Below are positions 1-64,000 of a stretch of DNA of 64,000 bases, piece by piece. Source of the DNA: Modestobacter sp. VKM Ac-2985 (GTDB lineage: Bacteria > Actinomycetota > Actinomycetes > Mycobacteriales > Geodermatophilaceae); the NCBI RefSeq assembly GCF_026967925.1, contig NZ_JAPVBI010000003.1, forward strand, positions 871,070 to 935,069, written 5' to 3'. The notes below the pieces were generated by a model, which worked only from the letters and a program-made list of their open reading frames with translations, was not told the origin of the DNA and ran no database searches. Position numbers and translations under genes: made by a program. Numbering within the stretch: position 1 is the stretch's first letter; each line of letters starts with the position of its first letter.

Positions 1-46
1 CGGACTCGCGGACGTCCGGACGCTCGAGGATGTCGGCGCTGCTCAT
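1..46 (-). CDS. 5' end of an unidentified gene (partial)
   Basis: The window edge cuts this gene. An ATG at 46 reads leftwards as MSSADILERPDVRES and is preceded by GGGAG with six bases between, a good ribosome binding site. Only 15 codons are visible, so no function can be given. It is divergent from psuG; the 71 bases between the two starts must carry both promoters. Confidence 0.5.
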   Translation of the reverse strand, partial: MSSADILERPDVRES

Positions 47-117
47 GGGCTGCTCCCTCAGTTCTCGGTTTCGGGCCGGGATCCGGTCCGTGACGGGCTG
101 CCCACCATGATGGCAGG

Positions 118-1047
118 GTGCCCATCGCCTCCCCCATCAGTCCGTCCGCCCTCTCCCCCGAGGTGGCCGACGCGCTCGCCACCGGCCGGCCGGTGGTGGC
201 GCTGGAGAGCACCCTGCTGGCGCACGGCCTGCCCCGCCCGGAGAACCGAGCTGCGGCCGACCGGATCGAGGACGCCGTCCGCACCGGTGGCGCCGTCCCG
301 GCCACCATCGCCGTGCTGGACGGCGTGCCCCACGTCGGGCTGACCGCGGCGGAGGCCGACCGCGTGTGCGCCGACCCGGAGCTCGCCAAGCTCGGGGTCC
401 GTGACCTGCCGGTCGCCATGGCGCTGGGGCGCAGCGGCGCCACCACGGTCTCGAGCACCGCCCTGCTCGCCGCCCGGGCCGGGATCGGCGTCTTCGCCAC
501 CGGCGGGCTCGGCGGGGTGCACCGGCACGCCGCGGACACCTTCGACGAGTCCGCGGACCTGGTGGCGCTGGCCCGCACCTCGCTCGTCGTGGTCTGCGCC
601 GGGGTCAAGTCGATCCTCGACGTCCCGGCGACGCTGGAGCGACTGGAGTCCCTGTCGGTCACCGTCGTCGGCTGGCGCACCGACCGGTTCCCCGGGTTCT
701 ACGTCGCCGACTCGGGCTCCCCGGTCGACTGGTCGGTGGCCTCCGCCGCCGAGGCGGCCCGGGTGTTCGCCGCCCGGCGCGAGCTGGTGCCCGGCGCGGT
801 GGTGGTGGCCAACCCGCTCCCGGTCGACGAACAGCTGGACGCCGAGCTGCACGACCGGGTGATCGCCGACGCGCTGGCCGCGGCGGACGCCGCCGGGGCT
901 CGTGGCAAGGACGTGACGCCGTTCGTCCTGGCGCACCTGCACGAGGCGAGCGGCGGCGCGAGCCTGGAGGTCAACGTGCGGCTGGTGCTGCGCAACGCCG
1001 AGCTGGCCGGGCAGATCGCGGCCGAGCTCGCCGCGCTCGCCGGCTGA
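118..1047 (+). CDS. psuG: Pseudouridine-5'-phosphate glycosidase
   Basis: Reversible cleavage of pseudouridine 5'-phosphate to uracil and ribose 5-phosphate, the second step of pseudouridine breakdown in the cytoplasm. The 309-residue product has the usual family length and motifs: ALESTLLAHGLP near residue 28, SGATTVSSTALLA near 107, the strongly conserved GVFATGGLGGVHRHA near 125 and VVCAGVKSILDVPATLERLE near 160, whose lysine is the likely catalytic residue. The start is a GTG at 118; no convincing ribosome binding site precedes it, but CATGAT lies six bases upstream, so the transcript may be leaderless. Eight bases separate its stop from the sugar kinase gene at 1056, so the two form an operon. 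Confidence 0.93.
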   Translation: MPIASPISPSALSPEVADALATGRPVVALESTLLAHGLPRPENRAAADRIEDAVRTGGAVPATIAVLDGVPHVGLTAAEADRVCADPELAKLGVRDLPVAMALGRSGATTVSSTALLAARAGIGVFATGGLGGVHRHAADTFDESADLVALARTSLVVVCAGVKSILDVPATLERLESLSVTVVGWRTDRFPGFYVADSGSPVDWSVASAAEAARVFAARRELVPGAVVVANPLPVDEQLDAELHDRVIADALAAADAAGARGKDVTPFVLAHLHEASGGASLEVNVRLVLRNAELAGQIAAELAALAG

Positions 1048-1055
1048 ACCCGGCC

Positions 1056-1940
1056 GTGACCGCTCGTCCGGTGGTCGTCGTGGGCGATGTCTGCACCGAC
1101 GTCGTCGTCCTGCTGGCCGGTGCACCGGCACCCGGATCGGACCGGCCGGCGTCGATCAGCACGCGGGGCGGCGGTGCCGGGGCCAACGTGGCCGCGCACC
1201 TGGCGGCGCTCGACACCCCGGTGCTGCTCGCCGGCTGCGTGGGTGCGGACGTCGTCGGGGAGTCACTGTGCCGTGAGCTGGCGGCCGCGGGGGTGGACCT
1301 CGCGGTGCGCGCGGTGGACGCGGCATCGACCGGGACGGTCATCAGCCTGGTGGAGCCGGGCGGCGAGCGGAGCATGCTGGCCGATCGCGGCGCCAACCTG
1401 GCGCTGCGGCCCGCCGACGTGCCGGCCCCTGCACCGGGCGGGCACCTGCACCTGTCGGGGTACACGCTGCTGGACCCCGCGCCGCGAGCCGCCGGGCTGG
1501 CGGCACTCGCGGCGGCGCAGCAGGCGGGCTGCACCACCTCGGTCGACCCGGCCTCGACCGGCCCGCTGACCGGCTACGGGGTCGACCGGTGGCTCGCCGA
1601 CACCGCCGCGGTGACGCTGCTGCTGCCCAACGCCGCGGAGGCCCAGCTGCTGACCGGGTGCACCGACCCGGGATCGGCCGCCCGAGAGCTGGCGGGCCGG
1701 TACCCGGTGGTGGTGGTCAGCCTGGGCGCCGACGGCGCGCTGTGGGCGGCCGGCGAGCTGCTGCTGCACCGGCCGGCGCACGCGGTGAGGGTCGTGGACA
1801 CCACGGGCGCCGGCGACGCGCTCACCGCGGGGGTGCTCGCGGCGTGGGCGGCCGCAGGCGGGGCGCCCGACCCGGCAGCTGCCCTGGAGGCCGGTCTGGC
1901 CCGGGCTGCCACCGTGGTGGGACGTCCCGGCGCCCGCTGA
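1056..1940 (+). CDS. PfkB-family sugar kinase, probable pseudouridine kinase
   Basis: Ribokinase-like enzyme of 294 residues. The N-terminal strand VVVVGDVCTDVVV, the substrate-side GGGAGANVAAHLA near residue 38 and the C-terminal PfkB signature DTTGAGDALTAGVLAA near 248, with its catalytic Asp, are all present. Because it lies directly behind psuG in the same operon, the likely reaction is ATP-dependent 5'-phosphorylation of pseudouridine, feeding psuG; the sequence alone cannot exclude another nucleoside or sugar. The start is a GTG with no strong ribosome binding site, so it is probably translated by coupling to psuG. Confidence 0.85.
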   Translation: MTARPVVVVGDVCTDVVVLLAGAPAPGSDRPASISTRGGGAGANVAAHLAALDTPVLLAGCVGADVVGESLCRELAAAGVDLAVRAVDAASTGTVISLVEPGGERSMLADRGANLALRPADVPAPAPGGHLHLSGYTLLDPAPRAAGLAALAAAQQAGCTTSVDPASTGPLTGYGVDRWLADTAAVTLLLPNAAEAQLLTGCTDPGSAARELAGRYPVVVVSLGADGALWAAGELLLHRPAHAVRVVDTTGAGDALTAGVLAAWAAAGGAPDPAAALEAGLARAATVVGRPGAR

Positions 1941-1941
1941 C

Positions 1942-2277
1942 TCACATGTCGATGACGCGGGCCTTGCTGCTGCCGGACTCCAGGATTCGATCGGGTGCCG
2001 GCGGCCGGTAGCGGTTCATGTCGATCTTCTTCTTCGGCGGCCGGTCGTTGGCCATGACCACGGCGACCCACGGCAGCACCGTGCCGAGGACGGCGAAGAC
2101 CGCCATCAACCAGATGGAGTAGGTGTAGGTCATCGCCGCGAGGACGAGGCTGATGCCACGGATCGCCATGGTGATCGCGTAGCGCTTCTTGCGTGCGGCG
2201 TGCTGGTCGACCTGGCTGGGCTCGGCCTCGGTGATGAGGACCGGCTCGTTGCGGCTGCTGGACTGGCTGGAGGCCAC
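1942..2277 (-). CDS. DUF3099 membrane protein
   Basis: Small membrane protein of 111 residues, typical of actinobacterial DUF3099. A hydrophilic N-terminus with EPVLITEAEPSQ leads to two membrane segments (about 38-54 and 57-76) and a basic tail beginning NDRPPKKKIDMNRYRPP. The start is a GTG at 2277, chosen because AGGGAAGGG lies just upstream; longer upstream readings lack a site. The stop lies one base after the kinase stop on the other strand, so the two are convergent. The function of the family is unknown. Confidence 0.8.
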   Translation of the reverse strand: MASSQSSSRNEPVLITEAEPSQVDQHAARKKRYAITMAIRGISLVLAAMTYTYSIWLMAVFAVLGTVLPWVAVVMANDRPPKKKIDMNRYRPPAPDRILESGSSKARVIDM

Positions 2278-2438
2278 GGACGCCCTTCCCTGGACCGGCC
2301 GGGGGAAGGGCGGCGGTGGTCGGCTGGATCGCGCGTCTGGGTGGTTCGACCGGCCCCCGGAGCCCCCGGCTCCTGGGACCCATGGTGCCACTCGATCGTG
2401 CACCATGCAGCGGTCCGGCGAGCCGTCCGCGCGGTGCC

Positions 2439-3038
2439 TCAGTCGCTGCTCGGCTTCGCGCCGCGCGCCTCCTTGGCGGCCTGCTTGGCGGCCTGCTTGA
2501 CGCTGCGCACCTCGGCCAGCGACTCCGGGTCGGTGATGTCGGCGACCGACCGGCGCGACCCCTGCTGGCCGTAGTCGCCGGCGGCCTCCCGCCAGCCCGG
2601 CGGGGTGACGCCGCACTGCTTGCCCAGCAGCGCCAGGAAGATCGCCGCCTTCTGGGCGCCGAAGCCGGGCAGCTCCCGCAACCGGCGGAGCAGGGTGGCG
2701 CCGTCCGGGACGTCGGCCCAGACGGCGTCGGCGCGGCCGTCGTACCGCTCGACCAGCGCGCGGGCGAGCTCCTGGGTGCGGCCGGCCATCGACCCGGGGT
2801 ACCGGTGCACGGCCGGCGGGCCGGCGAAGTGCTGCCGCAGCACCTCGGGGTCGCACTCGGCGATCTCCACTGCGGACAGCGTCCGCACACCCATCCGGTC
2901 GGCCAGCAGCCGCGGCCCGGCGAAGGCCCGTTCCATCGGGAACTGCTGGTCCAGCAGCATGCCGACCAGCAGCGCGAGCGGGTCGCGGCTGAGCAGCTCG
3001 TCGGCGGCGTCGTCCTGGGCGATGCGGAGTGTCGGCAC
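2439..3038 (-). CDS. HhH-GPD family DNA glycosylase-like protein
   Basis: Cytoplasmic base-excision repair protein of the HhH-GPD superfamily, about 199 residues. The N-terminus VPTLRIAQDDAADELL is followed by the alpha-helical core with GMLLDQQ near residue 26 and the helix-hairpin-helix segment LRELPGFGAQKAAIFLALLG near 115, and ends in a Lys/Ala-rich tail. The GTG at 3038 is chosen because relatives begin at this point and because the truncated copy near 4.8 kb also begins here. The frame stays open to an ATG at 3092, but those extra 18 codons overlap a fragment of another gene. Which base it removes cannot be told. Confidence 0.8.
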   Translation of the reverse strand: MPTLRIAQDDAADELLSRDPLALLVGMLLDQQFPMERAFAGPRLLADRMGVRTLSAVEIAECDPEVLRQHFAGPPAVHRYPGSMAGRTQELARALVERYDGRADAVWADVPDGATLLRRLRELPGFGAQKAAIFLALLGKQCGVTPPGWREAAGDYGQQGSRRSVADITDPESLAEVRSVKQAAKQAAKEARGAKPSSD

Positions 3039-3090
3039 GCCGGAGATGGTGCCGTACAGAACCCGCGGCGCAATCGTCGCCGGCAGGGCC

Positions 3091-3144
3091 ATCGACCCGC
3101 AGCGCCTCGACGCCGCCGACGACGAGGTCGTCCAGCTGTGGCGC
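3091..3144 (+). pseudogene. C-terminal fragment of a lipoprotein gene
   Basis: Read on the plus strand this stretch encodes IDPQRLDAADDEVVQLWR, closely matching IDPERLESAAHDVVQLWR, the very end of the intact lipoprotein at 13721-14443; the DNA matches too. In place of the stop, the reading continues into unrelated sequence. It is therefore a leftover of a second copy, now lying just upstream of the HhH-GPD gene. Confidence 0.6.
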
Positions 3145-3388
3145 TGGAGATCATCCGGACAGGGAGCCTGACGACACCCCGTGATCCGCCGCCGGCGCCT
3201 TCCCGGGCACTCCAGCGGTCAGGCGGTGCGGCCCCCGTGGATCCACTCGTCCACAGGTCGGGTGCAGGCCGCCGCCCCACGGCAGCGAAGAAGACCAGAG
3301 CGAGCCAGCCCGGGGCGTCGAGGCCCCGGTGCCCTCGACGAGGGTGGCCCCGGTCCGCAGGTGGTCGCCATCGCGAGAGGATCGGCAG

Positions 3389-4486
3389 ATGCGGCGTTCT
3401 CCAGCTCTCCGGGCCGTGCTGGCCGCGGGGCTGGTGATCACCGTGCTCGCCATCGCGGGGCTCGTGTGCCATCCGGCCGTGCGCGCGAGCGCGAAGTCCG
3501 TGTTCGTGCTCGACGCCGCACTCGACGGGCCGCTCCCCCGGCCGTGGGCGCCGTCGGTCGCGCGCAGTGAGCAGGAGATGGGTGACGTGCTCGTCGACCG
3601 CTACTCCCCCGCTGCTGACGCGCCGCCGGTCCTCGTGGTGCCCGGTGCGGCTCCCGCCGGACGGGACGACGAGCGTGTCGTGTCGCTGGCATCGTCGCTG
3701 GCCGCCGCGGGACGGGAGGTGGTGGTCCCCGAGCTGAGCCTCTACGAGGAGGTGCTGGATGTCGATGACGTCGCCCGGGTCGTGGAGGTGGCCGCCGAGC
3801 TCTGCCGCGGTGGCGACGACCTGGTGCTCCTCGGGTTCTCCTTCGGCGGGTCTCTCGCCCTGGTCGCGGCCGCGGACGAACGCGTGGCCGGTTGCATCGA
3901 CACGGTCGCCACCTTCGGCGCCTACGCCGACCTGGTCGGGATGCTCCAGGCGGCGGTGACCGGGGTGTCCGTGGTGGACGGTGAGGTGCACCCGTGGCGG
4001 GCCGCCGACGAGTCCGTCGTCCGCACGGTGCTACGGGACGCCGCCACGCAGCTGGTGCCCGAGGACCAGCGCGAGCCGCTGCGCCGCGCGCTCGAGCAGC
4101 GGGAGCCGAGCGATCTCCCCGCGGCCGCGCGCCACGTCTACCGCATGGCGACGACCGACGATCCGGCGCTGGTCGCCGACCTCGCCCGGGACCTCCCCCC
4201 GCCCGGGGACGCCCTCGTCGAGACGTTCTCCCCGGTGGACGTGGCCGACGAGGTCGAGGCCGACGTGCTGGCCGTGCACGCCCTCGACGACCCCGCCGTG
4301 CCGGTCGCGGAGCTCCTCCGCCTCCAGCGGGCCTTCCCGGAGGCGGAGGTGGGGGTCGTCCGCTCGTTCGACCACGTCGACCTGACCACGGACACCGACC
4401 TCGGCGCGCTGCTCGGCGATCTGCTGACCGCCTGGGCGTTCATGCGGGGTGCGCTCCGGCCGCAGGAGGACTGGCCGTGGCAGTAG
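3389..4486 (+). CDS. Membrane-anchored alpha/beta hydrolase
   Basis: A 365-residue protein with one N-terminal membrane segment (about 9-27) and an alpha/beta hydrolase fold outside the membrane. The nucleophile elbow is GFSFGG at 149-154 with Ser151; an Asp in VHALDDPAVP and a His in SFDHVDL near the C-terminus complete the likely triad. The substrate is unknown. The start at 3389 has GAGAGG eight bases upstream; an upstream in-frame ATG at 3329 lacks such a site. The gene stands alone between fragments of two other genes (3091-3144 and 4530-4858), so it may have arrived with the rearrangement that made them. Confidence 0.75.
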   Translation: MRRSPALRAVLAAGLVITVLAIAGLVCHPAVRASAKSVFVLDAALDGPLPRPWAPSVARSEQEMGDVLVDRYSPAADAPPVLVVPGAAPAGRDDERVVSLASSLAAAGREVVVPELSLYEEVLDVDDVARVVEVAAELCRGGDDLVLLGFSFGGSLALVAAADERVAGCIDTVATFGAYADLVGMLQAAVTGVSVVDGEVHPWRAADESVVRTVLRDAATQLVPEDQREPLRRALEQREPSDLPAAARHVYRMATTDDPALVADLARDLPPPGDALVETFSPVDVADEVEADVLAVHALDDPAVPVAELLRLQRAFPEAEVGVVRSFDHVDLTTDTDLGALLGDLLTAWAFMRGALRPQEDWPWQ

Positions 4487-4529
4487 GAGTCTGCTGAACG
4501 ACCAGGGCAGCGGGCCGCCGTCGGGGGCC

Positions 4530-4608
4530 GCCGTACGGCGAGCTCCAGCGACTCCCCGCCGGCGTCGGGCAACGCCCACAGCCACATCTCGTCGTCCAAC
4601 GAGGTGCA
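4530..4608 (-). pseudogene. Internal fragment of a lipoprotein gene
   Basis: On the minus strand this reads TSLDDEMWLWALPDAGGESLELAV, matching TSFEYEMWLWPLPDAGGESLEVAV of the intact lipoprotein at 13721-14443. The match is clear in the DNA as well, then ends abruptly. The segment lies just N-terminal to the part of the protein preserved at 3091-3144, but in the opposite orientation, so an inversion or two separate events are needed to explain the pair. Confidence 0.65.
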
Positions 4609-4741
4609 GGTGCGTCGTGCAGTTGCGGCGCTGGGAGCGCGCTGAACAGGGCTGCGGCAGACGGTCATCGGGCCGGACCGCCGCACCGCATGGTGCGATG
4701 GCGGAGGGGGCACGGACGTGGAGAGTCGTTCCTGCGGCTGA

Positions 4742-4858
4742 TCAGCTGCTTCCTTGACGCACGTGCTGGTCCAGCAGCAGGCCGATCAGCAGCGCGAGCG
4801 GAGCGCGGCCGAGCAGCTCGTCGGCGGCGTCGTCCTGGGCGATGCGGATCGTCGGCAC
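4742..4858 (-). pseudogene. Truncated N-terminal copy of the HhH-GPD gene
   Basis: From a GTG at 4858 this reads VPTIRIAQDDAADELLGR and on to LLLDQH, nearly the same as the first 31 residues of the intact gene at 2439-3038, then diverges to VRQGSS and a stop after 38 residues. The DNA match covers about 100 bases with few changes. It lacks the whole glycosylase core and cannot be functional as such. Confidence 0.75.
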
Positions 4859-5025
4859 ACCGGCCGGGCTGCCCCCACTCGACCAAGCCCCGAGCGCAGC
4901 TCACCCTGGCCCGTGTGCCGCACCGGTCGGTGCGGTTCCGGGACGACGAGGAGGGAGCGGCCGAGGTCCGGGCGCGGCACGAGGAGGCCCTCGGCGCGGC
5001 GCGCCCCCTGCCCCGCCCGCGGCCG

Positions 5026-6240
5026 TCACGCCCACCCCGGCCGGTGCACGAACCACCGTGTCGGCTCTTCCTCCTCGTCCCGTTCCCGGTACTCGCCGGC
5101 GATCGCCGCCGCCGTGCGCCGGGCGCGCTGACCGGCGGCGGCGAGCAGCCCGGGCCGCATCCCGAAGTTGACGAACCGGAGCCCTGGCAGTGCGGGCTCC
5201 TCGTCCTGGGCCACCGGCAGGCCGTCCTCGTCGAGCACGTCGAGGTCGCCCAGCAGCGACTCCAGCTCCGGGCGCAGACCCGTTGCGGCGATCACGGCGT
5301 CGACCCGCAGGCTGCTGCCGTCGGCCAGGTGCACGTGGTCCCCGTCCAGCCGGTGGACCGCTGCCACCACCCGAATCCGACCGGCCCGCAGGTCGTCCAC
5401 GACCTCGCGGTCGACGATGGCCGGGCCGGCGTCGTGCGGCCGGCGCTGGCGGGTGAACGGGCCCTCGTCCGGCGTGGGCAGGTCGACGTCGGTGAGGTCG
5501 CCGATGGTGAGCCGCTGCAGCGGCCGCACGGCCGCGTCGGCCACCTGCGGAGGCAGCCGGCGCAGCAGGTTGATCGCCGGGTCGCCGGGCATCCCGGCCA
5601 CCGCCCGGGGCAGGATGTTCGGTGGCGTGCGCACCGACAACCAGACGGTGCGGGCTCCGCCGGACACCAGGTCGTGCGCGATCTCGAACCCCGACGAGCC
5701 TGCCCCTGCCACGAGCACGTCGGACCCGGTGAACAGGGCCGCATCGGTGTAGTCGATGGAGTGCAGGACTCGGACCGAGGACCGGTCCGAGCCCCACTCC
5801 GACGGCACGGTGCCGCGGGCCAGCAGCCCGGTGGCGACGACGACCTCCCCGGTGCGCCAGTCCCCGTGGTCGGTGGCGACCCGCCACTGCCCTCGGTCGT
5901 CGGTCACCTGCCGCACGTGCACGCCCGTGTGGACGTCGAGCCCGGCGGCGGCGCAGTAGGACTCGAGGTAGGCGACCACGGCGTCCCGGCCCGGGAAGGT
6001 GCCGGCCTCGCGGGGCATCGGCATCTCCGGCAGCGCGGAGAAGGCCCGGCCGCTGTTCAGCCGGAGACCGCGGTAGCGACCGCGCCAGGCAGCGCCGACG
6101 CCGTCCCCCTCCTCGAGGACGACGGCCGGCACCCCGCGGCGGCCGAGGGCGGCGGCGGTGGCCAGGCCGGTCGGCCCGGCCCCGATCACCACGACCGGCA
6201 GCGTCTGCTCTGACCCGGTTCGTGCTGTGTCGTTCGTCAT
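5026..6240 (-). CDS. Flavin-containing monooxygenase-like NAD(P)/FAD oxidoreductase
   Basis: A 404-residue flavoprotein of the CzcO/FMO type. The FAD-binding motif VVVIGAGPTGLATAAALGRRG is at about 16-36, with the Glu of VVLEEGDG after it; the family block GLRLNSGRAFSALPEMPMP is near 58-76; the second nucleotide motif VLVAGAGSSGFEIAHDL (NADPH) is near 175; and VIAATGLRP lies near 320. It probably hydroxylates or oxidises a small organic substrate in the cytoplasm. GGAAGGAG lies just before the ATG at 6240. The start overlaps the stop of the upstream hydrolase gene by four bases (ATGA), so the two are translated together. Confidence 0.85.
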   Translation of the reverse strand: MTNDTARTGSEQTLPVVVIGAGPTGLATAAALGRRGVPAVVLEEGDGVGAAWRGRYRGLRLNSGRAFSALPEMPMPREAGTFPGRDAVVAYLESYCAAAGLDVHTGVHVRQVTDDRGQWRVATDHGDWRTGEVVVATGLLARGTVPSEWGSDRSSVRVLHSIDYTDAALFTGSDVLVAGAGSSGFEIAHDLVSGGARTVWLSVRTPPNILPRAVAGMPGDPAINLLRRLPPQVADAAVRPLQRLTIGDLTDVDLPTPDEGPFTRQRRPHDAGPAIVDREVVDDLRAGRIRVVAAVHRLDGDHVHLADGSSLRVDAVIAATGLRPELESLLGDLDVLDEDGLPVAQDEEPALPGLRFVNFGMRPGLLAAAGQRARRTAAAIAGEYRERDEEEEPTRWFVHRPGWA

Positions 6241-7091
6241 CGTGGACTCCTTCCGTCGGTTTCGCCGACTCCCCTGGTCGGACCAACGGCGGCCTCGCGC
6301 ACCGCGTCGACCACTGCTCCCGGGCGGTCGAGGACGGCGAAGTGACCGGCCCGCTCGATCCGGACGGTGCGCATCCTCGGGATGCGCCGCTGCATGTCGG
6401 CGTGCAGCTGCTCGTACCAGGGGCCGCTGTCCTCGCCCAGCAGCCAGTGGAGTGGCACCGGGCAGACCGCGACGTCGCCGGCCTTTACGTGGTGCATCAG
6501 GACTCCGGCGGGATGCGGGTCGAGTTCGGCGAGCATGGCGTCCGCGCAGTCGAGCAGCTCCTCCTGAACCTCCGCCGGTGCGTCATCGAAGGAGCTCCCG
6601 CCGGATCTCCGGACACCAGCCCAGCGGAAGAAGTGCGCCGCCGCCTCGCGGCGTCGACCCCGCACCTGGAGGGTCTTGGCGCCGAGCAGCGCCGGGATCA
6701 GCCCGTTCCGCGGCCTCCGCAGCCCGTGGAACGGGGGCTCCAGGACCACGACGGAGGAGACGAGATCCGGCCGACGGGTGGCCAGGGCCAGTGCGACGTT
6801 CCCACCACTGCTCCAGCCGAAGACCGTCGCCGGGGCGCGTGCCACGCCTTCGAGCACCGCGGCCAGGTCTGCCACGTGGCGTCGGGCATCAGCGGTGGGA
6901 GTGCCTTCGGACCGGGGGAAACCGCGGCGGTCGTACCGGATGACGCGGTGGTCCTCGGCGAGCATCGCGGGCACGGCTCCCCACACCGCCGACCCGGTCC
7001 CCGCACCGTGCACGAGGACGACCGGGTCGCCGGCCCCGTCCTCGTCACAGGCCAGACGAGCACCGTCGAGCGGGAGCATCAGCGTGTTCAT
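6237..7091 (-). CDS. Alpha/beta hydrolase
   Basis: A 284-residue cytoplasmic alpha/beta hydrolase. VVLVHGAGTGSAVWGAV near residue 24 is the oxyanion-hole loop, the nucleophile elbow is GWSSGG at 92-97 (Ser94), and ERAGHFAVLDRP near 250 supplies the catalytic His. The type is that of small esterases, lactonases and epoxide-hydrolase relatives; the substrate is unknown. Both of its ends overlap neighbours by four bases (cupin stop upstream, monooxygenase start downstream), which places it in the middle of a tight operon and suggests a hydrolytic step in the same pathway as the flavoenzymes. Confidence 0.82.
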   Translation of the reverse strand: MNTLMLPLDGARLACDEDGAGDPVVLVHGAGTGSAVWGAVPAMLAEDHRVIRYDRRGFPRSEGTPTADARRHVADLAAVLEGVARAPATVFGWSSGGNVALALATRRPDLVSSVVVLEPPFHGLRRPRNGLIPALLGAKTLQVRGRRREAAAHFFRWAGVRRSGGSSFDDAPAEVQEELLDCADAMLAELDPHPAGVLMHHVKAGDVAVCPVPLHWLLGEDSGPWYEQLHADMQRRIPRMRTVRIERAGHFAVLDRPGAVVDAVREAAVGPTRGVGETDGRSPR

Positions 7092-7423
7092 CGCGGATCC
7101 ACCCCGAACGCGACCAGCGTGTCCTCGCCCACCGTCCAGGCGTCGTGCCCCGGGGGGATCCGGACAGCGTCCCCGGGGCCGCTCTCCAGTTCCTCGCCGC
7201 TGTCCATCCGGATCCCCATCCGTCCGGCCACGACGAAGAGCATGTGGTCCTCGCGGCAGGTCTCGATGCCCTCGAGCGGCCCGAGGTGGAGGGAGTAGCG
7301 CCAGCCCGGTCCGGCGGTCAGCCGCCAGGCCGTGTACTCGCCGACGGCACCCCAGGCGAGGTGGCCGTGCTCGAACTCCTGCACGGATTCGACGCGGGTG
7401 TCCAGGTTCGTGTGTTCCAGCAT
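7088..7423 (-). CDS. Small cupin-domain protein
   Basis: A 111-residue single-cupin protein. The two cupin halves are seen as GWRYSLHLGPLEGIETCREDHMLFVVAGRMGIRMDSG and GPGDAVRIPPGHDAWTVGED; only the second His-containing motif is close to the metal-binding pattern, so metal binding is uncertain. The ATG at 7423 is preceded by CGGAGG with good spacing. The stop overlaps the hydrolase start (ATGA). Cupins of this size may be isomerases, dioxygenase-like enzymes or ligand sensors; nothing here decides. Confidence 0.78.
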   Translation of the reverse strand: MLEHTNLDTRVESVQEFEHGHLAWGAVGEYTAWRLTAGPGWRYSLHLGPLEGIETCREDHMLFVVAGRMGIRMDSGEELESGPGDAVRIPPGHDAWTVGEDTLVAFGVDPR

Positions 7424-7491
7424 GATCGTGCCTCCGGGACTACGGGAACGCTTCCTACGTCCGGCGGCCGGTCCATCCGGCCGGTCCGGGA

Positions 7492-8889
7492 TCAGCCGGG
7501 CGGGATGTTGTGGTTGACGTGGAAGAGGTTGCGGGGGTCGTAGCGCCGCTTGACCTCGACCAGCCGCTCGTACGTGGCCGGGCCGAAGACGGTGCGCGGG
7601 TCGACGGCCCGATGGCCGGCGGCCTCGCGACCCTGGAAGTTCAGGTACTGGCCGCCGGTGGCGAACTCGTCCATGTCCCCGGACAGTCCCCGGACGAAGG
7701 CGACCCGGTCGTCGTCGGCCGCGGCGTCGTCCCAGAAGCCGTAGACGTTGATCCAGAAGCGGGCCGAGCGGTTCGGGAAGGCCGTGGTGTCCTCGGGCAC
7801 CCGGCCGAAGGCGCCACCGAGGTGGTGGACGTCGAAGGCCGTGCCGACCCAGGTCTGCTCGCGGCCACGCCGGGTCAGGACGTCGATCACCTCGTCGTCG
7901 AGCCGGTCGAAGGAGGCGTTGCGCCAGTAGGCACGCACGCCCTTCGGGACCAGCCCGTCGAGGACCGACTGCCATTCCACCCATCGGTTGTCGCCGACCT
8001 GCTCGACGTCCGGTGGCGCGGCCTCGCGCAACCGGCCGACGACGGCTTCACCAGCTGCGCGATCGGGCGAGGCCCAGGCGAACCCGACGACCAGGAGCGG
8101 ATCGCTCCCCATCTCCATGGCCGGTGGTGGCGTCAGGGTCGTGGTGATCATGGTCATCTCGTCGGGCAGGTCCCGGGTCCACCGCTCCAACGCTGCCCAC
8201 GCCTCGGGCCAGCGGTCCTGGCCGTACACCAGGTTGCCGCTGAACACCTCCGGCCCGTGCCGGTGGGCCCGGAAGGTGAAGGCGGTGACGACGCCGAAGT
8301 TGCCACCGCCCCCGCGAAGACCCCAGAAGAGGTCGGCGTGCTCGTCGGGTCCCGCGGTCAGCCGCTCGCCGTCGGCGGTGACGACCTCGGCGGACAGCAG
8401 GTTGTCGGCGGTCAGCCCGTAGGGCCGGGTCAACCAGCCGACGCCGCCGCCGAGGGTGAGGCCGCCGACGCCGGTGGCGGACACCACGCCGAGCGGCACC
8501 GCCAGCCCGTACGGCTGGGTGGCGGCGTCCACGTCGGCCAGGGTCGCACCCCCCTCGACGCGGACCGTGGCGTTGTCCGGGTCGACCGTCACCCCGTTCA
8601 GGTCCCCCAGGTCGAGCACGATCCCGTCGTCGACGGTGCCGTTGCCGGCCACGTTGTGCCCGCCGGCCCGGATCGCCAGGTCGAGCCCGTGGTCCCGCGC
8701 CGCGGCGATCGTCGAGACGACGTCGTCGACATCGGCCGCACGGACCACGGCGGACGGACGCCGGTCGATCATCGCGTTCCAGACCGTGCGGGCCTCGTCG
8801 TACTCCGGGTCCCCCGGCGCGGTCACGGCGCCGTCCACCCGCCGGCGGAGCTGATCCAGTTGGTCCTGCACGAGGTGCGGAGCAGACAT
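7492..8889 (-). CDS. Berberine-bridge-type FAD-linked oxidase
   Basis: A 465-residue FAD-dependent oxidoreductase of the PCMH/BBE family. The FAD domain shows LAIRAGGHNVAGNGTVDDGIVLDL near 71-94, in which His78 is the expected covalent flavin attachment residue, and VGGLTLGGGVGWLTRPYGLTADN near 135. The cysteine of bicovalent family members is not seen in the usual place. A C-terminal BBE segment with the typical Y-x-N (QYLNFQG) and RRYDPRNLFHVNHNI closes the protein. Such enzymes oxidise alcohols, sugars or aromatic natural products with oxygen. AAGGAG precedes the ATG. It follows the methyltransferase gene and precedes the cupin on the same strand. Confidence 0.88.
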   Translation of the reverse strand: MSAPHLVQDQLDQLRRRVDGAVTAPGDPEYDEARTVWNAMIDRRPSAVVRAADVDDVVSTIAAARDHGLDLAIRAGGHNVAGNGTVDDGIVLDLGDLNGVTVDPDNATVRVEGGATLADVDAATQPYGLAVPLGVVSATGVGGLTLGGGVGWLTRPYGLTADNLLSAEVVTADGERLTAGPDEHADLFWGLRGGGGNFGVVTAFTFRAHRHGPEVFSGNLVYGQDRWPEAWAALERWTRDLPDEMTMITTTLTPPPAMEMGSDPLLVVGFAWASPDRAAGEAVVGRLREAAPPDVEQVGDNRWVEWQSVLDGLVPKGVRAYWRNASFDRLDDEVIDVLTRRGREQTWVGTAFDVHHLGGAFGRVPEDTTAFPNRSARFWINVYGFWDDAAADDDRVAFVRGLSGDMDEFATGGQYLNFQGREAAGHRAVDPRTVFGPATYERLVEVKRRYDPRNLFHVNHNIPPG

Positions 8890-8925
8890 GGTCGAGTTCT
8901 CCTTCGGTGTCGGTCGGAGCCCGGG

Positions 8926-9705
8926 TCAGCGCGTGGGCTTCCGCGCGAGGACGGAGACGCTGCGGACGCCGTAGGTGCCGCTGGCCGCGCGCGCCTGCTC
9001 GGACAGGAACTGGTAGTCGTTGGGCCGCACCTCCTCGACCTGCAGGCCGGCGCGCGCCATGGCGTCCCGGTAGTCCTGCTGCCTGGGCGCGCCGCCGATG
9101 CAGGAGGCCCACAGGTCGACGTCGGAGACGATCGCATCGGTGAGCGCGGTGTCGGTGACGATGTCGGCGATGGCCAGCCGGCCACCGGGCCGCAGCACCC
9201 GCACCACCTCGCGCAACACCCCGTCCTTGTCGGGGATCAGGTTGATCACCCCGTTGGAGATGACGACGTCGACGCTCGCGTCGTCGACCGGCAACTGCTC
9301 GATCCGCCCGGACCGGAACGTGACGTGCTCGAGGCCGTGCTGGGCGCGGAGCCGATCCGCCTTCTCCAGTTGCGCGTCGGTCATGTCGATCCCGACAACA
9401 CGTCCGGTCGGGCCGACCCACAGCGCGGCGAAGAAGGCGTCCATCCCCGATCCCGACCCGAGGTCCAGGACCGTGTCGCCCTCGCGCGGGTCGGCCAGGT
9501 CGAAGAACCAGCCCACGCCCGCGAAGGACTCGATGGCCTCGGCCGGGATGCGGTCGAGCTCGGCCGGCGGGTAGCCCAGCCGCTCGGCCAACGCCCGGCC
9601 GGTCTCGAAGTGGAACTCCTGCTGCGGCATCCGGGCCACTGCCCGGTACATCTCCTGCACCTTGGCGGTGAGCACGTCGGTGTCGATGGCGGTGGTGTGT
9701 GTCAT
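8926..9705 (-). CDS. Class I SAM-dependent methyltransferase (ArsM/UbiE-like)
   Basis: A 259-residue methyltransferase. The SAM site is VLDLGSGSGMDAFFAA near 79, followed by VVGIDMTDAQLEKA (acidic loop), the motif DVVISNGVINLIPDK near 147 and VLRPGGRLAIADIV near 172. The overall plan resembles ArsM-type arsenite methyltransferases, but the Cys normally found in the ISNCVINL block is Gly here, so arsenite is not the likely substrate. It sits among the oxidoreductases and probably methylates a pathway intermediate. A good ribosome binding site (GAGGGAG) precedes the ATG; a 15-base tandem repeat upstream duplicates that site. Confidence 0.85.
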   Translation of the reverse strand: MTHTTAIDTDVLTAKVQEMYRAVARMPQQEFHFETGRALAERLGYPPAELDRIPAEAIESFAGVGWFFDLADPREGDTVLDLGSGSGMDAFFAALWVGPTGRVVGIDMTDAQLEKADRLRAQHGLEHVTFRSGRIEQLPVDDASVDVVISNGVINLIPDKDGVLREVVRVLRPGGRLAIADIVTDTALTDAIVSDVDLWASCIGGAPRQQDYRDAMARAGLQVEEVRPNDYQFLSEQARAASGTYGVRSVSVLARKPTR

Positions 9706-9711
9706 GACGAT

Positions 9712-9741
9712 CTCCCTCTGGGCGGCCTCCCTCTGGGCGGC
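9712..9741. repeat. 15-base perfect tandem repeat carrying the ribosome binding site
   Basis: CTCCCTCTGGGCGGC occurs twice in a row (9712-9726 and 9727-9741). On the minus strand each copy contains GAGGGAG, so the methyltransferase mRNA has two Shine-Dalgarno sequences, the nearer one correctly spaced from the ATG at 9705. Confidence 0.8.
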
Positions 9742-9750
9742 GCGGCCCTG

Positions 9751-10314
9751 TCAGACGACCTCGAGCGTGGTCTCGACCGGCACCGCGTTGGCCAGCGAGT
9801 CGCGCACGGGTGAGGTGTCCTGGACGTACCGGCACAGCTCCTCGAGCTGTTCGGGGGTGGCGTTCGGGCTGCTGACGCGGCCGTGGGCCCGGATCACCGT
9901 GAGGCCCGGCCGGGGACCGTCCAGGCCGAGGAACGGCCGCACGTCGACGTCCCCCTCCACCTCGTAGTCCATCCGGGTGATCTCGATGCCGCGGGCCGCG
10001 GCGTTGGCCACGAAGCCCACCGCGTAGCAGAACCCGAGCGCCTGGAGCAGCAGCTCGACGGCGTTCGGTCCCCGGTTGGCACCCAGCAGCACGGGCGGCT
10101 CGTCACCGTGCAGGGTGAAGGCGGCCGCACGGCTGCGGTCCTCGCTGCCGCCCTGGCGGAACGCCTGGATCTCTCCCGTGTTGTACGTCCCTTCCTGCCA
10201 CCTGCTGCGGGCCCGGAACGTGAACGAACCCGAGCTCGGGTCCTCCTCGATGGCCGCGACGGTCTCGGTCAGCGCTTGGACGTCGATCCCGTTGGGGATC
10301 GTGGTGGTGGGCAC
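9751..10314 (-). CDS. OsmC family protein
   Basis: A 187-residue OsmC/Ohr-type protein, a family that reduces organic hydroperoxides through a reactive cysteine pair. Two cysteines are present in suitable context: GFCYAVGFVANAAARGIEI near 100 and EELCRYVQDTSPVRDSL near 160, so the peroxidase chemistry is plausible. The start is the GTG at 10314, preceded by AGGGAGGACACC; an ATG further upstream lacks a site. It is the first gene of the minus-strand run that also includes two flavin oxidases, which would generate peroxide, so a protective role inside the cluster is reasonable. Confidence 0.83.
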   Translation of the reverse strand: MPTTTIPNGIDVQALTETVAAIEEDPSSGSFTFRARSRWQEGTYNTGEIQAFRQGGSEDRSRAAAFTLHGDEPPVLLGANRGPNAVELLLQALGFCYAVGFVANAAARGIEITRMDYEVEGDVDVRPFLGLDGPRPGLTVIRAHGRVSSPNATPEQLEELCRYVQDTSPVRDSLANAVPVETTLEVV

Positions 10315-10451
10315 GGTGTCCTCCCTGGGGCTTCGTCCGGCGGCCCGGGATGGACCGCCTGCCACCAACGTAGGAAGGACGCCGGACGGTCACATCGGTG
10401 TCTGCACGGGTATCGGGCAGCCCACGCACGGGCCTCGGCGGCCTCGGGTAC

Positions 10452-13037
10452 CTAGACCAGATCGAGCTCGGCGCTGCGCGCGACCGCCTCCGCGCGGTTG
10501 GCCACCCCGAGCTTGGTGAAGATGCCGGCCACGTGGTGTTCGACGGTCCGCGGTGACAGGTGCAGCACGGCGGCGATGTCGGCGTTGCTCCGGCCCTCCC
10601 GCACCAGGGCCAGTACCTCGAGCTGGCGGTCGGTCAGGTGGGCGGGGTTGGTCCGGGTCGACGGGAGCGGCCCTCGCGGAACGGTCAGCCCGGCCTCCCG
10701 CATGCGGTGGCAGCCGCGTTCCTCCAGGGGGCGGGCTCCCAGCGTCCGGGCGATCTCGACGGACTCGGCCAGGGACTCCGCGGAGTCGGTCAACGAGAGC
10801 AGGAGGGCGCGGTCGTGCTGCCACCCCACGGCGCCGAACGCCTCGGCCGCCGCCTGCCAGTCCTGCTCCAGCATGGCGGCGTACGGCTCCGGAGCCGGCC
10901 CCTCGAAGTCGTGGGACGCGCCGCACACGGTGGCCCAGGCAGCCAGCCGGGCGCCCGCGGCACCGCAGCGCAACGGCTGCGGGCCGACTCTCCGGGAGAT
11001 GTCCTCCAGCCGGGGCACCGGCAGCGGGTCGCCGCAGGTGAGAGCCCGCTCGACCTGCAGCTCGAGCACCGGGACGATCCGCTTGAGCTCTCCGGTGCGG
11101 TCGGCGTCGACGGCCACGGCGGCCAACCGTGCGTCGGCGTTCTCGTCCCCCCGCCGGACCGCCCGCTCGGCGAGGACGGTGCGGGCGACGAGGCCGGCGA
11201 CCGTGCTCTCGGGAGCAGTCGTGCGGGTCACGATCTCCCGGGCCAGGACGGCGGCGTCCTCCGCGCCGCCCCGCCGCAGGACCAACCAGGCACGGACCGC
11301 CTCCAGGTAGCCGACCATCGTGTCGACCTCGTGCTCGCGGGCGTACGCCACGCCGTCCTCGAGATGGGCGAGCGCATCATCCGGTCGGACCCACAGCAGG
11401 CTGCAGAAGGCCAGAGCGGTGGAGGCCAGCAGGGCCTGCTGGTGCTGGCCTGTCGTGCGGGCGGCGTGCTGGGCGTCGTGGAGCAGGCCACTGTCGTCGG
11501 GGTCGAGCTGCATCCGCGTCGCCCCGACAGCGGCGAGCGCCCGGGCGCGGACGTCGCCGTCGTCGGCAGCCAGTTCCACCGCCCGCGCGCCCCAGCGGAG
11601 CGCGTCCTCCGTCCGGCTGGCCAGCATGGCCAGCTCCGCGCAGCCGACGTACCCGCGGGCTACCTCGGCGGAGCGCCCACTGCGGATCAGCGCCCGCAGC
11701 GCGGTGCACGCGTCGCGCCACGCCGACTCCCCGTCCCCGGCGAACCAGTGCAGCTGGGACCGCAGCCGTGTGCAGCGCACCGTCGCCTCGGCGTCGCCCA
11801 GCGCTCCGGCCAGGCCGATCGCCGCGTCGGCCGCCCCGATGGCCTCGGCACTGTGTCCGACCAGGTGCGCGGTCTCCGCCAGCTCCTCCCAGAGGCGGAC
11901 CCGCTCCGGAGGAGCGAACCGGTCGCTGTGGCCCGCCGCGCGGCGGAAGTGGGCCAGGGCCTCCCGATGGGACTCCAGTGCCCGGGCCTGTCGAGCTGCC
12001 GGCAGGGCCTGCTCGGCGACCACGTCCGGCACCCCGGCGGCCTCGGCATGGTGCACCAGCTCGGCCGGCTCGGCCCCGACGTCCTGCAGTGCCCGCAGGA
12101 GCGTCCGGTGCAGCTGCCGGCGGCGACCAGGCGGCACGCTGGACCGGACGGCGGCCCTGGTCAGCTCGTGCCGGAAGCGGACGTGCTCGGGGTCGCTGGT
12201 CAGCAGCTGTCGGCGCTCGGCCGGCTCCGCCGCGAGAGCCCAGTCGGGCTCGAGGACGTCGAGCAGTCGGGTGGGCATCCGGGACGGCACCATCGACACC
12301 AGCTCCAGCAGCTGGCGGGGGCGGTCGGGCAGTCGCGCGACGCGGCTCAGGACCGCATTGGCCAGCGAGGGAGGGGGTGGCCCGCCGCCTGATGCCAGGA
12401 GCTCGGCGACGAAGAAGGGGTTGCCCTTGCTGAGCGCGTAGATGCGGTCGGTGTCCGCACCCGCGAGGGCGGCCACCGCCGGACGGGACAGCGGCGTGAG
12501 GGCGATGGTGACCGTGGACGCCCGCTGCAGCGCGTCGATCGCCGACCACAGCGGATGACCGGGGTCCACCTCGCCCAGGCGGAGGGTCAGCACCAGCAGG
12601 ACCGGCACGTCGGCGAGCCGCCGCCCCAGCACGGTGAGGGCGTCGATGGTCGCCTGGTCGGCCCAGTGGACGTCTTCGACGACGAGCACGGTGGGCGCCC
12701 GCCCCCGACAGAGCTCGTCGAGCAGCATCCGGTGGACCGAGGCCACGCCCGTCGTGGGCTCGCGGCGCAGCAACTCGTCCAGGGCACGGGAGAGCTGGTC
12801 GGACAGGTCGCGGAAGGGCCCCAGCGGCCGAGGCGTGGCCAGGTCGTCGCACAGCCCCACGAGCATCCTGGCGTCGGTCCGGTGACGGTCGGCGAAGTAC
12901 GTCACCAGCGCCGTCTTCCCGATGCCGGCCTCGCCGGTCACCAGGACGACCGACCCGCGTCCCTCCGCCGCGGTGTGCAGTGCGGCCTCGAGCGCGTCCA
13001 GTGCTGCGCTGCGTTCCACGAGGTCGGGCATCTGCAC
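10452..13037 (-). CDS. Large ATP-binding LuxR-family regulator (LAL type)
   Basis: An 861-residue regulator. An N-terminal AAA/STAND ATPase has the Walker A motif GEAGIGKT at 35-42 and a Walker B block VLVVEDVHWADQATIDAL near 113; a long alpha-helical, TPR-like middle follows; the C-terminal 65 residues form a LuxR helix-turn-helix (LTDRQLEVLALVREGRSNADIA, then LSPRTVEHHVAGIFTKLGV). LAL proteins are ligand-responsive activators of catabolic or biosynthetic operons. It lies immediately upstream of the OsmC-to-monooxygenase run, on the same strand, with 137 bases between, and is the natural candidate to control it. Start GTG 13037 or ATG 13031; neither has a strong site. Confidence 0.88.
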   Translation of the reverse strand: MQMPDLVERSAALDALEAALHTAAEGRGSVVLVTGEAGIGKTALVTYFADRHRTDARMLVGLCDDLATPRPLGPFRDLSDQLSRALDELLRREPTTGVASVHRMLLDELCRGRAPTVLVVEDVHWADQATIDALTVLGRRLADVPVLLVLTLRLGEVDPGHPLWSAIDALQRASTVTIALTPLSRPAVAALAGADTDRIYALSKGNPFFVAELLASGGGPPPPSLANAVLSRVARLPDRPRQLLELVSMVPSRMPTRLLDVLEPDWALAAEPAERRQLLTSDPEHVRFRHELTRAAVRSSVPPGRRRQLHRTLLRALQDVGAEPAELVHHAEAAGVPDVVAEQALPAARQARALESHREALAHFRRAAGHSDRFAPPERVRLWEELAETAHLVGHSAEAIGAADAAIGLAGALGDAEATVRCTRLRSQLHWFAGDGESAWRDACTALRALIRSGRSAEVARGYVGCAELAMLASRTEDALRWGARAVELAADDGDVRARALAAVGATRMQLDPDDSGLLHDAQHAARTTGQHQQALLASTALAFCSLLWVRPDDALAHLEDGVAYAREHEVDTMVGYLEAVRAWLVLRRGGAEDAAVLAREIVTRTTAPESTVAGLVARTVLAERAVRRGDENADARLAAVAVDADRTGELKRIVPVLELQVERALTCGDPLPVPRLEDISRRVGPQPLRCGAAGARLAAWATVCGASHDFEGPAPEPYAAMLEQDWQAAAEAFGAVGWQHDRALLLSLTDSAESLAESVEIARTLGARPLEERGCHRMREAGLTVPRGPLPSTRTNPAHLTDRQLEVLALVREGRSNADIAAVLHLSPRTVEHHVAGIFTKLGVANRAEAVARSAELDLV

Positions 13038-13206
13038 ACCACCGGTCCCTGCCGCCCGGAACCGATCCGGGCCTTGCAGTCACCGTCGCGCGGTCCTGTG
13101 CTGGGTCCGCTGATTCCACGGTAGGTCGACCGGTCGGTGTCCGGCACCCCTCCGTCGGATCGGTCATCTGATCGTCAACAACGCATCGGACGGTGGATCG
13201 GGCGGG

Positions 13207-13527
13207 ATGGCGCCGAAGTCCTGGGCGATCGCCCACCCCGAGACCGCCGCCAAGCTGGTGTCGCCCCCGGGGCGGGGCTACATCGCGATCGTCCGCCCCG
13301 TTCTCCTGGGCATCAACGCCCTGGCCAACGAGCTCGTCGCGGCCAGCGGCGTGACGGCGGTCGACGTCGGAGCCACGATCGGTGACGTGCAGGACGCCTC
13401 GCTGCGCAGCGGCCACCTCCGCATGCCGTCGTCACCACCGACGGGCACGTGGTCGGCGTCCTGAGCGTCTCCGACATCCTGCGCCGCATCCTGCCCAGCG
13501 CAGGCCGGACACGGGCGCGGAGCTGAA
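13207..13527 (+). pseudogene. Remnant of a CNNM/CorC-type CBS-domain membrane protein
   Basis: The frame from 13207 reads MAPKSWAIAHPETAAKLV and then RPVLLGINALANELVAASGV, the end of a CNNM (DUF21) transmembrane domain. It jumps directly to ATIGDVQDASLRSGHLR, the start of a CBS domain, then slips frame near 13420, after which another frame carries the CBS end HAVVTTDGHVVGVLSVSDILRRIL and stops at 13527. The N-terminal half, the linker and the middle of the CBS pair are missing. So this is a gene broken by 5' truncation, internal deletion and a frameshift. The flanks 13038-13206 and 13528-13720 show no gene. Confidence 0.7.
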
Positions 13528-13720
13528 CCGAGCAGGTTCCCGGCGGGCAGCGGCACGACGGGATCGGGAGGTCCATGCATCGCGGTGCGGGTCGGCGGGC
13601 ACGTACCGGACGTGTCAGTCGCGACGTCCGTCTCCTGTCCGCCAGGCGGCGGCCTCGCGGCACCGAGTCGGGCCCGGGCGAGGACCGCGCGGGCCCGCCA
13701 CGAGGACGACAGGAGCCGAC

Positions 13721-14443
13721 ATGCGAGCCCCAGCTCTGGCGACCGCCGCGGTGATCGGCCTGACGGCGTGCGGCCGAGGACCGGACGGTGGCCAGTCCGC
13801 CGCTGACGAGGAGGGCACCGAGCAGCAGCCCGCTGCCACGAGCACGGCGGACCCGTTCGCGTCACCGCGGACCGGCGAAGACCGCGAGCCGGCCGGGCCG
13901 GCGCCGGAGCAGCCCGAGTGGTCCGGGCCTCCGGAGGACGAGATCGGCTCCGTGGCGGACATCGACCCCGTCGTGTTCGAGGGGGACGACGCCGTCGTCG
14001 CCGTGACCGCGATGACGGTCTACAGCACCGGCACGGAGATCGACGTCGTGGTCCGCACCCGCCCGGGTGCAGAGGAGGGGCTGTCCGGCGAGGACCCCAT
14101 GGGTGGGATGGGACAGCCGCCCTCGGACGAGACGGGCGGAGAGCCGCCGGACGACCTGCTGCGCATCGGCGTCGTCCAGCCCGACGGCGGGTCCGCCAGC
14201 ACGCTGGACGACTGGGCAGGTGCCGACGAGGAACCCACCGGCCCGTTGCTCACCCGGACGATGAGCCAGGGCAGCGACACCTCGTTCGAGTACGAGATGT
14301 GGCTGTGGCCGCTCCCCGACGCCGGCGGCGAGTCGCTGGAGGTCGCCGTCCAGTGGCCGGAGCGGGGCATCGACGAGCGCGAGGCGATCGACCCGGAACG
14401 CCTCGAGAGCGCTGCCCACGACGTCGTGCAGCTGTGGCGGTAG
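13721..14443 (+). CDS. Secreted lipoprotein of unknown function
   Basis: A 240-residue protein with a short signal peptide and lipobox (IGLTAC, Cys17), so it should be lipid-anchored outside the cell. A low-complexity acidic linker (about 18-75) leads to a folded part beginning SVADIDPVVFEGDDAVVAV; later come TSFEYEMWLWPLPDAGGESLEVAV and the C-terminal IDPERLESAAHDVVQLWR. No known domain was recognised. The ATG has AGGAG five bases upstream. Pieces of near relatives survive at 3091-3144 and 4530-4608, so this family has been copied and lost at least once nearby. The next gene, 25 bases downstream, encodes a membrane protein and is probably co-transcribed. Confidence 0.75.
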   Translation: MRAPALATAAVIGLTACGRGPDGGQSAADEEGTEQQPAATSTADPFASPRTGEDREPAGPAPEQPEWSGPPEDEIGSVADIDPVVFEGDDAVVAVTAMTVYSTGTEIDVVVRTRPGAEEGLSGEDPMGGMGQPPSDETGGEPPDDLLRIGVVQPDGGSASTLDDWAGADEEPTGPLLTRTMSQGSDTSFEYEMWLWPLPDAGGESLEVAVQWPERGIDEREAIDPERLESAAHDVVQLWR

Positions 14444-14468
14444 GGGTCGGTCGAGGAGGCGATCCGGC

Positions 14469-14843
14469 ATGTCTGCGGAGCTGCAGCCGGTTCGAGCGGT
14501 CGTGGCCACGGTCCTGGGCGGCCTGGTCGGTGGTCTGGGCCTGGCCGCCCTGGTCGGCCACGGGGCCCAGGCGCTGGCGGAGCCGGGGGCGGGAGGGGGC
14601 CTGGAAGCCCTGCTCTACGCCTTCGTCGGGTTCGTGGTCGGTGCGACGCTGGGCGCGGCCGGAGCCCTGGCCTGGGCCTTCCGCGGGGAGCGGACCCGCG
14701 GACGTGGCGTGACGGTCCTGACCGTCCTCGCGGGCGGTCTGTTCTGGGCCGTCGCCTGGTGGCTGGAACCGGTGCTGATCTGGGCCGGCATCGTCGTGCT
14801 GCCGGCGGCCGCGCTGGTGGGGCGCGCGATCGCCACCCGCTAG
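14469..14843 (+). CDS. Small four-helix membrane protein
   Basis: A 124-residue integral membrane protein with about four hydrophobic segments (roughly 9-30, 45-68, 78-96 and 100-118) separated by short Gly- or Arg-rich loops. No family was recognised. GAGGAGG lies about nine bases before the ATG. It follows the lipoprotein gene at 25 bases and may act with it. Confidence 0.7.
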   Translation: MSAELQPVRAVVATVLGGLVGGLGLAALVGHGAQALAEPGAGGGLEALLYAFVGFVVGATLGAAGALAWAFRGERTRGRGVTVLTVLAGGLFWAVAWWLEPVLIWAGIVVLPAAALVGRAIATR

Positions 14844-14988
14844 CTCTCGGTCGCGAGGAGACCTGCCGAGCTGGGGACGACGTGGAGAGCCGTTCCCGCC
14901 CGTCGCGACCACCCGCAGCCTCAGCTGCCCGGCGCTCCTCGCTGCCGTCGACGACTCCGAGCGCCGGCAGCGCGGCCGGCGCGACTCG

Positions 14989-15594
14989 TCAGGCTCGCCG
15001 CAGGCGGTACCAGCGCGGCGCGGTGCGCTTGAGCGGGCCGGGCATCCCGGTCACGTCGGCGGGCTCCTCGTCCGTGAGGGTCCAGCCGGGGAAGGCCGTC
15101 TCGACGTCGCCCCGCCCGGCGCCGCGTGGCAGGAGCGGACGCCGTCCGGGCCGGAAGGCCAGCAGCAGCAGCGTCGCGTCGCGGGAGGCGGCGGCGGTCA
15201 CCCCCTCCCCCATCGCCGTCCGCTGGCCGTCCGTCAAGCCGTGGAAGCACCCGACGTCGAGGAAGAAGGCGACCTCGCCCACCTCGTCCAGGCGGAGGTC
15301 GGTGACGTCGCCCTCGAGGAACCTGACGTCCAGGCCGATCTCCGCAGCCGTGGCCCGGGCATGCCGGACCGCGGCACCCACCGCATCGATCCCGGTCACG
15401 CGCCACCCCCGCCGGGCGAGCTGGAGAGAGTGGGCCCCGGTCCCGCAGCCGAGGTCCAGCGCCGGCCCGTACGGCGGGGTCCGCTCCGCCTCCTCGCGGT
15501 GCACCAGCGCGGCGAACTGAGCTGCGGCGCCCCGTCCCGCGCGTTCCCAGGGGGTGATGCCGAGGCGGTAGGCGAGGGCGTATCCGGTGCTCAT
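14989..15594 (-). CDS. Class I SAM-dependent methyltransferase
   Basis: A 201-residue methyltransferase. ALDLGCGTGAHSLQLARRGW near 45 is the SAM-binding loop, followed by VTGIDAVGAAVRHARA with the ribose-binding Asp and by VAFFLDVGCFHGL near 108. The C-terminus MPGPLKRTAPRWYRLRR is typical of small-molecule or thiopurine-type enzymes of unknown substrate. GAGAGG precedes the ATG. It is divergent from a TetR gene, with a perfect inverted repeat between them, so it is probably the repressor's main target. Confidence 0.8.
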   Translation of the reverse strand: MSTGYALAYRLGITPWERAGRGAAAQFAALVHREEAERTPPYGPALDLGCGTGAHSLQLARRGWRVTGIDAVGAAVRHARATAAEIGLDVRFLEGDVTDLRLDEVGEVAFFLDVGCFHGLTDGQRTAMGEGVTAAASRDATLLLLAFRPGRRPLLPRGAGRGDVETAFPGWTLTDEEPADVTGMPGPLKRTAPRWYRLRRA

Positions 15595-15615
15595 GCGGCA
15601 CCTCTCATCAGTTCG

Positions 15616-15634
15616 GTCCTAGTTGGACTAGGAC
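15616..15634. promoter_or_regulatory. Probable TetR operator
   Basis: GTCCTAG-ttgga-CTAGGAC is a perfect seven-base inverted repeat with a five-base spacer, placed between the divergent methyltransferase (start 15594) and TetR (start 15657) genes. It covers TTGGAC, a possible -35 element of the TetR promoter, whose -10 would be TAGCGT at 15644-15649. The position is typical of an autoregulated TetR divergon. Confidence 0.7.
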
Positions 15635-15656
15635 GAATACGGGTAGCGTGCTCGCC

Positions 15657-16304
15657 ATGCCGCAGCCTGTCAACCGGCGCTCCTACAGCTCTCCGTTGCG
15701 GGCCGAGCGGGCGAGGGGGACCCGTCGCCGGGTGATCGCGGCGGGCATCGAGCTCTTCCTCGCCCGGGGCTACGCCGGGACGACCCTGGCCGCGGTGGCC
15801 GCCGGGGCCCAGGTCTCGGTCGACACGGTCTTCCACCTGTTCGGGAGCAAGCGCGGGCTGCTGCAGGCGGCGATGGACACCGTGATCGGGGGTGATGACG
15901 CCGACGTCCCGCTGCTGGAGCGACCCGATCCCCAGACGATGCGGGCGGAGACCGATCCACGCCGGCAGATCGCACTGTTCGCCCACGGCATCCTCAGCCA
16001 GCTCGAACGGATCGCCCCGGTCGACGCCATGCTGCGCAGCGCTGCGGCCGTCGACGCCGACGTCGCCGCACTGCGGGAGGACCTGCACCATCGCCAGCGG
16101 CGCCAGGCCATGACGACCGTCGCGGGCTGGATCGCGTCGAACAGCCCCCTGCGGGACGCGATGCCGGTCGAGGAGGCAGCCGCCATCCTGTGGACGCTCA
16201 CCAGCCCCGAGCTGCACCACATGTTCCGGGTCGACTGCGGCTGGCCTCCGGACCGGTACGAACGCTGGCTGCGCACCACGCTGGAAGACGGCCTGCTGCC
16301 CTGA
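15657..16304 (+). CDS. TetR/AcrR family transcriptional regulator
   Basis: A 215-residue TetR-type repressor. The N-terminal helix-turn-helix is RRRVIAAGIELFLARGYAGTTLAAVAAGAQVSVDTVFHLFGSKRGLL spanning about 23-70; the remainder is a helical ligand domain with no recognisable pocket. The ATG at 15657 is preferred over a GTG nine bases upstream because TAGCGT, a fair -10 box, lies seven bases before it, which would make the mRNA leaderless; no ribosome binding site is seen for either. Probably represses itself and the divergent methyltransferase through the operator at 15616-15634. Confidence 0.83.
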   Translation: MPQPVNRRSYSSPLRAERARGTRRRVIAAGIELFLARGYAGTTLAAVAAGAQVSVDTVFHLFGSKRGLLQAAMDTVIGGDDADVPLLERPDPQTMRAETDPRRQIALFAHGILSQLERIAPVDAMLRSAAAVDADVAALREDLHHRQRRQAMTTVAGWIASNSPLRDAMPVEEAAAILWTLTSPELHHMFRVDCGWPPDRYERWLRTTLEDGLLP

Positions 16305-16334
16305 CGGGCCGAGAGCCGACCCAGACCCGGGCAA

Positions 16335-17294
16335 TCAGCGATCGGTGTGGCTGGGGGCCGCTCGGAGTGCAGCCGCGGCGCGGCGCTCGACGCGCGCCTG
16401 GACCAGCAGCGCCCCGGTGACCGCCATCCCGGCTCCGACGGCGAGGGCCAGCATCGGCAGCACGCCGTCATCGGGGGCCAGCAGGCTGCGGTCCTCCTCC
16501 TGCCACGGCCACAACGCGCGGAGCGACCCCGCCATGAGCCCGGTCATCAGCGCCAGGGTCAGGGCGTGGTGCCGACGCAGCGCGACCTGCAGCGCCTTGA
16601 CGAACAGTCCCAGTCCCAACGCCGCCCCGAGGGCGAAGGCACCCAGGTAGCCGACGTCGCGGTCGTTGACCGCCGCCAGGGTCGGTTGGTACAACCCGAC
16701 GGTCAGCAGGAGGAAGGAGCCGGACACCCCGGGCAGCACCAGCGCGCAGATGGCCACCGCGGCAGCGGGGACGACCAGCGTGAGCGGCGGATCGACGTCG
16801 CCTCCGGGTGGCAGCCCGGTCAGCAGGAACGCCACGACGGCGCCCAGCACAGCGATGGCGACGTCCCGCCCGGCCCAGCGGCCCACCATCCGCGCGGGGA
16901 CGACGATCGAGAACAGCACCAGCCCGAAGAAGACCGCCCGCGCCCCGACCGGGTGGTCCTCGACCAGCGGCTCGAGGAGCCGGGCCGCGACCAGGACGGC
17001 GACGACCATGCCGACCAGCACCGGGACGATCGTGCTCCAGTGCGCCCGGTTCAGCTCCGTGCGGGCCGCCGCCCACCGCCCGGTGAGCGCCAGTCGCAAC
17101 GCCGTCACGACGTGCCCGGCACCGTCTATGAGCCGTCCGTACACCCCGACGACGAGCGCGACCGTGCCCCCGCTGACCCCCGGGACGACTTCGGCGGCGC
17201 CCATCGCCATCCCTCGGAGGACGTGGCCGGGACCGTGTGCGAGCCCCGCTCCCGGGGCCGGTGGACGGGAACTGCCGTGCTCCGCTGGGTGCAT
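16335..17294 (-). CDS. DUF368 (PopT-type) membrane transporter
   Basis: A 319-residue polytopic membrane protein of the DUF368 family. The family hallmark GMAMGAAEVVPGVSGGTVALVVGVYGRLI near residue 28 and its internal echo ICALVLPGVSGSFLLLTVGLYQP near 178 show the two-fold repeat. Members of this family have been shown to return undecaprenyl phosphate across the membrane for envelope synthesis; that role is inferred here by family. About eight to nine membrane segments can be seen. It is convergent with the TetR gene. Confidence 0.87.
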   Translation of the reverse strand: MHPAEHGSSRPPAPGAGLAHGPGHVLRGMAMGAAEVVPGVSGGTVALVVGVYGRLIDGAGHVVTALRLALTGRWAAARTELNRAHWSTIVPVLVGMVVAVLVAARLLEPLVEDHPVGARAVFFGLVLFSIVVPARMVGRWAGRDVAIAVLGAVVAFLLTGLPPGGDVDPPLTLVVPAAAVAICALVLPGVSGSFLLLTVGLYQPTLAAVNDRDVGYLGAFALGAALGLGLFVKALQVALRRHHALTLALMTGLMAGSLRALWPWQEEDRSLLAPDDGVLPMLALAVGAGMAVTGALLVQARVERRAAAALRAAPSHTDR

Positions 17295-17325
17295 CGCCGG
17301 AAAGCTACCGCCTGCACTGATCCGG

Positions 17326-17481
17326 TCAGACCTTGGTGTTGCGCTTCACCCAGCCGAAGGCAGCGGTCGCGACGAAGAGCACGGCGCCGATCACGAGCAG
17401 CCAGAACAAGCCCTCCACGACCGCACCGATGACCACGAACGCCAGCCACAGGACCAGCAGCAGTGCGATGAACCCGAGCAT
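17326..17481 (-). CDS. Tiny hydrophobic membrane protein
   Basis: An ATG at 17481 opens a 51-codon gene reading MLGFIALLLVLWLAFVVIGA and ending GWVKRNTKV. Two membrane segments (about 3-21 and 24-43) with a basic C-terminal tail. GGAGAGGGG stands before the start, a strong ribosome binding site. Small hydrophobic proteins like this are common in actinobacteria; the function is unknown. The next gene downstream on the strand is DUF368, 31 bases away. Confidence 0.7.
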   Translation of the reverse strand: MLGFIALLLVLWLAFVVIGAVVEGLFWLLVIGAVLFVATAAFGWVKRNTKV

Positions 17482-17580
17482 GAGGATCCCCTCTCCGTTG
17501 TCCCCGAGGATCTGCCCGCCCCCCTCCCCTCGGACACCCGTTGGGCGCGATCGTCACCTGATCGCCACGATGGCGACGGG

Positions 17581-17610
17581 GCGTGACGGGGCGTGACGGG
17601 GCGTGACGGG
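17581..17610. repeat. Three tandem copies of GCGTGACGGG
   Basis: A ten-base unit is repeated exactly three times at 17581-17610, ending 11 bases before the furA -35 box. A shorter partial copy (GCGACGGG) precedes it. No coding region covers it, and it may bind a regulator or simply be a slippage repeat. Confidence 0.75.
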
Positions 17611-17621
17611 CCGGTCGTTTC

Positions 17622-17650
17622 TTGACTGCTTCAAGGAAACGGGCCACGAT
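17622..17650 (+). promoter_or_regulatory. furA promoter with Fur-type inverted repeat
   Basis: TTGACT (17622-17627) and CACGAT (17645-17650) are 17 bases apart, and CACGAT ends six bases before the furA GTG, so the message probably starts at or near the start codon. CTTGA-ctgct-TCAAG (17621-17635) is an inverted repeat covering the -35 box, in an AT-richer patch, fitting an autoregulatory FurA operator. Confidence 0.65.
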
Positions 17651-17656
17651 GACCCC

Positions 17657-18133
17657 GTGACCGACCCTGCGGAGCTGGAGCGCGACCTGCGGTCCGCGGG
17701 CCTGCGCGTCACCCGCCCCCGCCTGGCAGTGCTCGACGCCGTCCACGCCCACCCGCACCTCGACACCGAGGCCCTCATCGGCGCGGCACGCACCCGCCTG
17801 GACGCGGTCTCCCACCAGGCGGTCTACGACGTGCTGCGGGTGCTCACCGACACCGGTCTCGTGCGGCGCATCCAGCCGCAGGGATCGGTCGCCCGCTACG
17901 AGGCGCGTGTCGGCGACAACCACCACCACCTGGTCTGCCGATCCTGCGGCGCCATCAGCGACGTCGACTGCGCCACCGGTGCAGCGCCGTGCCTGACGCC
18001 GTCCGGCGACGCCCCGCCCGACTTCGTCGTCGACGAGGCCGAGGTCATCTACTGGGGCCGGTGCCGCTCCTGCGCCACCGCACCGGCCGCCCCGTCCACC
18101 ACCGACCGTCCCGCAGAGAGAGGCAACCCGTGA
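17657..18133 (+). CDS. furA: Fur-family redox/metal repressor upstream of katG
   Basis: A 158-residue Fur protein. The winged helix ([32 protein letters not shown], then [22 protein letters not shown]) fills the first 75 residues; the metal-binding half has [19 protein letters not shown], with a CxxC for structural zinc, and a second CRSC near the end. In actinobacteria FurA represses the following katG and is relieved by peroxide. The GTG at 17657 is chosen from the promoter position and from the family start. Its stop overlaps the katG start (GTGA), so they are one transcript. Confidence 0.92.
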
Positions 18134-20391
18134 CCGAACACGACAAGTCCCAGGTCAGCACGGCCGACTACGACAAGACCGAGGTCGCCAAGACGCAGTC
18201 GGAGAGCACCAGCGAGAGCGAGAACCCGGCGATCAAGGCGCCGGAGCCGGTCACCAACGGGCGCCCCCGCACCGCCCGCGACTGGTGGCCCAACCAGGTC
18301 GACGTCCAGGTGCTGAACAAGACCTCCAAGGACTCCGACCCGCTCGGCGTGGACTTCGACTACAAGGCCGCCGTGGCCACGCTGGACGTCGAGGCGGTCA
18401 AGCGCGACGTCGTCGAGGTCATGCGCACCTCGCAGGACTGGTGGCCGGCGGACTGGGGCCACTACGGCCCGCTGTTCATCCGGATGTCCTGGCACGCCGC
18501 GGGCACCTACCGCATCGCCGACGGCCGCGGTGGCGGTGGCGAGGGCGGGCAGCGCTTCGCCCCGCTGAACAGCTGGCCGGACAACGCGAACCTGGACAAG
18601 GCCCGCCGGCTGCTGCTGCCGGTCAAGCAGAAGTACGGCCGCAAGCTCTCCTGGGCCGACCTGCTGGTGCTCGCCGGCAACGTCGCACACGACGACATGG
18701 GCCTGAAGACCTTCGGCTTCGCCTTCGGCCGCGCCGACAACTGGCAGCCCGGTGAGGTCTTCTGGGGCCCGGAGGACACCTGGCTCGGCGACGAGCGCTA
18801 CGCCGACGACGCCCCGCTGGACCTGGACGACGGCCACCTCGCCGCCGTCACCATGGGCCTGATCTACGTCAACCCGGAGGGTCCGCAGGGCAAGCCGGAC
18901 CCGCTGGCGTCCGCGCACGACATCCGCGTCACCTTCAGCCGGATGGGCATGAACGACGAGGAGACCGTCGCGCTGATCGCCGGCGGCCACACCTTCGGCA
19001 AGACGCACGGCGCGGGCAACCCCGAGCTGGTCGGCCCGGAGCCCGAGGGCTGCCCGGTGCACGGCAACGGCATCGGCTGGGTCAGCCAGTACGGCACCGG
19101 CAAGGGCGCCGACACCATCACCAGCGGCCTCGAGGGCGCGTGGACCCCGACGCCGACGACGTGGGACAACACCTACTTCGAGATGCTGTTCAGCTACGAC
19201 TGGGAGCTCACCGAGAGCCCGGCCGGCGCCAAGCAGTGGAAGCCGAAGAACCCCGAGGCGCAGGAGCTCGTCCCCGACGCGCACATCGAGGGCAAGAAGA
19301 ACGCCCCGATGATGGCGACCACCGACCTCGCCCTGATGGCCGACCCTGGCTTCAAGGAGATCTCCGAGCGGTTCTACAACGACCCGGAGTACTTCGCCGA
19401 CTCCTACGCCCGGGCCTGGTTCAAGCTGCTGCACCGCGACATGGGCCCGAAGAGCCGCTACGTCGGCCCGGACGTGCCGGCCGAGGAGCTCATCTGGCAG
19501 GACCCGGTCCCGGCCGTCGACCACGAGCTGGTGGGCGAGGCGGAGATCGCCGACCTCAAGGCCCGCCTGCTCGCCTCGGGGCTGACGGTGTCGCAGCTGG
19601 TGCACACCTCCTGGTCGGCGGCGGCGTCCTACCGCGGCACCGACAAGCGCGGTGGCGCCAACGGCGCTCGGCTCCGGCTGGAGCCGCAGCGCAACTGGGC
19701 AGCCAACCAGGGCGTCACCGACGCGCTGCCGGTGCTGGAGCAGGTGAAGAGCGACTTCGAGTCCCAGACCGGCAAGCGGGTGTCGCTGGCCGACCTGATC
19801 GTGCTCGGTGGCACCGCGGCGGTGGAGAAGGCCGCGGCCGACGCCGGCGTGCAGCTCACCGTGCCGTTCTCCCCCGGCCGCACCGACGCCAGCCAGGAGC
19901 AGACCGACGTCGAGAACTTCCGCTGGCTCGAGCCGCGCGCCGACGGCTTCCGCAACTACCTCCAGCCGGGCAGCAAGCTCGAGCCGGAGACGCTGCTGAT
20001 CGACCGCGCCTACATGCTCGAGCTGACCGCGCGGGAGATGGTCGTGCTCCTCGGCGGCCTGCGGGTGCTCGGGGCCAACACCGGCGGCGTGCAGCACGGC
20101 GTGTTCACCGACCGGCCCGGCGTCCTGTCGCAGGACTTCTTCCGCAACCTGCTGGACCTGGGCGTCCAGTGGCGCACCTCGGTGCAGGACGAGGACGTCT
20201 ACGAGGGCCTGGACGCCGACGGCAACGTCGTCCGCACGGCGACCGCGGTGGACCTGGTGCTCAACTCCAACTCCATCCTGCGCGGCATCGTCGAGGTCTA
20301 CTCCGGCGACGACATGCACGAGAGGTTCGCTCAGGACTTCGCCGCCGCCTGGGTCAAGGTGATGGAGCTCGACCGCTACGACCTGCGGTAA
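18130..20391 (+). CDS. katG: Catalase-peroxidase KatG
   Basis: A 753-residue bifunctional catalase-peroxidase, heme b enzyme, cytoplasmic. The distal site [11 protein letters not shown] holds Arg118, Trp121 and His122; Trp121, Tyr246 (LIYVNPEGP) and Met272 (SRMGMND) can form the covalent Met-Tyr-Trp adduct needed for catalase activity; the proximal heme ligand is His287 in [11 protein letters not shown]. The C-terminal duplicated peroxidase-like half is complete. The GTG start overlaps the furA stop and follows the purine run GCAGAGAGAGG, like the processed, stabilised 5' ends described for mycobacterial katG. It removes peroxide and is controlled by FurA. Confidence 0.97.
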
Positions 20392-20403
20392 CCCACCCCC
20401 ACC

Positions 20404-20442
20404 CGGACGCCCCGGCCCGCCTCGTGCGGGCCGGGGCGTCCG
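20404..20442. terminator. Terminator hairpin after katG
   Basis: A perfect 17-base-pair stem (arms 20404-20420 and 20426-20442) around a five-base loop, 12 bases after the katG stop. It also lies beyond the 3' end of the convergent gene at 20477 and probably stops both. Confidence 0.85.
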
Positions 20443-20476
20443 TGCGTTCACGGGCAGCTGCCCGCGGGGCCGCTCC

Positions 20477-21376
20477 TCACCACTCCAGGACGACGTCGAA
20501 GGTCTGCCCCCCGTCGTCGGACTCGACGAGGGCCTCGGCGGTGGCGACGACGAGCCGGGTCACGCCGTCCCCGATGCCCGCCAGCGCCAGCGCCTGCGGA
20601 GCGGACCCCAGCCGAGCTCCCTGACGCCAGGTGACACCGCCGTCGGTGCTGGTCCAGACGACGCCGGAGGGGGCCACCCCGGCGACCTCCCCGTCCGTCT
20701 CGGCCCAGTCCACCACCTGGAGGAGCGGGGCACCCTCCACCAGGGTCCAGGTCCCGCCGCCGTCAGTGGAACGGAGGAGCCCCTCGGCCGTCGTGGCCAG
20801 CACCCGTTCCCCGGTCGGGGACGCGGTGAGCGTGTGGGGCTCGGCCGGGATGGCGACCTCCTCCCAGGTCGTGCCGTCGCTGCTGCGCACGAGCGTGCCG
20901 TCGTACCCCAGGACGCCGGCGGCGCTGGCGGTCAGGGCGTGGAAGTCCGACCGGCCCTGCCGGGACACCGGGCTCCAGGTCCGGCCGGCGTCGGTCGACT
21001 CGATCAGCCCCATGGGCTCGGGCAGGTCGGCGTGCAGACCGGGATGGCCGGAGGCGAGGAGGCGATCGGGCCCGGCGATCGTGAACCCCATCAGGTCCAT
21101 GACCGGGCTGACCAGCGCGGCCGCTCCCCCGTCGGTCACCTCGAACAGGCCCTCGTGCGTGGCGAGGAACAGGGCGTCGCCGGCCGGGTCGATCCCCACT
21201 CCGTGCACGTGGCTGATCGCCGCGGAGGACGTGGCGGGGGTCGGCGGAGCAGCGACCGACTGCGGTGCGCCCGACGTACAGCCGGCCAGCAGGGCCGCGA
21301 CGGGCAGCAGGCCGACGGCCGCGCTCCGCCGTCGACGGAGGCCCGGGACCGGACGCGGCTGGGCGGGTGGTGTCAC
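20477..21376 (-). CDS. F510_1955-type BNR-repeat lipoprotein
   Basis: A 299-residue secreted lipoprotein. A signal peptide ends in the lipobox LLAGC (about 31-35). The mature protein is a beta-propeller with BNR/Asp-box repeats: LIESTDAGRTW, LLRSTDGGGTW, VWTSTDGGVTW and LVESDDGGQTF. The opening ISHVHGVGIDPAGDALFLATHEGLF is typical of the F510_1955 glycosylhydrolase-like family. Such proteins are annotated as sialidase-like, but no catalytic residue is evident and the role is unknown. The GTG start has GAAGGAG upstream. It lies with DUF305 genes, a frequent pairing in actinobacterial copper/metal regions. Confidence 0.8.
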   Translation of the reverse strand: MTPPAQPRPVPGLRRRRSAAVGLLPVAALLAGCTSGAPQSVAAPPTPATSSAAISHVHGVGIDPAGDALFLATHEGLFEVTDGGAAALVSPVMDLMGFTIAGPDRLLASGHPGLHADLPEPMGLIESTDAGRTWSPVSRQGRSDFHALTASAAGVLGYDGTLVRSSDGTTWEEVAIPAEPHTLTASPTGERVLATTAEGLLRSTDGGGTWTLVEGAPLLQVVDWAETDGEVAGVAPSGVVWTSTDGGVTWRQGARLGSAPQALALAGIGDGVTRLVVATAEALVESDDGGQTFDVVLEW

Positions 21377-21414
21377 GGAGGTGCTCCTTCGTCGTGGGAC
21401 ACGGTGGGATCGGA

Positions 21415-22056
<642 letters not shown>

Positions 22057-22143
22057 GCTGGGTCTCCTGTCCTGCGGGGATGTGGGCATGCGTGCGAGAC
22101 CCCGGCGCAGCGTGGGCTGTCGGGGTGGGCGCAGCAGTTCGGC

Positions 22144-22584
22144 CTAGATCCGCAGGAGGCAGAGTGCGGCGAGGTCGGGCGGTCGAGGCTGCCGCGACCA
22201 CCCGGTGGTGCAGTGCGGCGAGGTGGGCCTGCCGCCGGCGAGCCGGACCGCCAGGCCGCGGAGCCGGCTCGACGCGCCCATGACCGTGAGCCCCGCCAGG
22301 AGGGCGGCGAGACAGAAGGCCAGGACGTGCCCGTCGTGCCAGGGGGCGAGCGACCCGGGGTCCCCCGCTCCACCAGTCCCCGGCAGGGCCGCGTGCTGGT
22401 GGCCGCGCATCGCAGCGGCGACGACGATCGGGCCCGCGGCCGCTGCTGCCGGGACGTCGACGGAGGCAGTCGGAGCGACCGTGACGGACTCGTGCCCCAG
22501 GGTCGGGTCGGGCATCGTGCACTGGACCCCGTGCACGCCGAAGACCGCTGCGAGCAGCAGCAGCGCCGTCCAGACCCGTGGCAC
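22144..22584 (-). CDS. Small membrane protein (DUF6153-like)
   Basis: A 146-residue protein with an N-terminal hydrophobic segment (about 3-20, VWTALLLLAAVFGVHGVQC) and a second near 92-112 (HVLAFCLAALLAGLTVMGA). The loop between holds scattered His and Met, for example MRGHQHAALPG and APWHDGHVLAF. This resembles the DUF6153 proteins found beside DUF305 genes. The GTG at 22584 is preceded by GGGGAGG at eight bases. It leads the minus-strand run DUF6153-DUF305-BNR. Confidence 0.62.
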   Translation of the reverse strand: MPRVWTALLLLAAVFGVHGVQCTMPDPTLGHESVTVAPTASVDVPAAAAAGPIVVAAAMRGHQHAALPGTGGAGDPGSLAPWHDGHVLAFCLAALLAGLTVMGASSRLRGLAVRLAGGRPTSPHCTTGWSRQPRPPDLAALCLLRI

Positions 22585-22779
22585 CCGGACCACCTCCCCA
22601 CCTGACGGTACGACGGCAGGCCGGACGTGCTGATCAGGCCTCCGGATGGTCACACGGGGCGGGTCGCCGTCTCCCGGGAGCGTCGCCGGCGGCTCGTTTG
22701 GCCGGACGTACGTACGGGCACGCGGGCAACGAGCACGCGCACGGACCCCTTCCATCGACGACAGGGCGGAGACCCGGAC

Positions 22780-23376
22780 ATGGCGACACAGAAGGACGTC
22801 GAGGGCACCGAGCAGGAGAAGAGCGGCGGCATGTCGCACCAGACGAAGATGTACCTGCGCTTCGCCGCCATGATCACCACGTCCATGGTCGTCATGTACT
22901 GGACCATGTTTGCCGGCACGTGGGAGTGGAGCCACGTCCGGTGGAGCGAGAGCCGCCTGTTCATGGCGCTCACCATGGGCGGCACCATGGGGTTGATCAT
23001 GCTCGCGTGGATGCTCAACATGTACAAGAACATGAAGGGCAACATCGCCATCGTGGCGGTCAGCCTGCTGCTGCTGGGCGGCGGGATCGCGCTGGACCGC
23101 AGCCAGACCACCGTGCAGGACTCCGCCTGGATGAGCGCGATGATCCCGCACCACTCGCTGGCGATCACCCGCTCCGAGCGCGCCGAGATCACCGACGTCC
23201 GGGTCTGCCAGCTCGCCGTGGAGATCATCCAGGCCCAGGAGCGGGAGATCAGCGAGATGGAGTGGCTGATCGAGGACATCGAGGAGAACGGCGAGGCCGA
23301 GACGCTCGAGGAGGCGCTGGCCCGGCCCGTCCCCGAGTTCGACGCGTCCGCTCTCCGCGACTGCCCGGAAGCCTGA
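22780..23376 (+). CDS. Membrane DUF305 protein
   Basis: A 198-residue protein with three membrane helices (about 27-45, 58-77 and 85-103), rich in Met, followed by a DUF305 domain with MSAMIPHHSLAITRSERAEI and EIIQAQEREISEMEWLIEDI. It differs from the lipoprotein DUF305 at 21415 in topology and is divergent from that operon. The 195 bases between the two divergent starts include the ten-base palindrome CGTACGTACG (22707-22716), a possible operator. The ATG is preceded by a modest site (GGCGGAG). Confidence 0.82.
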   Translation: MATQKDVEGTEQEKSGGMSHQTKMYLRFAAMITTSMVVMYWTMFAGTWEWSHVRWSESRLFMALTMGGTMGLIMLAWMLNMYKNMKGNIAIVAVSLLLLGGGIALDRSQTTVQDSAWMSAMIPHHSLAITRSERAEITDVRVCQLAVEIIQAQEREISEMEWLIEDIEENGEAETLEEALARPVPEFDASALRDCPEA

Positions 23377-23418
23377 TCCCCTCCGCGAACTGACCAGGCC
23401 GCGTGGCCGGAACCTGCC

Positions 23419-24171
23419 TCAGATCGCGACCAGCAGCGCGCTGAAGACGACGCAAGCGCCCCCGAGCAGAGGGAAGTGCGCCCGTCCCGCCCCGGGCAGC
23501 TGCTGCGTGAGACTGGTCAGGACGATCGATCCGGCCAGCAGCGCGGAGAACACGCGCACGGCCTCGTCGCCCAGATCGACGGTGGCGCCGAGCCCCCACC
23601 CCACCAGGACGGCCGCGGCCAGGACCCACCGCCCCAGCCGGTCGTAGGCCCGCGGGTCCTGGTCGCGCAGCGCGATCTCCCCGGTGAGGTACCGGGCGGA
23701 CAGGGCGACCGTGTAGAGGGCCAGCTCGGCCGGCCCGGGACGCACCTGGTGCACCAGCAGGTAGCCGACGAAGAGGTTGAACACCAGGTACAGCGCGCCG
23801 CTCGCCCAGAACGGCCATGGGGTCGGCACACCGCCCCGCTGCTGCTCCTCCCGGGCGTCCCGGTCCTGTGCCCAGTCGAGCACGGCGTAGTACAGCAGCA
23901 GACCGACCAGGGCGATGAGGAACGGGCGATCGACCAGCAGCCCGAGGGACCCCCGGGACGCACCGGAAGCGGGCTGCGCCAGGTCGGGGAGCAACCGGAC
24001 GAAGACGTAGGCGATCGCCAGTCCATCGGCGATCGACTGGAATCGGGCCGAACGGGGCGACACGCGCCGGCACAGCCTGGGCACGAGGACCTGCACGAGC
24101 ACCAACGCGCCGGCGGCCGCGAGGGCGGCGAGCGGCACGCCGCTCCCGGTCACCTGGGCAGCGGTCAGCAT
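23419..24171 (-). CDS. Polytopic membrane protein of unknown function
   Basis: A 250-residue protein with about seven membrane segments. The block FQSIADGLAIAYVFVRLLPDLA near 46 and LLYYAVLDWAQDRDAREEQQRG near 93 faintly recall ZIP-type metal transporters, but the metal-binding His residues of that family are absent. The start at 24171 has no strong ribosome binding site and an internal start is possible. Convergent with the DUF305 gene. Confidence 0.6.
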   Translation of the reverse strand: MLTAAQVTGSGVPLAALAAAGALVLVQVLVPRLCRRVSPRSARFQSIADGLAIAYVFVRLLPDLAQPASGASRGSLGLLVDRPFLIALVGLLLYYAVLDWAQDRDAREEQQRGGVPTPWPFWASGALYLVFNLFVGYLLVHQVRPGPAELALYTVALSARYLTGEIALRDQDPRAYDRLGRWVLAAAVLVGWGLGATVDLGDEAVRVFSALLAGSIVLTSLTQQLPGAGRAHFPLLGGACVVFSALLVAI

Positions 24172-24290
24172 CGGGTGCGGCTCGGTCCCGCATCGGGACG
24201 GACCGCGCCCGGCACGGACGCCGCCGGGACAGTTCCCGCCGGGGCGGCACGTGCGTCCGGCATCCGGGCAGTGTCCCGCACGGCGACGAG

Positions 24291-24320
24291 CGCCTCGCAC
24301 GCCGATCGGCGTGCGAGGCG
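24291..24320. terminator. Terminator hairpin after the LysM deacetylase gene
   Basis: CGCCTCGCACGCCGA followed at once by its exact complement gives a 30-base perfect palindrome, 32 bases beyond the stop of the deacetylase gene (minus strand). It should end that transcript. Confidence 0.8.
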
Positions 24321-24352
24321 GCGACCGGCCGCAGCCGGCTCCGGGGGCCGGC

Positions 24353-25498
24353 TCAGCCGGCGGGGATGGTCAGCTGCTGGCCGACCTGGAGCAGGTTCGG
24401 GTCCGGGCCGATGGTGGCGCGGTTGGCCTGGTAGATCTCCTGCCACGTCGCGCTGTAGCCGGACGCGATCGAGCCCAGGGTGTCCCCCGGCTGCACGACG
24501 TAGGTCGTCGTCCCGCCGGCGGGCGGCGTCGGCGTACCACCGCCACCACCACCGCCGCCGGCACCGGGGATGGTGAGCCGCTGGCCGACCTGCAGCATGT
24601 TCGGGTCCGGGCCGATGGTGGCGCGGTTGGCCTGGTAGATCTCCTGCCACGTCGCGCTGTACCCCGCCGCGATCGAGCCCAGGGTGTCCCCCGGCTGCAC
24701 CACGTACGTGCCCCCCTGTCCCGACCCGGAGGAGAACGCGCGGCCCGCCGGGTCGGTGAAGGTGTAGCCGCGGGAGGCGTAGTAGGAGATGACGTCGTCC
24801 AGCGCGGCCACGGTGTTCTGCCGGTAGCCGCCCCCGTCGTGCATGAGCACGATCGGGTGCGCACTGCGCGGCGACGTGGCGCGCTCGATGATCTGCTGCT
24901 GGAACGACGGGCTCCAGCTCGCCGGGGTGGACCAGTCGCGGGTGTCCAGCGACCAGTCCACGACGGTCATCCCCCGGTCCCAGGCCAGGCCGGCGATCGC
25001 CGGATCGTCGTGGTCGCCGAACGGTCCGCGGAAGAAGCACGGTTCCGTCCCGGCGGCGTTCACGATCGTCTGGGTGGTCCGCTCGATCTCGGCGATCCGG
25101 GCCGCCGGGGCGATCTGGCTGAGGTAGGGGTGCGACCAGGTGTGGTTCCCGATCGCGTGACCCTCGGCGACGATCCGCCGCACCAGGTCCGGGTGCGCGG
25201 CGGCCTGGTCTCCGCGCACGAAGAAGGTGGCCTGGACGCCGCTGGACCGCAGCACGTCCAGCACGTCGGGCGTGTTCTCCGGCCACGGACCGTCGTCGAA
25301 CGTCAGCGCGACGGTGCGGGCGGCAGTGGCCGGTGTGGTGTCCAGGACGGTACGGATCGGAGCCGGGCACTCGGCCGCCTGCGCGGCGTGCCCGCTGAGC
25401 GCCTGCCCGGTGCAGATCAGCGCCGCTGCCGCGACCACCCCTGCCAGCCGGGCTCCCCATCGCCGTCCGTCAGTCCTCGTCGCTCCCATGGCGTCCAC
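24353..25498 (-). CDS. Secreted polysaccharide deacetylase with two LysM repeats
   Basis: A 381-residue exported enzyme. After a signal peptide (to about residue 42) comes a NodB domain with the metal motifs TVALTFDDGPWPENT near 62, AIGNHTWSHPYLS near 114 and PIVLMHDGGGYRQNT near 215. Two LysM modules, TYVVQPGDTLGSIAAGYSAT and its near copy, bind peptidoglycan or chitin and are separated by a Gly run and a Thr/Pro linker. It probably N-deacetylates cell-wall glycan or chitin. The GTG at 25498 has GAGGGGG seven bases upstream, better than the ATG nine bases later. The two LysM repeats are nearly identical in DNA, a recent duplication. Confidence 0.93.
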   Translation of the reverse strand: MDAMGATRTDGRRWGARLAGVVAAAALICTGQALSGHAAQAAECPAPIRTVLDTTPATAARTVALTFDDGPWPENTPDVLDVLRSSGVQATFFVRGDQAAAHPDLVRRIVAEGHAIGNHTWSHPYLSQIAPAARIAEIERTTQTIVNAAGTEPCFFRGPFGDHDDPAIAGLAWDRGMTVVDWSLDTRDWSTPASWSPSFQQQIIERATSPRSAHPIVLMHDGGGYRQNTVAALDDVISYYASRGYTFTDPAGRAFSSGSGQGGTYVVQPGDTLGSIAAGYSATWQEIYQANRATIGPDPNMLQVGQRLTIPGAGGGGGGGGTPTPPAGGTTTYVVQPGDTLGSIASGYSATWQEIYQANRATIGPDPNLLQVGQQLTIPAG

Positions 25499-25604
25499 GT
25501 CGGTGCCCCCTCGTGATCGTCGTCGTCCCAGGCTGGCAGGGGCGTTCCCGAGGTCAAGGGCAGCGGATCGGGATCGGGCGCATCGTCACGAGACCGTCAT
25601 CGCC

Positions 25605-25639
25605 GCCTGTGCCGGGCGCCGTCGGCCACCGGCACAGGC
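25605..25639. terminator. Terminator hairpin after the DUF808 gene
   Basis: GCCTGTGCCGG and CCGGCACAGGC form an 11-base-pair stem with a 13-base loop, ten bases past the stop of the DUF808 gene on the minus strand. Confidence 0.65.
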
Positions 25640-25648
25640 AGGCCCGCG

Positions 25649-26602
25649 CTAGTGCGCACCGCTCTCGCTGGCGGGTTGCTCGCGGCGGTGCAGCGTGAGG
25701 GCCAGGACGGCCACCACCAGGGCGCCGACGACGAGCCCGAGGAGGGCGCTGCCGAGGGTGTTGACCAGCCACCCCACGACCGACCCGAGGGCCCCGGTCG
25801 CCTCCGCAGCCGCCTCCTCCAGGTGGTGCACGGCCTCGTAGAGGAACGTCAGGCCCAGCTCGTCGGTGCCGACGAGCAGGATGTGCCCGCCGACCCACAG
25901 CATCGCGGCGGTCCCGACCACGGTGAGCGCGCTGAGCAGCTTCGGCATCCCCTTGACCAGCGCGCGGCCGAACCGGGCCACGCCCGTGCTGGAGCGCTGA
26001 GCCAGGTGCAGCCCCACGTCGTCCATCTTCACGATCAGGCCGACGACGCCGTACACCAGCACGGTGATCCCCAGCGCGACGACCGCCAGGATGACCGCCC
26101 GGGACCAGAAGCCCTGGTCGACCACCTCGTTCAGCGAGATGACCATGATCTCGGCGGACAGGATGAAGTCGGTGCGGACGGCCCCGGACACGATGGTCTT
26201 CTCGTCCGGCAGCGCGTCCTCCACCGTGGCGTGGCTCTCCTCGTGCGGCCTCAGCCGGTGCCAGATCTTCTCCGCCCCCTCGTAGCAGAGGTAGGCCCCT
26301 CCGATCATCAGGATCGGGGTCAGGAGGAAGGGCAGGAACTCACTCAGCAGCAGCACCGCGGGCAGGATGATCAGCAGCTTGTTGCGCAGCGACCCGAAGG
26401 CGATCTTCCGGATGATCGGCAGCTCGCGGTCGGCGTTCAGCCCGTGCACGTACTGCGGCGTGACCGCGGTGTCGTCGACGACGACGCCGGCGGCCTTCAT
26501 GCTGGCGCGCCCGGCTGCCGCCCCGATGTCGTCGATCGAGGCGGCCGCGGCGCGCGCCAGCACGGCCACGTCGTCGAGGAGAGCTACGAGTCCACCCGCC
26601 AC
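25649..26602 (-). CDS. DUF808 family membrane protein (YedI-like)
   Basis: A 317-residue inner-membrane protein of the DUF808 family. The N-terminal signature GGLVALLDDVAVLARAAAASIDD and KAAGVVVDDTAVTPQYVHGL is plain; several hydrophobic segments follow, with LPFLLTPILMIGGAYLCYEGAEKIWH near 95. The function of the family is unknown. The GTG at 26602 follows GGAAGGAC. It is divergent from dtd. Confidence 0.88.
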   Translation of the reverse strand: MAGGLVALLDDVAVLARAAAASIDDIGAAAGRASMKAAGVVVDDTAVTPQYVHGLNADRELPIIRKIAFGSLRNKLLIILPAVLLLSEFLPFLLTPILMIGGAYLCYEGAEKIWHRLRPHEESHATVEDALPDEKTIVSGAVRTDFILSAEIMVISLNEVVDQGFWSRAVILAVVALGITVLVYGVVGLIVKMDDVGLHLAQRSSTGVARFGRALVKGMPKLLSALTVVGTAAMLWVGGHILLVGTDELGLTFLYEAVHHLEEAAAEATGALGSVVGWLVNTLGSALLGLVVGALVVAVLALTLHRREQPASESGAH

Positions 26603-26792
26603 GGGAGGTCCTTCCGGTCGGTCAGCACACGTGTGCCGTCTGGGTCGTCATGGTGGCTGGTCCGGTCGCACCGTGCACGGGTGCCGGTGCTCCGGGCCGC
26701 AAGGAGTGTGGGGCACGCGCCCCCGGCAGCCCAGCCGACGCTCGGCACACCCCGGACCCGGCGGGGGCGGGCCGTCGGTCAGGATCGTGCCC

Positions 26793-27224
26793 GTGCGTGC
26801 AGTGGTGACCAGGGTCAGCGAGGCGTCGGTGACGGTGGACGGCGAGGTCGTCGGTGCCATCGGCGCAGGCCTGCTGGCCCTCGTCGGGGTCGGCCGGGAC
26901 GACGACGCAGACCGGGCACGTGCGCTGGCCAGGAAGCTGTACGAGCTCCGGGTGTTCCCCACCGACGACGGCGCCCGCTCGGTCGGCGACCTGGGCCTGC
27001 CGGTGCTCGTGGTGAGTCAGTTCACCCTCTACGCCGACACCCGCAAGGGCCGCCGTCCGTCGTGGGCGGACGCCGCCCCGGGCGAGCTGGCCGAGCCGCT
27101 GGTGGAGGCGGTGGTGGCCGACCTGCGCCGGCGCGGCACGGAGGTCGCCACCGGGCGCTTCGGGGCGCGGATGGCGGTCGCCTCGGTGAACGAGGGCCCG
27201 ATGACCTTGCAGCTGGACGTCTAG
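26793..27224 (+). CDS. dtd: D-aminoacyl-tRNA deacylase
   Basis: A 143-residue cytoplasmic proofreading enzyme that frees tRNAs from D-amino acids (and Gly from tRNA-Ala). The family's two cross-subunit motifs are present: VSQFTLYADTRKGRRPSW near 77 and VNEGPMTLQLDV at the C-terminus, whose Gly-Pro pair enforces chirality. The start GTG 26793 (VRAVVTRVSEASVTV) fits the usual length and has AGGA eight bases upstream; a GTG six bases earlier is possible. Confidence 0.95.
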   Translation: MRAVVTRVSEASVTVDGEVVGAIGAGLLALVGVGRDDDADRARALARKLYELRVFPTDDGARSVGDLGLPVLVVSQFTLYADTRKGRRPSWADAAPGELAEPLVEAVVADLRRRGTEVATGRFGARMAVASVNEGPMTLQLDV

Positions 27225-27308
27225 GCCCCCAGCTCGTCGGGTACCACATCGTCGTCACCCGCTCGCGGAGCGCCGCACCTGGACGTTGCCTGTGAGTTGG
27301 TCCGCCTC

Positions 27309-27334
27309 GGAACACCGACCCACCCGGGTCCGTT
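27309..27334 (+). promoter_or_regulatory. Candidate ECF-sigma promoter of sigB
   Basis: GGAAC (27309-27313) and GTT (27332-27334) are separated by 18 bases, the consensus of SigR/SigH/SigE-type ECF sigma factors, about 140 bases upstream of the sigma factor gene. In mycobacteria sigB is transcribed by SigE and SigH from such a promoter, so the placement makes sense; it is seen, not proven. Confidence 0.55.
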
Positions 27335-27472
27335 GCACACGATGTACCACACGGACAGAACGGCTGGAGAGCCACCCGGTGACCCCGGGCCGACGCTCCG
27401 ACCTCGACCGGGGTGCACCGCACATCGACGACGCGGCGCATCCGGACCCCGAAGCAAGGACGAAGACTCATC

Positions 27473-28456
27473 GTGACCGTGCTGCAGTCCTCCCCCACCG
27501 ACACCCTCGAGGTGCGCTCCCCGCGCCGTGCCCCGGACACCAGCGGCCTGGTGTCGACGGACCTGGTGCGCGTCTACCTCAACACCATCGGCAAGACCGC
27601 GCTGCTGACCGCCGAGCAGGAGGTCGAGCTGGCCAAGCGGATCGAGGCCGGCCTCTACGCCGACCGCCTGCTGACCGAGCGCCAGCTGACGCCCGCGCTC
27701 AAGCGGGACTACAAGCTGCTGGCCGCGGACGGCAAGGCGGCCAAGGCCCACCTGCTCGAGGCCAACCTGCGCCTGGTCGTCTCGGTGGCCAAGCGCTACA
27801 CCGGCCACGGCATGACGTTCCTGGACCTGATCCAGGAGGGCAACGTCGGGCTGATCCGGGCCGTCGAGAAGTTCGACTACACCAAGGGCTTCAAGTTCTC
27901 GACCTACGCCACGTGGTGGATCCGCCAGGCCATCACCCGGGCCATGGCCGACTCCGGCCGGACGATCCGGCTGCCCGTCCACCTGGCCGAGCAGGTCAAC
28001 AAGGTCGTGCGCACCCGCCGCCGCATCCACCAGGAGCTGGAGCGGGAGCCCACCGCCGAGGAGCTCGGCCTCGAGCTCGACCTGACGCCCGAGCGGATCA
28101 CCGAGTTGCTGGAGTACTCCCGCGACCTGGTCTCCCTCGACCAGACCGTCGGCGCCGACGAGGAGTCCCGGCTCGGTGACTTCATCGAGGACGCCGACGC
28201 CGCGGTCGCCGAGGACGCGGTCGCCTTCCAGATGATGAAGGGCGACGTGCGCAACGTCCTGCAGACCCTGGAGGACCGTGAGCGGGACGTCGTCATCATG
28301 CGGTTCGGCCTGGACGGCGAGCAGCCGCGGACCCTGGAGCAGATCGGCAAGCGCTTCGGGCTCTCCCGCGAGCGGGTGCGCCAGATCGAGCGCGAGACGA
28401 TGACCAAGCTGCGCGCCCCCCAGCGCGCCGACGCCCTCCGGGACTACCTGGGCTGA
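27473..28456 (+). CDS. sigB: Group 2 RNA polymerase sigma factor, SigB type
   Basis: A 327-residue sigma-70 factor with regions 1.2 ([29 protein letters not shown]), 2 ([62 protein letters not shown]), 3 and 4 ([37 protein letters not shown]). It lacks the long N-terminal extension of the housekeeping factor, so it is the SigB/HrdB-like general stress member. The GTG start follows AAGGACGAAG. The next plus-strand gene family, ideR, is a conserved neighbour of sigB across actinobacteria, although a two-gene minus-strand operon intervenes here. Confidence 0.93.
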
Positions 28457-28474
28457 CGTCCCGACCGAACGGCT

Positions 28475-28509
28475 GAGAGCCCGCCACCCCCTCGGGGTGG
28501 CGGGCTCTC
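28475..28509. terminator. Bidirectional terminator after sigB
   Basis: A 16-base-pair perfect stem (28475-28490 with 28494-28509) closed by a three-base loop, 18 bases after the sigB stop and just beyond the 3' end of the convergent acyl-CoA synthetase gene at 28514. It can serve both genes. Confidence 0.85.
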
Positions 28510-28513
28510 GTCC

Positions 28514-31201
28514 TCACACGCCGGGCCGGAACATGCGGCGCGGGCCGGCGTCGATGCGTGCCGTCGGCTGGCCGATCCGGATCGTGGCACCGGCGACCAC
28601 CAACGACCGGCCGCCGTGCCAGGCGTCCGCGGGGCCGACGATCACCGGCTCCAGGGTCAGGGACAGCACCTCGGGCAGGTCGTCGCCGAGCCGGGCGACC
28701 CGCAACAGCAGGTCCTCCAGCGCGGCGGTGTCGACCGGGGTGCTCCCCCGGTAGCCGTTCAGCAGCGGCCAGGCCCGGGGTCCACGGACCAGCTCGGCGG
28801 CGTCCAGGTCGGTCAGCGGCAGCGTGCGGTAGGCCCGGTCGCCGAGCAGGTCGGTGGCGACGCCGCCCACCCCGAAGCTCACCAGTGCGCCGAAGGACGG
28901 GTCGTCGACGATGTCCACCACGGTGGCCACCCCCGGCGCCGCCTGCTCCTGGACGATCACCGGGTCGCCGGCCGGGATGGCGGCGAACGCGCTGCGCACG
29001 TCGTCGGCGTCGGCCAGGTCGAACCGCATGCCGCCGAGGTCCCGGCGGTCCCGCAGCCACGGCGCCGTCGACTTCAGCACGACGGGGTAGCCGATCTCCT
29101 CGGCAGCGGCGACGGCCGCCTCGGCGTCCTCGACCCGGCGGGTGCCGAGCATCGGCACCCCGTAGGCGCCCAGCAGCGCCATCGTCTCCTCGTCGGAGAG
29201 GGCGCGGCCCTCCGGCGTCGCGGCGAGCGTGGCGTCCACCACCTCCCGGGCGGCCGCCTCGTCGATCCCACCGAGCTCCGGCACGACGCCGAGGGGGCGC
29301 CGCCGCCAGCGGGCGTACTCGCTGATCTTCGCCAGCGCCATGACGGCGCGTTCCGGGGTGGAGAACGACGGCACCGAACCGCGGCCCGGCATGCCGTGCT
29401 CGTCCCGGACGACCAGCTCGGCGGGGATGCCCTCGGTGGACAGGAAGTTCGCCACCAGCGGCTTCTCCGCCGTGCGGGAGACCTCGCGGAGCACCCGGCC
29501 GAAGGGCTGCTCCCCCTGCAGCAGCGGTGGCAGGAAGACCGCGACCACCGAGTCCACGCCCTCGTCGTCCAGCGCGGCCTGCAGCGCAGTCCGGAAGTCC
29601 TCCGGCGCGGCCTGGGTGCCGATGTCCACCGGCCGCTCGTGGGCCAGCTCCAGCCCCTGCTCCAGGACGGCGTCGGCGACGAGCACCCCCATCGCGGTGG
29701 AGTTGCCGACGATGGCGACCCGGTCACCGGCCGGCAGCGGCTGGTGCGCCAACAGGGTGCCGACGTCGAAGAGCTGGGCGAGCGTCTCGACGCGGATGAC
29801 GCCGGCGGAGGCGAACAGCGCGGCCACCGACTGCTCCGGGACGGCGACGCTGGTGCCGGCCAGCCCGGCGGTCATGCTCACGTGCCGGCCGCTCTTGACC
29901 GCCACCACGGGCTTGGTCCGGCCGACCCCACGCGCGAGCCGGGCGAACTTGCGGGGGTTCCCGAAGCTCTCCAGGTGCAGCAGCACGACCTCGGTGCCGG
30001 GGTCGCTGGCCCAGTACTGGAGCATGTCGTTGCCGCTGACGTCGGCCCGGTTCCCCGCGGACACGAAGCTGGACAGCCCGATCCCCCGGGCCCGGGCGCG
30101 TTCCAGCAGCGCGACGCCGAGTGCACCGGACTGCGCGAAGAAGCCCACCCGTCCCCGGCCGGGGACGTCGGGGGCCAGGCTGGCGTTGAGCCGCACGGCC
30201 GGGTCGGTGTTCACGATGCCCAGGCAGTTGGGGCCGACCACCCGCATCCCGGATGCCCGGGCCGAGGCGACCAGGGCCCGTTCGGCGGCCCGCCCCTCGG
30301 GACCGGTCTCCCCGAAGCCACCGGAGATGACCACCAGCCCACGCACGTTCTTGCGCCGGCAGGCCTCCACCACCGCGGCCACCTCGTCGGCCGGCACGGC
30401 CAGGACGGCGAGGTCGACGTCGTCGGGGATGGCCTCGATCGAGGCGTGCGCCGGCACGCCGCGGACGTGCCGCACCGCCGGGTTGACCGGGTAGATCGGC
30501 CCGTCGAACCCGTACTCGAGCAGGTTGTGCAGCACCGCGTGCCCGACCTTGGCCGGGTCGTTGCTGGCGCCCACGACGGCCACCGAGCCCGGGTTGAGCA
30601 GCCGGCCGATGGACCGGGACTCGCTGCGCTGCTCACGTTCGTGCGCCACGGCGAGGGACTGCTCGGTGGGCGCGATCGGGAAGGTCAGGTGCACCACGCC
30701 GTCCTCGTAGGACCGCTTGGCGGAGTACCCGGCGTCGAGGAAGACCCGCACCATCTGGCTGTTCTGGCTGAGCACCTCGGCGACGAACCGCTTGATCCCC
30801 CGCTCCCGGGCGGCCGCGGCCAGGTGCTCCAGCAGCACCGACCCCAGCCCGCGCCGCTGGTGGGCGTCCTCGATCAGGAAGGCGACCTCGGCGTCGTCGG
30901 TGCCCGGGTAGCGGTCGTACCGACCGACGCCGATCAGCCGGTCGCCCAGCAGCACGACGAACGCCACCCGGGCGTCGTGGTCGACGTGGGTGAAGCGGTG
31001 CAGGTCCTTGTCCGACAGCCGTCGCATCGGCCCGAAGAACCGGTAGTAGCGGGTCTGGTCGGAGCTGCGGTCCATCAGCCCGACGATCCCGTCGGCGTCG
31101 GAGGGGGTGATCGGGCGCAGGTGCACGGTGCCGCCGTCGGCGGCCACCACGTCTGCCTCCCAGTGCGGTGGCGGTGGCGGCACGGTCAGTTCCTCAGTCA
31201 C
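28514..31201 (-). CDS. GNAT acetyltransferase fused to ADP-forming acyl-CoA synthetase
   Basis: An 895-residue fusion. The GNAT domain (about 25-180; YRFFGPMRRLSDKDLHRFTHVDH and the acetyl-CoA loop HQRRGLGSVLLEHLAAAARERG) is followed by a CoA-binding Rossmann domain (SVAVVGASNDPAKVGHAVL near 204), a succinyl-CoA-ligase-like flavodoxin region and a C-terminal ATP-grasp domain (YPVVLKSTAPWLRDRRDLGGMRFDL). This is the plan of Pat-type protein lysine acetyltransferases, whose ligase part may sense or bind acyl-CoA, or of a true acetate-CoA ligase. Its start overlaps the acuC stop by eight bases, pairing an acetyltransferase with a deacetylase. Confidence 0.9.
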   Translation of the reverse strand: MTEELTVPPPPPHWEADVVAADGGTVHLRPITPSDADGIVGLMDRSSDQTRYYRFFGPMRRLSDKDLHRFTHVDHDARVAFVVLLGDRLIGVGRYDRYPGTDDAEVAFLIEDAHQRRGLGSVLLEHLAAAARERGIKRFVAEVLSQNSQMVRVFLDAGYSAKRSYEDGVVHLTFPIAPTEQSLAVAHEREQRSESRSIGRLLNPGSVAVVGASNDPAKVGHAVLHNLLEYGFDGPIYPVNPAVRHVRGVPAHASIEAIPDDVDLAVLAVPADEVAAVVEACRRKNVRGLVVISGGFGETGPEGRAAERALVASARASGMRVVGPNCLGIVNTDPAVRLNASLAPDVPGRGRVGFFAQSGALGVALLERARARGIGLSSFVSAGNRADVSGNDMLQYWASDPGTEVVLLHLESFGNPRKFARLARGVGRTKPVVAVKSGRHVSMTAGLAGTSVAVPEQSVAALFASAGVIRVETLAQLFDVGTLLAHQPLPAGDRVAIVGNSTAMGVLVADAVLEQGLELAHERPVDIGTQAAPEDFRTALQAALDDEGVDSVVAVFLPPLLQGEQPFGRVLREVSRTAEKPLVANFLSTEGIPAELVVRDEHGMPGRGSVPSFSTPERAVMALAKISEYARWRRRPLGVVPELGGIDEAAAREVVDATLAATPEGRALSDEETMALLGAYGVPMLGTRRVEDAEAAVAAAEEIGYPVVLKSTAPWLRDRRDLGGMRFDLADADDVRSAFAAIPAGDPVIVQEQAAPGVATVVDIVDDPSFGALVSFGVGGVATDLLGDRAYRTLPLTDLDAAELVRGPRAWPLLNGYRGSTPVDTAALEDLLLRVARLGDDLPEVLSLTLEPVIVGPADAWHGGRSLVVAGATIRIGQPTARIDAGPRRMFRPGV

Positions 31202-32378
31202 GGGGGTCGTCCGGGTCGAGTCCGAAGTAGGGGAAGGAGGCGGTGCGGGTGCGCAGGACGGCGCGATCGACCCGGTTCTCGGTGAACGGGTCCCAGCGGT
31301 GGAAGCCGACGTAGCCGCCCTCGGTCATCGAGCCCGGGGGCGGCGTGCGCAGGCCCCGTCGCCGGACGTCGTCCTGCCAGCTCTGCGGGATCTCGGTGTC
31401 CGGCGCCAGCCGGTCGCCGCCGGCCTCGGCGAGGAGGTGGGTCCAGGCCCGCGGCACGCAGCGCACCAGGCCGTAGCCCCCGCCGCCCAGGGCGATCCAG
31501 CGGCCGTCGCACACCTCGTGCGCCAGGTCGTGCACGGCGCGGTAGGAGGCCCGCTGCCCGTCGACGGTCAGCCCGAGATCGGCCAGCGGGTCCTCGTGGT
31601 GGGCGTCGCAGCCGCACTGGGTGATCAGGATCTGCGGCTGGAACGCCCGCACCACGCTGGGCACGACTGCGGTGAATGCCCGCAGCCACCCCGAGTCGTC
31701 GGTGCCGTTGGGCAGCGCCAGGTTCACCGCACTGCCCAGCGCCTTCTTCGGGTCGCCGGTCTCCTCCGGGAAGCCGGTGCCCGGGAAGATGGTGAGCGGG
31801 GTCTGGTGGATGCTGACGGTGAGCACCCGGGGGTCGTCGTAGAAGGCGGCCTGGACGCCGTCGCCGTGGTGCACGTCCAGGTCGACGTAGGCGATCCGCT
31901 CCCAGCCCTGCCCCAGCAGCCAGGCGATCGCCACCGCGGCGTCGTTGAAGACGCAGAAGCCCGAGGCCTGACCGCGCATCGCGTGGTGGAGCCCCCCGGC
32001 GATGTTGACCGCGTGCTGGGCCCGGCCGCTGGAGACCAGCTCGGCGGCGAGCACGGTGCCGCCGGTGATCAGGGCAGCCGCCTCGTACATGCCGGGGAAC
32101 ACCGGGTTGTCCGGGGTGCCCAGGCCGTGGCCGGCGCCGTAGGGGTCGTCCGGGGCCCGGCGGACGGCCTCGAGGTAGGCCGGGTCGTGCACGAGCGTGA
32201 GCAGCTCCGCACCGGCCGGCTCCGGCTGGACCACCTCGATCCGCGGGGAGGTGAGGACGCCGAGGGAGTCGGCCAGCCGCATGGTGAGGTCCAGCCGCAC
32301 CGGGTGCATGGGGTGGTCGCCGCCCATGGTGTAGCCGAGCAGGGCGTCGTCCCAGACCACGGTCACGGCGTCGCTCAC
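31194..32378 (-). CDS. acuC: AcuC-type class I/II histone-deacetylase-fold enzyme
   Basis: A 394-residue zinc amidohydrolase of the AcuC branch. The catalytic centre is conserved: [24 protein letters not shown] near 124 with the His pair, [21 protein letters not shown] near 160 with zinc ligands Asp and His, and [19 protein letters not shown] near 250. AcuC deacetylates, and so reactivates, acyl-CoA synthetases. Here it is translated just ahead of, and overlapping, the GNAT/acyl-CoA synthetase fusion, so the pair probably forms an acetylation switch for acetate metabolism. GGAGG precedes the GTG start at 32378. Confidence 0.93.
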
Positions 32379-32571
32379 GGACGCGCCTCCGGGTGCGCCC
32401 GGCCGGGGCGCGGCGCGGCGGTGCTCCTCGTCGAGCGGGCGAGCTCCATCACCGGCCCGACGCTACCGCTGCGGCCCGGGCAGCGCGCCCGCCGGACCCG
32501 TCCCGGCGCAGATCCACCCGTCGAGTGGCTCCCGCCTCGTAAGATCGGTCGAACCTGACGGAGGAGTGGAC

Positions 32572-33297
32572 GTGAACGACCTCATCGACACCACGGAGAT
32601 GTACCTCCGGACCATCTTCGAGCTGGAGGAAGAGGGGATCGTCCCGCTGCGGGCCCGGATCGCCGAGCGCCTGCACCAGAGCGGACCGACCGTGAGCCAG
32701 ACGGTGGCCCGGATGGAGCGGGACGGGCTCCTCTCGGTCCAGGGCGACCGGCACCTCCAGCTCTCCGACGAAGGCCGTGAGCTCGCCACGGCCGTGATGC
32801 GCAAGCACCGGCTGGCCGAGTGCCTGCTCGTGGACGTGATCGGCCTGGACTACGCCGACGTCCACGAGGAGGCCTGCCGCTGGGAGCACGTGATGAGCGA
32901 GGCGGTGGAGCGCAAGCTGCTCAGCCTGCTCGGCAACCCCACGGTCTCGCCGTTCGGCAACCCGATCCCCGGCCTGGACGCACTGGGTGGCGACACCTCG
33001 GCGGTCCTGGACGCGCTGACCCTGCTCTCGAGCAGTGCGACCCCCGAGGGCCGGCAGGTCGTCGTGCGGCGGATCAGCGAGCAGCTGCAGGAGGACGCAC
33101 CGCTGCTGCGCTCGCTGGCGGACCTGGGCGTGCGGCCAGGCTCCACGGTCACCGCCACGCTGGCCAACGGCACCGTGCTGGTCGACGGGGTCGCCCTGCA
33201 GCCCGGTGTCGCCCAGCACGTGTTCGTCAGCGCGGTGGAGGAGGAGCTGTCCCCGGCCGAGGCAGCCGAGGTCACCGAGGCCACCGCCGGCGTCTGA
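32572..33297 (+). CDS. ideR: Iron-dependent DtxR-family repressor, IdeR type
   Basis: A 241-residue metal-dependent repressor. From [21 protein letters not shown] it follows IdeR and DtxR closely: the helix-turn-helix with [21 protein letters not shown], the metal-site segment [35 protein letters not shown] with its Cys/Glu/His ligands, and [16 protein letters not shown]-terminal SH3-like domain is present. With Fe(II) it represses iron uptake genes and may activate storage. The GTG at 32572 is chosen over one six bases earlier because GGAGGAG lies five bases before it and homologues begin here. Confidence 0.95.
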
Positions 33298-33322
33298 CCT
33301 CACTGCCCCACCGCGCGCTCGT

Positions 33323-33353
33323 GAGCCGCGGCCCCGTCCCGGGGTCGCGGCTC
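33323..33353 (+). terminator. Terminator hairpin after ideR
   Basis: GAGCCGCGGCCCCG pairs with CGGGGTCGCGGCTC (one mismatch) around a short loop, 26 bases past the ideR stop. Confidence 0.65.
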
Positions 33354-33462
33354 TCGTCGTCCCGGGCTCGGCACGGGGTCCTTCGCCGGGCTCAGGACCT
33401 CGCGCGGGCAGCTCACTAGGCTGCGGTGCGCCCCGTCCGGACGCGCAGAGAGAAGGCCCCCG

Positions 33463-35559
33463 GTGAGCGACACCGCAGCTCCCGTCGAGCAGAGCGACGA
33501 CACCCCGCCCAGCCCGTTCCACCGGATCGCGGACTTCATCGCCCTCCCCCGGCTCAGCGGCCTGGCCCTCTCCCCCGACGGCCGCCGGCTGGTCACCTCG
33601 GTGGCCACGCTGGACGCCGAGGGCAAGAAGTGGCAGTCCGCGCTCTGGGAGGTCGACCCCGCCGGGCAGCGGGTCGCCCACCGGCTGACCCGCGGCGCGA
33701 CCGGTGAGTCCGGGCCGGTGTTCACCCCCGCCGGCGACCTGCTGTTCACCTCGACCCGGCAAGACCCTGCCGCGACCGAGGGCGGCGGCGACCCGAAGCC
33801 GGCGCTGTGGGCGCTGCCGGCCGACGGTGGCGAGGCCCGGCTGGTCCTGAAGCGGAGCTCCGGCGTGTCCGGCGTCGCCGTGGCCGCGGACACCGGGGAC
33901 GTGGTCGTCGTCGCCAGCACGATGCCCGGTGCCGCGGACGCCGAGGCCGACGAGGAGCTCCGCACGCGACGCAAGGACGCCGGGGTCAGCGCGCTGCTGC
34001 ACGAGAGCTACCCGGTGCGCTACTGGGACCACGACCTGGGTCCTGCGGTGCCGCACGTGTTCTGGATCGGCGCGCTGCCGGCGGACGACCCCGCGGGCGC
34101 GTCGGCGAGCACACCGCAGTGGCGGGACCTGACCCCGGACGCCGGACCGCCGCTGGGCTCGGGCACCGACCTGGCCGTCTCCCCCGACGGCCGGTTCGTG
34201 GCGCGCAGCGAGGAGGTGCCCGACGGCCCGGCCGGACGGCGGTCGCGGCTGCTGCTCATCGAGGTGGCGACCGGGGAGACCCGGGTCCTCGTCGACGACC
34301 CGCAGGCCGACGTCTCCGCGCCCCGGTTCTCCCCCGACTCCGGGCGGGTGGTCTGCGCGCGCGAGTCCGCCTCCACCTACGCCGAGCCGCCGGACCACAC
34401 GCTGCTGCTGGTCGACGTCGCCACCGCCGAGACCCGCGAGCTGACCTCCGGGTTCGACCGCTGGCCGAGCGCGCCGCAGTTCTCCGCCGACGGCACGGCC
34501 GTGTACTTCCTGGCCGACGACGACGGCCGGCACGCCGTCTTCCGGGTGGCGCTGGACGGCAACGAGCCGGAGGAGAACGCCCCGGTGCGACTGACCGACC
34601 AGGGCGCCTACAGCGACCTGCAGGTCGCCCGGGACGGCAGCGCGCTGTACGCGCTGCGCTCCGGGTACGACACCCCGCCGGTGCCGGTGCGCCTGGACCC
34701 GCAGGCGCCCGGGCAGGACCCGGCTGCGTTGCCCAACCCCGGCACGATCAGCAGCTTCCCCGGGACGCTGCGCGAAGTGGACGCCACCGCCTCCGACGGC
34801 ACCCGGGTCCAGTCCTGGTTGGTGCTCCCCGAGGGCGCCGATGCGGCCAGCCCGGCGCCGCTGGTGCTGTGGGTGCACGGCGGACCGCTGATGAGCTGGA
34901 ACTCCTGGTCCTGGCGCTGGACGCCGTGGGTGCTGGCCGCCCGGGGGTACGCCGTGCTGCTGCCCAACCCGGCGTTGTCGCAGGGGTTCGGCCAGGACTT
35001 CGTCCGCCGCGGCTGGGGTGAGTGGGGCGACGCCCCCTACACCGACCTGATGGCGGCGGTGGACGCCGCGGAGGCGCTCCCGGAGGTCGACGGGACCCGG
35101 ACGGCGGCGATGGGCGGCTCGTTCGGCGGCTACATGGCCAACTGGATCGCCACCCAGACCGACCGCTTCCGGGCGATCGTCACCCACGCCAGCCTGTGGC
35201 ACCTCGACGCGTTCACGGGGGCGACCGACGCCTCGTACTACTGGGAGAAGGAGTTCGGTGACCCGCTGACCGAGCCGAAGCGGTACGAGCAGAACTCCCC
35301 GCACCGCTACGCCGACGCGATCCGGACGCCGATGCTGGTCATCCACGGCGACAAGGACTACCGGGTGCCGATCGGCGAGGGGCTGCGGCTCTGGTACGAC
35401 CTGCAGAAGCGTGGGGTCCCGTCGAAGTTCCTGTACTTCCCGGACGAGAACCACTGGGTGCTCACGCCGGGGAACGCGGCGGTCTGGTACGAGACCGTGC
35501 TCGCCTTCCTGGCCGAGCACGTGCTGGGCGAGGAGTGGCGGCGCCCCGAGCTGGTCTGA
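33463..35559 (+). CDS. S9 family prolyl oligopeptidase-type peptidase
   Basis: A 698-residue serine peptidase with an N-terminal seven-bladed WD40-like propeller (repeats such as GLALSPDGRRLVTSV, LAVSPDGRFVARS, PRFSPDSGRVVCA) and a C-terminal alpha/beta hydrolase domain. VLWVHGGPLMSWNSWSWRW forms the oxyanion hole; the triad is Ser553 in GGSFGGYMANW, Asp632 in HGDKDYRVP and His664 in ENHWVL. No signal peptide, so probably cytoplasmic, cleaving short peptides of the dipeptidyl- or acylaminoacyl-peptidase kind. The GTG has GAGAGAAGG upstream. Confidence 0.93.
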   Translation: MSDTAAPVEQSDDTPPSPFHRIADFIALPRLSGLALSPDGRRLVTSVATLDAEGKKWQSALWEVDPAGQRVAHRLTRGATGESGPVFTPAGDLLFTSTRQDPAATEGGGDPKPALWALPADGGEARLVLKRSSGVSGVAVAADTGDVVVVASTMPGAADAEADEELRTRRKDAGVSALLHESYPVRYWDHDLGPAVPHVFWIGALPADDPAGASASTPQWRDLTPDAGPPLGSGTDLAVSPDGRFVARSEEVPDGPAGRRSRLLLIEVATGETRVLVDDPQADVSAPRFSPDSGRVVCARESASTYAEPPDHTLLLVDVATAETRELTSGFDRWPSAPQFSADGTAVYFLADDDGRHAVFRVALDGNEPEENAPVRLTDQGAYSDLQVARDGSALYALRSGYDTPPVPVRLDPQAPGQDPAALPNPGTISSFPGTLREVDATASDGTRVQSWLVLPEGADAASPAPLVLWVHGGPLMSWNSWSWRWTPWVLAARGYAVLLPNPALSQGFGQDFVRRGWGEWGDAPYTDLMAAVDAAEALPEVDGTRTAAMGGSFGGYMANWIATQTDRFRAIVTHASLWHLDAFTGATDASYYWEKEFGDPLTEPKRYEQNSPHRYADAIRTPMLVIHGDKDYRVPIGEGLRLWYDLQKRGVPSKFLYFPDENHWVLTPGNAAVWYETVLAFLAEHVLGEEWRRPELV

Positions 35560-35582
35560 GGCCGCTCGACCGGTCCGCCGCG

Positions 35583-36677
35583 TCACCACCGGGCGTCGAG
35601 CGAGCCGGTCGCCTGCCGGATCAGCCGGCGCATCTCCGTCGGGCTCAGGCAGGCGTCCAGGGCCGAGCGCAGCAGCCCGGCGAAGGTGTAGCTCGGCTCG
35701 CTGTGCAGGGCTCGTTCCAGGGCGACGTTGGCCAGCGCCCCGTCCCCGCGCACCCACGCGCTGACCGCCAGCAGGGTCGCCGGCGCCGCGTCCAGCGGCG
35801 CCGGTGACCGACGGGTCAACTCGGTCCACACCACCTCGGCGGCGGCTGCCGACTCCCCCAGCGCGAGGGTGAGGGCCCGGTCCCGCAGGTCGTGGTCGCG
35901 CAGGCCCCACGCCAACCGGGCCACCTCCCGATCGGACAGCCGCCCACCCCCGGCCTCGGGGCCGGTGGCCTCGACCGCCGCCCGCACCGCCGCCCAGCCC
36001 TCCTCGACCAGGACGTCCCAGCCCAGCTCCGCCGTGCGCCGGGCCAGCGCGTCGCCCACCTCGTCGCAGGCCCGGGCCATCGCCTCCGCCGCCAGGAAGC
36101 CGACCGGTGCGATCCGCCGGGCCAGCGCGGCGCGCTCGTCCTCCACCACCTGCCCGTCGACCACGCTCGCCGCAGCCAGCTCACTCGTCCCGGCCGGCAA
36201 CGGGGTGCCCGCCTCCGGTGCGCAGCACGCGGCAGTGCAGTCGTAGGACCACCAGCGGTCCCGGCGGACCAGGAGCGCCTCCCGGAGGGGTACCCCCACG
36301 GCGTCCAGCGCGAGCACCACCTCGTGCGTGAGGTCCCGGTGGGCCAGGTCCAGCTGCGCGGCGTCCAGGGGCGGGGTGTCGGGTGCGCCGATCGGCACGG
36401 CGGGCTCGTCCGCGGCCTCGGAGACGACCACCAGCAACGCCGCCTCCGGCCCGTCGGTGAGCAGCGAGCGCACCAGGCCGGAGACGACCTGCCTGCGGTG
36501 CTCGGGCGCCGGCAGGTCGACGCGGGCGGTGAGCCCCAGTCGCCTGCCCCGCGGCCCGCGCAGGCTCACCAGGACCAGCGACTCACGCGGCCGGAAGCCG
36601 AGCAGGTGCGGCAGCGCCGCGACCACCTCCCCGGGCTCGGAGAGGCGGACGGTCAGGGGCTGCTGTTGGTCGGCCAT
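35583..36677 (-). CDS. DUF4192 protein
   Basis: A 364-residue actinobacterial DUF4192 protein. The family opening VRLSEPGEVVAALPHLLGFRPRESLVLVSL is clear, followed by RWWSYDCTAACCAPEAGTPLP with its Cys cluster near 142 and by a helical C-terminal half ending in LSPTEMRRLIRQATGSLDARW. Function unknown; cytoplasmic. Convergent with the S9 peptidase, 23 bases between stops. The ATG at 36677 lacks a strong ribosome binding site. Confidence 0.87.
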   Translation of the reverse strand: MADQQQPLTVRLSEPGEVVAALPHLLGFRPRESLVLVSLRGPRGRRLGLTARVDLPAPEHRRQVVSGLVRSLLTDGPEAALLVVVSEAADEPAVPIGAPDTPPLDAAQLDLAHRDLTHEVVLALDAVGVPLREALLVRRDRWWSYDCTAACCAPEAGTPLPAGTSELAAASVVDGQVVEDERAALARRIAPVGFLAAEAMARACDEVGDALARRTAELGWDVLVEEGWAAVRAAVEATGPEAGGGRLSDREVARLAWGLRDHDLRDRALTLALGESAAAAEVVWTELTRRSPAPLDAAPATLLAVSAWVRGDGALANVALERALHSEPSYTFAGLLRSALDACLSPTEMRRLIRQATGSLDARW

Positions 36678-36829
36678 GGGCTCGACCCTGGGGGGCCCGG
36701 CCCCGGTCGAGAGCCGCGGGACCGAGGTTGTGGACGACGGTGGTCGCTGTGGACGGCGACCGGCCGGACGTGCACCCTCCGCGGCACCCTCCGGGCATGC
36801 AGCGCACCCGGATGGCTCGCCCGCAGGGC

Positions 36830-37123
36830 TCAGACCTCGTACTGGACCGCCGACCGGCTGGCCAGGTTCGGCCTCACGTGCTCGGCGATGACCGCGAGGT
36901 GCCGGGGGTCGGCGGCGTACGCGCGGAACGCCTCCACGTCGGGGAAGTCGGCCACCAGGGCGGCGTGGGCGTTGCCATCGACCAGCCCGGCGTCCGGGCC
37001 CACGGCGAACGACGTCATGCCGCCGACCTCCTGCGGCAGGCGACGCAGGGCGGCCAGGGTCGCCTCCCGGGTCTGCGGAGAGGTGTCCTCGGTCCAGGTG
37101 AACAGCACGACGTGGCGCAGCAT
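36830..37123 (-). CDS. Dabb (stress-responsive A/B barrel) protein
   Basis: A 97-residue dimeric alpha-beta barrel protein. MLRHVVLFTWTEDTSPQTREATLAALRRLP, AVGPDAGLVDGNAHAALVADFPDVEAFRAYAADPRH and the final VRPNLASRSAVQYEV match the Dabb pattern. Some relatives are enzymes on small aromatic or aldehyde substrates; the function here is unknown. It is divergent from the glycosyltransferase operon. Confidence 0.88.
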   Translation of the reverse strand: MLRHVVLFTWTEDTSPQTREATLAALRRLPQEVGGMTSFAVGPDAGLVDGNAHAALVADFPDVEAFRAYAADPRHLAVIAEHVRPNLASRSAVQYEV

Positions 37124-37175
37124 GAGCGCACCCTGCCAGGCTGGTCCGGGCAGCGGCCAGCCCAGGGGCCCTCGT

Positions 37176-37181
37176 TAGAGT
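37176..37181 (+). promoter_or_regulatory. -10 box for a leaderless transcript
   Basis: TAGAGT lies exactly six bases before the ATG at 37188 and no ribosome binding site is present, so transcription of the glycosyltransferase operon probably starts at the start codon. Confidence 0.5.
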
Positions 37182-37187
37182 CCGGTC

Positions 37188-38459
37188 ATGGGACGGTCGT
37201 TGCGGGTTGCACTGCTGTCCTACCGCAGCAAGCCGCACAGCGGCGGCCAGGGCGTCTACGTCCGGGCCCTGTCCCGGGAGCTGCACGAGCTCGGGCACCG
37301 GGTCGAGGTGCTCAGCGGGCAGCCCTATCCCGAGCTGACCGACGGCGTGCCGCTGACCCGGGTGCCCAGCCTGGACCTCTACCGGGAACCCGACCCCTTC
37401 CGGACGCCCCGGCCCAGCGAGTTCACCAGCCCGATCGACGTGGCCGAGTGGCTGGCCATGTGCACCGCGGGCTTCCCCGAGCCGCTGACCTTCAGCCTGC
37501 GTGCCGCGCGGCTCCTGGGACGCCGCGCCACGGAGTTCGACCTGGTGCACGACAACCAGTCGCTGGGCTACGGGCTGCTCCAGCTGCGCCGCCGGGGGCT
37601 GCCCACCGTCGCCACGGTGCACCACCCGGTCGCCATCGACCGCGACCTCGAGCTCGCCGCGGCGACCGGGCTGCGCCGCCGGCTGACGCTGCGTCGCTGG
37701 TACGGCTTCACCAGCATGCAGGCCCGGGTCGCGCAGCGGCTCGACGGCCTGACCACGGTCTCCGACAGCTCCCGCCGGGACATCACCCGGCACATGGGCG
37801 TCCCGGCTGCCGGCGTCGAGGTCATCCCGGTCGGCATCGACCCGGAGGTGTTCCGGCCGCCGGCGGAGCCGACCGCCCGGGAGACGGCCCGGATCGTGGT
37901 GACGACCAGCGCCGACGTCCCGCTGAAGGGCCTGGTCCACCTGCTGGAGGCGCTGGCCAAGCTCCGCACGGAACAGGACGTGCGGCTCACCGTGGTGGGC
38001 ACGGCCCGGCCCGGGGGTCCCGCGGCCGAGGCGATGGACCGGCTGAGCCTGGCCGACGCCGTCCACTTCACCGGCTCGATCCCGACCGAGGAGCTGGTCA
38101 GGCTGCTGCAGACCGCCACCGTGGTCGCCGTCCCGTCGCTGTACGAGGGGTTCTCGCTCCCGGCGGTGGAGGCGATGGCCTGCGGCACGCCGCTGGTCAC
38201 GACCGACGCGGGTGCGCTGCCGGAGGTCGTCGGCTCGCACGCCGGGGTGCAGGTGCCCGCGGGAGACGTCGGCCGCCTGGCCGAGGCGCTGCGGCTGGTC
38301 CTGGACCACCCGTCGCTGCGGGACCAGCTGGGCCGGGCGGGGCGGGCCCGGGTGCTCGGCTCCTACACCTGGCGACGCACCGCCGAGCGCACGGCCGAGT
38401 GGTACGGCGAGGTGCTGGACCGACGGGCGGCCACCGACAAGGGGAGCGGCCGGTGCTGA
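37188..38459 (+). CDS. GT4-family glycosyltransferase
   Basis: A 423-residue GT-B enzyme. The N-terminal domain opens VALLSYRSKPHSGGQGVYVRALSRELHELGHRVEVLSG, the acceptor side; the C-terminal donor domain has PVGIDPEVFRPP, TSADVPLKGLVHLLEAL, the motif VPSLYEGFSLPAVEAMACGTPLVTTDAGALPEVV with the retaining EX7E pattern, and VPAGDVGRLAEAL. It transfers a sugar from an NDP-sugar at the cytoplasmic side of the membrane. It is the first gene of a five-gene operon; its stop overlaps the methyltransferase start by seven bases. Confidence 0.92.
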   Translation: MGRSLRVALLSYRSKPHSGGQGVYVRALSRELHELGHRVEVLSGQPYPELTDGVPLTRVPSLDLYREPDPFRTPRPSEFTSPIDVAEWLAMCTAGFPEPLTFSLRAARLLGRRATEFDLVHDNQSLGYGLLQLRRRGLPTVATVHHPVAIDRDLELAAATGLRRRLTLRRWYGFTSMQARVAQRLDGLTTVSDSSRRDITRHMGVPAAGVEVIPVGIDPEVFRPPAEPTARETARIVVTTSADVPLKGLVHLLEALAKLRTEQDVRLTVVGTARPGGPAAEAMDRLSLADAVHFTGSIPTEELVRLLQTATVVAVPSLYEGFSLPAVEAMACGTPLVTTDAGALPEVVGSHAGVQVPAGDVGRLAEALRLVLDHPSLRDQLGRAGRARVLGSYTWRRTAERTAEWYGEVLDRRAATDKGSGRC

Positions 38460-39211
38460 CGGTCGACTACGACCTGCTCGACGTCCGGCCGGGCATGCGG
38501 GTCCTGGACCTGGGGTGCGGCGAGGGCCGGCACGCGTTCGAGGCCTACCGGCGAGGGGCCTCGGTGCTCGCGGTCGACTGGGGGCAGCAGGAGGTGGCCA
38601 CCACCGCCGAGTGGCTGGGTGCGATCGCCGCCGCCGGCGAGGCACCGGCGGGTGCGTCGGCCGGTGTGGCCCGCGGTGACCTCCGTGCCCTGCCGGTGCC
38701 CGATGCGAGCGTCGACCGCGTGATCGCCTCCGAGGTGCTCGAGCACATCGTCGACGACCGCACCGCCCTGGCCGAGATCGCCCGGGTGCTCAAGCCCGGC
38801 GGTCGGGTGGCGGTCAGCGTGCCCCGGTACGGCCCCGAGCGGATCTGCTGGGCGCTCTCGGACAGCTATCACGCCAACGAGGGCGGTCACATCCGCATCT
38901 ACCGGGGTGACCAGCTGTGGGAACGGCTCGCCGCGGCCGGGCTGCGACCGACCGACACCCACCACGCCCACGCCCTGCACGCCCCGTTCTGGTGGCTCAA
39001 GTGCGCGGTCGGCGTCGACCGGGACACCGCGCTCGTCCGCGCCTACCACCGGCTGCTCGTCTGGGACCTGGTGCACCGCCCGTGGCTGACCCGCACCGCC
39101 GAGCGGCTGCTGGACCCCCTGCTCGGCAAGAGCCTGGTCCTCTACGCCGACAAGCCGGCGCCCACCGCCGGTGGGACGGCCGCCGCCGACGGGGCGCTCG
39201 CGAGTGCCTGA
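38453..39211 (+). CDS. Class I SAM-dependent methyltransferase of the glycosyltransferase operon
   Basis: A 252-residue methyltransferase. MRVLDLGCGEGRHAFEAYRRGASVLAVDWGQQEV holds the SAM motifs, then VPDASVDRVIASEVLEHIVDDRTALAEIARVLKPGGRVAVSVP, all in the Methyltransf_11 arrangement. The C-terminal third (ALHAPFWWLKCAVGVDRDTALVRAYHRLLVWDL) is helical and aromatic-rich, which suggests a hydrophobic or lipid-linked substrate. The GTG start lies within the end of the GT4 gene, with GGGGAGC before it; its stop overlaps the next start. Confidence 0.88.
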   Translation: MLTVDYDLLDVRPGMRVLDLGCGEGRHAFEAYRRGASVLAVDWGQQEVATTAEWLGAIAAAGEAPAGASAGVARGDLRALPVPDASVDRVIASEVLEHIVDDRTALAEIARVLKPGGRVAVSVPRYGPERICWALSDSYHANEGGHIRIYRGDQLWERLAAAGLRPTDTHHAHALHAPFWWLKCAVGVDRDTALVRAYHRLLVWDLVHRPWLTRTAERLLDPLLGKSLVLYADKPAPTAGGTAAADGALASA

Positions 39212-40262
39212 GTCCGCACTGGCGCTGCCCGAGGTCCCCGGCGTGCTCACCGCCGACCAGCTGCGCCAGACCGTCGCGGCGATCGCCGCCGAGCAGTCCG
39301 CCGACGGCGCCCTGCCCTGGTTCCGCGGTGGCCAGCTGGACGCCTGGGACTCGGTCGAGGCGGCGATGGCGCTGGACGTCGGCGGGGAGCACGACCGCGC
39401 GGTCGCCGCCTACGCCTGGCTGGCCGGGCGGCAGCGCACCGACGGCTCCTGGGCCGTGGAGTACCGGGACGGCGCCGCCACGGCCCCGGGGACGGAGAGC
39501 AACCACGCCGGCTACCTCGCGGTGGGCGTCTGGCACAGCTGGCTGAGCACCGGCGACGCCGGGCTGGTCGACCGGCTGTGGCCCACCGTGCGCCGGGCGC
39601 TGGACCTCGTGACGACGATGCAGCTGGCCGGCGGGGCGATCGGCTGGGCGCTGCGTCCGGACGGCACGCCCGACGACACAGCGCTGGTCACCGGGAACGC
39701 GAGCCTGTTCCAGGCGCTGCGTGCCGGGATCGCCCTGGCCGACCTGGTCGGTTCGGCCCAGCCGGACTGGGAGCTGGCCGCCGCCGATCTCGGCCGGGCG
39801 CTGCGCGACCGGCCCGAGGCCTTCGCGGACCGGTCGCGGTACTCGATGGACTGGTACTACCCGGTGCTGGCCGGTGCGCTCACCGGTGCGGCGGCCGAGG
39901 TGCGACTGGCCGCAGGCTGGGACACCTTCGTCGTCCCCGGGCTGGGGGTGCGGTGCGTCGCCGACCGGCCGTGGGTGACCGGCGCGGAGACCTGCGAGCT
40001 GGCGCTGGCGCTCGCCGCGGCCGGCCGGCCGGATGACGCGATCGAGCAGCTGGCCGCCATGCAGCACCTACGGGCCGAGGACGGCTCGTACTGGACCGGC
40101 CTGGTGTACGCCGACGACGCCCGCTGGCCGGTCGAGCGAACCACCTGGACGGCGGCGGCCGTGGTGCTGGCTGCGGACGCCGTCGCCGGCACCGGCCCGG
40201 CCGCCGCGCTGTTCGCCGACCCGGCTGCGCTGGACCGGTCCGTGACGGAGGCGCTGGGTTGA
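39204..40262 (+). CDS. Terpene-cyclase/prenyltransferase-fold protein
   Basis: A 352-residue alpha/alpha-barrel protein. Repeats such as IAAEQSADGALPWFRGGQLDAWDSVEAAMAL, LAGRQRTDGSWAVEY and MQHLRAEDGSYWTGL are QW-like repeats of the squalene-cyclase/prenyltransferase superfamily. The DxDD or DCTAE motifs of true triterpene cyclases are not seen, so an alternative role (binding a polyprenyl group, glycan processing or a different cyclisation) is likely. In this operon it is the least understood member. The GTG at 39204 overlaps the methyltransferase stop by eight bases. Confidence 0.75.
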   Translation: MPESALALPEVPGVLTADQLRQTVAAIAAEQSADGALPWFRGGQLDAWDSVEAAMALDVGGEHDRAVAAYAWLAGRQRTDGSWAVEYRDGAATAPGTESNHAGYLAVGVWHSWLSTGDAGLVDRLWPTVRRALDLVTTMQLAGGAIGWALRPDGTPDDTALVTGNASLFQALRAGIALADLVGSAQPDWELAAADLGRALRDRPEAFADRSRYSMDWYYPVLAGALTGAAAEVRLAAGWDTFVVPGLGVRCVADRPWVTGAETCELALALAAAGRPDDAIEQLAAMQHLRAEDGSYWTGLVYADDARWPVERTTWTAAAVVLAADAVAGTGPAAALFADPAALDRSVTEALG

Positions 40263-41149
40263 CGCCCCGCCCGGTCGGGCACGATCACCGGGTGCCCACA
40301 GACCTCAGCAGCGATGCCTCCGCGGTGACCTGCGTGGTGGCCAGCCGCAACCGCCGCGACGACCTGCTGGCCAGCCTCCCCCGACACGAGGCCCCGGTGG
40401 TGCTGGTCGACAACGCCTCCACCGACGACACGGTGGCCGCGGTCCGGGCCGCCCACCCGGAGGTCACCGTCGTCGCCCTGGACCGCAACACCGGCGCCGT
40501 CGCCCGCACCGTCGGCGTCGCCCGCGCGGGCACGCCGTTCGTGGCGTTCACCGACGACGACTCCTGGTGGGCGCCGGGCGACCTGGCGCGCGGGGTGGAG
40601 ATCATGCGTGCGCACCCGCGGCTGGGGCTGCTGGCCGCCCGGATCCTGGTGGGCTCCGCCGAGGAGCTCGACCCCGTCTGCACCGAGATGGCCGACAGCC
40701 CGCTGGGCACCGAGCCCGACCTGCCGGGCCCGTCGCTGCTCGGGTTCGTCGCCTGCGCCGCGCTGGTGCGCACCGAGGCGTTCACCGCCGTCGGCGGCTT
40801 CGACCGGGTCGTGCGCTTCCCCGGCGAGGAGGAGCGGCTGGCCCTGGACCTGGCGGCGGCCGGCTGGGGCCTGGCCTACGTCGACGAGGTCACCGTGCAC
40901 CACCACCCCTCCCCCCACCGGGAGCCCAGCAGCGCCCGGCAGGCGGGCATCTGGCGCAGTCGCGTGCTCACCGCGCTGATGCGCTACCCGCTGCGCGACG
41001 TCGCCGGCCAGCTGGTCCGGGTCGTGCGCGCCGGGCGCCCGGGCTGGCGCGGGCTCGCCGGGGCGGTCCCCCGGGTCCCCGCCGCCCTGCGGAACCGGCG
41101 CGTGCTCCCCCGGCACGTGATGGCCGGGGTCCGGGAGCTCGCGGCATGA
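40259..41149 (+). CDS. GT2-family glycosyltransferase (first of a tandem pair)
   Basis: A 296-residue inverting GT-A enzyme. SAVTCVVASRNRRDDLLASL, VLVDNASTDDTVAAVR and TPFVAFTDDDSWWAPGDL (the DDD metal/nucleotide motif) lie in the first 100 residues; VGGFDRVVRFPGEEERLALDLAAAGW carries the acceptor-side acidic motif. Translation probably begins at a TTG: GGAGG lies seven bases before it and it overlaps the previous stop (TTGA). A GTG at 40292 is the alternative. Similar in length and motifs to the next gene, from which it must have arisen by duplication or vice versa. Confidence 0.87.
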   Translation: MTPRPVGHDHRVPTDLSSDASAVTCVVASRNRRDDLLASLPRHEAPVVLVDNASTDDTVAAVRAAHPEVTVVALDRNTGAVARTVGVARAGTPFVAFTDDDSWWAPGDLARGVEIMRAHPRLGLLAARILVGSAEELDPVCTEMADSPLGTEPDLPGPSLLGFVACAALVRTEAFTAVGGFDRVVRFPGEEERLALDLAAAGWGLAYVDEVTVHHHPSPHREPSSARQAGIWRSRVLTALMRYPLRDVAGQLVRVVRAGRPGWRGLAGAVPRVPAALRNRRVLPRHVMAGVRELAA

Positions 41150-42072
41150 CGAGCGGATCTGCTGCCGGAGCCGGTGGTCCCGACCCCCGCGTCGCCGTCG
41201 TCGTCATCACCCACGACCGCCGGGACGAGCTGCTGCTGGCGCTGTCCCGGCTGCGGGAGCTGCCCGAGCAGCCGCGGGTGGTCGTCGTGGACAACGGCTC
41301 GGCCGACGGCACCGCCGAGGCGGTCCGCACCCGGCACCCGTGGGTCGACCTGATCGCCAGCCCGGAGAACCTGGGCGCGGTCGGCCGCAACCTGGGCGTG
41401 GCCCGGCTGGACACCCCCTACGTCGCCTTCTGCGACGACGACACCTGGTGGGACCCGGGTTCACTGCGCACCGCCGCCGACGCGCTCGACGCCCACCCCC
41501 GGCTGGCCGTCGTCACCGCCCGGATCCTGGTCGAGCCCGGCGGCGTCGAGGACCCGATCGTCGCCGAGCTGCGTGACTCCCCGGTCGTCGGCGCCGACTG
41601 GCTGCCCGGGCCGGCGCTGGGCAGCTTCCTGGCCGGTGCCAGCGTGCTGCGGCGGGAGGCGTTCACCGAGGTCGGCGGCTTCTCCGAGCGGCTGTGGCTG
41701 GGTGGGGAGGAGGAGCTGATGGCCGGCGACCTGGCCGCGGCCGGCTGGGAGCTCTGCTACCTGCCCACGATCAGCATCCACCACCAGGCCAGCACGGCCC
41801 GGGACCCGCACAAGCGGAGGCAGGACGGCATCCGCAACACCTTGTGGACGACGTGGCTGCGCCGCCCCCTCCGGCCCGCGCTGCGACGCACCGTGCACCT
41901 GCTGCGCACCGTCCCGCGCGATCGGGTCACCGCCCGGGGGCTGCTCGCCGCCGCCCGCGGGCTGCCCTGGGTGCTGCGCGAGCGACGGGTGCTCCCCCCG
42001 CACGCGGAGGCGCGGTTCGCCGCCCTGGAGCGCGCCCAGCGCAGCTCCACCGCCCGCCGCTACGTGAGCTGA
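41146..42072 (+). CDS. GT2-family glycosyltransferase (second of a tandem pair)
   Basis: A 308-residue inverting GT-A enzyme, paralogous to the gene before it. Motifs in order: VAVVVITHDRRDELLLALSRL, VVVVDNGSADGTAEAVRTRHP, ENLGAVGRNLGVARLDTPYVAFCDDDTWWDPGSL, VGGFSERLWLGGEEELMAGDLAAAGWELCYLP. A C-terminal basic tail (RRPLRPALRRTVHLLRTVPRD) may touch the membrane. The ATG overlaps the previous stop (ATGA). Last gene of the operon; convergent with the TPM gene, 16 bases between stops. Confidence 0.9.
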   Translation: MTSGSAAGAGGPDPRVAVVVITHDRRDELLLALSRLRELPEQPRVVVVDNGSADGTAEAVRTRHPWVDLIASPENLGAVGRNLGVARLDTPYVAFCDDDTWWDPGSLRTAADALDAHPRLAVVTARILVEPGGVEDPIVAELRDSPVVGADWLPGPALGSFLAGASVLRREAFTEVGGFSERLWLGGEEELMAGDLAAAGWELCYLPTISIHHQASTARDPHKRRQDGIRNTLWTTWLRRPLRPALRRTVHLLRTVPRDRVTARGLLAAARGLPWVLRERRVLPPHAEARFAALERAQRSSTARRYVS

Positions 42073-42088
42073 GCGACGACCCGACCGG

Positions 42089-42697
42089 TCAGCGCTGCCG
42101 GGCCGGTGTGGCGTCGGACTCCTGGTCCTCCGGGGAGCCGCGCCGGGAGACGAGGTAGAAGGCGGTCAGCACGCCGACGAGGACGACCACGACCACGGCC
42201 GTCCTCGTCGACGACCACGACGGCATGGCCGGGTCGACGACATCGGTGGACTGGAGGCCGTCGGCCAGCGCCACCACCGCGCCGGACCAGTCCCCCTCGA
42301 CGATCGCCGGTTCCACGTCCTCGCTCATCAGGGTCCGGACAGCGTCCGGCTGCAGCGTCGACTCGTCCCCGACCCACCACTCGTACTCGGCTGCGTCCGT
42401 CGCGACGGCCAGCAGCACCTCCTCGGCCCCGAGCTCGGACTCCGTCGCGGTCAGCTCGGCCCAGTCGGCGTCGTCCTCCTCGCCGTCGAAGGAGGGGACG
42501 AAGACGGTGGACAGGACGATGCCGGTCTGGGACCGCAGTTCGGCCACGGCGTCCTCGGCCGCGGCTGCGCCCGCCCCGAGCACACCGGCCTCGTCGGTGA
42601 TCGGCGCGTCGACGGCGACCGGCTGCTCCGCCATCGCGATCCCGGTGGGCAGCGCCCCGGTGATCAGGAGGGCCAACAAGGCGATTCGCCTGCGCAC
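42089..42697 (-). CDS. TPM-domain (YgcG-like) exported membrane protein
   Basis: A 202-residue protein with a signal peptide (cleavage after about GIAMAEQ), a TPM domain (VDAPITDEAGVLGAGAAAAEDAVAELRSQTGIVLSTVFV, later LLAVATDAAEYEWWVGDEST) facing outside, one membrane helix near 165-185 (TAVVVVVLVGVLTAFYLV) and a short acidic tail. TPM domains are linked to photosystem repair in plants and to unknown envelope roles in bacteria. The GTG at 42697 is chosen for AGAGGAA six bases upstream. Confidence 0.75.
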   Translation of the reverse strand: MRRRIALLALLITGALPTGIAMAEQPVAVDAPITDEAGVLGAGAAAAEDAVAELRSQTGIVLSTVFVPSFDGEEDDADWAELTATESELGAEEVLLAVATDAAEYEWWVGDESTLQPDAVRTLMSEDVEPAIVEGDWSGAVVALADGLQSTDVVDPAMPSWSSTRTAVVVVVLVGVLTAFYLVSRRGSPEDQESDATPARQR

Positions 42698-42712
42698 ACA
42701 CACTTCCTCTGG

Positions 42713-42746
42713 GTAGATGACCGGACGTCGTAGATGACCGGACGTC
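42713..42746. repeat. 17-base tandem duplication upstream of the TPM gene
   Basis: GTAGATGACCGGACGTC is repeated exactly twice with no gap, ending 16 bases before the TPM start codon on the minus-strand side. Possibly a recent slippage duplication in the leader. Confidence 0.7.
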
Positions 42747-42869
42747 GTCGGTGGGGCGGCGGCTCGGGCGCGGCGCAGGCGCCGGGCGGCCGAACAGATC
42801 ACGGACCTCTGAACGATCATGTTGGCTCACGGACTGCGCCGCACCGGGAGACGGGCCATTCTGTCGACA

Positions 42870-42884
42870 CGCGGACTGTCCGCG
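42870..42884. promoter_or_regulatory. Perfect palindrome between TPM and PPTase genes
   Basis: CGCGGAC-t-GTCCGCG is a seven-base inverted repeat with a single central base in the AT-richer gap downstream of the PPTase gene. CTCAC-agatg-GTGAG (42903-42917) follows. They may be operators or a weak terminator for the PPTase gene. Confidence 0.4.
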
Positions 42885-42949
42885 CAATTGCGTCAGGGAC
42901 CACTCACAGATGGTGAGCGAAATGGTCGGAGAATTGTGTTCCTGTTCAC

Positions 42950-43669
42950 TCAGCGCCCGACCGGGGCTCCAGCGGCGGCCACGTCGGCCAGCGCGCGGAC
43001 GACAGGTGCAGCCGCACCGGCGACCGCGACCAGCACCTCTCGCGCCGGGTCGCACCAGTCGGTGAGGTACAGCCCGCGGTACCGGCTCACCGCCCGCCCG
43101 GCCCGGTCGCGGCGCTCGGTCAGCCGGGACAGGTCGACCCGTCCCATCCCGGCCAGCGTCGTCGTCCCGGTCTTCACCAGGCACTCCTTGCGCGCCCAGT
43201 GCCGGAGGGCGAGCAGCGGCGCGTCCACCGCCGACCGCACCTGTTGCTGCTCGGCCGGGGCCAGCCCGGGGAACCGTCCGGCTGCCTGACCCTCCGCCGG
43301 GAACTCCTCGACGTCCACGCCCACCGGGCGCCAGGCGGCGGCGGCGACCACCGCACCCCGACTGTGGGACCAGCTGACGTGCACGTCGGGGAGGTCGACC
43401 AGGGACGGGCGCCCGTGCCCCGCCGTCCTGCAGTCGGTGCACCACTGGTGCACCGCCAGGTCGGTGAGGGGCCGTCCGGTCAGCGCCGCAGCGCACCGGC
43501 GCACGAGCAGGTGCGCGGCGACGTAGGCGGCCCGGTCCGCGGGGTCCTGCAGCGCGGCGCTGCGCGCCCGTTCGGCCGCGCCGAGCAGGCCGACGTCGGC
43601 GCCGGCGAGCACCTCGTCCGGGCTGGCCACCACGACCAACGGCGCTCGACGCAGGCCCGTGCGCACCAT
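42950..43669 (-). CDS. 4'-phosphopantetheinyl transferase (Sfp type)
   Basis: A 239-residue enzyme that loads the phosphopantetheine arm of CoA on carrier proteins. The Sfp-type motifs are present: HVSWSHSRGAVVAAAAW near 98, PVGVDVEEF at 116-122 (Asp119 and Glu121 bind magnesium) and LRHWARKECLVKTG with the WxxKExxxK pattern (Trp158, Lys161, Glu162, Lys166). GGAGG precedes the ATG at 43669. It is divergent from the NRPS operon whose carrier domain needs exactly this modification, so it is the likely dedicated activator. Confidence 0.92.
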   Translation of the reverse strand: MVRTGLRRAPLVVVASPDEVLAGADVGLLGAAERARSAALQDPADRAAYVAAHLLVRRCAAALTGRPLTDLAVHQWCTDCRTAGHGRPSLVDLPDVHVSWSHSRGAVVAAAAWRPVGVDVEEFPAEGQAAGRFPGLAPAEQQQVRSAVDAPLLALRHWARKECLVKTGTTTLAGMGRVDLSRLTERRDRAGRAVSRYRGLYLTDWCDPAREVLVAVAGAAAPVVRALADVAAAGAPVGR

Positions 43670-43914
43670 CCCAGCCTCCGATCCCCCCGCCAGCGCTGCC
43701 CGCACAACCCCTCACTCACCGGAGTCGGTCGACCGCAAAAGGAATTTGTTTGCGCCTTCGCGTTTGAGCATTCCTCGACGGAGCGCATCTATTCGAACAC
43801 GTTGCGTGAAAGTTGAACAAAGAACTGTGAGTTCACCCAGAACGGGTGGCATGACCTCTTGTTTCTCCTTAGCGTCGGTCGTGATTCCGGATTGTCAACT
43901 GTGAGAGCGAGTTC
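43670..43914. promoter_or_regulatory. AT-rich divergent promoter region of PPTase and NRPS genes
   Basis: These 245 bases are clearly richer in A and T than the flanks, particularly 43735-43840. GAACT-gtg-AGTTC (43822-43834) is an inverted repeat within it. Both divergent promoters must lie here; no single -35/-10 pair is convincing enough to name. The NRPS ATG has only a modest GAGAG site. Confidence 0.5.
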
Positions 43915-46900
43915 ATGTCGACGGAGAGCGAGAGCCAGGACTTCATCCCGGGCTTCACCACCCCCAGGAACGCGGGAGTCGACTCCGCCGCCCGACGCTT
44001 CTCGTTCTCCCAGAACGTCGCGGGCACTCCGCCTCGACCGCAGCAGGAGACCACCCGGCTGTCCCAGTACTTCGAGCGGACGTGCGACGAGCACCCCTCG
44101 GCGACGGCGCTCGAGTGCGACGGCGAGCGGCTGAGCTACACCGACCTCGACCAGCGGGCCAACCGCCTGGCCCACCACCTGCTGGGGCTCGGCATCCGGG
44201 CCGGGGCCCGGGTCGGGATCCTGCTGGACCGCTCGGTGAACACCTACGTCGCCCTGCTCGCGGTGACGAAGACGGAGGCGACCTTCGTCCCGATCGACCC
44301 GTCGGCCCCGGCGGACCGCGTGCAGTACCAGGCCGAGGACTCCGACCTCGCGCTGGTGGTCACCACCACCTCGTTCGCCGCGACCTGCAGCGGGCTCCCC
44401 TGCCCGCCGCTCTTCCTGGACGAGCTGGGCGGCGACCTCGCGGCCGCCCCGAGCTGGCGCCCTGAGCTGGAGACCGGCGGCGACCCGGTCTGCTACATCA
44501 TCTACACCTCGGGCTCCAGTGGCCGCCCCAAGGGCGTGGAGATCGCCCAGTCGAGCATCTGCAACTTCATCGGCATCGTGCCGGTCCTGTACGGCGTCGA
44601 GTCGACCGACCGGGTCTACCAGGGCATGACGATCGCCTTCGACTTCTCCATCGAGGAGATCTGGCCGACCTGGGCCGTGGGCGCGACCCTCGTCGCCGGT
44701 CCCACGGACGGGCGTCGGGTGGGCTCGGGGCTGGCCGACTTCCTGGCCGAGCAGGAGATCACGATGATCTACTGCGTCCCCACCGTGCTCGCCACGCTGG
44801 ACCGCACCCTCCCGCTGATCCGCACGGTGAACGTCGGCGGCGAGGCCTGCCCGCGGGAGCTCGTCGACCGTTGGGGCCCCGGTCGCCGCATCCTGAACAC
44901 CTACGGCCCGACGGAGACCACCGTCACCTGCACGATGGCCGAGCTCTACCCCGGCAAGCCGGTGACGATCGGGCGGCCGCTGCCGACCTACCGCGTCACC
45001 CTGCTGGACGACGAGCGTCGGCCGGTCGGCAACGGTGAGATCGGCGAGATCTGCGTCGGCGGCCCGGGGGTCGCCCTCGGGTACGTCAACCGCCCCGACC
45101 TCACGGCCGACCGCTTCCTCCCCGACCCGCACGGCTACCCCGGTGAGCGGCTGTACCGCACCGGCGACCTGGGGCGCTTCCTCCCCGACGGCGAGCTGGA
45201 GTACCTCGGCCGCGCCGACAGCGAGGTGAAGGTCCGCGGCCACCGTGTCGACCTCCAGGAGATCGAGGGCATGCTCCTGCAGCACGACCGGGTCACGGCC
45301 GCGGTCGTCACGCTGCTGCCCGCGCCGGAGAGCGGTGGAGAGCTCGCCGCCTACGTCATCCCCCGCCCCGGGGACGACGCCACGGACCTCGTGTCCGAGC
45401 TGCACGACCTGCTCCTGGAGCAGCTGCCGCCCTACATGGTCCCGGCCTTCCTCGACGTCGTCTCCACCATCCCCATGCTGCCCAGCGGAAAGGCCGACCG
45501 GAAGGCGCTGCCCGACCCGCAGGGCCCGCGCCTGATGCGGGACACCGGGGCCTACGTGCCGCCGGACACCCCCGTCGAGGCCTGGGTGGCCGGGATCTGG
45601 GAGGAGGCGTTCGGCCTGCCCGGCGAGTCGGTGTCGGTCGAGGCCAACTTCTTCGACGCGCTGGGTGGCCACTCGCTGCTCGCCGCACGGATCATCTCCA
45701 CGATGCGCTCCAGCGACCTGGGTGCCGGGTTGTCCATCCTCGAGCTCTACCGGCACCCGACGGTCCGGTCCCTCGCCGCGCACCTGGAGGACGACGCCCG
45801 GTCCGGGGACGCAGCCGCCGAGCCGCACCTGCGCCGCCCGGTGCAGTCCTCCCGCCGCCGGGTGACCGCCTTCGGGTCGGCCCAGTTCGCCACCTTCTAC
45901 GGCATCGTCCTGCTGTTCCTGTTCCCGGCCGCGCTGGTCTACGCGCTGAACGACGGGGAGCCCTCGACCGCCCTGGTCGTCCAGCTGGCCTTCGCCCTGC
46001 CGGCGTTCTTCCTCGTCGTCCGCTGGGTGCTCCCGGTGGTCGGCTCGCGGCTGCTGTCCCGGGGACTGCAGCCCGGTGACCACCCGCTGTGGGGCTGGAC
46101 CCACCTGCGGGTCTGGACCGTGCAGAAGCTGATGGTGATCTCCCCGCTGACGGTCCTGAGCGGATCCCCGTGGGCGGCCACCTACCTGCGCCTGGCCGGC
46201 GCACGGATCGACGACGACTGCCACATCGGCACGTCGGAGATCAGCCTCCCGGCGATGCTGGACATCGGCCCGGGCGCGACCCTCGGCTACGGCACCCAGC
46301 TGCACGGCCACCGGGTCGCCGACGGCGTCCTCTCCCTCGGCGTCGTCTCCGTGGGTGCTCGCGCGACCCTCGGCTCGCAGTCGCTGCTGGAGGCCGGCTC
46401 GGCGGTCGAGGACGGGGGCGTCCTGCGTGAGCAGTCGCTGCTGCCCGCCGGTGAGATCGTCCCCGCCGGTGCGACCTGGGCCGGTTCGCCGGCCCGCGCC
46501 TCGACCGAGCCGGCCGACCCGGTCCTCGGGTTGATGACCAGCTGCTCCGCTGCACCCACCACCTGGACCCGTCAGCTGCGGACCGGCTTCGCCGCCGGCA
46601 TCACACTGCTGGAGCTGCTGCCCTTCTTCGTGCTGCTCCCCGTGGTCGCGCTCGTCTGGTGGGTGCTGCTGACCTTCGGGCTGGTCCCCGCCATCATCGC
46701 CACCGCGCTCTCCGGCCCGGTCTTCGTGGCTGCCTCGTGCGCGCTCATCCTGGGCTGCCGCCGGCTGGCCCTCACGGAGACGCCGCCGGGCGTCCACCAC
46801 GTGCGCTCCAAGCTCGGGCTGGAGAAGTGGCTGGGCGACAAGCTGCTGGAGATGAGCCTGATGCTCAACAACAGCATGTACGCGACGCTGTACACCTCCA

Positions 46901-48084
46901 TCTGGCTGCGGGCCATGGGGACCAAGGTCGGCCGTGGCGCCGAGGTCTCCACCATCGCGAACATCGACCCCGACCTGCTCACCCTCGGCGAGGGCAGCTT
47001 CGTGGCGGACATGGCCAGCGTCGGCAGCGCCACCTACGCCAACGGGCACGTGGCCTTCCAGGTCACCGAGGTCGGTGCCCGCGCCTTCGTCGGGAACGCC
47101 GCCTACATCCCGTCGGGTTCGCACCTGGGCGACGGCTCGCTGATCGGCGTCCGGAGCGTGCCGCCGACCGGAGGCGTGCCGGCGGACAGCTCGTGGCTCG
47201 GCTCCCCGCCGATCAACCTGCCGCGCCGGGAGATGTACGAGGAGTACACGGAGGCGGAGACCTTCACGCCCAGCCGCCGCCGGGTGCGCGCCCGCTATGC
47301 CATCGAGTTCCTGCGCATCGTGCTGCCCAGCTCGATCCTGGCCCTGGCGATGTTCGGCACGCTGTACGGCGCCTCGGTGCTCGCGGCGAACCAGGGCGTG
47401 CTCGTCACCGTCGTGGTGGCGCCGCTGATCGCACTGCTCTCCAGCCTCGCCGTCGTGGTGGGGGTCGCGCTGCTCAAGTGGGTCCTCGTCGGCCGGTACA
47501 AGCCGCGGGTGGAGCCGCTGTGGAGCGGATTCGTGCGCCGCACCGAGTTCGTCACCGGCATCTACGAGGCGGCTGCCGTCCCGGCACTGCTGACCTGGCT
47601 CACCGGTACGCCGCTGCTCGGCCCGCTGCTGCGGCTGTACGGGGCGAAGATCGGCCGGCGGACGCTGATCGACACCACCTACCTCACCGAGTTCGACCTG
47701 GTGACCCTGGGCGACGACGTGTCCGTGGGCACCAACGCCTCGCTGCAGACCCACCTGTTCGAGGACCGCGTGATGAAGATGGACCACGTCATCATCCGGG
47801 ACCGGGCCAGCGTCGGGGACAAGTCCGTCGTCCTCTACGGCTCCACCGTGGAGGAGGACGCCACCATCGCCGACCTCTCCCTGGTCATGAAGGGCGAGGT
47901 GCTGCCCGCCGGCACCGCGTGGAGCGGCATCCCGGCCCAGAAGGTGGGCCGCGCCCCGGCCAGCACGCTGCCGGTCCGGGACGACCCGGCGCTCGACACC
48001 ACTGCCCGTGACAACCCGGCGGTCGACAACCCGACCACCGAGAGCCGGCAGCTCAGCACCGCATCGAACAGCCGGGAAGGGTGA
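43915..48084 (+). CDS. Pls/PosA-type membrane non-ribosomal peptide synthetase
   Basis: A 1389-residue single-module synthetase. The adenylation domain (about 45-540) has YIIYTSGSSGRPKGVEI, NTYGPTETT, YRTGDLGRFLPDGELEYLGR and LPSGKADRKALP (Lys526); the carrier domain has DALGGHSLLA (Ser587 takes phosphopantetheine). Then come three units, each of a membrane-helix pair (about 658-710, 892-945, 1132-1193) followed by a hexapeptide-like soluble C domain (about 755-865, 985-1100, 1240-1345). This is the plan of epsilon-poly-L-lysine synthetase, which releases amino-acid homopolymers of variable length at the membrane. The residues lining the amino acid pocket include Glu247, which would suit a basic amino acid. 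Its stop overlaps the DUF418 gene. Confidence 0.9.
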   Translation: MSTESESQDFIPGFTTPRNAGVDSAARRFSFSQNVAGTPPRPQQETTRLSQYFERTCDEHPSATALECDGERLSYTDLDQRANRLAHHLLGLGIRAGARVGILLDRSVNTYVALLAVTKTEATFVPIDPSAPADRVQYQAEDSDLALVVTTTSFAATCSGLPCPPLFLDELGGDLAAAPSWRPELETGGDPVCYIIYTSGSSGRPKGVEIAQSSICNFIGIVPVLYGVESTDRVYQGMTIAFDFSIEEIWPTWAVGATLVAGPTDGRRVGSGLADFLAEQEITMIYCVPTVLATLDRTLPLIRTVNVGGEACPRELVDRWGPGRRILNTYGPTETTVTCTMAELYPGKPVTIGRPLPTYRVTLLDDERRPVGNGEIGEICVGGPGVALGYVNRPDLTADRFLPDPHGYPGERLYRTGDLGRFLPDGELEYLGRADSEVKVRGHRVDLQEIEGMLLQHDRVTAAVVTLLPAPESGGELAAYVIPRPGDDATDLVSELHDLLLEQLPPYMVPAFLDVVSTIPMLPSGKADRKALPDPQGPRLMRDTGAYVPPDTPVEAWVAGIWEEAFGLPGESVSVEANFFDALGGHSLLAARIISTMRSSDLGAGLSILELYRHPTVRSLAAHLEDDARSGDAAAEPHLRRPVQSSRRRVTAFGSAQFATFYGIVLLFLFPAALVYALNDGEPSTALVVQLAFALPAFFLVVRWVLPVVGSRLLSRGLQPGDHPLWGWTHLRVWTVQKLMVISPLTVLSGSPWAATYLRLAGARIDDDCHIGTSEISLPAMLDIGPGATLGYGTQLHGHRVADGVLSLGVVSVGARATLGSQSLLEAGSAVEDGGVLREQSLLPAGEIVPAGATWAGSPARASTEPADPVLGLMTSCSAAPTTWTRQLRTGFAAGITLLELLPFFVLLPVVALVWWVLLTFGLVPAIIATALSGPVFVAASCALILGCRRLALTETPPGVHHVRSKLGLEKWLGDKLLEMSLMLNNSMYATLYTSIWLRAMGTKVGRGAEVSTIANIDPDLLTLGEGSFVADMASVGSATYANGHVAFQVTEVGARAFVGNAAYIPSGSHLGDGSLIGVRSVPPTGGVPADSSWLGSPPINLPRREMYEEYTEAETFTPSRRRVRARYAIEFLRIVLPSSILALAMFGTLYGASVLAANQGVLVTVVVAPLIALLSSLAVVVGVALLKWVLVGRYKPRVEPLWSGFVRRTEFVTGIYEAAAVPALLTWLTGTPLLGPLLRLYGAKIGRRTLIDTTYLTEFDLVTLGDDVSVGTNASLQTHLFEDRVMKMDHVIIRDRASVGDKSVVLYGSTVEEDATIADLSLVMKGEVLPAGTAWSGIPAQKVGRAPASTLPVRDDPALDTTARDNPAVDNPTTESRQLSTASNSREG

Positions 48085-48086
48085 CC

Positions 48087-49427
48087 GTGTCCCAGACCAG
48101 CGAGCACCGCAACATCGTGGCCCCACTGCCCTCAGAGCCCGGTCCCACCGTGGCGGGGCTGCCGCACAGCTGCGCACCCGCACCGGCCGGCGACGTCGCC
48201 GGCACCCCGGCCGAGGGCGCCCCGGCGAAGGCAGCGCCCCCGCGCCCGCGCGCACGGCTGATCGGGATCGACGCCGCCCGCGGCGTCGCGCTCGTGGGCA
48301 TGATGTCGGTGCACCTGATCCCCGCGGCCACCGACGCCGGCGACGTGTCCCTGGCGTGGTTGCTCTCCAACGGCAAGGCCTCCGCACTGTTCGCCCTGCT
48401 CGCCGGCGTCGGCATCGCCTTCTCCACGGGCCGGCGCCGCCCGCCCCGCGGTCTGGCCTGGCGGGCCGCCGCGCTGTCCCTGCTCACCCGGGCCGTGATC
48501 ATCGCGGCGATCGGCCTCGCGCTCGGGTACGTCGTCGGGACCGGCGACGCCGCGGTGATCCTGGCCTACTACGGGGTGCTGTTCGCCCTGGCCATCCCGT
48601 TCCTGCGGCTGTCGACCCGCGGGCTGGTGGTCGCGGCGGCGATCGCAGCGCTCGTCATGCCGCTGGTCAGCTACGCGCTGCGGCTGGAACTGACGCCGGT
48701 TCCCGAGGCCAACCCGACGCTGACCGACCTGGTCACCGACCCCCTGGGGCTGCTGCTCCAGCTGACCCTCACCGGGGTGTTCCCCGCCCTGGTCTGGATC
48801 GCCTACCTGCTGGCCGGCATGGCCGTGGGCCGGGCGGTGCTCGCCTCGCGGCGGGTCGTCTCCCAGATCACGCTGATCGGCCTGGCGCTCGCCCTGGCGT
48901 CCAGCCTGCTGTCGATGCTGCTGCTGACCGTCGGTGGCCGGGGCGAGGCCCTGCGCCTCGACGCCGTGCAGAGCATGGACTTCGAGCTCTACCAGGACAC
49001 CCTGACCTGGGGGCCGTCGGGAACGACGCCGACCAACAGCCCGTGGTGGCTGGTGGCCACCGCGCCGCACAGCGGCAGCCCGCTGGACCTCGCCTTCACC
49101 ATCGGGGTGGCGCTGGCCGTGCTGGGCGCGTGCCTGCTGCTCGGCCGGGGCCTGCAGCCGCTGCTGCGCCCGCTGGCCGCCGGCGGCAGCATGACCCTGA
49201 CCCTCTACAGCGTCCACCTGCTGCTGGTCGCCGCACCGTTCCCCCGCGGCGTGCTGAACCTGGTCGTGCAGGTGGCCGTGCTGCTGACCTTCGCCCTGGT
49301 CTGGAACCGGAGCCATCTGCGCGGTCCGCTGGAGGAGCTCGTCTGGCGGGCGACCGATGCCGTACGACGGAAGGTGCTGAGCTCCCCGGGAGCGCATCGG
49401 GCGCCGACCACCACGACCGGCAGCTGA
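48087..49427 (+). CDS. DUF418/DUF1624-type membrane protein
   Basis: A 446-residue protein with about ten membrane helices. After a Pro/Ala-rich N-terminus, ARLIGIDAARGVALVGMMSVHLIPAA near 57 is the DUF1624 (heparan-glucosaminide acetyltransferase-like) opening; the C-terminal half with LLRPLAAGGSMTLTLYSVHLLLVAAPF is the DUF418 part. Proteins of this fold may transfer acyl groups across or at the membrane. GGGAAGG lies six bases before the GTG at 48087; the first GTG (48081) overlaps the NRPS stop but is too close to that site. Its tight linkage suggests modification or export of the NRPS product (inference). Confidence 0.83.
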   Translation: MSQTSEHRNIVAPLPSEPGPTVAGLPHSCAPAPAGDVAGTPAEGAPAKAAPPRPRARLIGIDAARGVALVGMMSVHLIPAATDAGDVSLAWLLSNGKASALFALLAGVGIAFSTGRRRPPRGLAWRAAALSLLTRAVIIAAIGLALGYVVGTGDAAVILAYYGVLFALAIPFLRLSTRGLVVAAAIAALVMPLVSYALRLELTPVPEANPTLTDLVTDPLGLLLQLTLTGVFPALVWIAYLLAGMAVGRAVLASRRVVSQITLIGLALALASSLLSMLLLTVGGRGEALRLDAVQSMDFELYQDTLTWGPSGTTPTNSPWWLVATAPHSGSPLDLAFTIGVALAVLGACLLLGRGLQPLLRPLAAGGSMTLTLYSVHLLLVAAPFPRGVLNLVVQVAVLLTFALVWNRSHLRGPLEELVWRATDAVRRKVLSSPGAHRAPTTTTGS

Positions 49428-49429
49428 GC

Positions 49430-50134
49430 GTGTTCGGGCGTGGCGGTGACCGGCGACTCGCGCTGGTCTACCGCGGGCCGGCCTCCACGGACGGGTGCCC
49501 GGAGGCGGTGGCCGAGGCGCTGGCGCGGAGCCGGTGGGACCTCGACGTCCGCTTCGTCGGGGCCAAGGAGCGGCTGGCCCTGGAGCCGGCGGTGCTCGCC
49601 TCCGCCGTGCTCTACGCCCAGCCCGGCGGCGGCGAGCTGAAGAAGGCCTGGCGCAAGCTCCGCAAGCAGGCCCCGGCGATCCAGGAGTACGTCGCCGGTG
49701 GCGGCCGCTACCTGGGCTTCTGTCTCGGCGGTTACCTCGCCGGCGAGACCCCCGGCTTCGGGCTCCTGCCCGGGGACACCGACCAGTTCGTCTCCTCGCC
49801 GGGAGCGTGGCCGACCCACACCGACGACGCGGTGGCCACGGTCGTCTGGGCCGGCGTCCGCCGCCAGGTGTTCTTCCAGGACGGCGCCTGGTTCGACCTC
49901 GACCCGGCCCGCGGGCCGGCCGAGGTGCTGGCCACCTACGAGAACGGGCTGCCCGCGGCCGTGGTCGCCCCCTTCGGCGCGGGCGCGGTCGGCGTCGTCG
50001 GCCCGCACCCCGAGGCGACCCCGGACTGGTTCACCGACGTCGGGCTGCCCGTGCCCGCGGACCTGCGGGCCGACCTCACCCAGGACCTCGTCGACCGGGT
50101 GATGCGGATCGGCCAGGTCTCCCGGACCCGCTGA
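49430..50134 (+). CDS. BPL_N (amidotransferase-like) protein
   Basis: A 234-residue protein with the class I amidotransferase-like fold of the biotin-protein-ligase N-terminal family. LALVYRGPASTDGCPEAVAEAL begins the domain, VLYAQPGGGELKKAWRKL and GRYLGFCLGGYLAGETPGFGLLPGD (Cys98 at the nucleophile elbow) follow, and VVGPHPEATPDWF near the end holds a possible His. No biotin-ligase domain is attached. It starts two bases after the DUF418 stop and is the third gene of the NRPS operon; it may cleave or amidate the product. The assignment of a reaction would be guesswork. Confidence 0.82.
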   Translation: MFGRGGDRRLALVYRGPASTDGCPEAVAEALARSRWDLDVRFVGAKERLALEPAVLASAVLYAQPGGGELKKAWRKLRKQAPAIQEYVAGGGRYLGFCLGGYLAGETPGFGLLPGDTDQFVSSPGAWPTHTDDAVATVVWAGVRRQVFFQDGAWFDLDPARGPAEVLATYENGLPAAVVAPFGAGAVGVVGPHPEATPDWFTDVGLPVPADLRADLTQDLVDRVMRIGQVSRTR

Positions 50135-50135
50135 A

Positions 50136-50185
50136 CACCGCAGGCCGCCGTGCAGAGCCCACGCTCTGCACGGCGGCCTGCGGTG
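50136..50185. terminator. Very strong bidirectional terminator
   Basis: A perfect 23-base-pair stem (50136-50158 with 50163-50185) with a four-base loop, beginning two bases after the stop of the BPL_N gene and ending 22 bases before the stop of the convergent esterase gene. Confidence 0.88.
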
Positions 50186-50207
50186 CTCCGACGGTCCCGC
50201 GGTCGGC

Positions 50208-51389
50208 TCAGCCCTCGTCGAGGAAGCCGGCCACGATCGTGCCGAACTGCCCGGACCGGTCGTGGCCCACCCCGGCCGGGGCGACGAGCCGGGTGTTGAG
50301 GCCCTGGGCCGAGTACCACTGCTGCCCGGCCTGCGCGCCCCAGGGCCCGGAGAGCGCGTTGAACCCACCGCCGGCGCCGGTGTCCTGGGCGCCGGTGTCC
50401 CAACGCAGGGCGACCTTCCCCTTGACGTCCGCGGGGATGCTGGCCCGCCCCGCCGGTGCGCCACCGCCACCGATCGCGATGACCCCGCCGCCGCCGGACC
50501 AGAGCGCCGGGTGGGCGGGGAAGACGAAGCGGGTCGCCGCCTGTGCGCCCGAGGAGTAGCCGGCGAACCAGAGCTCACCGGCGCCGTACTGGGCCTTCGC
50601 GTCGGCGATCAGCGCCGCGAGGTACGTCGCGTACCCGGCAGCGTCCCCCCGCTCCCAGCACTGGCAGGAGCGGTTCGGGCTGAACGGCGCAACGAGCACC
50701 ATGTTGCGCGCCTTCGCCACGGCGGCCAGCCCCTTCGAGCCACCGATCGCGTACGACTGGGTCGGGTTCTCGACGCCGTACTCACCGGTGCCGTCGGCGT
50801 ACACCAGCAGGCCGATCGGCTTGGCCGGGTCGATGCCCTCGGCGAAGACCCGGTAGTCCGCGGTGTAGCCGGCAGCGCTGAAGGACGTCGTCCGGTTGGT
50901 CAGGGCCCCCGTGGGCGCGGGGCGCGCCGGGGTGCTGGCGACCGGGGCCGGAGCGGGAGCGGGAGCGGCGACCGGCACGGGAGCCGGGGCCGGGGCCGGG
51001 GCCGGGGCCGGGGTGCTGGCGACCGGGGCTGGTGCCGGAGCCGGAGCGGGCGCCGGGGCCGGGGCCGGGGCGGGGGCCGGGGCCGGGGCGGGGGCCGGCG
51101 CCGCGGTCGAGCGAGCCGGCGCCTGGGTGCCCCGACGTGCCCGGTCGGCGGACCGCGCCGCCTTCTCGGCCCGGGCCGCCTCGAGCTGGACCGCGGTCTC
51201 CGCCTGCGGCTGCTCGCTGCTCGCCGGCGATGCGGCGGGCGAGGTGTCCGCGACGTTGGTGGCGCCGAACACGGCGCTCACGCACAGGAACGCGGCGGCC
51301 ACGCCGGCGCGGGCACGCCGGCCCCGGCGGGTGGAGAGGGCGGACAGGAAGCGGCGGCCACGGCCGCTCCGGGTGTGACGTCTGGACAA
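50208..51389 (-). CDS. Secreted esterase-like protein with long Pro-Ala linker
   Basis: A 393-residue exported protein. A twin-basic N-terminus and signal helix (about 24-45) lead to a charged segment, then an unusual linker of about 60 residues made almost entirely of Pro-Ala pairs, interrupted by VASTP. The C-terminal domain is alpha/beta hydrolase-like: GLLVYADGTGEYG, LVAPFSPNRSCQCWERGDAAGYATYLAAL, the elbow GYSSGAQAATRFVF (Ser) and a late GVGHDRSGQF with a His. Probably a wall-spanning esterase. The TTG at 51389 is chosen because GGAGGGG lies seven bases upstream; an ATG 40 codons earlier has no site. Confidence 0.78.
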   Translation of the reverse strand: MSRRHTRSGRGRRFLSALSTRRGRRARAGVAAAFLCVSAVFGATNVADTSPAASPASSEQPQAETAVQLEAARAEKAARSADRARRGTQAPARSTAAPAPAPAPAPAPAPAPAPAPAPAPAPVASTPAPAPAPAPAPVPVAAPAPAPAPVASTPARPAPTGALTNRTTSFSAAGYTADYRVFAEGIDPAKPIGLLVYADGTGEYGVENPTQSYAIGGSKGLAAVAKARNMVLVAPFSPNRSCQCWERGDAAGYATYLAALIADAKAQYGAGELWFAGYSSGAQAATRFVFPAHPALWSGGGGVIAIGGGGAPAGRASIPADVKGKVALRWDTGAQDTGAGGGFNALSGPWGAQAGQQWYSAQGLNTRLVAPAGVGHDRSGQFGTIVAGFLDEG

Positions 51390-51652
51390 GAAGAGACCCC
51401 TCCGAGCGTCCGCCACACGGGGTGCGGACGGTGTGCGGTGATTACGGAACTGATCGTTACACGCACTTTCTGCATCCGTAAGGTCACGCTCGGTCCACAG
51501 TTGGCTCATTCGTCACGCCCGTCACACCCGCCCCTGCCGACGGTGTGTCCGACCGCACCGGTTGCCGAGGACCGCGGGTTGGCACCCGTTGCGCACAACC
51601 GGGACGATGGACGGCGGCGGGAGGACCCGTCGTCCATCTCGGAGGGGCAGTG

Positions 51653-53092
51653 ATGCGCGCGGGTCGTCGACGGGCCGCGGCCACTGCGCTCGTCGGGGCC
51701 GTGCTCCTCGCCGGCTGCACGACGGGCGGCTCCCCCGATCCGGAGCCCCCGCCCACCGCCGCTCCGGAGGCCGAGGGCTGGCCCGAGCCGTGGGCCGACC
51801 GGCCGGTGGTCGACCTGCGCTTCGACGTCGCCGAGGACCTGGAGACGGTCGCCGGCGAGGAACGGGTGGTCTTCACCCCCGACCTGAACACGTGCGTGCT
51901 GGTCTTCCGCTCCTGGCCCAACAAGCCGGCCACCGCGCGGGCGGGCAGCGGGCTGACCGTGTCCGAGGTGCGGGTCGACGGCGAGCCGGCCGAGGCGCGC
52001 GACGTGCCGGCCGGGGCACCCGAGAGCGCGCCCGCCGGCACGCTGCTGGAGGTGCCGCTGGCCGAGTGCGCCGAACCCGGCGACGAGATCACCGTCGACC
52101 TCGAGTTCGAGGTGGAGCTCGGTCCGGACGTCAACGAGCGGGTCGGCACCTCCACCGACGTGGACGCCGCCTGGTTCGCCACCGCCTTCCCGCTGCTGGC
52201 CTGGGAGCGCGGGCGGGGGTGGGACCGCGGCCCGGCCGTCGCCGTGGCCGGCGAGATGGCGGTGAGCGAGGACTTCGAGCTCGCCTCGCTGGAGGTGGTC
52301 GCGGACTCCCGGTACGAGGTGCTCGGCACCGGCGAGGCGGTCGGCACCTCCGACGGCCCCGGCGACACCACGGTCCACGAGTTCACCGCCCCCGCGGTCC
52401 GGGACGTCGCGGTCACCGTCGGGGAGCTCGACGTGCAGTCGGCCGAGATCGGCGGCGTCCGGGTCCACGTGGGCCTGGACGAGGGCGTGGCGGAGGCGAC
52501 CACGGCGGAGTGGCTGGCCCAGCTCGAGTCGTCGATGGCGGCCCTGGTCGAGCTGCTGGGCCCCTTCCCCTACTCCGACCTCTGGGTCTCGGTGCTGTCC
52601 AGCCAGACCAGCGGCATCGAGTTCCCCGGCGCGATCCAGTTCGGTGACGTCGACCCGGAGTTCCGCCGCGCGCTGGTGACCCACGAGCTGGCGCACATGT
52701 GGCTCTACGGCCTGGTCGGCAACAACCAGGGCGTGCACCCCTGGCTGGACGAGTCGTTCGCGACCTTCGCGCAGATGGTCGTGCACGGCGAGGGCTCGGC
52801 CAGCATGGCCGACCTGCCCGGGTCCCGCCGGCACGGCGTGGGCGAGCCGATCCAGTACTGGGAGCAGTTCCGGCGGCCCAGCTCGGCCTACTACGACACC
52901 GTCTACATCGCCGGCGGGACGACCCTGGTCGACGCCCGGACCCAGGTGGGCGCCGAGGCGTTCGACGCGGCGCTGCGGGAGTACCTGCGCACGAACGCCT
53001 GGTCGATCGCCACGCCGGAGGACGTCCAGGAGGCCTTCGCCGAGCTGCCCGAGGTGCTCGACGAGCTGGAGGAGGTCGGCGCCCTGCCCTGA
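51653..53092 (+). CDS. M1-like zinc peptidase lipoprotein
   Basis: A 479-residue lipoprotein: lipobox LLAGC (about 18-22), a Pro-rich linker, a beta-rich N-terminal domain and a gluzincin domain with VTHELAHMWLYGLVGNNQGVHPWLDESFATF, which contains the HExxH and the downstream Glu zinc ligand. The N-terminal GAMEN signature of true M1 aminopeptidases appears only as TSGIEFPGAIQFG. It is lipid-anchored outside the cell. GGAGGGG precedes the ATG. It lies divergent to the secreted esterase. Confidence 0.87.
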   Translation: MRAGRRRAAATALVGAVLLAGCTTGGSPDPEPPPTAAPEAEGWPEPWADRPVVDLRFDVAEDLETVAGEERVVFTPDLNTCVLVFRSWPNKPATARAGSGLTVSEVRVDGEPAEARDVPAGAPESAPAGTLLEVPLAECAEPGDEITVDLEFEVELGPDVNERVGTSTDVDAAWFATAFPLLAWERGRGWDRGPAVAVAGEMAVSEDFELASLEVVADSRYEVLGTGEAVGTSDGPGDTTVHEFTAPAVRDVAVTVGELDVQSAEIGGVRVHVGLDEGVAEATTAEWLAQLESSMAALVELLGPFPYSDLWVSVLSSQTSGIEFPGAIQFGDVDPEFRRALVTHELAHMWLYGLVGNNQGVHPWLDESFATFAQMVVHGEGSASMADLPGSRRHGVGEPIQYWEQFRRPSSAYYDTVYIAGGTTLVDARTQVGAEAFDAALREYLRTNAWSIATPEDVQEAFAELPEVLDELEEVGALP

Positions 53093-53099
53093 CCGCCGG

Positions 53100-53432
53100 T
53101 CAGCGGGCGCAGGTGATGCAGGTGCGCGCGTGCGGCCGGGCGGCCAGCCGCTCCGGGGCGATCGGCTGCCCGCAGTCGGCGCACCGGCCGTGCTCCCCCG
53201 CCGCGGCGCGGACCAGCGCCGCGTCGACGTCGGCCAGCCGGCGGCGCGCCTGGTCCAGCAGCGCCGCCACCTGCTGACGCTCGAAGGCGATGGTCGCGCC
53301 CTCCGGGTCGTGCTCGTCGTCGGCGTTGGACGACCGGGAGGCAGCCACGACCTCGTCGAACTCCCGGGTCAGCGCGTCGATCTGCGCCAGCGTCTCGGTG
53401 CGGCTGCGGGTCAGGTCGTCGATCACCGTCAT
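53100..53432 (-). CDS. DksA/TraR-type zinc finger protein
   Basis: A 110-residue protein: a long coiled-coil (about 5-75; LTRSRTETLAQIDALTREFDEVVAASRSS and FERQQVAALLDQARRRLADVDAAL) followed by a C4 zinc finger GRCADCGQPIAPERLAARPHARTCITC. DksA relatives bind the secondary channel of RNA polymerase. The conserved acidic coiled-coil tip (DxxDxA) is not obvious, so polymerase binding is unproven. Convergent with the peptidase gene. Confidence 0.85.
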   Translation of the reverse strand: MTVIDDLTRSRTETLAQIDALTREFDEVVAASRSSNADDEHDPEGATIAFERQQVAALLDQARRRLADVDAALVRAAAGEHGRCADCGQPIAPERLAARPHARTCITCAR

Positions 53433-53461
53433 CCCGTCATCGTCCAGCACCGCCGGCCCGG

Positions 53462-54085
53462 TCAGGACGACGTGCGCCGCAACAGCCGCAGCGAACCGGT
53501 GCCGGGCAGTTCGGTGAACTCCCCCGACCCCAGCACCCGCTGGTAGACCCCGAACGGCGCCTGCCCGCCGTCCGCCGGGTCGGGGAAGACGTCGTGCACG
53601 GCCAGCGTGCCGCCCACGGCCAGCTTCGCCACCCAGGCGTCCTGGTCGCGGCGCGCGGACTCCTCGGTGTGGCTGCCGTCCAGGAACAGCAGCGCGAGCG
53701 GGGTCGACCACAGCGGCGCCAGCACCTCCGACCGGGTGACGACGGCGACCACGACGTCCTCCGCCCCGGCAGCGGCGATGGTGCGCCGGAAGCCGGGCAG
53801 GGTGTCGATCCGGCCGACGAGCGGGTCGACCAGTGCCGGGTCGTGGTACTCCCAGCCCGGCTGGTGCTCCTCCGAGCCGCGGTGGTGGTCGACGGTGACC
53901 ACCTGCCGGCCGGTCTCGCGCGCGGCGGCGGCCAGGTACAGCGCCGACTTCCCCAGCCAGCTGCCGATCTCCAGCAGCGGCCCGGGCACCTGCACCGCCC
54001 GCGCGGCGGCGTAGAGCGCCCGTCCCTCGTGCGGTGGCATGAACCCGGGTGCGGAGGCCGCGGCGGCGAGCAGGTCGACGGTCAC
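53462..54085 (-). CDS. Class I SAM-dependent methyltransferase (Methyltransf_24)
   Basis: A 207-residue methyltransferase. GPLLEIGSWLGKSALYLAAAARETGRQVVTVDHHRGSEEHQPGWEYHD holds the SAM motifs and TPLALLFLDGSHTEESARRDQDAWVAKLAVGGTLAVHDVFPDP the rest; this is the cephalosporin-hydroxylase/O-methyltransferase-like type. Start GTG 54085; the preceding bases offer only a weak purine run. It lies between the DksA-like and YibE/F genes on the same strand. Confidence 0.82.
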   Translation of the reverse strand: MTVDLLAAAASAPGFMPPHEGRALYAAARAVQVPGPLLEIGSWLGKSALYLAAAARETGRQVVTVDHHRGSEEHQPGWEYHDPALVDPLVGRIDTLPGFRRTIAAAGAEDVVVAVVTRSEVLAPLWSTPLALLFLDGSHTEESARRDQDAWVAKLAVGGTLAVHDVFPDPADGGQAPFGVYQRVLGSGEFTELPGTGSLRLLRRTSS

Positions 54086-54119
54086 CGCTCGAGCATCCCG
54101 TCCCCCGGTCCTCCGCGGG

Positions 54120-55394
54120 TCATCGGGTCGCGCCGTCGGTGCGTTCGGCCGGCGGCGCCGCCGGTGCGGTGGTCGCCGACGTCGCCGCAGCCGCCACCAG
54201 GGCACCGATCAGCGTGGTCACCGGGACGGCGAGCACCAGCGCGATCCCGCCGACCAGCGTGCGGATGACCTCCTCACCGACGACCGAGCCGGTCAGCGTC
54301 GTCCAGAACGGGCGCTCGTAGATGTCGAAGAGGAGCAGCAGCGGCAACGAGGCGCCGGCGTAGGCGAAGACGATCGTGTAGATCGTCGAGGCGATGTGGT
54401 CGCGCCCGATCGCCATGCCGCGGCGGAAGAGCTGGACCCAGCCCATCTCCGGCGAGACCTCGTGCAACTGCCAGACCGCGGACGCCTGGGTGATGGTGAC
54501 GTCGTTGAGGATGCCCAGCCCGGCGACGATGAGGGCGGCCAGCACCAGGCCGGAGAAGTCCAGGGTCGGGTCGAACTGGAGCAGCTGCACGGCCTCCTCG
54601 TTGGCCAGGCCGGTGAGGTGCGCGGCGGCCACGGCGATCGTCCCGAGCACCGCGCTGAGCGCGAGCCCGAACAGGGTGCCCAGCAGCGCCGTCGTCGTCC
54701 GGGCGTTGAAGCCGTGCGCCAGGTACAGGACGACGTACATGATCGCCGAGGAGCCGATCAGGCTGACCCAGATCGGTGAGGAGCCGGCCAGCAGGCCGGG
54801 CAGCATGAACTGCAACAGGATGAAGAACGCGAACACCAGGCCGAGCAGGGCGAGCAGCCCGCGCAGCCGGGCCACCGCCCCCACCACCAGGGTGAACGCC
54901 AGCGCCAGGGTGATGATCGGGGTGCTGCGCGGAAAGTCCTGGAACGAGTAGGTCACCTGCCCGCTGTCGATGCCCGGGTCGCGGTTGAGCACCAGCTCGT
55001 CACCCACCTCGATGCCCTCGGCCACCACCTCCGACGAGAGCTCGACCTGCACGTACTCGCCGGCGCTGTCGCCCTCGGCCACGACCAGGACCGCCCGGGC
55101 ACATGTCTGCGCGGGCGCGCTCCCGGTCGCCGGGGCGCACTCGTAGGTCTCCAGCGAGGCGATGGTCGCCTCCGGGAAGGTGGTCCCCGGCGGCAGGAAA
55201 GACTCCGCCGCCCGCTGCGCCGCGGTCTGCTCGCCGCTGGGCCACAACGCCACCAGGCCGACCAGCGTCGCGATGCCGACCGGCACCAGGACCAGGAGCA
55301 TCAGCCGGACGGCGGTGCGACGACGGGCGACCGCGGCCGGGTCGGAGGGGCGGACCTCGCCGTCGGGTCCGTGGACGTGGGAGTGGGCCGACAC
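54120..55394 (-). CDS. YibE/F family membrane protein
   Basis: A 424-residue membrane protein. An N-terminal helix (about 30-50), an extracellular domain of about 100 residues, then seven or so helices with the YibE/F core IWVSLIGSSAIMYVVLYLAHGFNARTTTALLGTLFGLALSAVL and LAALIVAGLGILNDVTITQASAVWQLHEVSPEMGW. Function unknown. The GTG start has no ribosome binding site, but TAGCCT lies eight bases before it on the minus strand, so the mRNA may be leaderless. Confidence 0.9.
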   Translation of the reverse strand: MSAHSHVHGPDGEVRPSDPAAVARRRTAVRLMLLVLVPVGIATLVGLVALWPSGEQTAAQRAAESFLPPGTTFPEATIASLETYECAPATGSAPAQTCARAVLVVAEGDSAGEYVQVELSSEVVAEGIEVGDELVLNRDPGIDSGQVTYSFQDFPRSTPIITLALAFTLVVGAVARLRGLLALLGLVFAFFILLQFMLPGLLAGSSPIWVSLIGSSAIMYVVLYLAHGFNARTTTALLGTLFGLALSAVLGTIAVAAAHLTGLANEEAVQLLQFDPTLDFSGLVLAALIVAGLGILNDVTITQASAVWQLHEVSPEMGWVQLFRRGMAIGRDHIASTIYTIVFAYAGASLPLLLLFDIYERPFWTTLTGSVVGEEVIRTLVGGIALVLAVPVTTLIGALVAAAATSATTAPAAPPAERTDGATR

Positions 55395-55525
55395 CCGGAC
55401 AGGCTAGGTGGCCGGTGGGCCGGTCCCCGGCCGGACGGGCGGACGGCGTGGCCGCGTCCGGGCGGAGGGTCGCCCAGCGCCCGCCCGTCTGCAGCCGGCG
55501 CCCTGCCGGCCGGGGAGGCGCTGCC

Positions 55526-55531
55526 TACAGT
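55526..55531 (+). promoter_or_regulatory. -10 box for a leaderless transcript
   Basis: TACAGT ends six bases before the ATG at 55538, and the gap holds no ribosome binding site. The same hexamer with the same spacing precedes the TetR gene at 57588. Confidence 0.5.
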
Positions 55532-55537
55532 CGGGAC

Positions 55538-56425
55538 ATGGCCTCCTGGAACACCGCCGACATCCCCGCGCAGACCGGCCGCACCGTCGTCGTGACCGGC
55601 GCGAACAGCGGCCTCGGGCTGGAGACCGCACGTGCCCTGGCCGTGGCCGGGGCGCGGGTCGTGCTGGCCGTGCGGGACACCACCCGCGGCACGGAGGCTG
55701 CTGCTGACCTCCCGGGTGAGGTGGAGGTGCGCCGGCTCGACCTGGCCGACCTGGCGTCGGTGCACGAGTTCGCCGAGGGGTGGACCGGCGACCTCGACGT
55801 CCTGGTCAACAACGCCGGGATCATGCAGGTGCCGGCCGGGCGCACCGCCGACGGCTTCGAGCTGCAGTTCGGCACCAACCACCTCGGCCACGTCGCGCTG
55901 ACCTGCCTGCTGCTGCCGCACGTGACCGACCGGGTGGTCACCGTCTCCTCGATGCTGCACCGGTCCGGGGAGATCGTGCTCGACGACCTGAACTGGGAGC
56001 GCCGGCCCTACTCGGCCACCGGGGCCTACGCGCAGTCCAAGCTGGCGAACCTGCTGTTCACCCTGGAGCTGCAGCGGCGGCTCACCGCGGCCGGCTCGAC
56101 GGTGCGTGCGCTGGCGGCCCATCCGGGCTGGGCGGCCACCAACCTACAGGGCCGCACGGGCAACCGGGTGAAGGACGCCGCGATGGCGGTGGCCAACCGC
56201 GCCCTGGCCACCAGCGCCCAGCAGGGCGCGCTGCCCACGCTGTTCGCCGCCGTCGCCGACGTGCCCGGCGGGAGCTTCGCCGGGCCGGACGGCACCACCA
56301 TGCGCGGCGCGCCGACCTTGGCCGGCCGCAGCACCGCGGCCTCGGACCCGGTGCTGGCCGGGCGGCTCTGGGCCGCCTCCGCCGAGCTCACCGGCGTGGA
56401 CTTCCCGACGCAGTCGGCCGCCTGA
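55538..56425 (+). CDS. Short-chain dehydrogenase/reductase (retinol-dehydrogenase-like)
   Basis: A 295-residue SDR. TVVVTGANSGLGLETARAL near 16 binds NAD(P), LVNNAGIMQVPA near 89 is the structural NNAG, and Ser in VVTVSSMLHR with YAQSKLANLL (Tyr, Lys) form the catalytic set. The WW-oxidoreductase/retinol-dehydrogenase-like group acts on varied carbonyls. Its last 38 bases overlap the 3' end of the MFS gene on the other strand. Confidence 0.9.
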   Translation: MASWNTADIPAQTGRTVVVTGANSGLGLETARALAVAGARVVLAVRDTTRGTEAAADLPGEVEVRRLDLADLASVHEFAEGWTGDLDVLVNNAGIMQVPAGRTADGFELQFGTNHLGHVALTCLLLPHVTDRVVTVSSMLHRSGEIVLDDLNWERRPYSATGAYAQSKLANLLFTLELQRRLTAAGSTVRALAAHPGWAATNLQGRTGNRVKDAAMAVANRALATSAQQGALPTLFAAVADVPGGSFAGPDGTTMRGAPTLAGRSTAASDPVLAGRLWAASAELTGVDFPTQSAA

Positions 56426-57566
56426 GCACCGCCGGTTCCGCGGCCGGCGCCGCCGCGAGGACGAGGACCGCAGCCACCACGAACGCCGTCCGGGTGCTCA
56501 TCGCGTCCGCGACCGCGCCGAGGACCAGGGCGCCGGCAGCCTGGCCCACGGTGAGGCCGATGAAGAGCGCCGCCGCGGCCTGCGGCGCTGCAGCAGGCAG
56601 CCGGTGAGCACCCCAGACGATGAGCACGCCGCTGAGCGCGACGAATGCGGCACCGAACCCGGCCAGCGCCAGCGCCACGACGGCGGGTGAACCGGGCAGC
56701 GCGGCGAGAGCCAGGGTGGCCGCCGCGGCGGTCCCGGCCGAGCACGCCCACGCCCGGCGCAGCCCGACCCGCAGCACCAGGTCGCCGCTGAGCCCACCGA
56801 TCAGGCCGGCACCGCCGAGCACGCACCAGAGCAGCCCGGTGGTACCGGCGGACAGCCCGCCGTCGACGGTCATCAGGTCCCGCCCGAACGTCCACACGGC
56901 GGCGCAGCCCGCGCCTGCCAGTGCGGCGGCGACCAGGGGCCGGACGAGGTCGCGCAGCGGCGCCTCGGGGCGGGTCTCCGGAACGGTGGGCCAGCGGCTG
57001 GCCCGGTCGGCCCACGCGGTGACCAGGACGGCGACCAGGGCGAACCCGGCCCACGCCGCCCGCCACGCGTCCGGCACGGCGAGCACGAGCAGCCCGCCGA
57101 CGACGACCCCGGCGCCGGTGCCGCTGTTGACCAGGGCCTGTGCCCGCGGTGCGGCGTCCGGCCGCACGGTGGCCGCCACGGCAGCGACCAGCGCCGGGGT
57201 CGCTGCACCCGCCCCGCTGCCGGCCACGAGCGCACCGACCGCCAGCACGGGGACCGACCAGGCGGCGGCCACCAGCAGTGACCCGAGCGCGGCCGTGGTC
57301 CCCGCCAGCCACAGCGCCGACCGCCCGCGCGCCTGCCCGGCCAGCCGCTGGCCGAGGAAGGCGGCGAGGCAGTAGGCGACGTAGCTCGCTGCGGCGATGA
57401 CGCCGGCGGTCCCCGGGGAGAGCCCGAACGCCGCGCGGAACTGCGGCAGGTAGAGGCCGAAGCCGTAGCGGGCCAGCCCGTAGGTGACGGCGATGACGGC
57501 CAGGCCGGGCACCACCAGGGCGGCCGGTCGGGTGGGCGACACTGACTGAAACGATCGTTTCATCAT
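56388..57566 (-). CDS. MFS transporter
   Basis: A 392-residue major facilitator with twelve hydrophobic segments. The opening VPGLAVIAVTYGLARYGFGLYLPQFRAAFGLSPGTAGVIAAASYVAYCLAAFLGQRLAGQARGRS includes the loop 2-3 motif. YbfB/AraJ-like; substrate unknown, probably drug or metabolite efflux. The divergent TetR gene and the operator-like palindromes over its first codons suggest induction by the exported compound. The start is taken as the ATG at 57566; a GTG at 57542 would leave the operator upstream of the gene. Confidence 0.87.
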   Translation of the reverse strand: MMKRSFQSVSPTRPAALVVPGLAVIAVTYGLARYGFGLYLPQFRAAFGLSPGTAGVIAAASYVAYCLAAFLGQRLAGQARGRSALWLAGTTAALGSLLVAAAWSVPVLAVGALVAGSGAGAATPALVAAVAATVRPDAAPRAQALVNSGTGAGVVVGGLLVLAVPDAWRAAWAGFALVAVLVTAWADRASRWPTVPETRPEAPLRDLVRPLVAAALAGAGCAAVWTFGRDLMTVDGGLSAGTTGLLWCVLGGAGLIGGLSGDLVLRVGLRRAWACSAGTAAAATLALAALPGSPAVVALALAGFGAAFVALSGVLIVWGAHRLPAAAPQAAAALFIGLTVGQAAGALVLGAVADAMSTRTAFVVAAVLVLAAAPAAEPAVLRRPTASGSPRR

Positions 57567-57581
57567 AACGAGCGTTACAGT
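57548..57581. promoter_or_regulatory. Two TetR operators and the TetR promoter
   Basis: GAAACGATCGTTTC (57548-57561) is a perfect palindrome; TAACGAGCGTTA (57566-57577) repeats its core with one central mismatch, 17 bases away centre to centre. TACAGT (57576-57581), six bases before the TetR ATG, overlaps the second site. One site covers the first codons of the MFS gene. Binding would block both divergent genes. Confidence 0.72.
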
Positions 57582-57587
57582 AGGCCC

Positions 57588-58190
57588 ATGACCCCGCGCT
57601 CCGCGACCCGACCCGCCCGCGACCGGCTGCTCGCCGCCGCCGGCGAGCTGTTCTACGAGTCCGGCATCGCCGCGACCGGGGTCGACGCGGTCCTGGCTCG
57701 CGCCCAGGTGGCCCCGGCGACGATGTACGCGCACTTCGCCGGCAAGGACGGGCTGGTGGCGGCCTATCTGGAGCAGCGGTTCGAGGTGTGGCAGCGAACC
57801 TGGGACGAGGTGCTCGCCGAGCTAACCGACCCGGTCGACCGGCTGCTGTCGCTCTTCGACGCCGTGGCCCGGTACCGGGAACGGGAGGGCAGCCGCCGTG
57901 GCTGCGGGTTCCTCGCGGCGGCCACCGAACTACCGCCGGACCACCCGGGCCAGCCGTGGCTGCGGGCCGACTCCCGGTTGCTGACCGACCGGCTGCGGGA
58001 GCTCGCCGTCGCCGCCGGCCTGGCCGACCCGGACGAGGCCACCACCACCCTGCTGCTCTGCTACGACGGCGCACTGGCCCGCTCGGCTCGGGAGTGGACC
58101 ACCCCCGAGCTGCACGCCGGCGACCCGGTGCAGCGGGCACGCGACCTGGCCACCGCCTGGCTCGCCCAGCAAGGCCACGCCGCTCACTGA
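57588..58190 (+). CDS. TetR/AcrR family regulator of the MFS gene
   Basis: A 200-residue repressor. The helix-turn-helix spans about 8-55 (RDRLLAAAGELFYESGIAATGVDAVLARAQVAPATMYAHFAGKDGLV); the C-terminal domain is of the TetR_C_33-like type with RGCGFLAAATELP and HPGQPWL. It probably represses itself and the divergent MFS transporter via 57548-57577. The mRNA appears leaderless. Confidence 0.88.
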   Translation: MTPRSATRPARDRLLAAAGELFYESGIAATGVDAVLARAQVAPATMYAHFAGKDGLVAAYLEQRFEVWQRTWDEVLAELTDPVDRLLSLFDAVARYREREGSRRGCGFLAAATELPPDHPGQPWLRADSRLLTDRLRELAVAAGLADPDEATTTLLLCYDGALARSAREWTTPELHAGDPVQRARDLATAWLAQQGHAAH

Positions 58191-58200
58191 GCCCCGCGCG

Positions 58201-58279
58201 GCATCACGGCCGACGGTGACGACCGGGCGCGCCGCCGTCCTCAGCCCCACGTGCTGCGGCGGCCCGGGTGCCGTGATGC
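58201..58279. repeat. Distant ten-base inverted repeat
   Basis: GCATCACGGC (58201-58210) has its exact complement GCCGTGATGC at 58270-58279, bracketing the gap between the TetR stop and the YihY start (58289). It could be a looped operator or part of the YihY promoter; its role is unknown. Confidence 0.45.
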
Positions 58280-58288
58280 ACTGCCGCC

Positions 58289-59266
58289 GTGTCCGTCGTG
58301 GAGAAGCTCGACCGGCTGCAGCGCCGGCGCCGCGCGGCCGGGTTCCCCATCGCCGTCGTCTACAAGTACGTGGACGACTCCGGCCCGTACCTCTCCGCAC
58401 TGATCACCTACTACGCCTTCGTCTCGCTGTTCCCGCTGTTGCTGCTGTTCTCGACGATCCTGAGCAACGTCCTGGTCGGCAACCCCGAGCTGCAGCAGCA
58501 GCTGCTCGACTCCGCGGTGAGCCAGTTCCCCGTGGTCGGCCAACAGCTCGGTGAGCCGCGGGGCCTCAGCGGCGGCACCCTCGGGGTGGTCGTCGGCATC
58601 CTGGGCTCGCTGTACGGCGCCCTCGGGGTGGCCCAGGCGATCCAGTACGCGATGAACACCGCCTGGGCGGTGCCGCGCAACAGCCGGCCCAACCCGTTCC
58701 TCGCCCGGGGGCTGAGCCTGCTGCTGGTCGCCACCGCCGGGCTCGCCGTGATCGGCACGACCGCCCTGGCCACCTTCACCGCCGGCCACGCCGGCTCGAT
58801 GGGCGGGGCGTCCCGGGTCCTGACCGTGCTCGGGTCGGTGCTGCTCAACGCCGCCGTCTTCGTGTTCGCCTTCCGGCTGGCCACCGCCCGACCCCTGACG
58901 ATCCGCCAGGTGCTCCCGGGAGCGTTCCTCGCCGCCGTGCTGTGGCAGCTGCTGCAGACCTTCGGGGTCACCTACGTCAGCCGGGTCATGACCACGGCGA
59001 GCGCCACCAACGGCGTCTTCGCCCTGGTCCTCGGCCTGCTCGCGTTCCTGTACCTGGCCGCCGTGGTCGGCGTCCTGTGCGTGGAGATCAACGTCGTGCG
59101 GGTCAACCGACTCTGGCCGCGCGCCCTGCTCACCCCGTTCACCGACGACGTCGACCTCACCCCCGGCGACCGGCGGAGCTACACCGGCATGGCCAAGGCC
59201 CAGCGGACCAAGGGCTTCGAGACGGTGCACGTCACCTTCGACCCACCCGACCGCACGAAGGACTGA
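58289..59266 (+). CDS. YihY/BrkB family membrane protein
   Basis: A 325-residue inner-membrane protein with six helices. KYVDDSGPYLSALITYYAFVSLFPLLLLFSTIL near 27 is the family signature, followed by a periplasmic stretch, then GTLGVVVGILGSLYGALGVAQAIQYAMNTAWAVPRNSRPNPF and AFLAAVLWQLLQTFGVTYVSRVM. Formerly called ribonuclease BN; true function unsettled. The C-terminus is hydrophilic (TKGFETVHVTFDPPDR). GTG start without a ribosome binding site. Confidence 0.92.
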   Translation: MSVVEKLDRLQRRRRAAGFPIAVVYKYVDDSGPYLSALITYYAFVSLFPLLLLFSTILSNVLVGNPELQQQLLDSAVSQFPVVGQQLGEPRGLSGGTLGVVVGILGSLYGALGVAQAIQYAMNTAWAVPRNSRPNPFLARGLSLLLVATAGLAVIGTTALATFTAGHAGSMGGASRVLTVLGSVLLNAAVFVFAFRLATARPLTIRQVLPGAFLAAVLWQLLQTFGVTYVSRVMTTASATNGVFALVLGLLAFLYLAAVVGVLCVEINVVRVNRLWPRALLTPFTDDVDLTPGDRRSYTGMAKAQRTKGFETVHVTFDPPDRTKD

Positions 59267-59330
59267 ACCGGCTCCGACCCACGGCCGGAGAAGTCTCTAG
59301 CCGTCGCTGGAACTTCGTGCGTCGAGGGTG

Positions 59331-59378
59331 TTTACTCCAACGCGCGGCCGAGGTAATCTCCAGTTGCCGCTGGAGGTT
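59331..59378 (+). promoter_or_regulatory. hsp20 promoter with operator palindrome
   Basis: TTTACT (59331-59336) and TAATCT (59354-59359) are 17 bases apart, a good vegetative promoter. AATCTCCAG-ttgccg-CTGGAGGTT (59355-59378) is a nine-base inverted repeat with one mismatch that overlaps the -10 box. Related half-sites (CGCTGGAACTTC at 59305; ACTCCAACG at 59334) lie upstream. Likely target of the MerR-type regulator encoded at 59987. Confidence 0.65.
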
Positions 59379-59436
59379 CACCAGAGGCGGCGACACCAGA
59401 ACATCGGACCTGCACGACATCCGGAGGTATGCAGCC

Positions 59437-59922
59437 ATGATGCTGACTTCCTACGACCCCTTCGCCGCGACGTCCGCCGCCTTCCGCGCGCTGGACCAGC
59501 TGACCGGCCGATCCGGTACCACCACCGCCCGGCCACTGGCCGGCATGCCGATGGACGCCTACCGGGTGGGCGACAACTTCGTGGCCCACTTCGACCTGCC
59601 CGGCGTCGACCCCGGCTCGATCGACCTGTCGGTCGAGGGCACCACGCTGACCATCAGCGCCGAGCGGTCGGTGCCGCAGATCGAGAACGCGCAGTGGCAG
59701 GTCGCCGAGCGCCCGTTCGGCAGCTACACCCGGCAGCTGGTGCTGGGCCGCAGCCTGGACACCGACCGGCTCGAGGCGAGCTACCACGACGGCGTGCTCA
59801 CCGTGAGCATCCCGGTCGCCGAGAAGGCCAAGGCCCGCAGGATCGAGGTCACCCGGGCGGACACCCAGGCCGCGGTGGAGTCGCACACGATCGAGGGCGA
59901 GCAGCCCGCCGTCGAGAGCTGA
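59437..59922 (+). CDS. Hsp20/alpha-crystallin small heat-shock protein
   Basis: A 161-residue chaperone. The alpha-crystallin domain runs about 40-140: MDAYRVGDNFVAHFDLPGVDPGSIDLSVEGTTLTISAER, RPFGSYTRQLVLGRSLDTDRLEASYHDGVLTVSIPVAEKAKARRIEV, with the usual L-x-V-x-I-P-like end. It holds unfolding proteins as oligomers. GGAGG precedes the double ATG. The next gene, 64 bases on and beyond a hairpin, is a MerR/HspR-like regulator. Confidence 0.95.
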   Translation: MMLTSYDPFAATSAAFRALDQLTGRSGTTTARPLAGMPMDAYRVGDNFVAHFDLPGVDPGSIDLSVEGTTLTISAERSVPQIENAQWQVAERPFGSYTRQLVLGRSLDTDRLEASYHDGVLTVSIPVAEKAKARRIEVTRADTQAAVESHTIEGEQPAVES

Positions 59923-59931
59923 CCGCCAGTC

Positions 59932-59967
59932 CGGGAGGGGCGGGACCAGCCGGTCCCGCCCCTCCCG
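59932..59967 (+). terminator. Hairpin between hsp20 and merR
   Basis: CGGGAGGGGCGGGACC pairs exactly with GGTCCCGCCCCTCCCG across a four-base loop, ten bases after the hsp20 stop and 19 before the MerR gene. It probably ends most hsp20 transcripts or limits expression of the downstream regulator. Confidence 0.75.
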
Positions 59968-59986
59968 TCGTCTTCCCGGAGGACCC

Positions 59987-60331
59987 ATGAGCGCCGACCC
60001 GTTGCAGCCGCTGGACGACCCGGACCACCCGGTGCTCACCATGAGCCAGGCCGCCGACCTGCTCGGCGTCCAGGCCGCCTTCCTGCGCAGCCTGGACTCC
60101 TCCGGGGTGCTGCACCCACACCGCTCCCCCGGCGGGCACCGTCGCTACTCCCGACACCAGCTCCAGCTGGCCGCCCGGGTGCGGGTGCTGCTGGACGACG
60201 GCCACCTGCTCGGCTCGGCCCAGGTCATCGTCCAGCTCCAGGACGACCTGGCCGAGGCCGTCGCCGACGCCGAGCACGCCCGCGACGAACGCGACGCCGT
60301 CCGCGAGGAGCTCCGCGACCGGAGCCGGTGA
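59987..60331 (+). CDS. MerR-family regulator (HspR-like)
   Basis: A 114-residue protein with a MerR helix-turn-helix: HPVLTMSQAADLLGVQAAFLRSLDSSGVLHPHRSPGGHRRYSRHQLQLAARVRVLLDDG, followed by a coiled-coil (DDLAEAVADAEHARDERDAVREELRDRSR). No metal-binding cysteines. The RSPGGHRRYS motif is typical of regulators linked to hsp20 or dnaK. GGAGGACCC precedes the ATG. Probably controls the hsp20 promoter. Confidence 0.88.
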   Translation: MSADPLQPLDDPDHPVLTMSQAADLLGVQAAFLRSLDSSGVLHPHRSPGGHRRYSRHQLQLAARVRVLLDDGHLLGSAQVIVQLQDDLAEAVADAEHARDERDAVREELRDRSR

Positions 60332-60341
60332 CCGGGCCGGG

Positions 60342-61280
60342 TCAGGGCTCCAGCACCAGCTTGCGGTGGGCGAAGGAGGTCTGCCGCGCCCAGGCCGCGG
60401 CCACGTCGGCCAGTGGTGCGCGCTCGACCTCCACGGCGATCCGCCCGTCGGCGGCGTGCCCGGTGAGCTCGTCCCAGCCCCGGGCTACGACGTCCGGCGG
60501 CACGTGCCGGGTCGTGTAGCCGAGCAGGTCGACCATCGCCTCCCGGAAGCCGCCCGCGACCACCTCCGCCGACGGGCCCGCTGAGTGGCCGATCTGCACG
60601 TGCCGCATGCCCATCCGGGCCGCCCCCATCGCCGCCACCGCCGGCTGACCCCAGACCGGGTCGATGGTCACGTCGACCCCGCCGTCGGCCGCCACCCTGA
60701 TCCGCTCCGTCATCGCGGCGACGGACTCGTCGCCGGCGAGCTCGACGGTGGCGTCGGCGCCCAGGCCGGCCAGCCGTCGCAGTGACGCGCCATCCCGGGC
60801 CACGGCGACCACCCGGCCGGCGCCGAGCACCTTCGCCGCCTGGACGGCGATCGTGCCCAGCACCCCGCTGGCGCCCAGCACCAGCACCGTCTCCCCCGGC
60901 TGCAGCCGGGCCCGCCACTGCAACGGCAGCCACGCCGCCAGCCCGGCGATGCCCAGGGCGACCGCGAGCCCGTCGTCGAGCCCGTCGGGCACGTCGAACA
61001 GCGAGTCGGCCGGCACCAACGTGCGCTGCGCCATCGAGCCGAACGGCGCCACGCAGCCGTTGAAGTAGACCCGCCGCCCCTCGACCGTGCCGACCCCCTC
61101 CCGCCCGGCGACCGAGGGGAACGGCGGCTTGGTCACGAAGGCGCCGGCGGCGATGGCGACGTCGACCGGGTTGACCCCGGCGACCCGGACGTCCACGACC
61201 ACCTGCCCCGGGCCGGCGACCGGCTCGTCGAACGAGGCGAAGGTGGGGGTGCCGGGCTCGGTGAGCACTGCTGCGTCCAT
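60342..61280 (-). CDS. Zinc-free MDR-family NADPH reductase (quinone-reductase-like)
   Basis: A 312-residue medium-chain reductase. PGQVVVDVRVAGVNPVDVAIAAG opens the GroES-like domain; LQPGETVLVLGASGVLGTIAVQAAKVLGAGRVVAVARD is the NADPH site. The Cys/His residues of zinc alcohol dehydrogenases are missing, so it belongs to the quinone-oxidoreductase group. Substrate unknown. Convergent with the MerR gene. Confidence 0.9.
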   Translation of the reverse strand: MDAAVLTEPGTPTFASFDEPVAGPGQVVVDVRVAGVNPVDVAIAAGAFVTKPPFPSVAGREGVGTVEGRRVYFNGCVAPFGSMAQRTLVPADSLFDVPDGLDDGLAVALGIAGLAAWLPLQWRARLQPGETVLVLGASGVLGTIAVQAAKVLGAGRVVAVARDGASLRRLAGLGADATVELAGDESVAAMTERIRVAADGGVDVTIDPVWGQPAVAAMGAARMGMRHVQIGHSAGPSAEVVAGGFREAMVDLLGYTTRHVPPDVVARGWDELTGHAADGRIAVEVERAPLADVAAAWARQTSFAHRKLVLEP

Positions 61281-61320
61281 GCCCCGACGCTAGGGGAGCA
61301 GGCGATCGCGCGCTCCGCGC

Positions 61321-62259
61321 CTACACCACCGCGGGGAGCAGCAGCAGCAACGTGGGCAGGAAGATCAGGGCGACCGCGCTCGCCAGCGCCGCCCAGCGGG
61401 CCCGGGCGGGCAGCGGGTCCGGTGCGGCGAGCAGCCGGCGGACCCGGACCGCGACCGGTCCCCCGGTGACGGCGAGCGCCCCGTCGGGCACCTGGCCACC
61501 CGCCCCGCCGGCGGCGGCCACGATCGCGACGGCGAGGGTGCGCCGCGGGTCCGGCCCGGACAGCGACCGGAGGGCGACGTCGTCGGCGCGCATCTCCACC
61601 AGGTCGCGGACGCCGTCGTGCGCCCGGTCCGCCGCCGGCAGCACCGGCAGCGCCGCCCGCCAGGCGACGAAGGGCAGCAGCAGGAGGTGGTGGTGCTCGC
61701 GCAGGTGCGCCCGCTCGTGCGCGACGACGGCGTCCAGCTGCGCGCCGTCCAGCTCGGCCACCATCCCGGAGGAGAGCACCAGCAGCGGGCGGGCGCCGGG
61801 GATGCAGAAGGCCACCGGCGCGGGGTGGTCGAGCAGCAACGTCTCCCCCTGCGCCGGGGTGTCGCTCGGGCGGACCAGCAGTTCCAGCAGCGCGCGGTGC
61901 CGCCGCCGGGTGCGGGCGGTCCGGACGCCGGAGAGCGCGAGCACCCCCAGCAGCTCCAGGGCCAGCACCGCGGCGAGGGTCTGGGCGACCCAGTGGTCAC
62001 CGCGGACCGGCTCGGCGCTGTCCTGCCAGGTCACCCAGTGCCACCACGCCTCGGGCAGCGAGTGCCCCCACGGCGCGAGGCCGTGCACCAGCAGGGCCCC
62101 GATGATCGACAGGCCGCCGGCCAGGCCGACCGCCTGCCAGCAGACCAGCGCCGCCAGCGGGTCGCGCCGCGGCCAGCGCGCCCGGGCGAGCGCCGCCGGC
62201 ACCGGCCAGGCCAGGAGTGCGGCGAGGACGCCGAGGGCCAGTGCGGTGGCCGGGAGCAC
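61321..62259 (-). CDS. M56-family membrane metallopeptidase (BlaR1-like)
   Basis: A 312-residue membrane peptidase. Three N-terminal helices, then a cytoplasmic zinc-peptidase domain with AVVAHERAHLREHHHLLLL (HExxH-type, HERAH), MRADDVALRSL holding a third acidic ligand, and a final hydrophobic anchor. It lacks the penicillin-binding sensor domain of true BlaR1. Its start lies two bases after the stop of the BlaI-type repressor, so the peptidase should inactivate that repressor on an unknown signal. Confidence 0.88.
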   Translation of the reverse strand: MLPATALALGVLAALLAWPVPAALARARWPRRDPLAALVCWQAVGLAGGLSIIGALLVHGLAPWGHSLPEAWWHWVTWQDSAEPVRGDHWVAQTLAAVLALELLGVLALSGVRTARTRRRHRALLELLVRPSDTPAQGETLLLDHPAPVAFCIPGARPLLVLSSGMVAELDGAQLDAVVAHERAHLREHHHLLLLPFVAWRAALPVLPAADRAHDGVRDLVEMRADDVALRSLSGPDPRRTLAVAIVAAAGGAGGQVPDGALAVTGGPVAVRVRRLLAAPDPLPARARWAALASAVALIFLPTLLLLLPAVV

Positions 62260-62261
62260 GC

Positions 62262-62639
62262 TCAGCGAGCGCCGGCGGCGTCCGAGCCGGCCCCGTCCCC
62301 GCCGGCCAGCAGTGCCCGCAGCATCGCGGCATCCTCGGCGTCGACGCTGCCGACGAAGCGGGCGAGCGCCGCCTGCCGGTCCCCCGCCTGGCCGAGCACC
62401 TCGTGCATCAGCTCGGCCGCGTGCGCCTCGCGCGTGGCCCGGGGGGTGAAGCGCCGGGGGCGCCGCTCGTCGTGGACGAGGAACCCCTTCTGCTCCAGCC
62501 GGCTGAGCACGGTGTGCACGGTGGTCAGCGCGAGCCCGCGGTCGGCGAGCTGCTGCTGGAGCTCGGTCGCGCTCACCGGACCGGGCGCCGCCCAGAGCCG
62601 GTCCATGAGTGTGCGCTCCAACTCACCGAGTGAGGCCAT
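62262..62639 (-). CDS. BlaI/MecI/CopY-family repressor
   Basis: A 125-residue winged-helix repressor. LGELERTLMDRLWAAPGPVSATELQQQLADRGLALTTVHTVLSRLEQKGFLVHDERRPRRFTPRATREAHAAELM is the DNA-binding and start of the dimerisation region. GGGAGGGACC precedes the ATG at 62639. It is divergent from cydA with two identical-armed palindromes between, so it should control itself, the M56 gene and probably cydA. Confidence 0.92.
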   Translation of the reverse strand: MASLGELERTLMDRLWAAPGPVSATELQQQLADRGLALTTVHTVLSRLEQKGFLVHDERRPRRFTPRATREAHAAELMHEVLGQAGDRQAALARFVGSVDAEDAAMLRALLAGGDGAGSDAAGAR

Positions 62640-62699
62640 TGGTCCCTCCCCTGTCCGGCGTCTCACACCCGATGGTCACTGCGGGTCGTGGACGAGAAG

Positions 62700-62738
62700 T
62701 TCTACGAAGCGTAGAAATGAGTTCTACAACAGGTAGAA
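62700..62738. promoter_or_regulatory. Tandem BlaI-type operators before cydA
   Basis: TTCTAC-gaagc-GTAGAA (62700-62716) and TTCTAC-aacag-GTAGAA (62722-62738) have identical six-base arms and five-base spacers, and lie 22 bases apart, two helical turns, on one DNA face. They are 40 bases upstream of cydA and 61 upstream of the repressor gene. Arms of this TAC/GTA type are expected for BlaI proteins. Confidence 0.82.
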
Positions 62739-62777
62739 GACTACGCGCCGATCGCACGAGGCAGGGAGGCAACAGCC

Positions 62778-64000
62778 GTGGACGTCCTGGACGTAGCGCG
62801 CTGGCAGTTCGGGATCACCACCGTCTACCACTTCATGATGGTCCCGCTGACCATCGGGCTCGGCATCCTGCTCGTGGTCATGCACACGATGTGGGTGCGC
62901 ACCGGCAACCCCGAGTGGCTGCGGATGACCCGCTTCTGGGGCCGCATCTACCTGATCAACTTCGTCCTCGGCGTGGCCACCGGCCTGGTCCAGGAGTTCC
63001 AGTTCGGGCTGGCGTGGAGCGAGTACAGCCGCTTCGTGGGCGACGTCTTCGGGTCACTGCTCGCGCTGGAGGCGCTGCTCGCCTTCTTCCTCGAGTCGAC
63101 CTTCCTCGGCCTGTGGATCTTCGGCTGGGGCCGGATCCCGAAGAAGGTGCACCTCGCCGCGCTCTGGGCCGCGGTGATCGGCTCGATCGTCAGCGCGTAC
63201 TTCATCATCGCGGCCAACTCCTGGATGCAGCACCCGGTGGGGGTCGTGACCGACGACGCCACCGGCCGGCCGGAGCAGGTCGACTTCCTCGCCGTGCTGA
63301 CCAACAACACCGCGCTCGCCGCGTTCAGCCACGCCATCGTGGGCGCCCTGATGGTCGCCGCCGCCCTGCTCGTGGGCATCGGCCTGTGGCACCTGCGCAA
63401 GCGCCGGCTGGCCGGTCTCTCCCCCGAGGACGTCGACCACGCGGTGTGGCGGCGCTCGGTGCGGATCGGCGGCTGGGCCTCGCTCATCGCCTTCGTGCTG
63501 GTGGCGGTCACCGGTGACTACCAGGCCAAGCTGATGTACCAGCAGCAGCCGCTGAAGATGTCCTCGGCCGAGGCGCTCTGCGAGAGCGAGGCGCCGGCGC
63601 CGTTCTCGGTCTTCGCCTTCGGCAAGCTGGGCAGCAACGAGTGCGACGACGTCCACTCCTGGACCGTGCCGGCGCTGCTCTCCTTCCTGGCCCACGGCGA
63701 CTTCTCCAGCGAGGTGCCCGGGGTCAACGAGCTGCAGGAGGAGTACGCGGCGGCCTACGGGGCGACCTACCCCGACGACCCGTCCTTCGGCGACAAGGCC
63801 GGCGAGCCGATCGACTACGCCCCGCTGCTCGCGGTCACCTACTGGAACTTCCGGCTGATGATCGGCATGGGCATGGTCTCCGCCGGCGTCGGGGCCTACG
63901 CCCTGTGGGCGACCCGCCGGGGCAGGGTGCCGACGTCCCGGATCGGCGTCTACGGCTCCCTGCTCGCGGTCGGTGCGCCGTTCGTCGCCAACGCGTCGGG
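62778..64000 (+). CDS. cydA: Cytochrome bd ubiquinol oxidase subunit I (partial)
   Basis: The first 407 residues of CydA; the gene runs off the window. VDVLDVARWQFGITTVYHFMMVPLTIGLGILLVVMHT includes His18, the expected heme b595 ligand; later segments YRFFVGD-like, QEFQFGLAWSEYSRFVGDVFGSLLALEALLAFFLEST and AAFSHAIVGALMVAAAL with another heme His, and GDYQAKLMYQQQPLKMSSAEAL before a short Q-loop. It reduces oxygen with menaquinol at high affinity. GGGAGG precedes the GTG. The operators upstream suggest BlaI control. Confidence 0.95.
   Translation, partial: MDVLDVARWQFGITTVYHFMMVPLTIGLGILLVVMHTMWVRTGNPEWLRMTRFWGRIYLINFVLGVATGLVQEFQFGLAWSEYSRFVGDVFGSLLALEALLAFFLESTFLGLWIFGWGRIPKKVHLAALWAAVIGSIVSAYFIIAANSWMQHPVGVVTDDATGRPEQVDFLAVLTNNTALAAFSHAIVGALMVAAALLVGIGLWHLRKRRLAGLSPEDVDHAVWRRSVRIGGWASLIAFVLVAVTGDYQAKLMYQQQPLKMSSAEALCESEAPAPFSVFAFGKLGSNECDDVHSWTVPALLSFLAHGDFSSEVPGVNELQEEYAAAYGATYPDDPSFGDKAGEPIDYAPLLAVTYWNFRLMIGMGMVSAGVGAYALWATRRGRVPTSRIGVYGSLLAVGAPFVANAS

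Follow-up and report, generated by a model that had tools for sequence, protein, structure and literature searches.

A clade of Pls/PosA-family synthetases with linked HGSNAT_cat and BPL_N partner genes, represented in Modestobacter

Genes and domains at the synthetase locus

The window analysed was a 64,000-nucleotide stretch of the genome of Modestobacter sp. VKM Ac-2985 (contig NZ_JAPVBI010000003.1). Within it, a gene on the + strand (43915..48084) encoded a single-module synthetase of 1389 aa, and the synthetase, membrane protein, BPL_N and phosphopantetheinyl transferase (PPTase) genes named in a first-pass annotation were all found where it had placed them. The TIGR02353 search that it proposed for its Pls-type call returned 570.2 bits against a curated NCBIfam cut-off of 423.1, and the synthetase is a member of the Pls/PosA family. 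Its view of a single-module NRPS with three membrane units was likewise borne out, since we observed an adenylation domain (aa 53-526, 44071..45492, + strand; AMP-binding 250 bits and AMP-binding_C 38.1 bits), a carrier (T) domain (aa 557-624, 45583..45786, + strand; PP-binding 47.3 bits) and a polymerising membrane region of three TM/hexapeptide units (aa 673-1341, 45931..47937, + strand), the last delineated by the TIGR02353 match span, hydropathy and inter-unit identity. Hydrophobic stretches lay at about aa 652-711, 890-954 and 1128-1195, the units were pairwise 27.0, 30.5 and 34.2% identical, and Hexapep gave one match of 33.7 bits (cut-off 27). The polymerising region was complete, with many invariant columns. 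Five Pfam families were listed for the synthetase region, and a classical C or TE domain was not among them. The adenylation pocket read DFEYNGTVTK; its Asp (D243) and Glu (E247), as well as the GGHS serine of the carrier domain (S587), were invariant in alignments of 12 rows and of 14 rows.

The three + strand genes were tightly linked, as the first-pass annotation had described. The synthetase stop codon (48082-48084) overlapped by 4 bases with the GTG start, at 48081, of a gene for a 448-aa membrane protein (48081..49427), and its stop at 49427 was followed after a two-base gap by the GTG start, at 49430, of the BPL_N gene (49430..50134). All three frames were free of inner stops in 10 of 10 relatives (synthetase near-complete and 70-97% identical). 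The call of a divergent Sfp-type PPTase also held, with an ACPS match (PF01648) of 28.6 bits against a Pfam cut-off of 25 at 42950..43705 on the - strand (start 43633 or 43705). The motifs GVDxE and RKECLVK were present, and G105, V106, D107, E109 and R148-K154 were invariant in 10 rows. The Modestobacter genome had two ACPS-family matches, of which this PPTase was one, and it adjoined the synthetase in 11 of 11 Geodermatophilaceae tree rows. When the intergenic region between the divergent genes (43706..43914, no strand) was aligned for 7 congeners, conserved blocks were seen close to the synthetase start.

Further neighbours flanked this set. A TPM-domain protein (42089..42820, - strand; PF04536, 48.2 bits, cut-off 22.1) adjoined 11 of the 54 loci of the synthetase clade described below, all Geodermatophilaceae. 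A probably secreted protein with an Ala-Pro-rich linker (50208..51302, - strand) was a neighbour in 12 of the 54, 11 being Geodermatophilaceae; a Pfam search of its 433-aa frame at E<=0.1 gave no match. An M1-type peptidase gene (51653..53092, + strand; PF01433, 43.6 bits, cut-off 27.7) began at ATG 51653 with a lipoprotein-like signal (LLAGC). Reading of translations also indicated glycosyltransferase-like genes upstream of the locus. The upstream genes recurred in Geodermatophilaceae loci and were absent from the compared loci of other families, except for weak methyltransferase-like matches in two synthetase-less loci.

Clade-linked membrane and BPL_N partners

The membrane protein had been labelled DUF418, a label that gave way to HGSNAT_cat by both Pfam (PF07786, 42.7 bits, cut-off 22) and predicted fold; a DUF418 match was not listed at E<=0.1. 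The DUF418 and HGSNAT_cat families may be remote kin. The predicted model matched the fold of human HGSNAT (Z 24.3, 14-16% identity) and GWT1 (Z 15.6, 12-13% identity), with the next row at 6.7, and the sequence profile gave chance-level matches only against PDB sequences. In rows chosen without motifs containing the residues in question, D64, R67 and H78 were found in 54/57 frames, H330 in 56/57 and H379 in 55/57; the remainder were gaps in cut or broken copies, with zero substitutions. By family match and modelled fold, the product is an HGSNAT_cat-family acyltransferase-like protein, with transfer activity predicted.

The BPL_N protein (PF09825, 53.1 bits, cut-off 24.2) had a predicted class I glutaminase-type fold with Cys98, His193 and Glu195. 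These three residues were invariant in a 10-row alignment, and, in rows selected in the same manner as above, each was present in 80 of 81 frames, its single gap lying in a broken copy. The model, of modest confidence (pLDDT 66), matched the Pdx2 glutaminase at Z 15.7, and further matches included HisH, gamma-glutamyl peptidase 1 and SpuA. These enzymes share the fold and the Cys, His and Glu, at 9-20% identity. The best-ranked structures were glutaminase subunits, and a profile search of PDB sequences gave a weak HisH match (E 0.026) in which the catalytic Cys was aligned. As modelled, the fold cannot separate a hydrolase from an amidotransferase. No export signal was seen in the Modestobacter BPL_N. 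Nineteen clade loci carried two or more copies. An export-like signal was read on the farther copy in 15/15 cases and on the nearest copy in 0/43, and in the 15 loci with two readable copies only the farther one had it. Such signals on the second copies are easier to reconcile with a hydrolase than with a role in donating ammonia.

We further placed these partners on the synthetase tree. The Modestobacter synthetase belonged to a 54-row actinobacterial clade (FastTree support 100) whose sister group comprised five rows with a DAB-type setting, the pair being supported at 98 and each group at 100; the setting was assigned by HMM for DAT in L129 and L168 and for a DapF-like gene in L136, and by clustering or reading for the rest. 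To our knowledge, no member of the 54-row clade has been characterised. The first-pass annotation had let its operon reading depend on conservation of the partners beside the synthetase in relatives, and conserved they were: among the 40 clade rows retrieved by routes other than BPL_N (the Modestobacter locus included), BPL_N adjoined the synthetase in 31 and the HGSNAT-type gene in 29. Of the 54 rows that fell elsewhere in the tree, 53 had neither gene. Viewed from the other side, 30 of 397 genomes of the order carried a BPL_N of this type, and in 27 of them synthetase and HGSNAT adjoined it (two of these being a contig-end fragment or having broken frames); in 3 genomes neither gene lay beside BPL_N. 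Across all 54 clade loci, BPL_N was missing in 9 and HGSNAT in 11; the BPL_N-less L112, L104 and L121 stop within 3.7 kb of the synthetase, but the six others do not. The proposal that the partners lie outside the classical poly-lysine locus was borne out in 8/8 lysine-type loci of the order. Among all 32 lysine-type rows it failed once, for L116_13670, which adjoins BPL_N in a locus (L116) that also holds a clade member. The HGSNAT and BPL_N partners are thus clade-linked. At the level of the family, TIGR02353 matched at E<=1e-60 in at least 171 of 397 Mycobacteriales genomes (two candidates scored per genome), a search that was not used for clade counts.

The M1 peptidase gene adjoined the synthetase in 22 of 26 loci with one BPL_N copy versus 0 of 19 with two or more. 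On the tree, this pattern came down to 3-4 independent changes (p 0.5 by sign test). Fisher's test gave p 4e-9 for the same comparison; it ignores relatedness, so no support is claimed from it. An M1 relative also lay beside the synthetase in 8/8 lysine-type loci of the order, but in the full set of 32 lysine-type rows it was found at just 9, and it is therefore no general partner of the synthetase family.

Monomer and closest known systems

The pocket suggested DAB or DAP as the monomer, as Phe at pocket position 2 is DAB/DAP-like according to the part of PMC10522769 that we consulted, where the pocket Asp and Glu of PosA bind the alpha-amine and the side-chain amine, respectively. The gene supply, in contrast, suggested ornithine. 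DAT (TIGR00709) reached at best 134.7 bits in the Modestobacter genome against a cut-off of 401.6, SbnA-family matches stayed below theirs (best 251.8 versus 349.95 bits), and OCD (PF02423) gave no match there. Supply genes were counted in 25 of the 29 locus-bearing genomes (G001, G003, G015 and G065 left out): DAT was over cut-off in 7/25, and OCD matched in 17/25, 16 over cut-off, with 8/14 control genomes positive. Sixteen of the 54 clade loci, 9 of them among the 40 rows retrieved by routes other than BPL_N, had a DDAH/arginine-dihydrolase-like gene close downstream, adjoining the synthetase, BPL_N or M1 gene; this gene would fit ornithine supply. Its best PDB matches were arginine dihydrolases (about 120 bits; DDAH 51), and in NCBIfam Mtb-type DDAH came first and arginine dihydrolase next, all below cut-off; a search run without a positive control gave no match in the Modestobacter genome. 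Since DAP synthesis in S. albulus draws on both serine and ornithine (consulted part of PMC4668381), ornithine supply does not decide the monomer, and pocket and gene supply, being in conflict, leave ornithine, DAB and DAP as candidates.

The closest known synthetases belong to the same family. Gamma-poly-DAB synthetases (PldA, PMC8117764; PddA, PMC8225329) have Phe at position 2 in common with Modestobacter, and DAB-type rows form the sister group. Their pocket, however, is DFECLS(A/V/C)V(S/T)K versus DFEYNGTVTK, and their loci hold DAT or DapF-like genes (HMM) and aspartate kinase (reading), with no HGSNAT or BPL_N. Among these rows, L136 is Amycolatopsis anabasis, which the accessible section of PMC8225329 names as carrying a PddA homologue. 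Two marks of a gamma-poly-DAB synthetase were thus absent from Modestobacter: no DAT was over cut-off in its genome, and its synthetase is sister to the DAB-type clade, not inside it. PDAPs, the beta-poly-L-diaminopropionate synthetase of Streptomyces albulus PD-1, has the same architecture as far as its published description was seen (PMC4668381), and Phe at position 2 by a portion of PMC10522769; its two supply proteins include a homologue of ornithine cyclodeaminase, a family unmatched in the Modestobacter genome. PosA, the delta-poly-L-ornithine synthetase, has the pocket DMEHNGTVSK, with 7 of 10 residues in common and changes from Met to Phe, His to Tyr and Ser to Thr in Modestobacter; Sphingomonas rows of this DMEHN type were distant from the clade in the tree. 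The epsilon-poly-L-lysine synthetase Pls, which occurs with PldII, shares the plan of A, T and three membrane units (extract of PMC8117764). Identity with it is disfavoured by the pocket, which lacks the lysine-type Ala at position 2. The 8 lysine-type loci of the order had the pocket DAES(I/V)GTVVK and an adjoining M1 relative, without HGSNAT or BPL_N, and their synthetases, in a separate clade, were 31-36% identical to that of Modestobacter. Literature searches on HGSNAT together with NRPS or BPL-N, on TIGR02353 and on six pocket codes found nothing.

A candidate pathway and its alternatives

From sequence, predicted folds and analogy, we tentatively favour, with slightly less than even confidence, a system that makes a cationic poly-diamino acid and also encodes enzymes to modify and degrade it. 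The PPTase would load phosphopantetheine onto the T domain, and the A domain would activate a small diamino acid, its Asp holding the alpha-amine and its Glu the side-chain amine. As in characterised members, the three membrane units would couple monomers via their side-chain amines, giving a short isopeptide-linked polymer. The HGSNAT/GWT1-type protein would acylate polymer amines at or across the membrane, with cytoplasmic acyl-CoA as donor, and this acylation would lower the polymer charge. BPL_N, with its Cys-His-Glu, may cleave amide bonds of polymer remaining in the cytoplasm, for self-protection or length control, and outside the cell the same task may fall to the M1 lipoprotein in some lineages and to an exported second BPL_N in others. 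A broader version, which we consider rather unlikely, is that a system widespread in actinobacteria makes an N-acylated polyamino acid, that the transmembrane acyltransferase masks its charge, that amidase-like enzymes on both sides of the membrane destroy stray polymer, and that in part of the clade the exported amidase took the place of the polymer-degrading M1 peptidase known from classical loci. No such acylated-polymer system turned up in the literature searched, in which acylated polymers were not queried by name.

Other readings were weighed against this one. The product of synthetase and acyltransferase might stay in the membrane or wall as an envelope-bound conjugate, remodelled by BPL_N and M1: both proteins are membrane proteins, glycosyltransferase-like genes lie upstream, and no dedicated exporter was recognised among the neighbours by reading alone. 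We regard this as unlikely, given that characterised family members release free polymers (PMC4668381 and PMC10522769, as far as consulted) and that, among the loci compared, the upstream genes are limited to Geodermatophilaceae, bar the weak methyltransferase-like matches noted above. A product that is a short, defined oligomer or conjugate, tailored by the partners, instead of a polydisperse homopolymer seems quite unlikely; the clade has no characterised member known to us, and acyltransferase- or amidase-like partners are undescribed for homopolymer loci in the consulted parts of PMC4668381, PMC8117764 and PMC10522769, but the full polymerising region is kept with its many invariant columns. 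Distinctly improbable is a Pls-type polymer whose end is amidated or released by BPL_N as a true amidotransferase, a reading favoured by Pdx2-like glutaminase subunits as top structural neighbours (HisH ranking lower) and by retention of Cys, His and Glu in 80/81 frames. Against it, no synthase partner was recognised adjoining BPL_N, and 15/15 second copies read had an export-like signal; glutamine-driven amidation is unlikely outside the cell. Finally, an ordinary epsilon-poly-L-lysine locus plus accessory genes is very improbable, the shared family, domain plan and M1 relative being outweighed by a different pocket, a different clade and the low identity.

Cationic polyamino acids serve as food preservatives and are active against fungi and viruses (consulted parts of PMC4668381 and PMC8117764). 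Few cationic polyamino acids are known, and the clade predicts polymers so far unisolated. Because pocket and gene supply disagree here, the locus offers a sharp test of the power of the pocket code to predict the monomer. Together, a synthetase clade with acyltransferase- and amidase-like genes would provide a handle on charge masking, chain-length control and self-protection.

The gene set in the window and in its close relatives

The synthetase (43915-48084, + strand), encoded in a 4.7-Mb genome, consisted of an A domain, a T domain and three membrane/hexapeptide units, and it scored far over the TIGR02353 cut-off in a profile search. The first-pass annotation had described the next two genes as tightly linked to it, and this was borne out by a 4-base overlap followed by a 2-base gap. 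Pfam assigned the first of their products, a membrane protein, to HGSNAT_cat. In a structure search its predicted model (pLDDT 71.7) matched human HGSNAT (Z 24.3) and GWT1 (Z 15.6), with the next row at Z 6.7. The BPL_N model, a modest one (pLDDT 66), was of the class I glutaminase type in its fold and matched Pdx2 at Z 15.7. Only two ACPS-family matches were found in the genome, the divergent window PPTase and a 139-aa, AcpS-sized frame on another contig; the window PPTase is therefore likely the sole Sfp-type PPTase of the genome and would serve the synthetase.

When 59 genomes, including the window's own, were searched, 25 gave a match at E<=1e-100, a count that takes in ordinary NRPS-like and lysine-type proteins. 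The synthetase of Modestobacter sp. VKM Ac-2984 was 97% identical to that of the window. The order PPTase, synthetase, HGSNAT, BPL_N, Ala-Pro-linker protein and M1-type peptidase (M1) was the same in all 10 relatives whose synthetase was near-complete (identity 70-97%), and in genome G003 the locus was divided between two contigs, each carrying parts of the same gene set.

Several features around these loci were also observed. The linker protein (50208-51302), which matched no Pfam family and has a long linker rich in Ala and Pro, was conserved beside the system in Geodermatophilaceae and one Dermatophilus MAG. A five-gene run upstream (37188-42072), by reading glycosyltransferase-like, methyltransferase-like and others, was kept in close relatives. 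Geodermatophilus pulveris (locus L099) had an apparent second HGSNAT copy (4249-5826) and a second TPM-domain copy (3328-4263) near its locus. At L093, in genome G065 (74% complete), the synthetase, HGSNAT and BPL_N each spread over several frames, being broken or poorly assembled.

Partner genes across the synthetase clade

Named genomes were scanned, and of the 586 stretches confirmed the 80 best were taken; since the query alignment (A5) included seven rows fetched through BPL_N, the sample leans towards the window's clade. In a FastTree tree of 108 synthetases, built after removal of 11 rows that were near-copies, duplicates, fragmentary or broken, the window synthetase fell within a 54-row actinobacterial clade (support 100), whose sister was five rows with a DAB-type setting. 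The pocket codes were DFE(Y/C)xGTVTK in the clade, DAES... in lysine-type rows and DME... in PosA-like rows. The 80 best stretches also included DFE- or DFD-type synthetases from cyanobacteria, Singulisphaera, and one MAG each of Methanothrix and Nitrososphaerales (L113, L122, L131, L132, L134, L155), with no HGSNAT or BPL_N match near any of these six.

Within this sample, the 54 clade synthetases were neighboured by BPL_N (45), HGSNAT (43), M1 (23), an arginine-dihydrolase-like gene (16), the Ala-Pro-linker protein (12), a TPM gene (11) and a PPTase of the window's kind (11, all Geodermatophilaceae). Fourteen rows had been fetched through BPL_N, and all 14 had both BPL_N and HGSNAT; among the other 40, the window counted, BPL_N was present in 31 and HGSNAT in 29. 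Both were absent within 6 kb in 53 of 54 non-clade rows, although 16 of these 54 extend less than 3 kb to one side of the synthetase. The sole exception was a lysine-type synthetase with BPL_N, sharing locus L116 with a clade member. Because the neighbour profiles were made from Geodermatophilaceae proteins, remote partner homologues could be missed. BPL_N was not found in nine clade loci (L128, L104, L123, L106, L112, L121, L110, L148 and L109); the sequence of L112 stops 2 bases past the synthetase frame, and those of L104 and L121 stop within 3.7 kb.

Among 397 genomes of the order, 30 carried window-type BPL_N, and in 27 of these it adjoined synthetase and HGSNAT. The 27 include G003, in which just the end of the synthetase is present where a contig stops, and G065, in which the frames are broken. 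In the remaining three genomes (L095, L096, L097) BPL_N had neither gene beside it; all belong to genus code g42, two other genomes of which do carry the locus.

In Streptomyces pinistramenti, L116:8956-19537 encodes, one after another on a single strand, a synthetase of DFEY type, BPL_N, a Pls whose pocket is lysine-type (DAESIGTVVK), and an M1 peptidase; the locus may yield two polymers.

Two kinds of BPL_N and the M1 peptidase

The window has one BPL_N copy, without a signal, and at least two matches were found in 19 of 54 clade loci. By our own hydropathy rule rather than a signal-peptide program, the farther copy had a hydrophobic N-terminal stretch after Arg/Lys in 15/15 loci where two copies were read, as against 0/43 for the nearest copy (28 loci with one copy read, 15 with two). 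Many of the farther N-termini looked twin-arginine-like or lipobox-like. The Cys, His and Glu of BPL_N were each kept in 80 of 81 frames; the missing ones fall in fragments of a single broken locus.

M1 stood next to the synthetase at 22 of the 26 loci with one BPL_N copy, versus none of the 19 with two or more copies. In classical loci the polymer is degraded by the peptidase PldII, according to PMC8117764; an M1 relative adjoined 8/8 lysine-type loci of the order, but just 9/32 lysine-type rows overall. The farther, putatively exported BPL_N may substitute for M1, in which case BPL_N would be a polymer hydrolase. The case for such a replacement is weakened by relatedness, since four changes in copy number suffice on the tree and an independent-pair sign test against M1 gave p 0.5.

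Monomer and standing of the locus

According to PMC10522769, Asp and Glu of the pocket hold the two amines; chain length is proposed there to depend on position 2, where Ala corresponds to lysine, Met to ornithine and Phe to either DAB or DAP. Position 2 of the window pocket is Phe, which by that proposal points to a short monomer. Opposing this, profile searches of the window's genome gave no DAT over the cut-off and no ornithine-cyclodeaminase-family match, the two families that supply DAB/DAP in characterised producers; DAT exceeded the cut-off in just 7 of 25 clade genomes searched. The arginine-dihydrolase-like neighbour could be a source of ornithine. Ornithine and DAB/DAP appear about equally probable as monomer.

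We infer the product and all enzyme actions of the locus. The kind of synthetase is already known; neither its pairing with HGSNAT and BPL_N, nor a second, putatively exported BPL_N and the way this copy alternates with M1, was found in the literature searched. The synthetase-HGSNAT-BPL_N gene set is real, conserved and unlike the classical loci examined.
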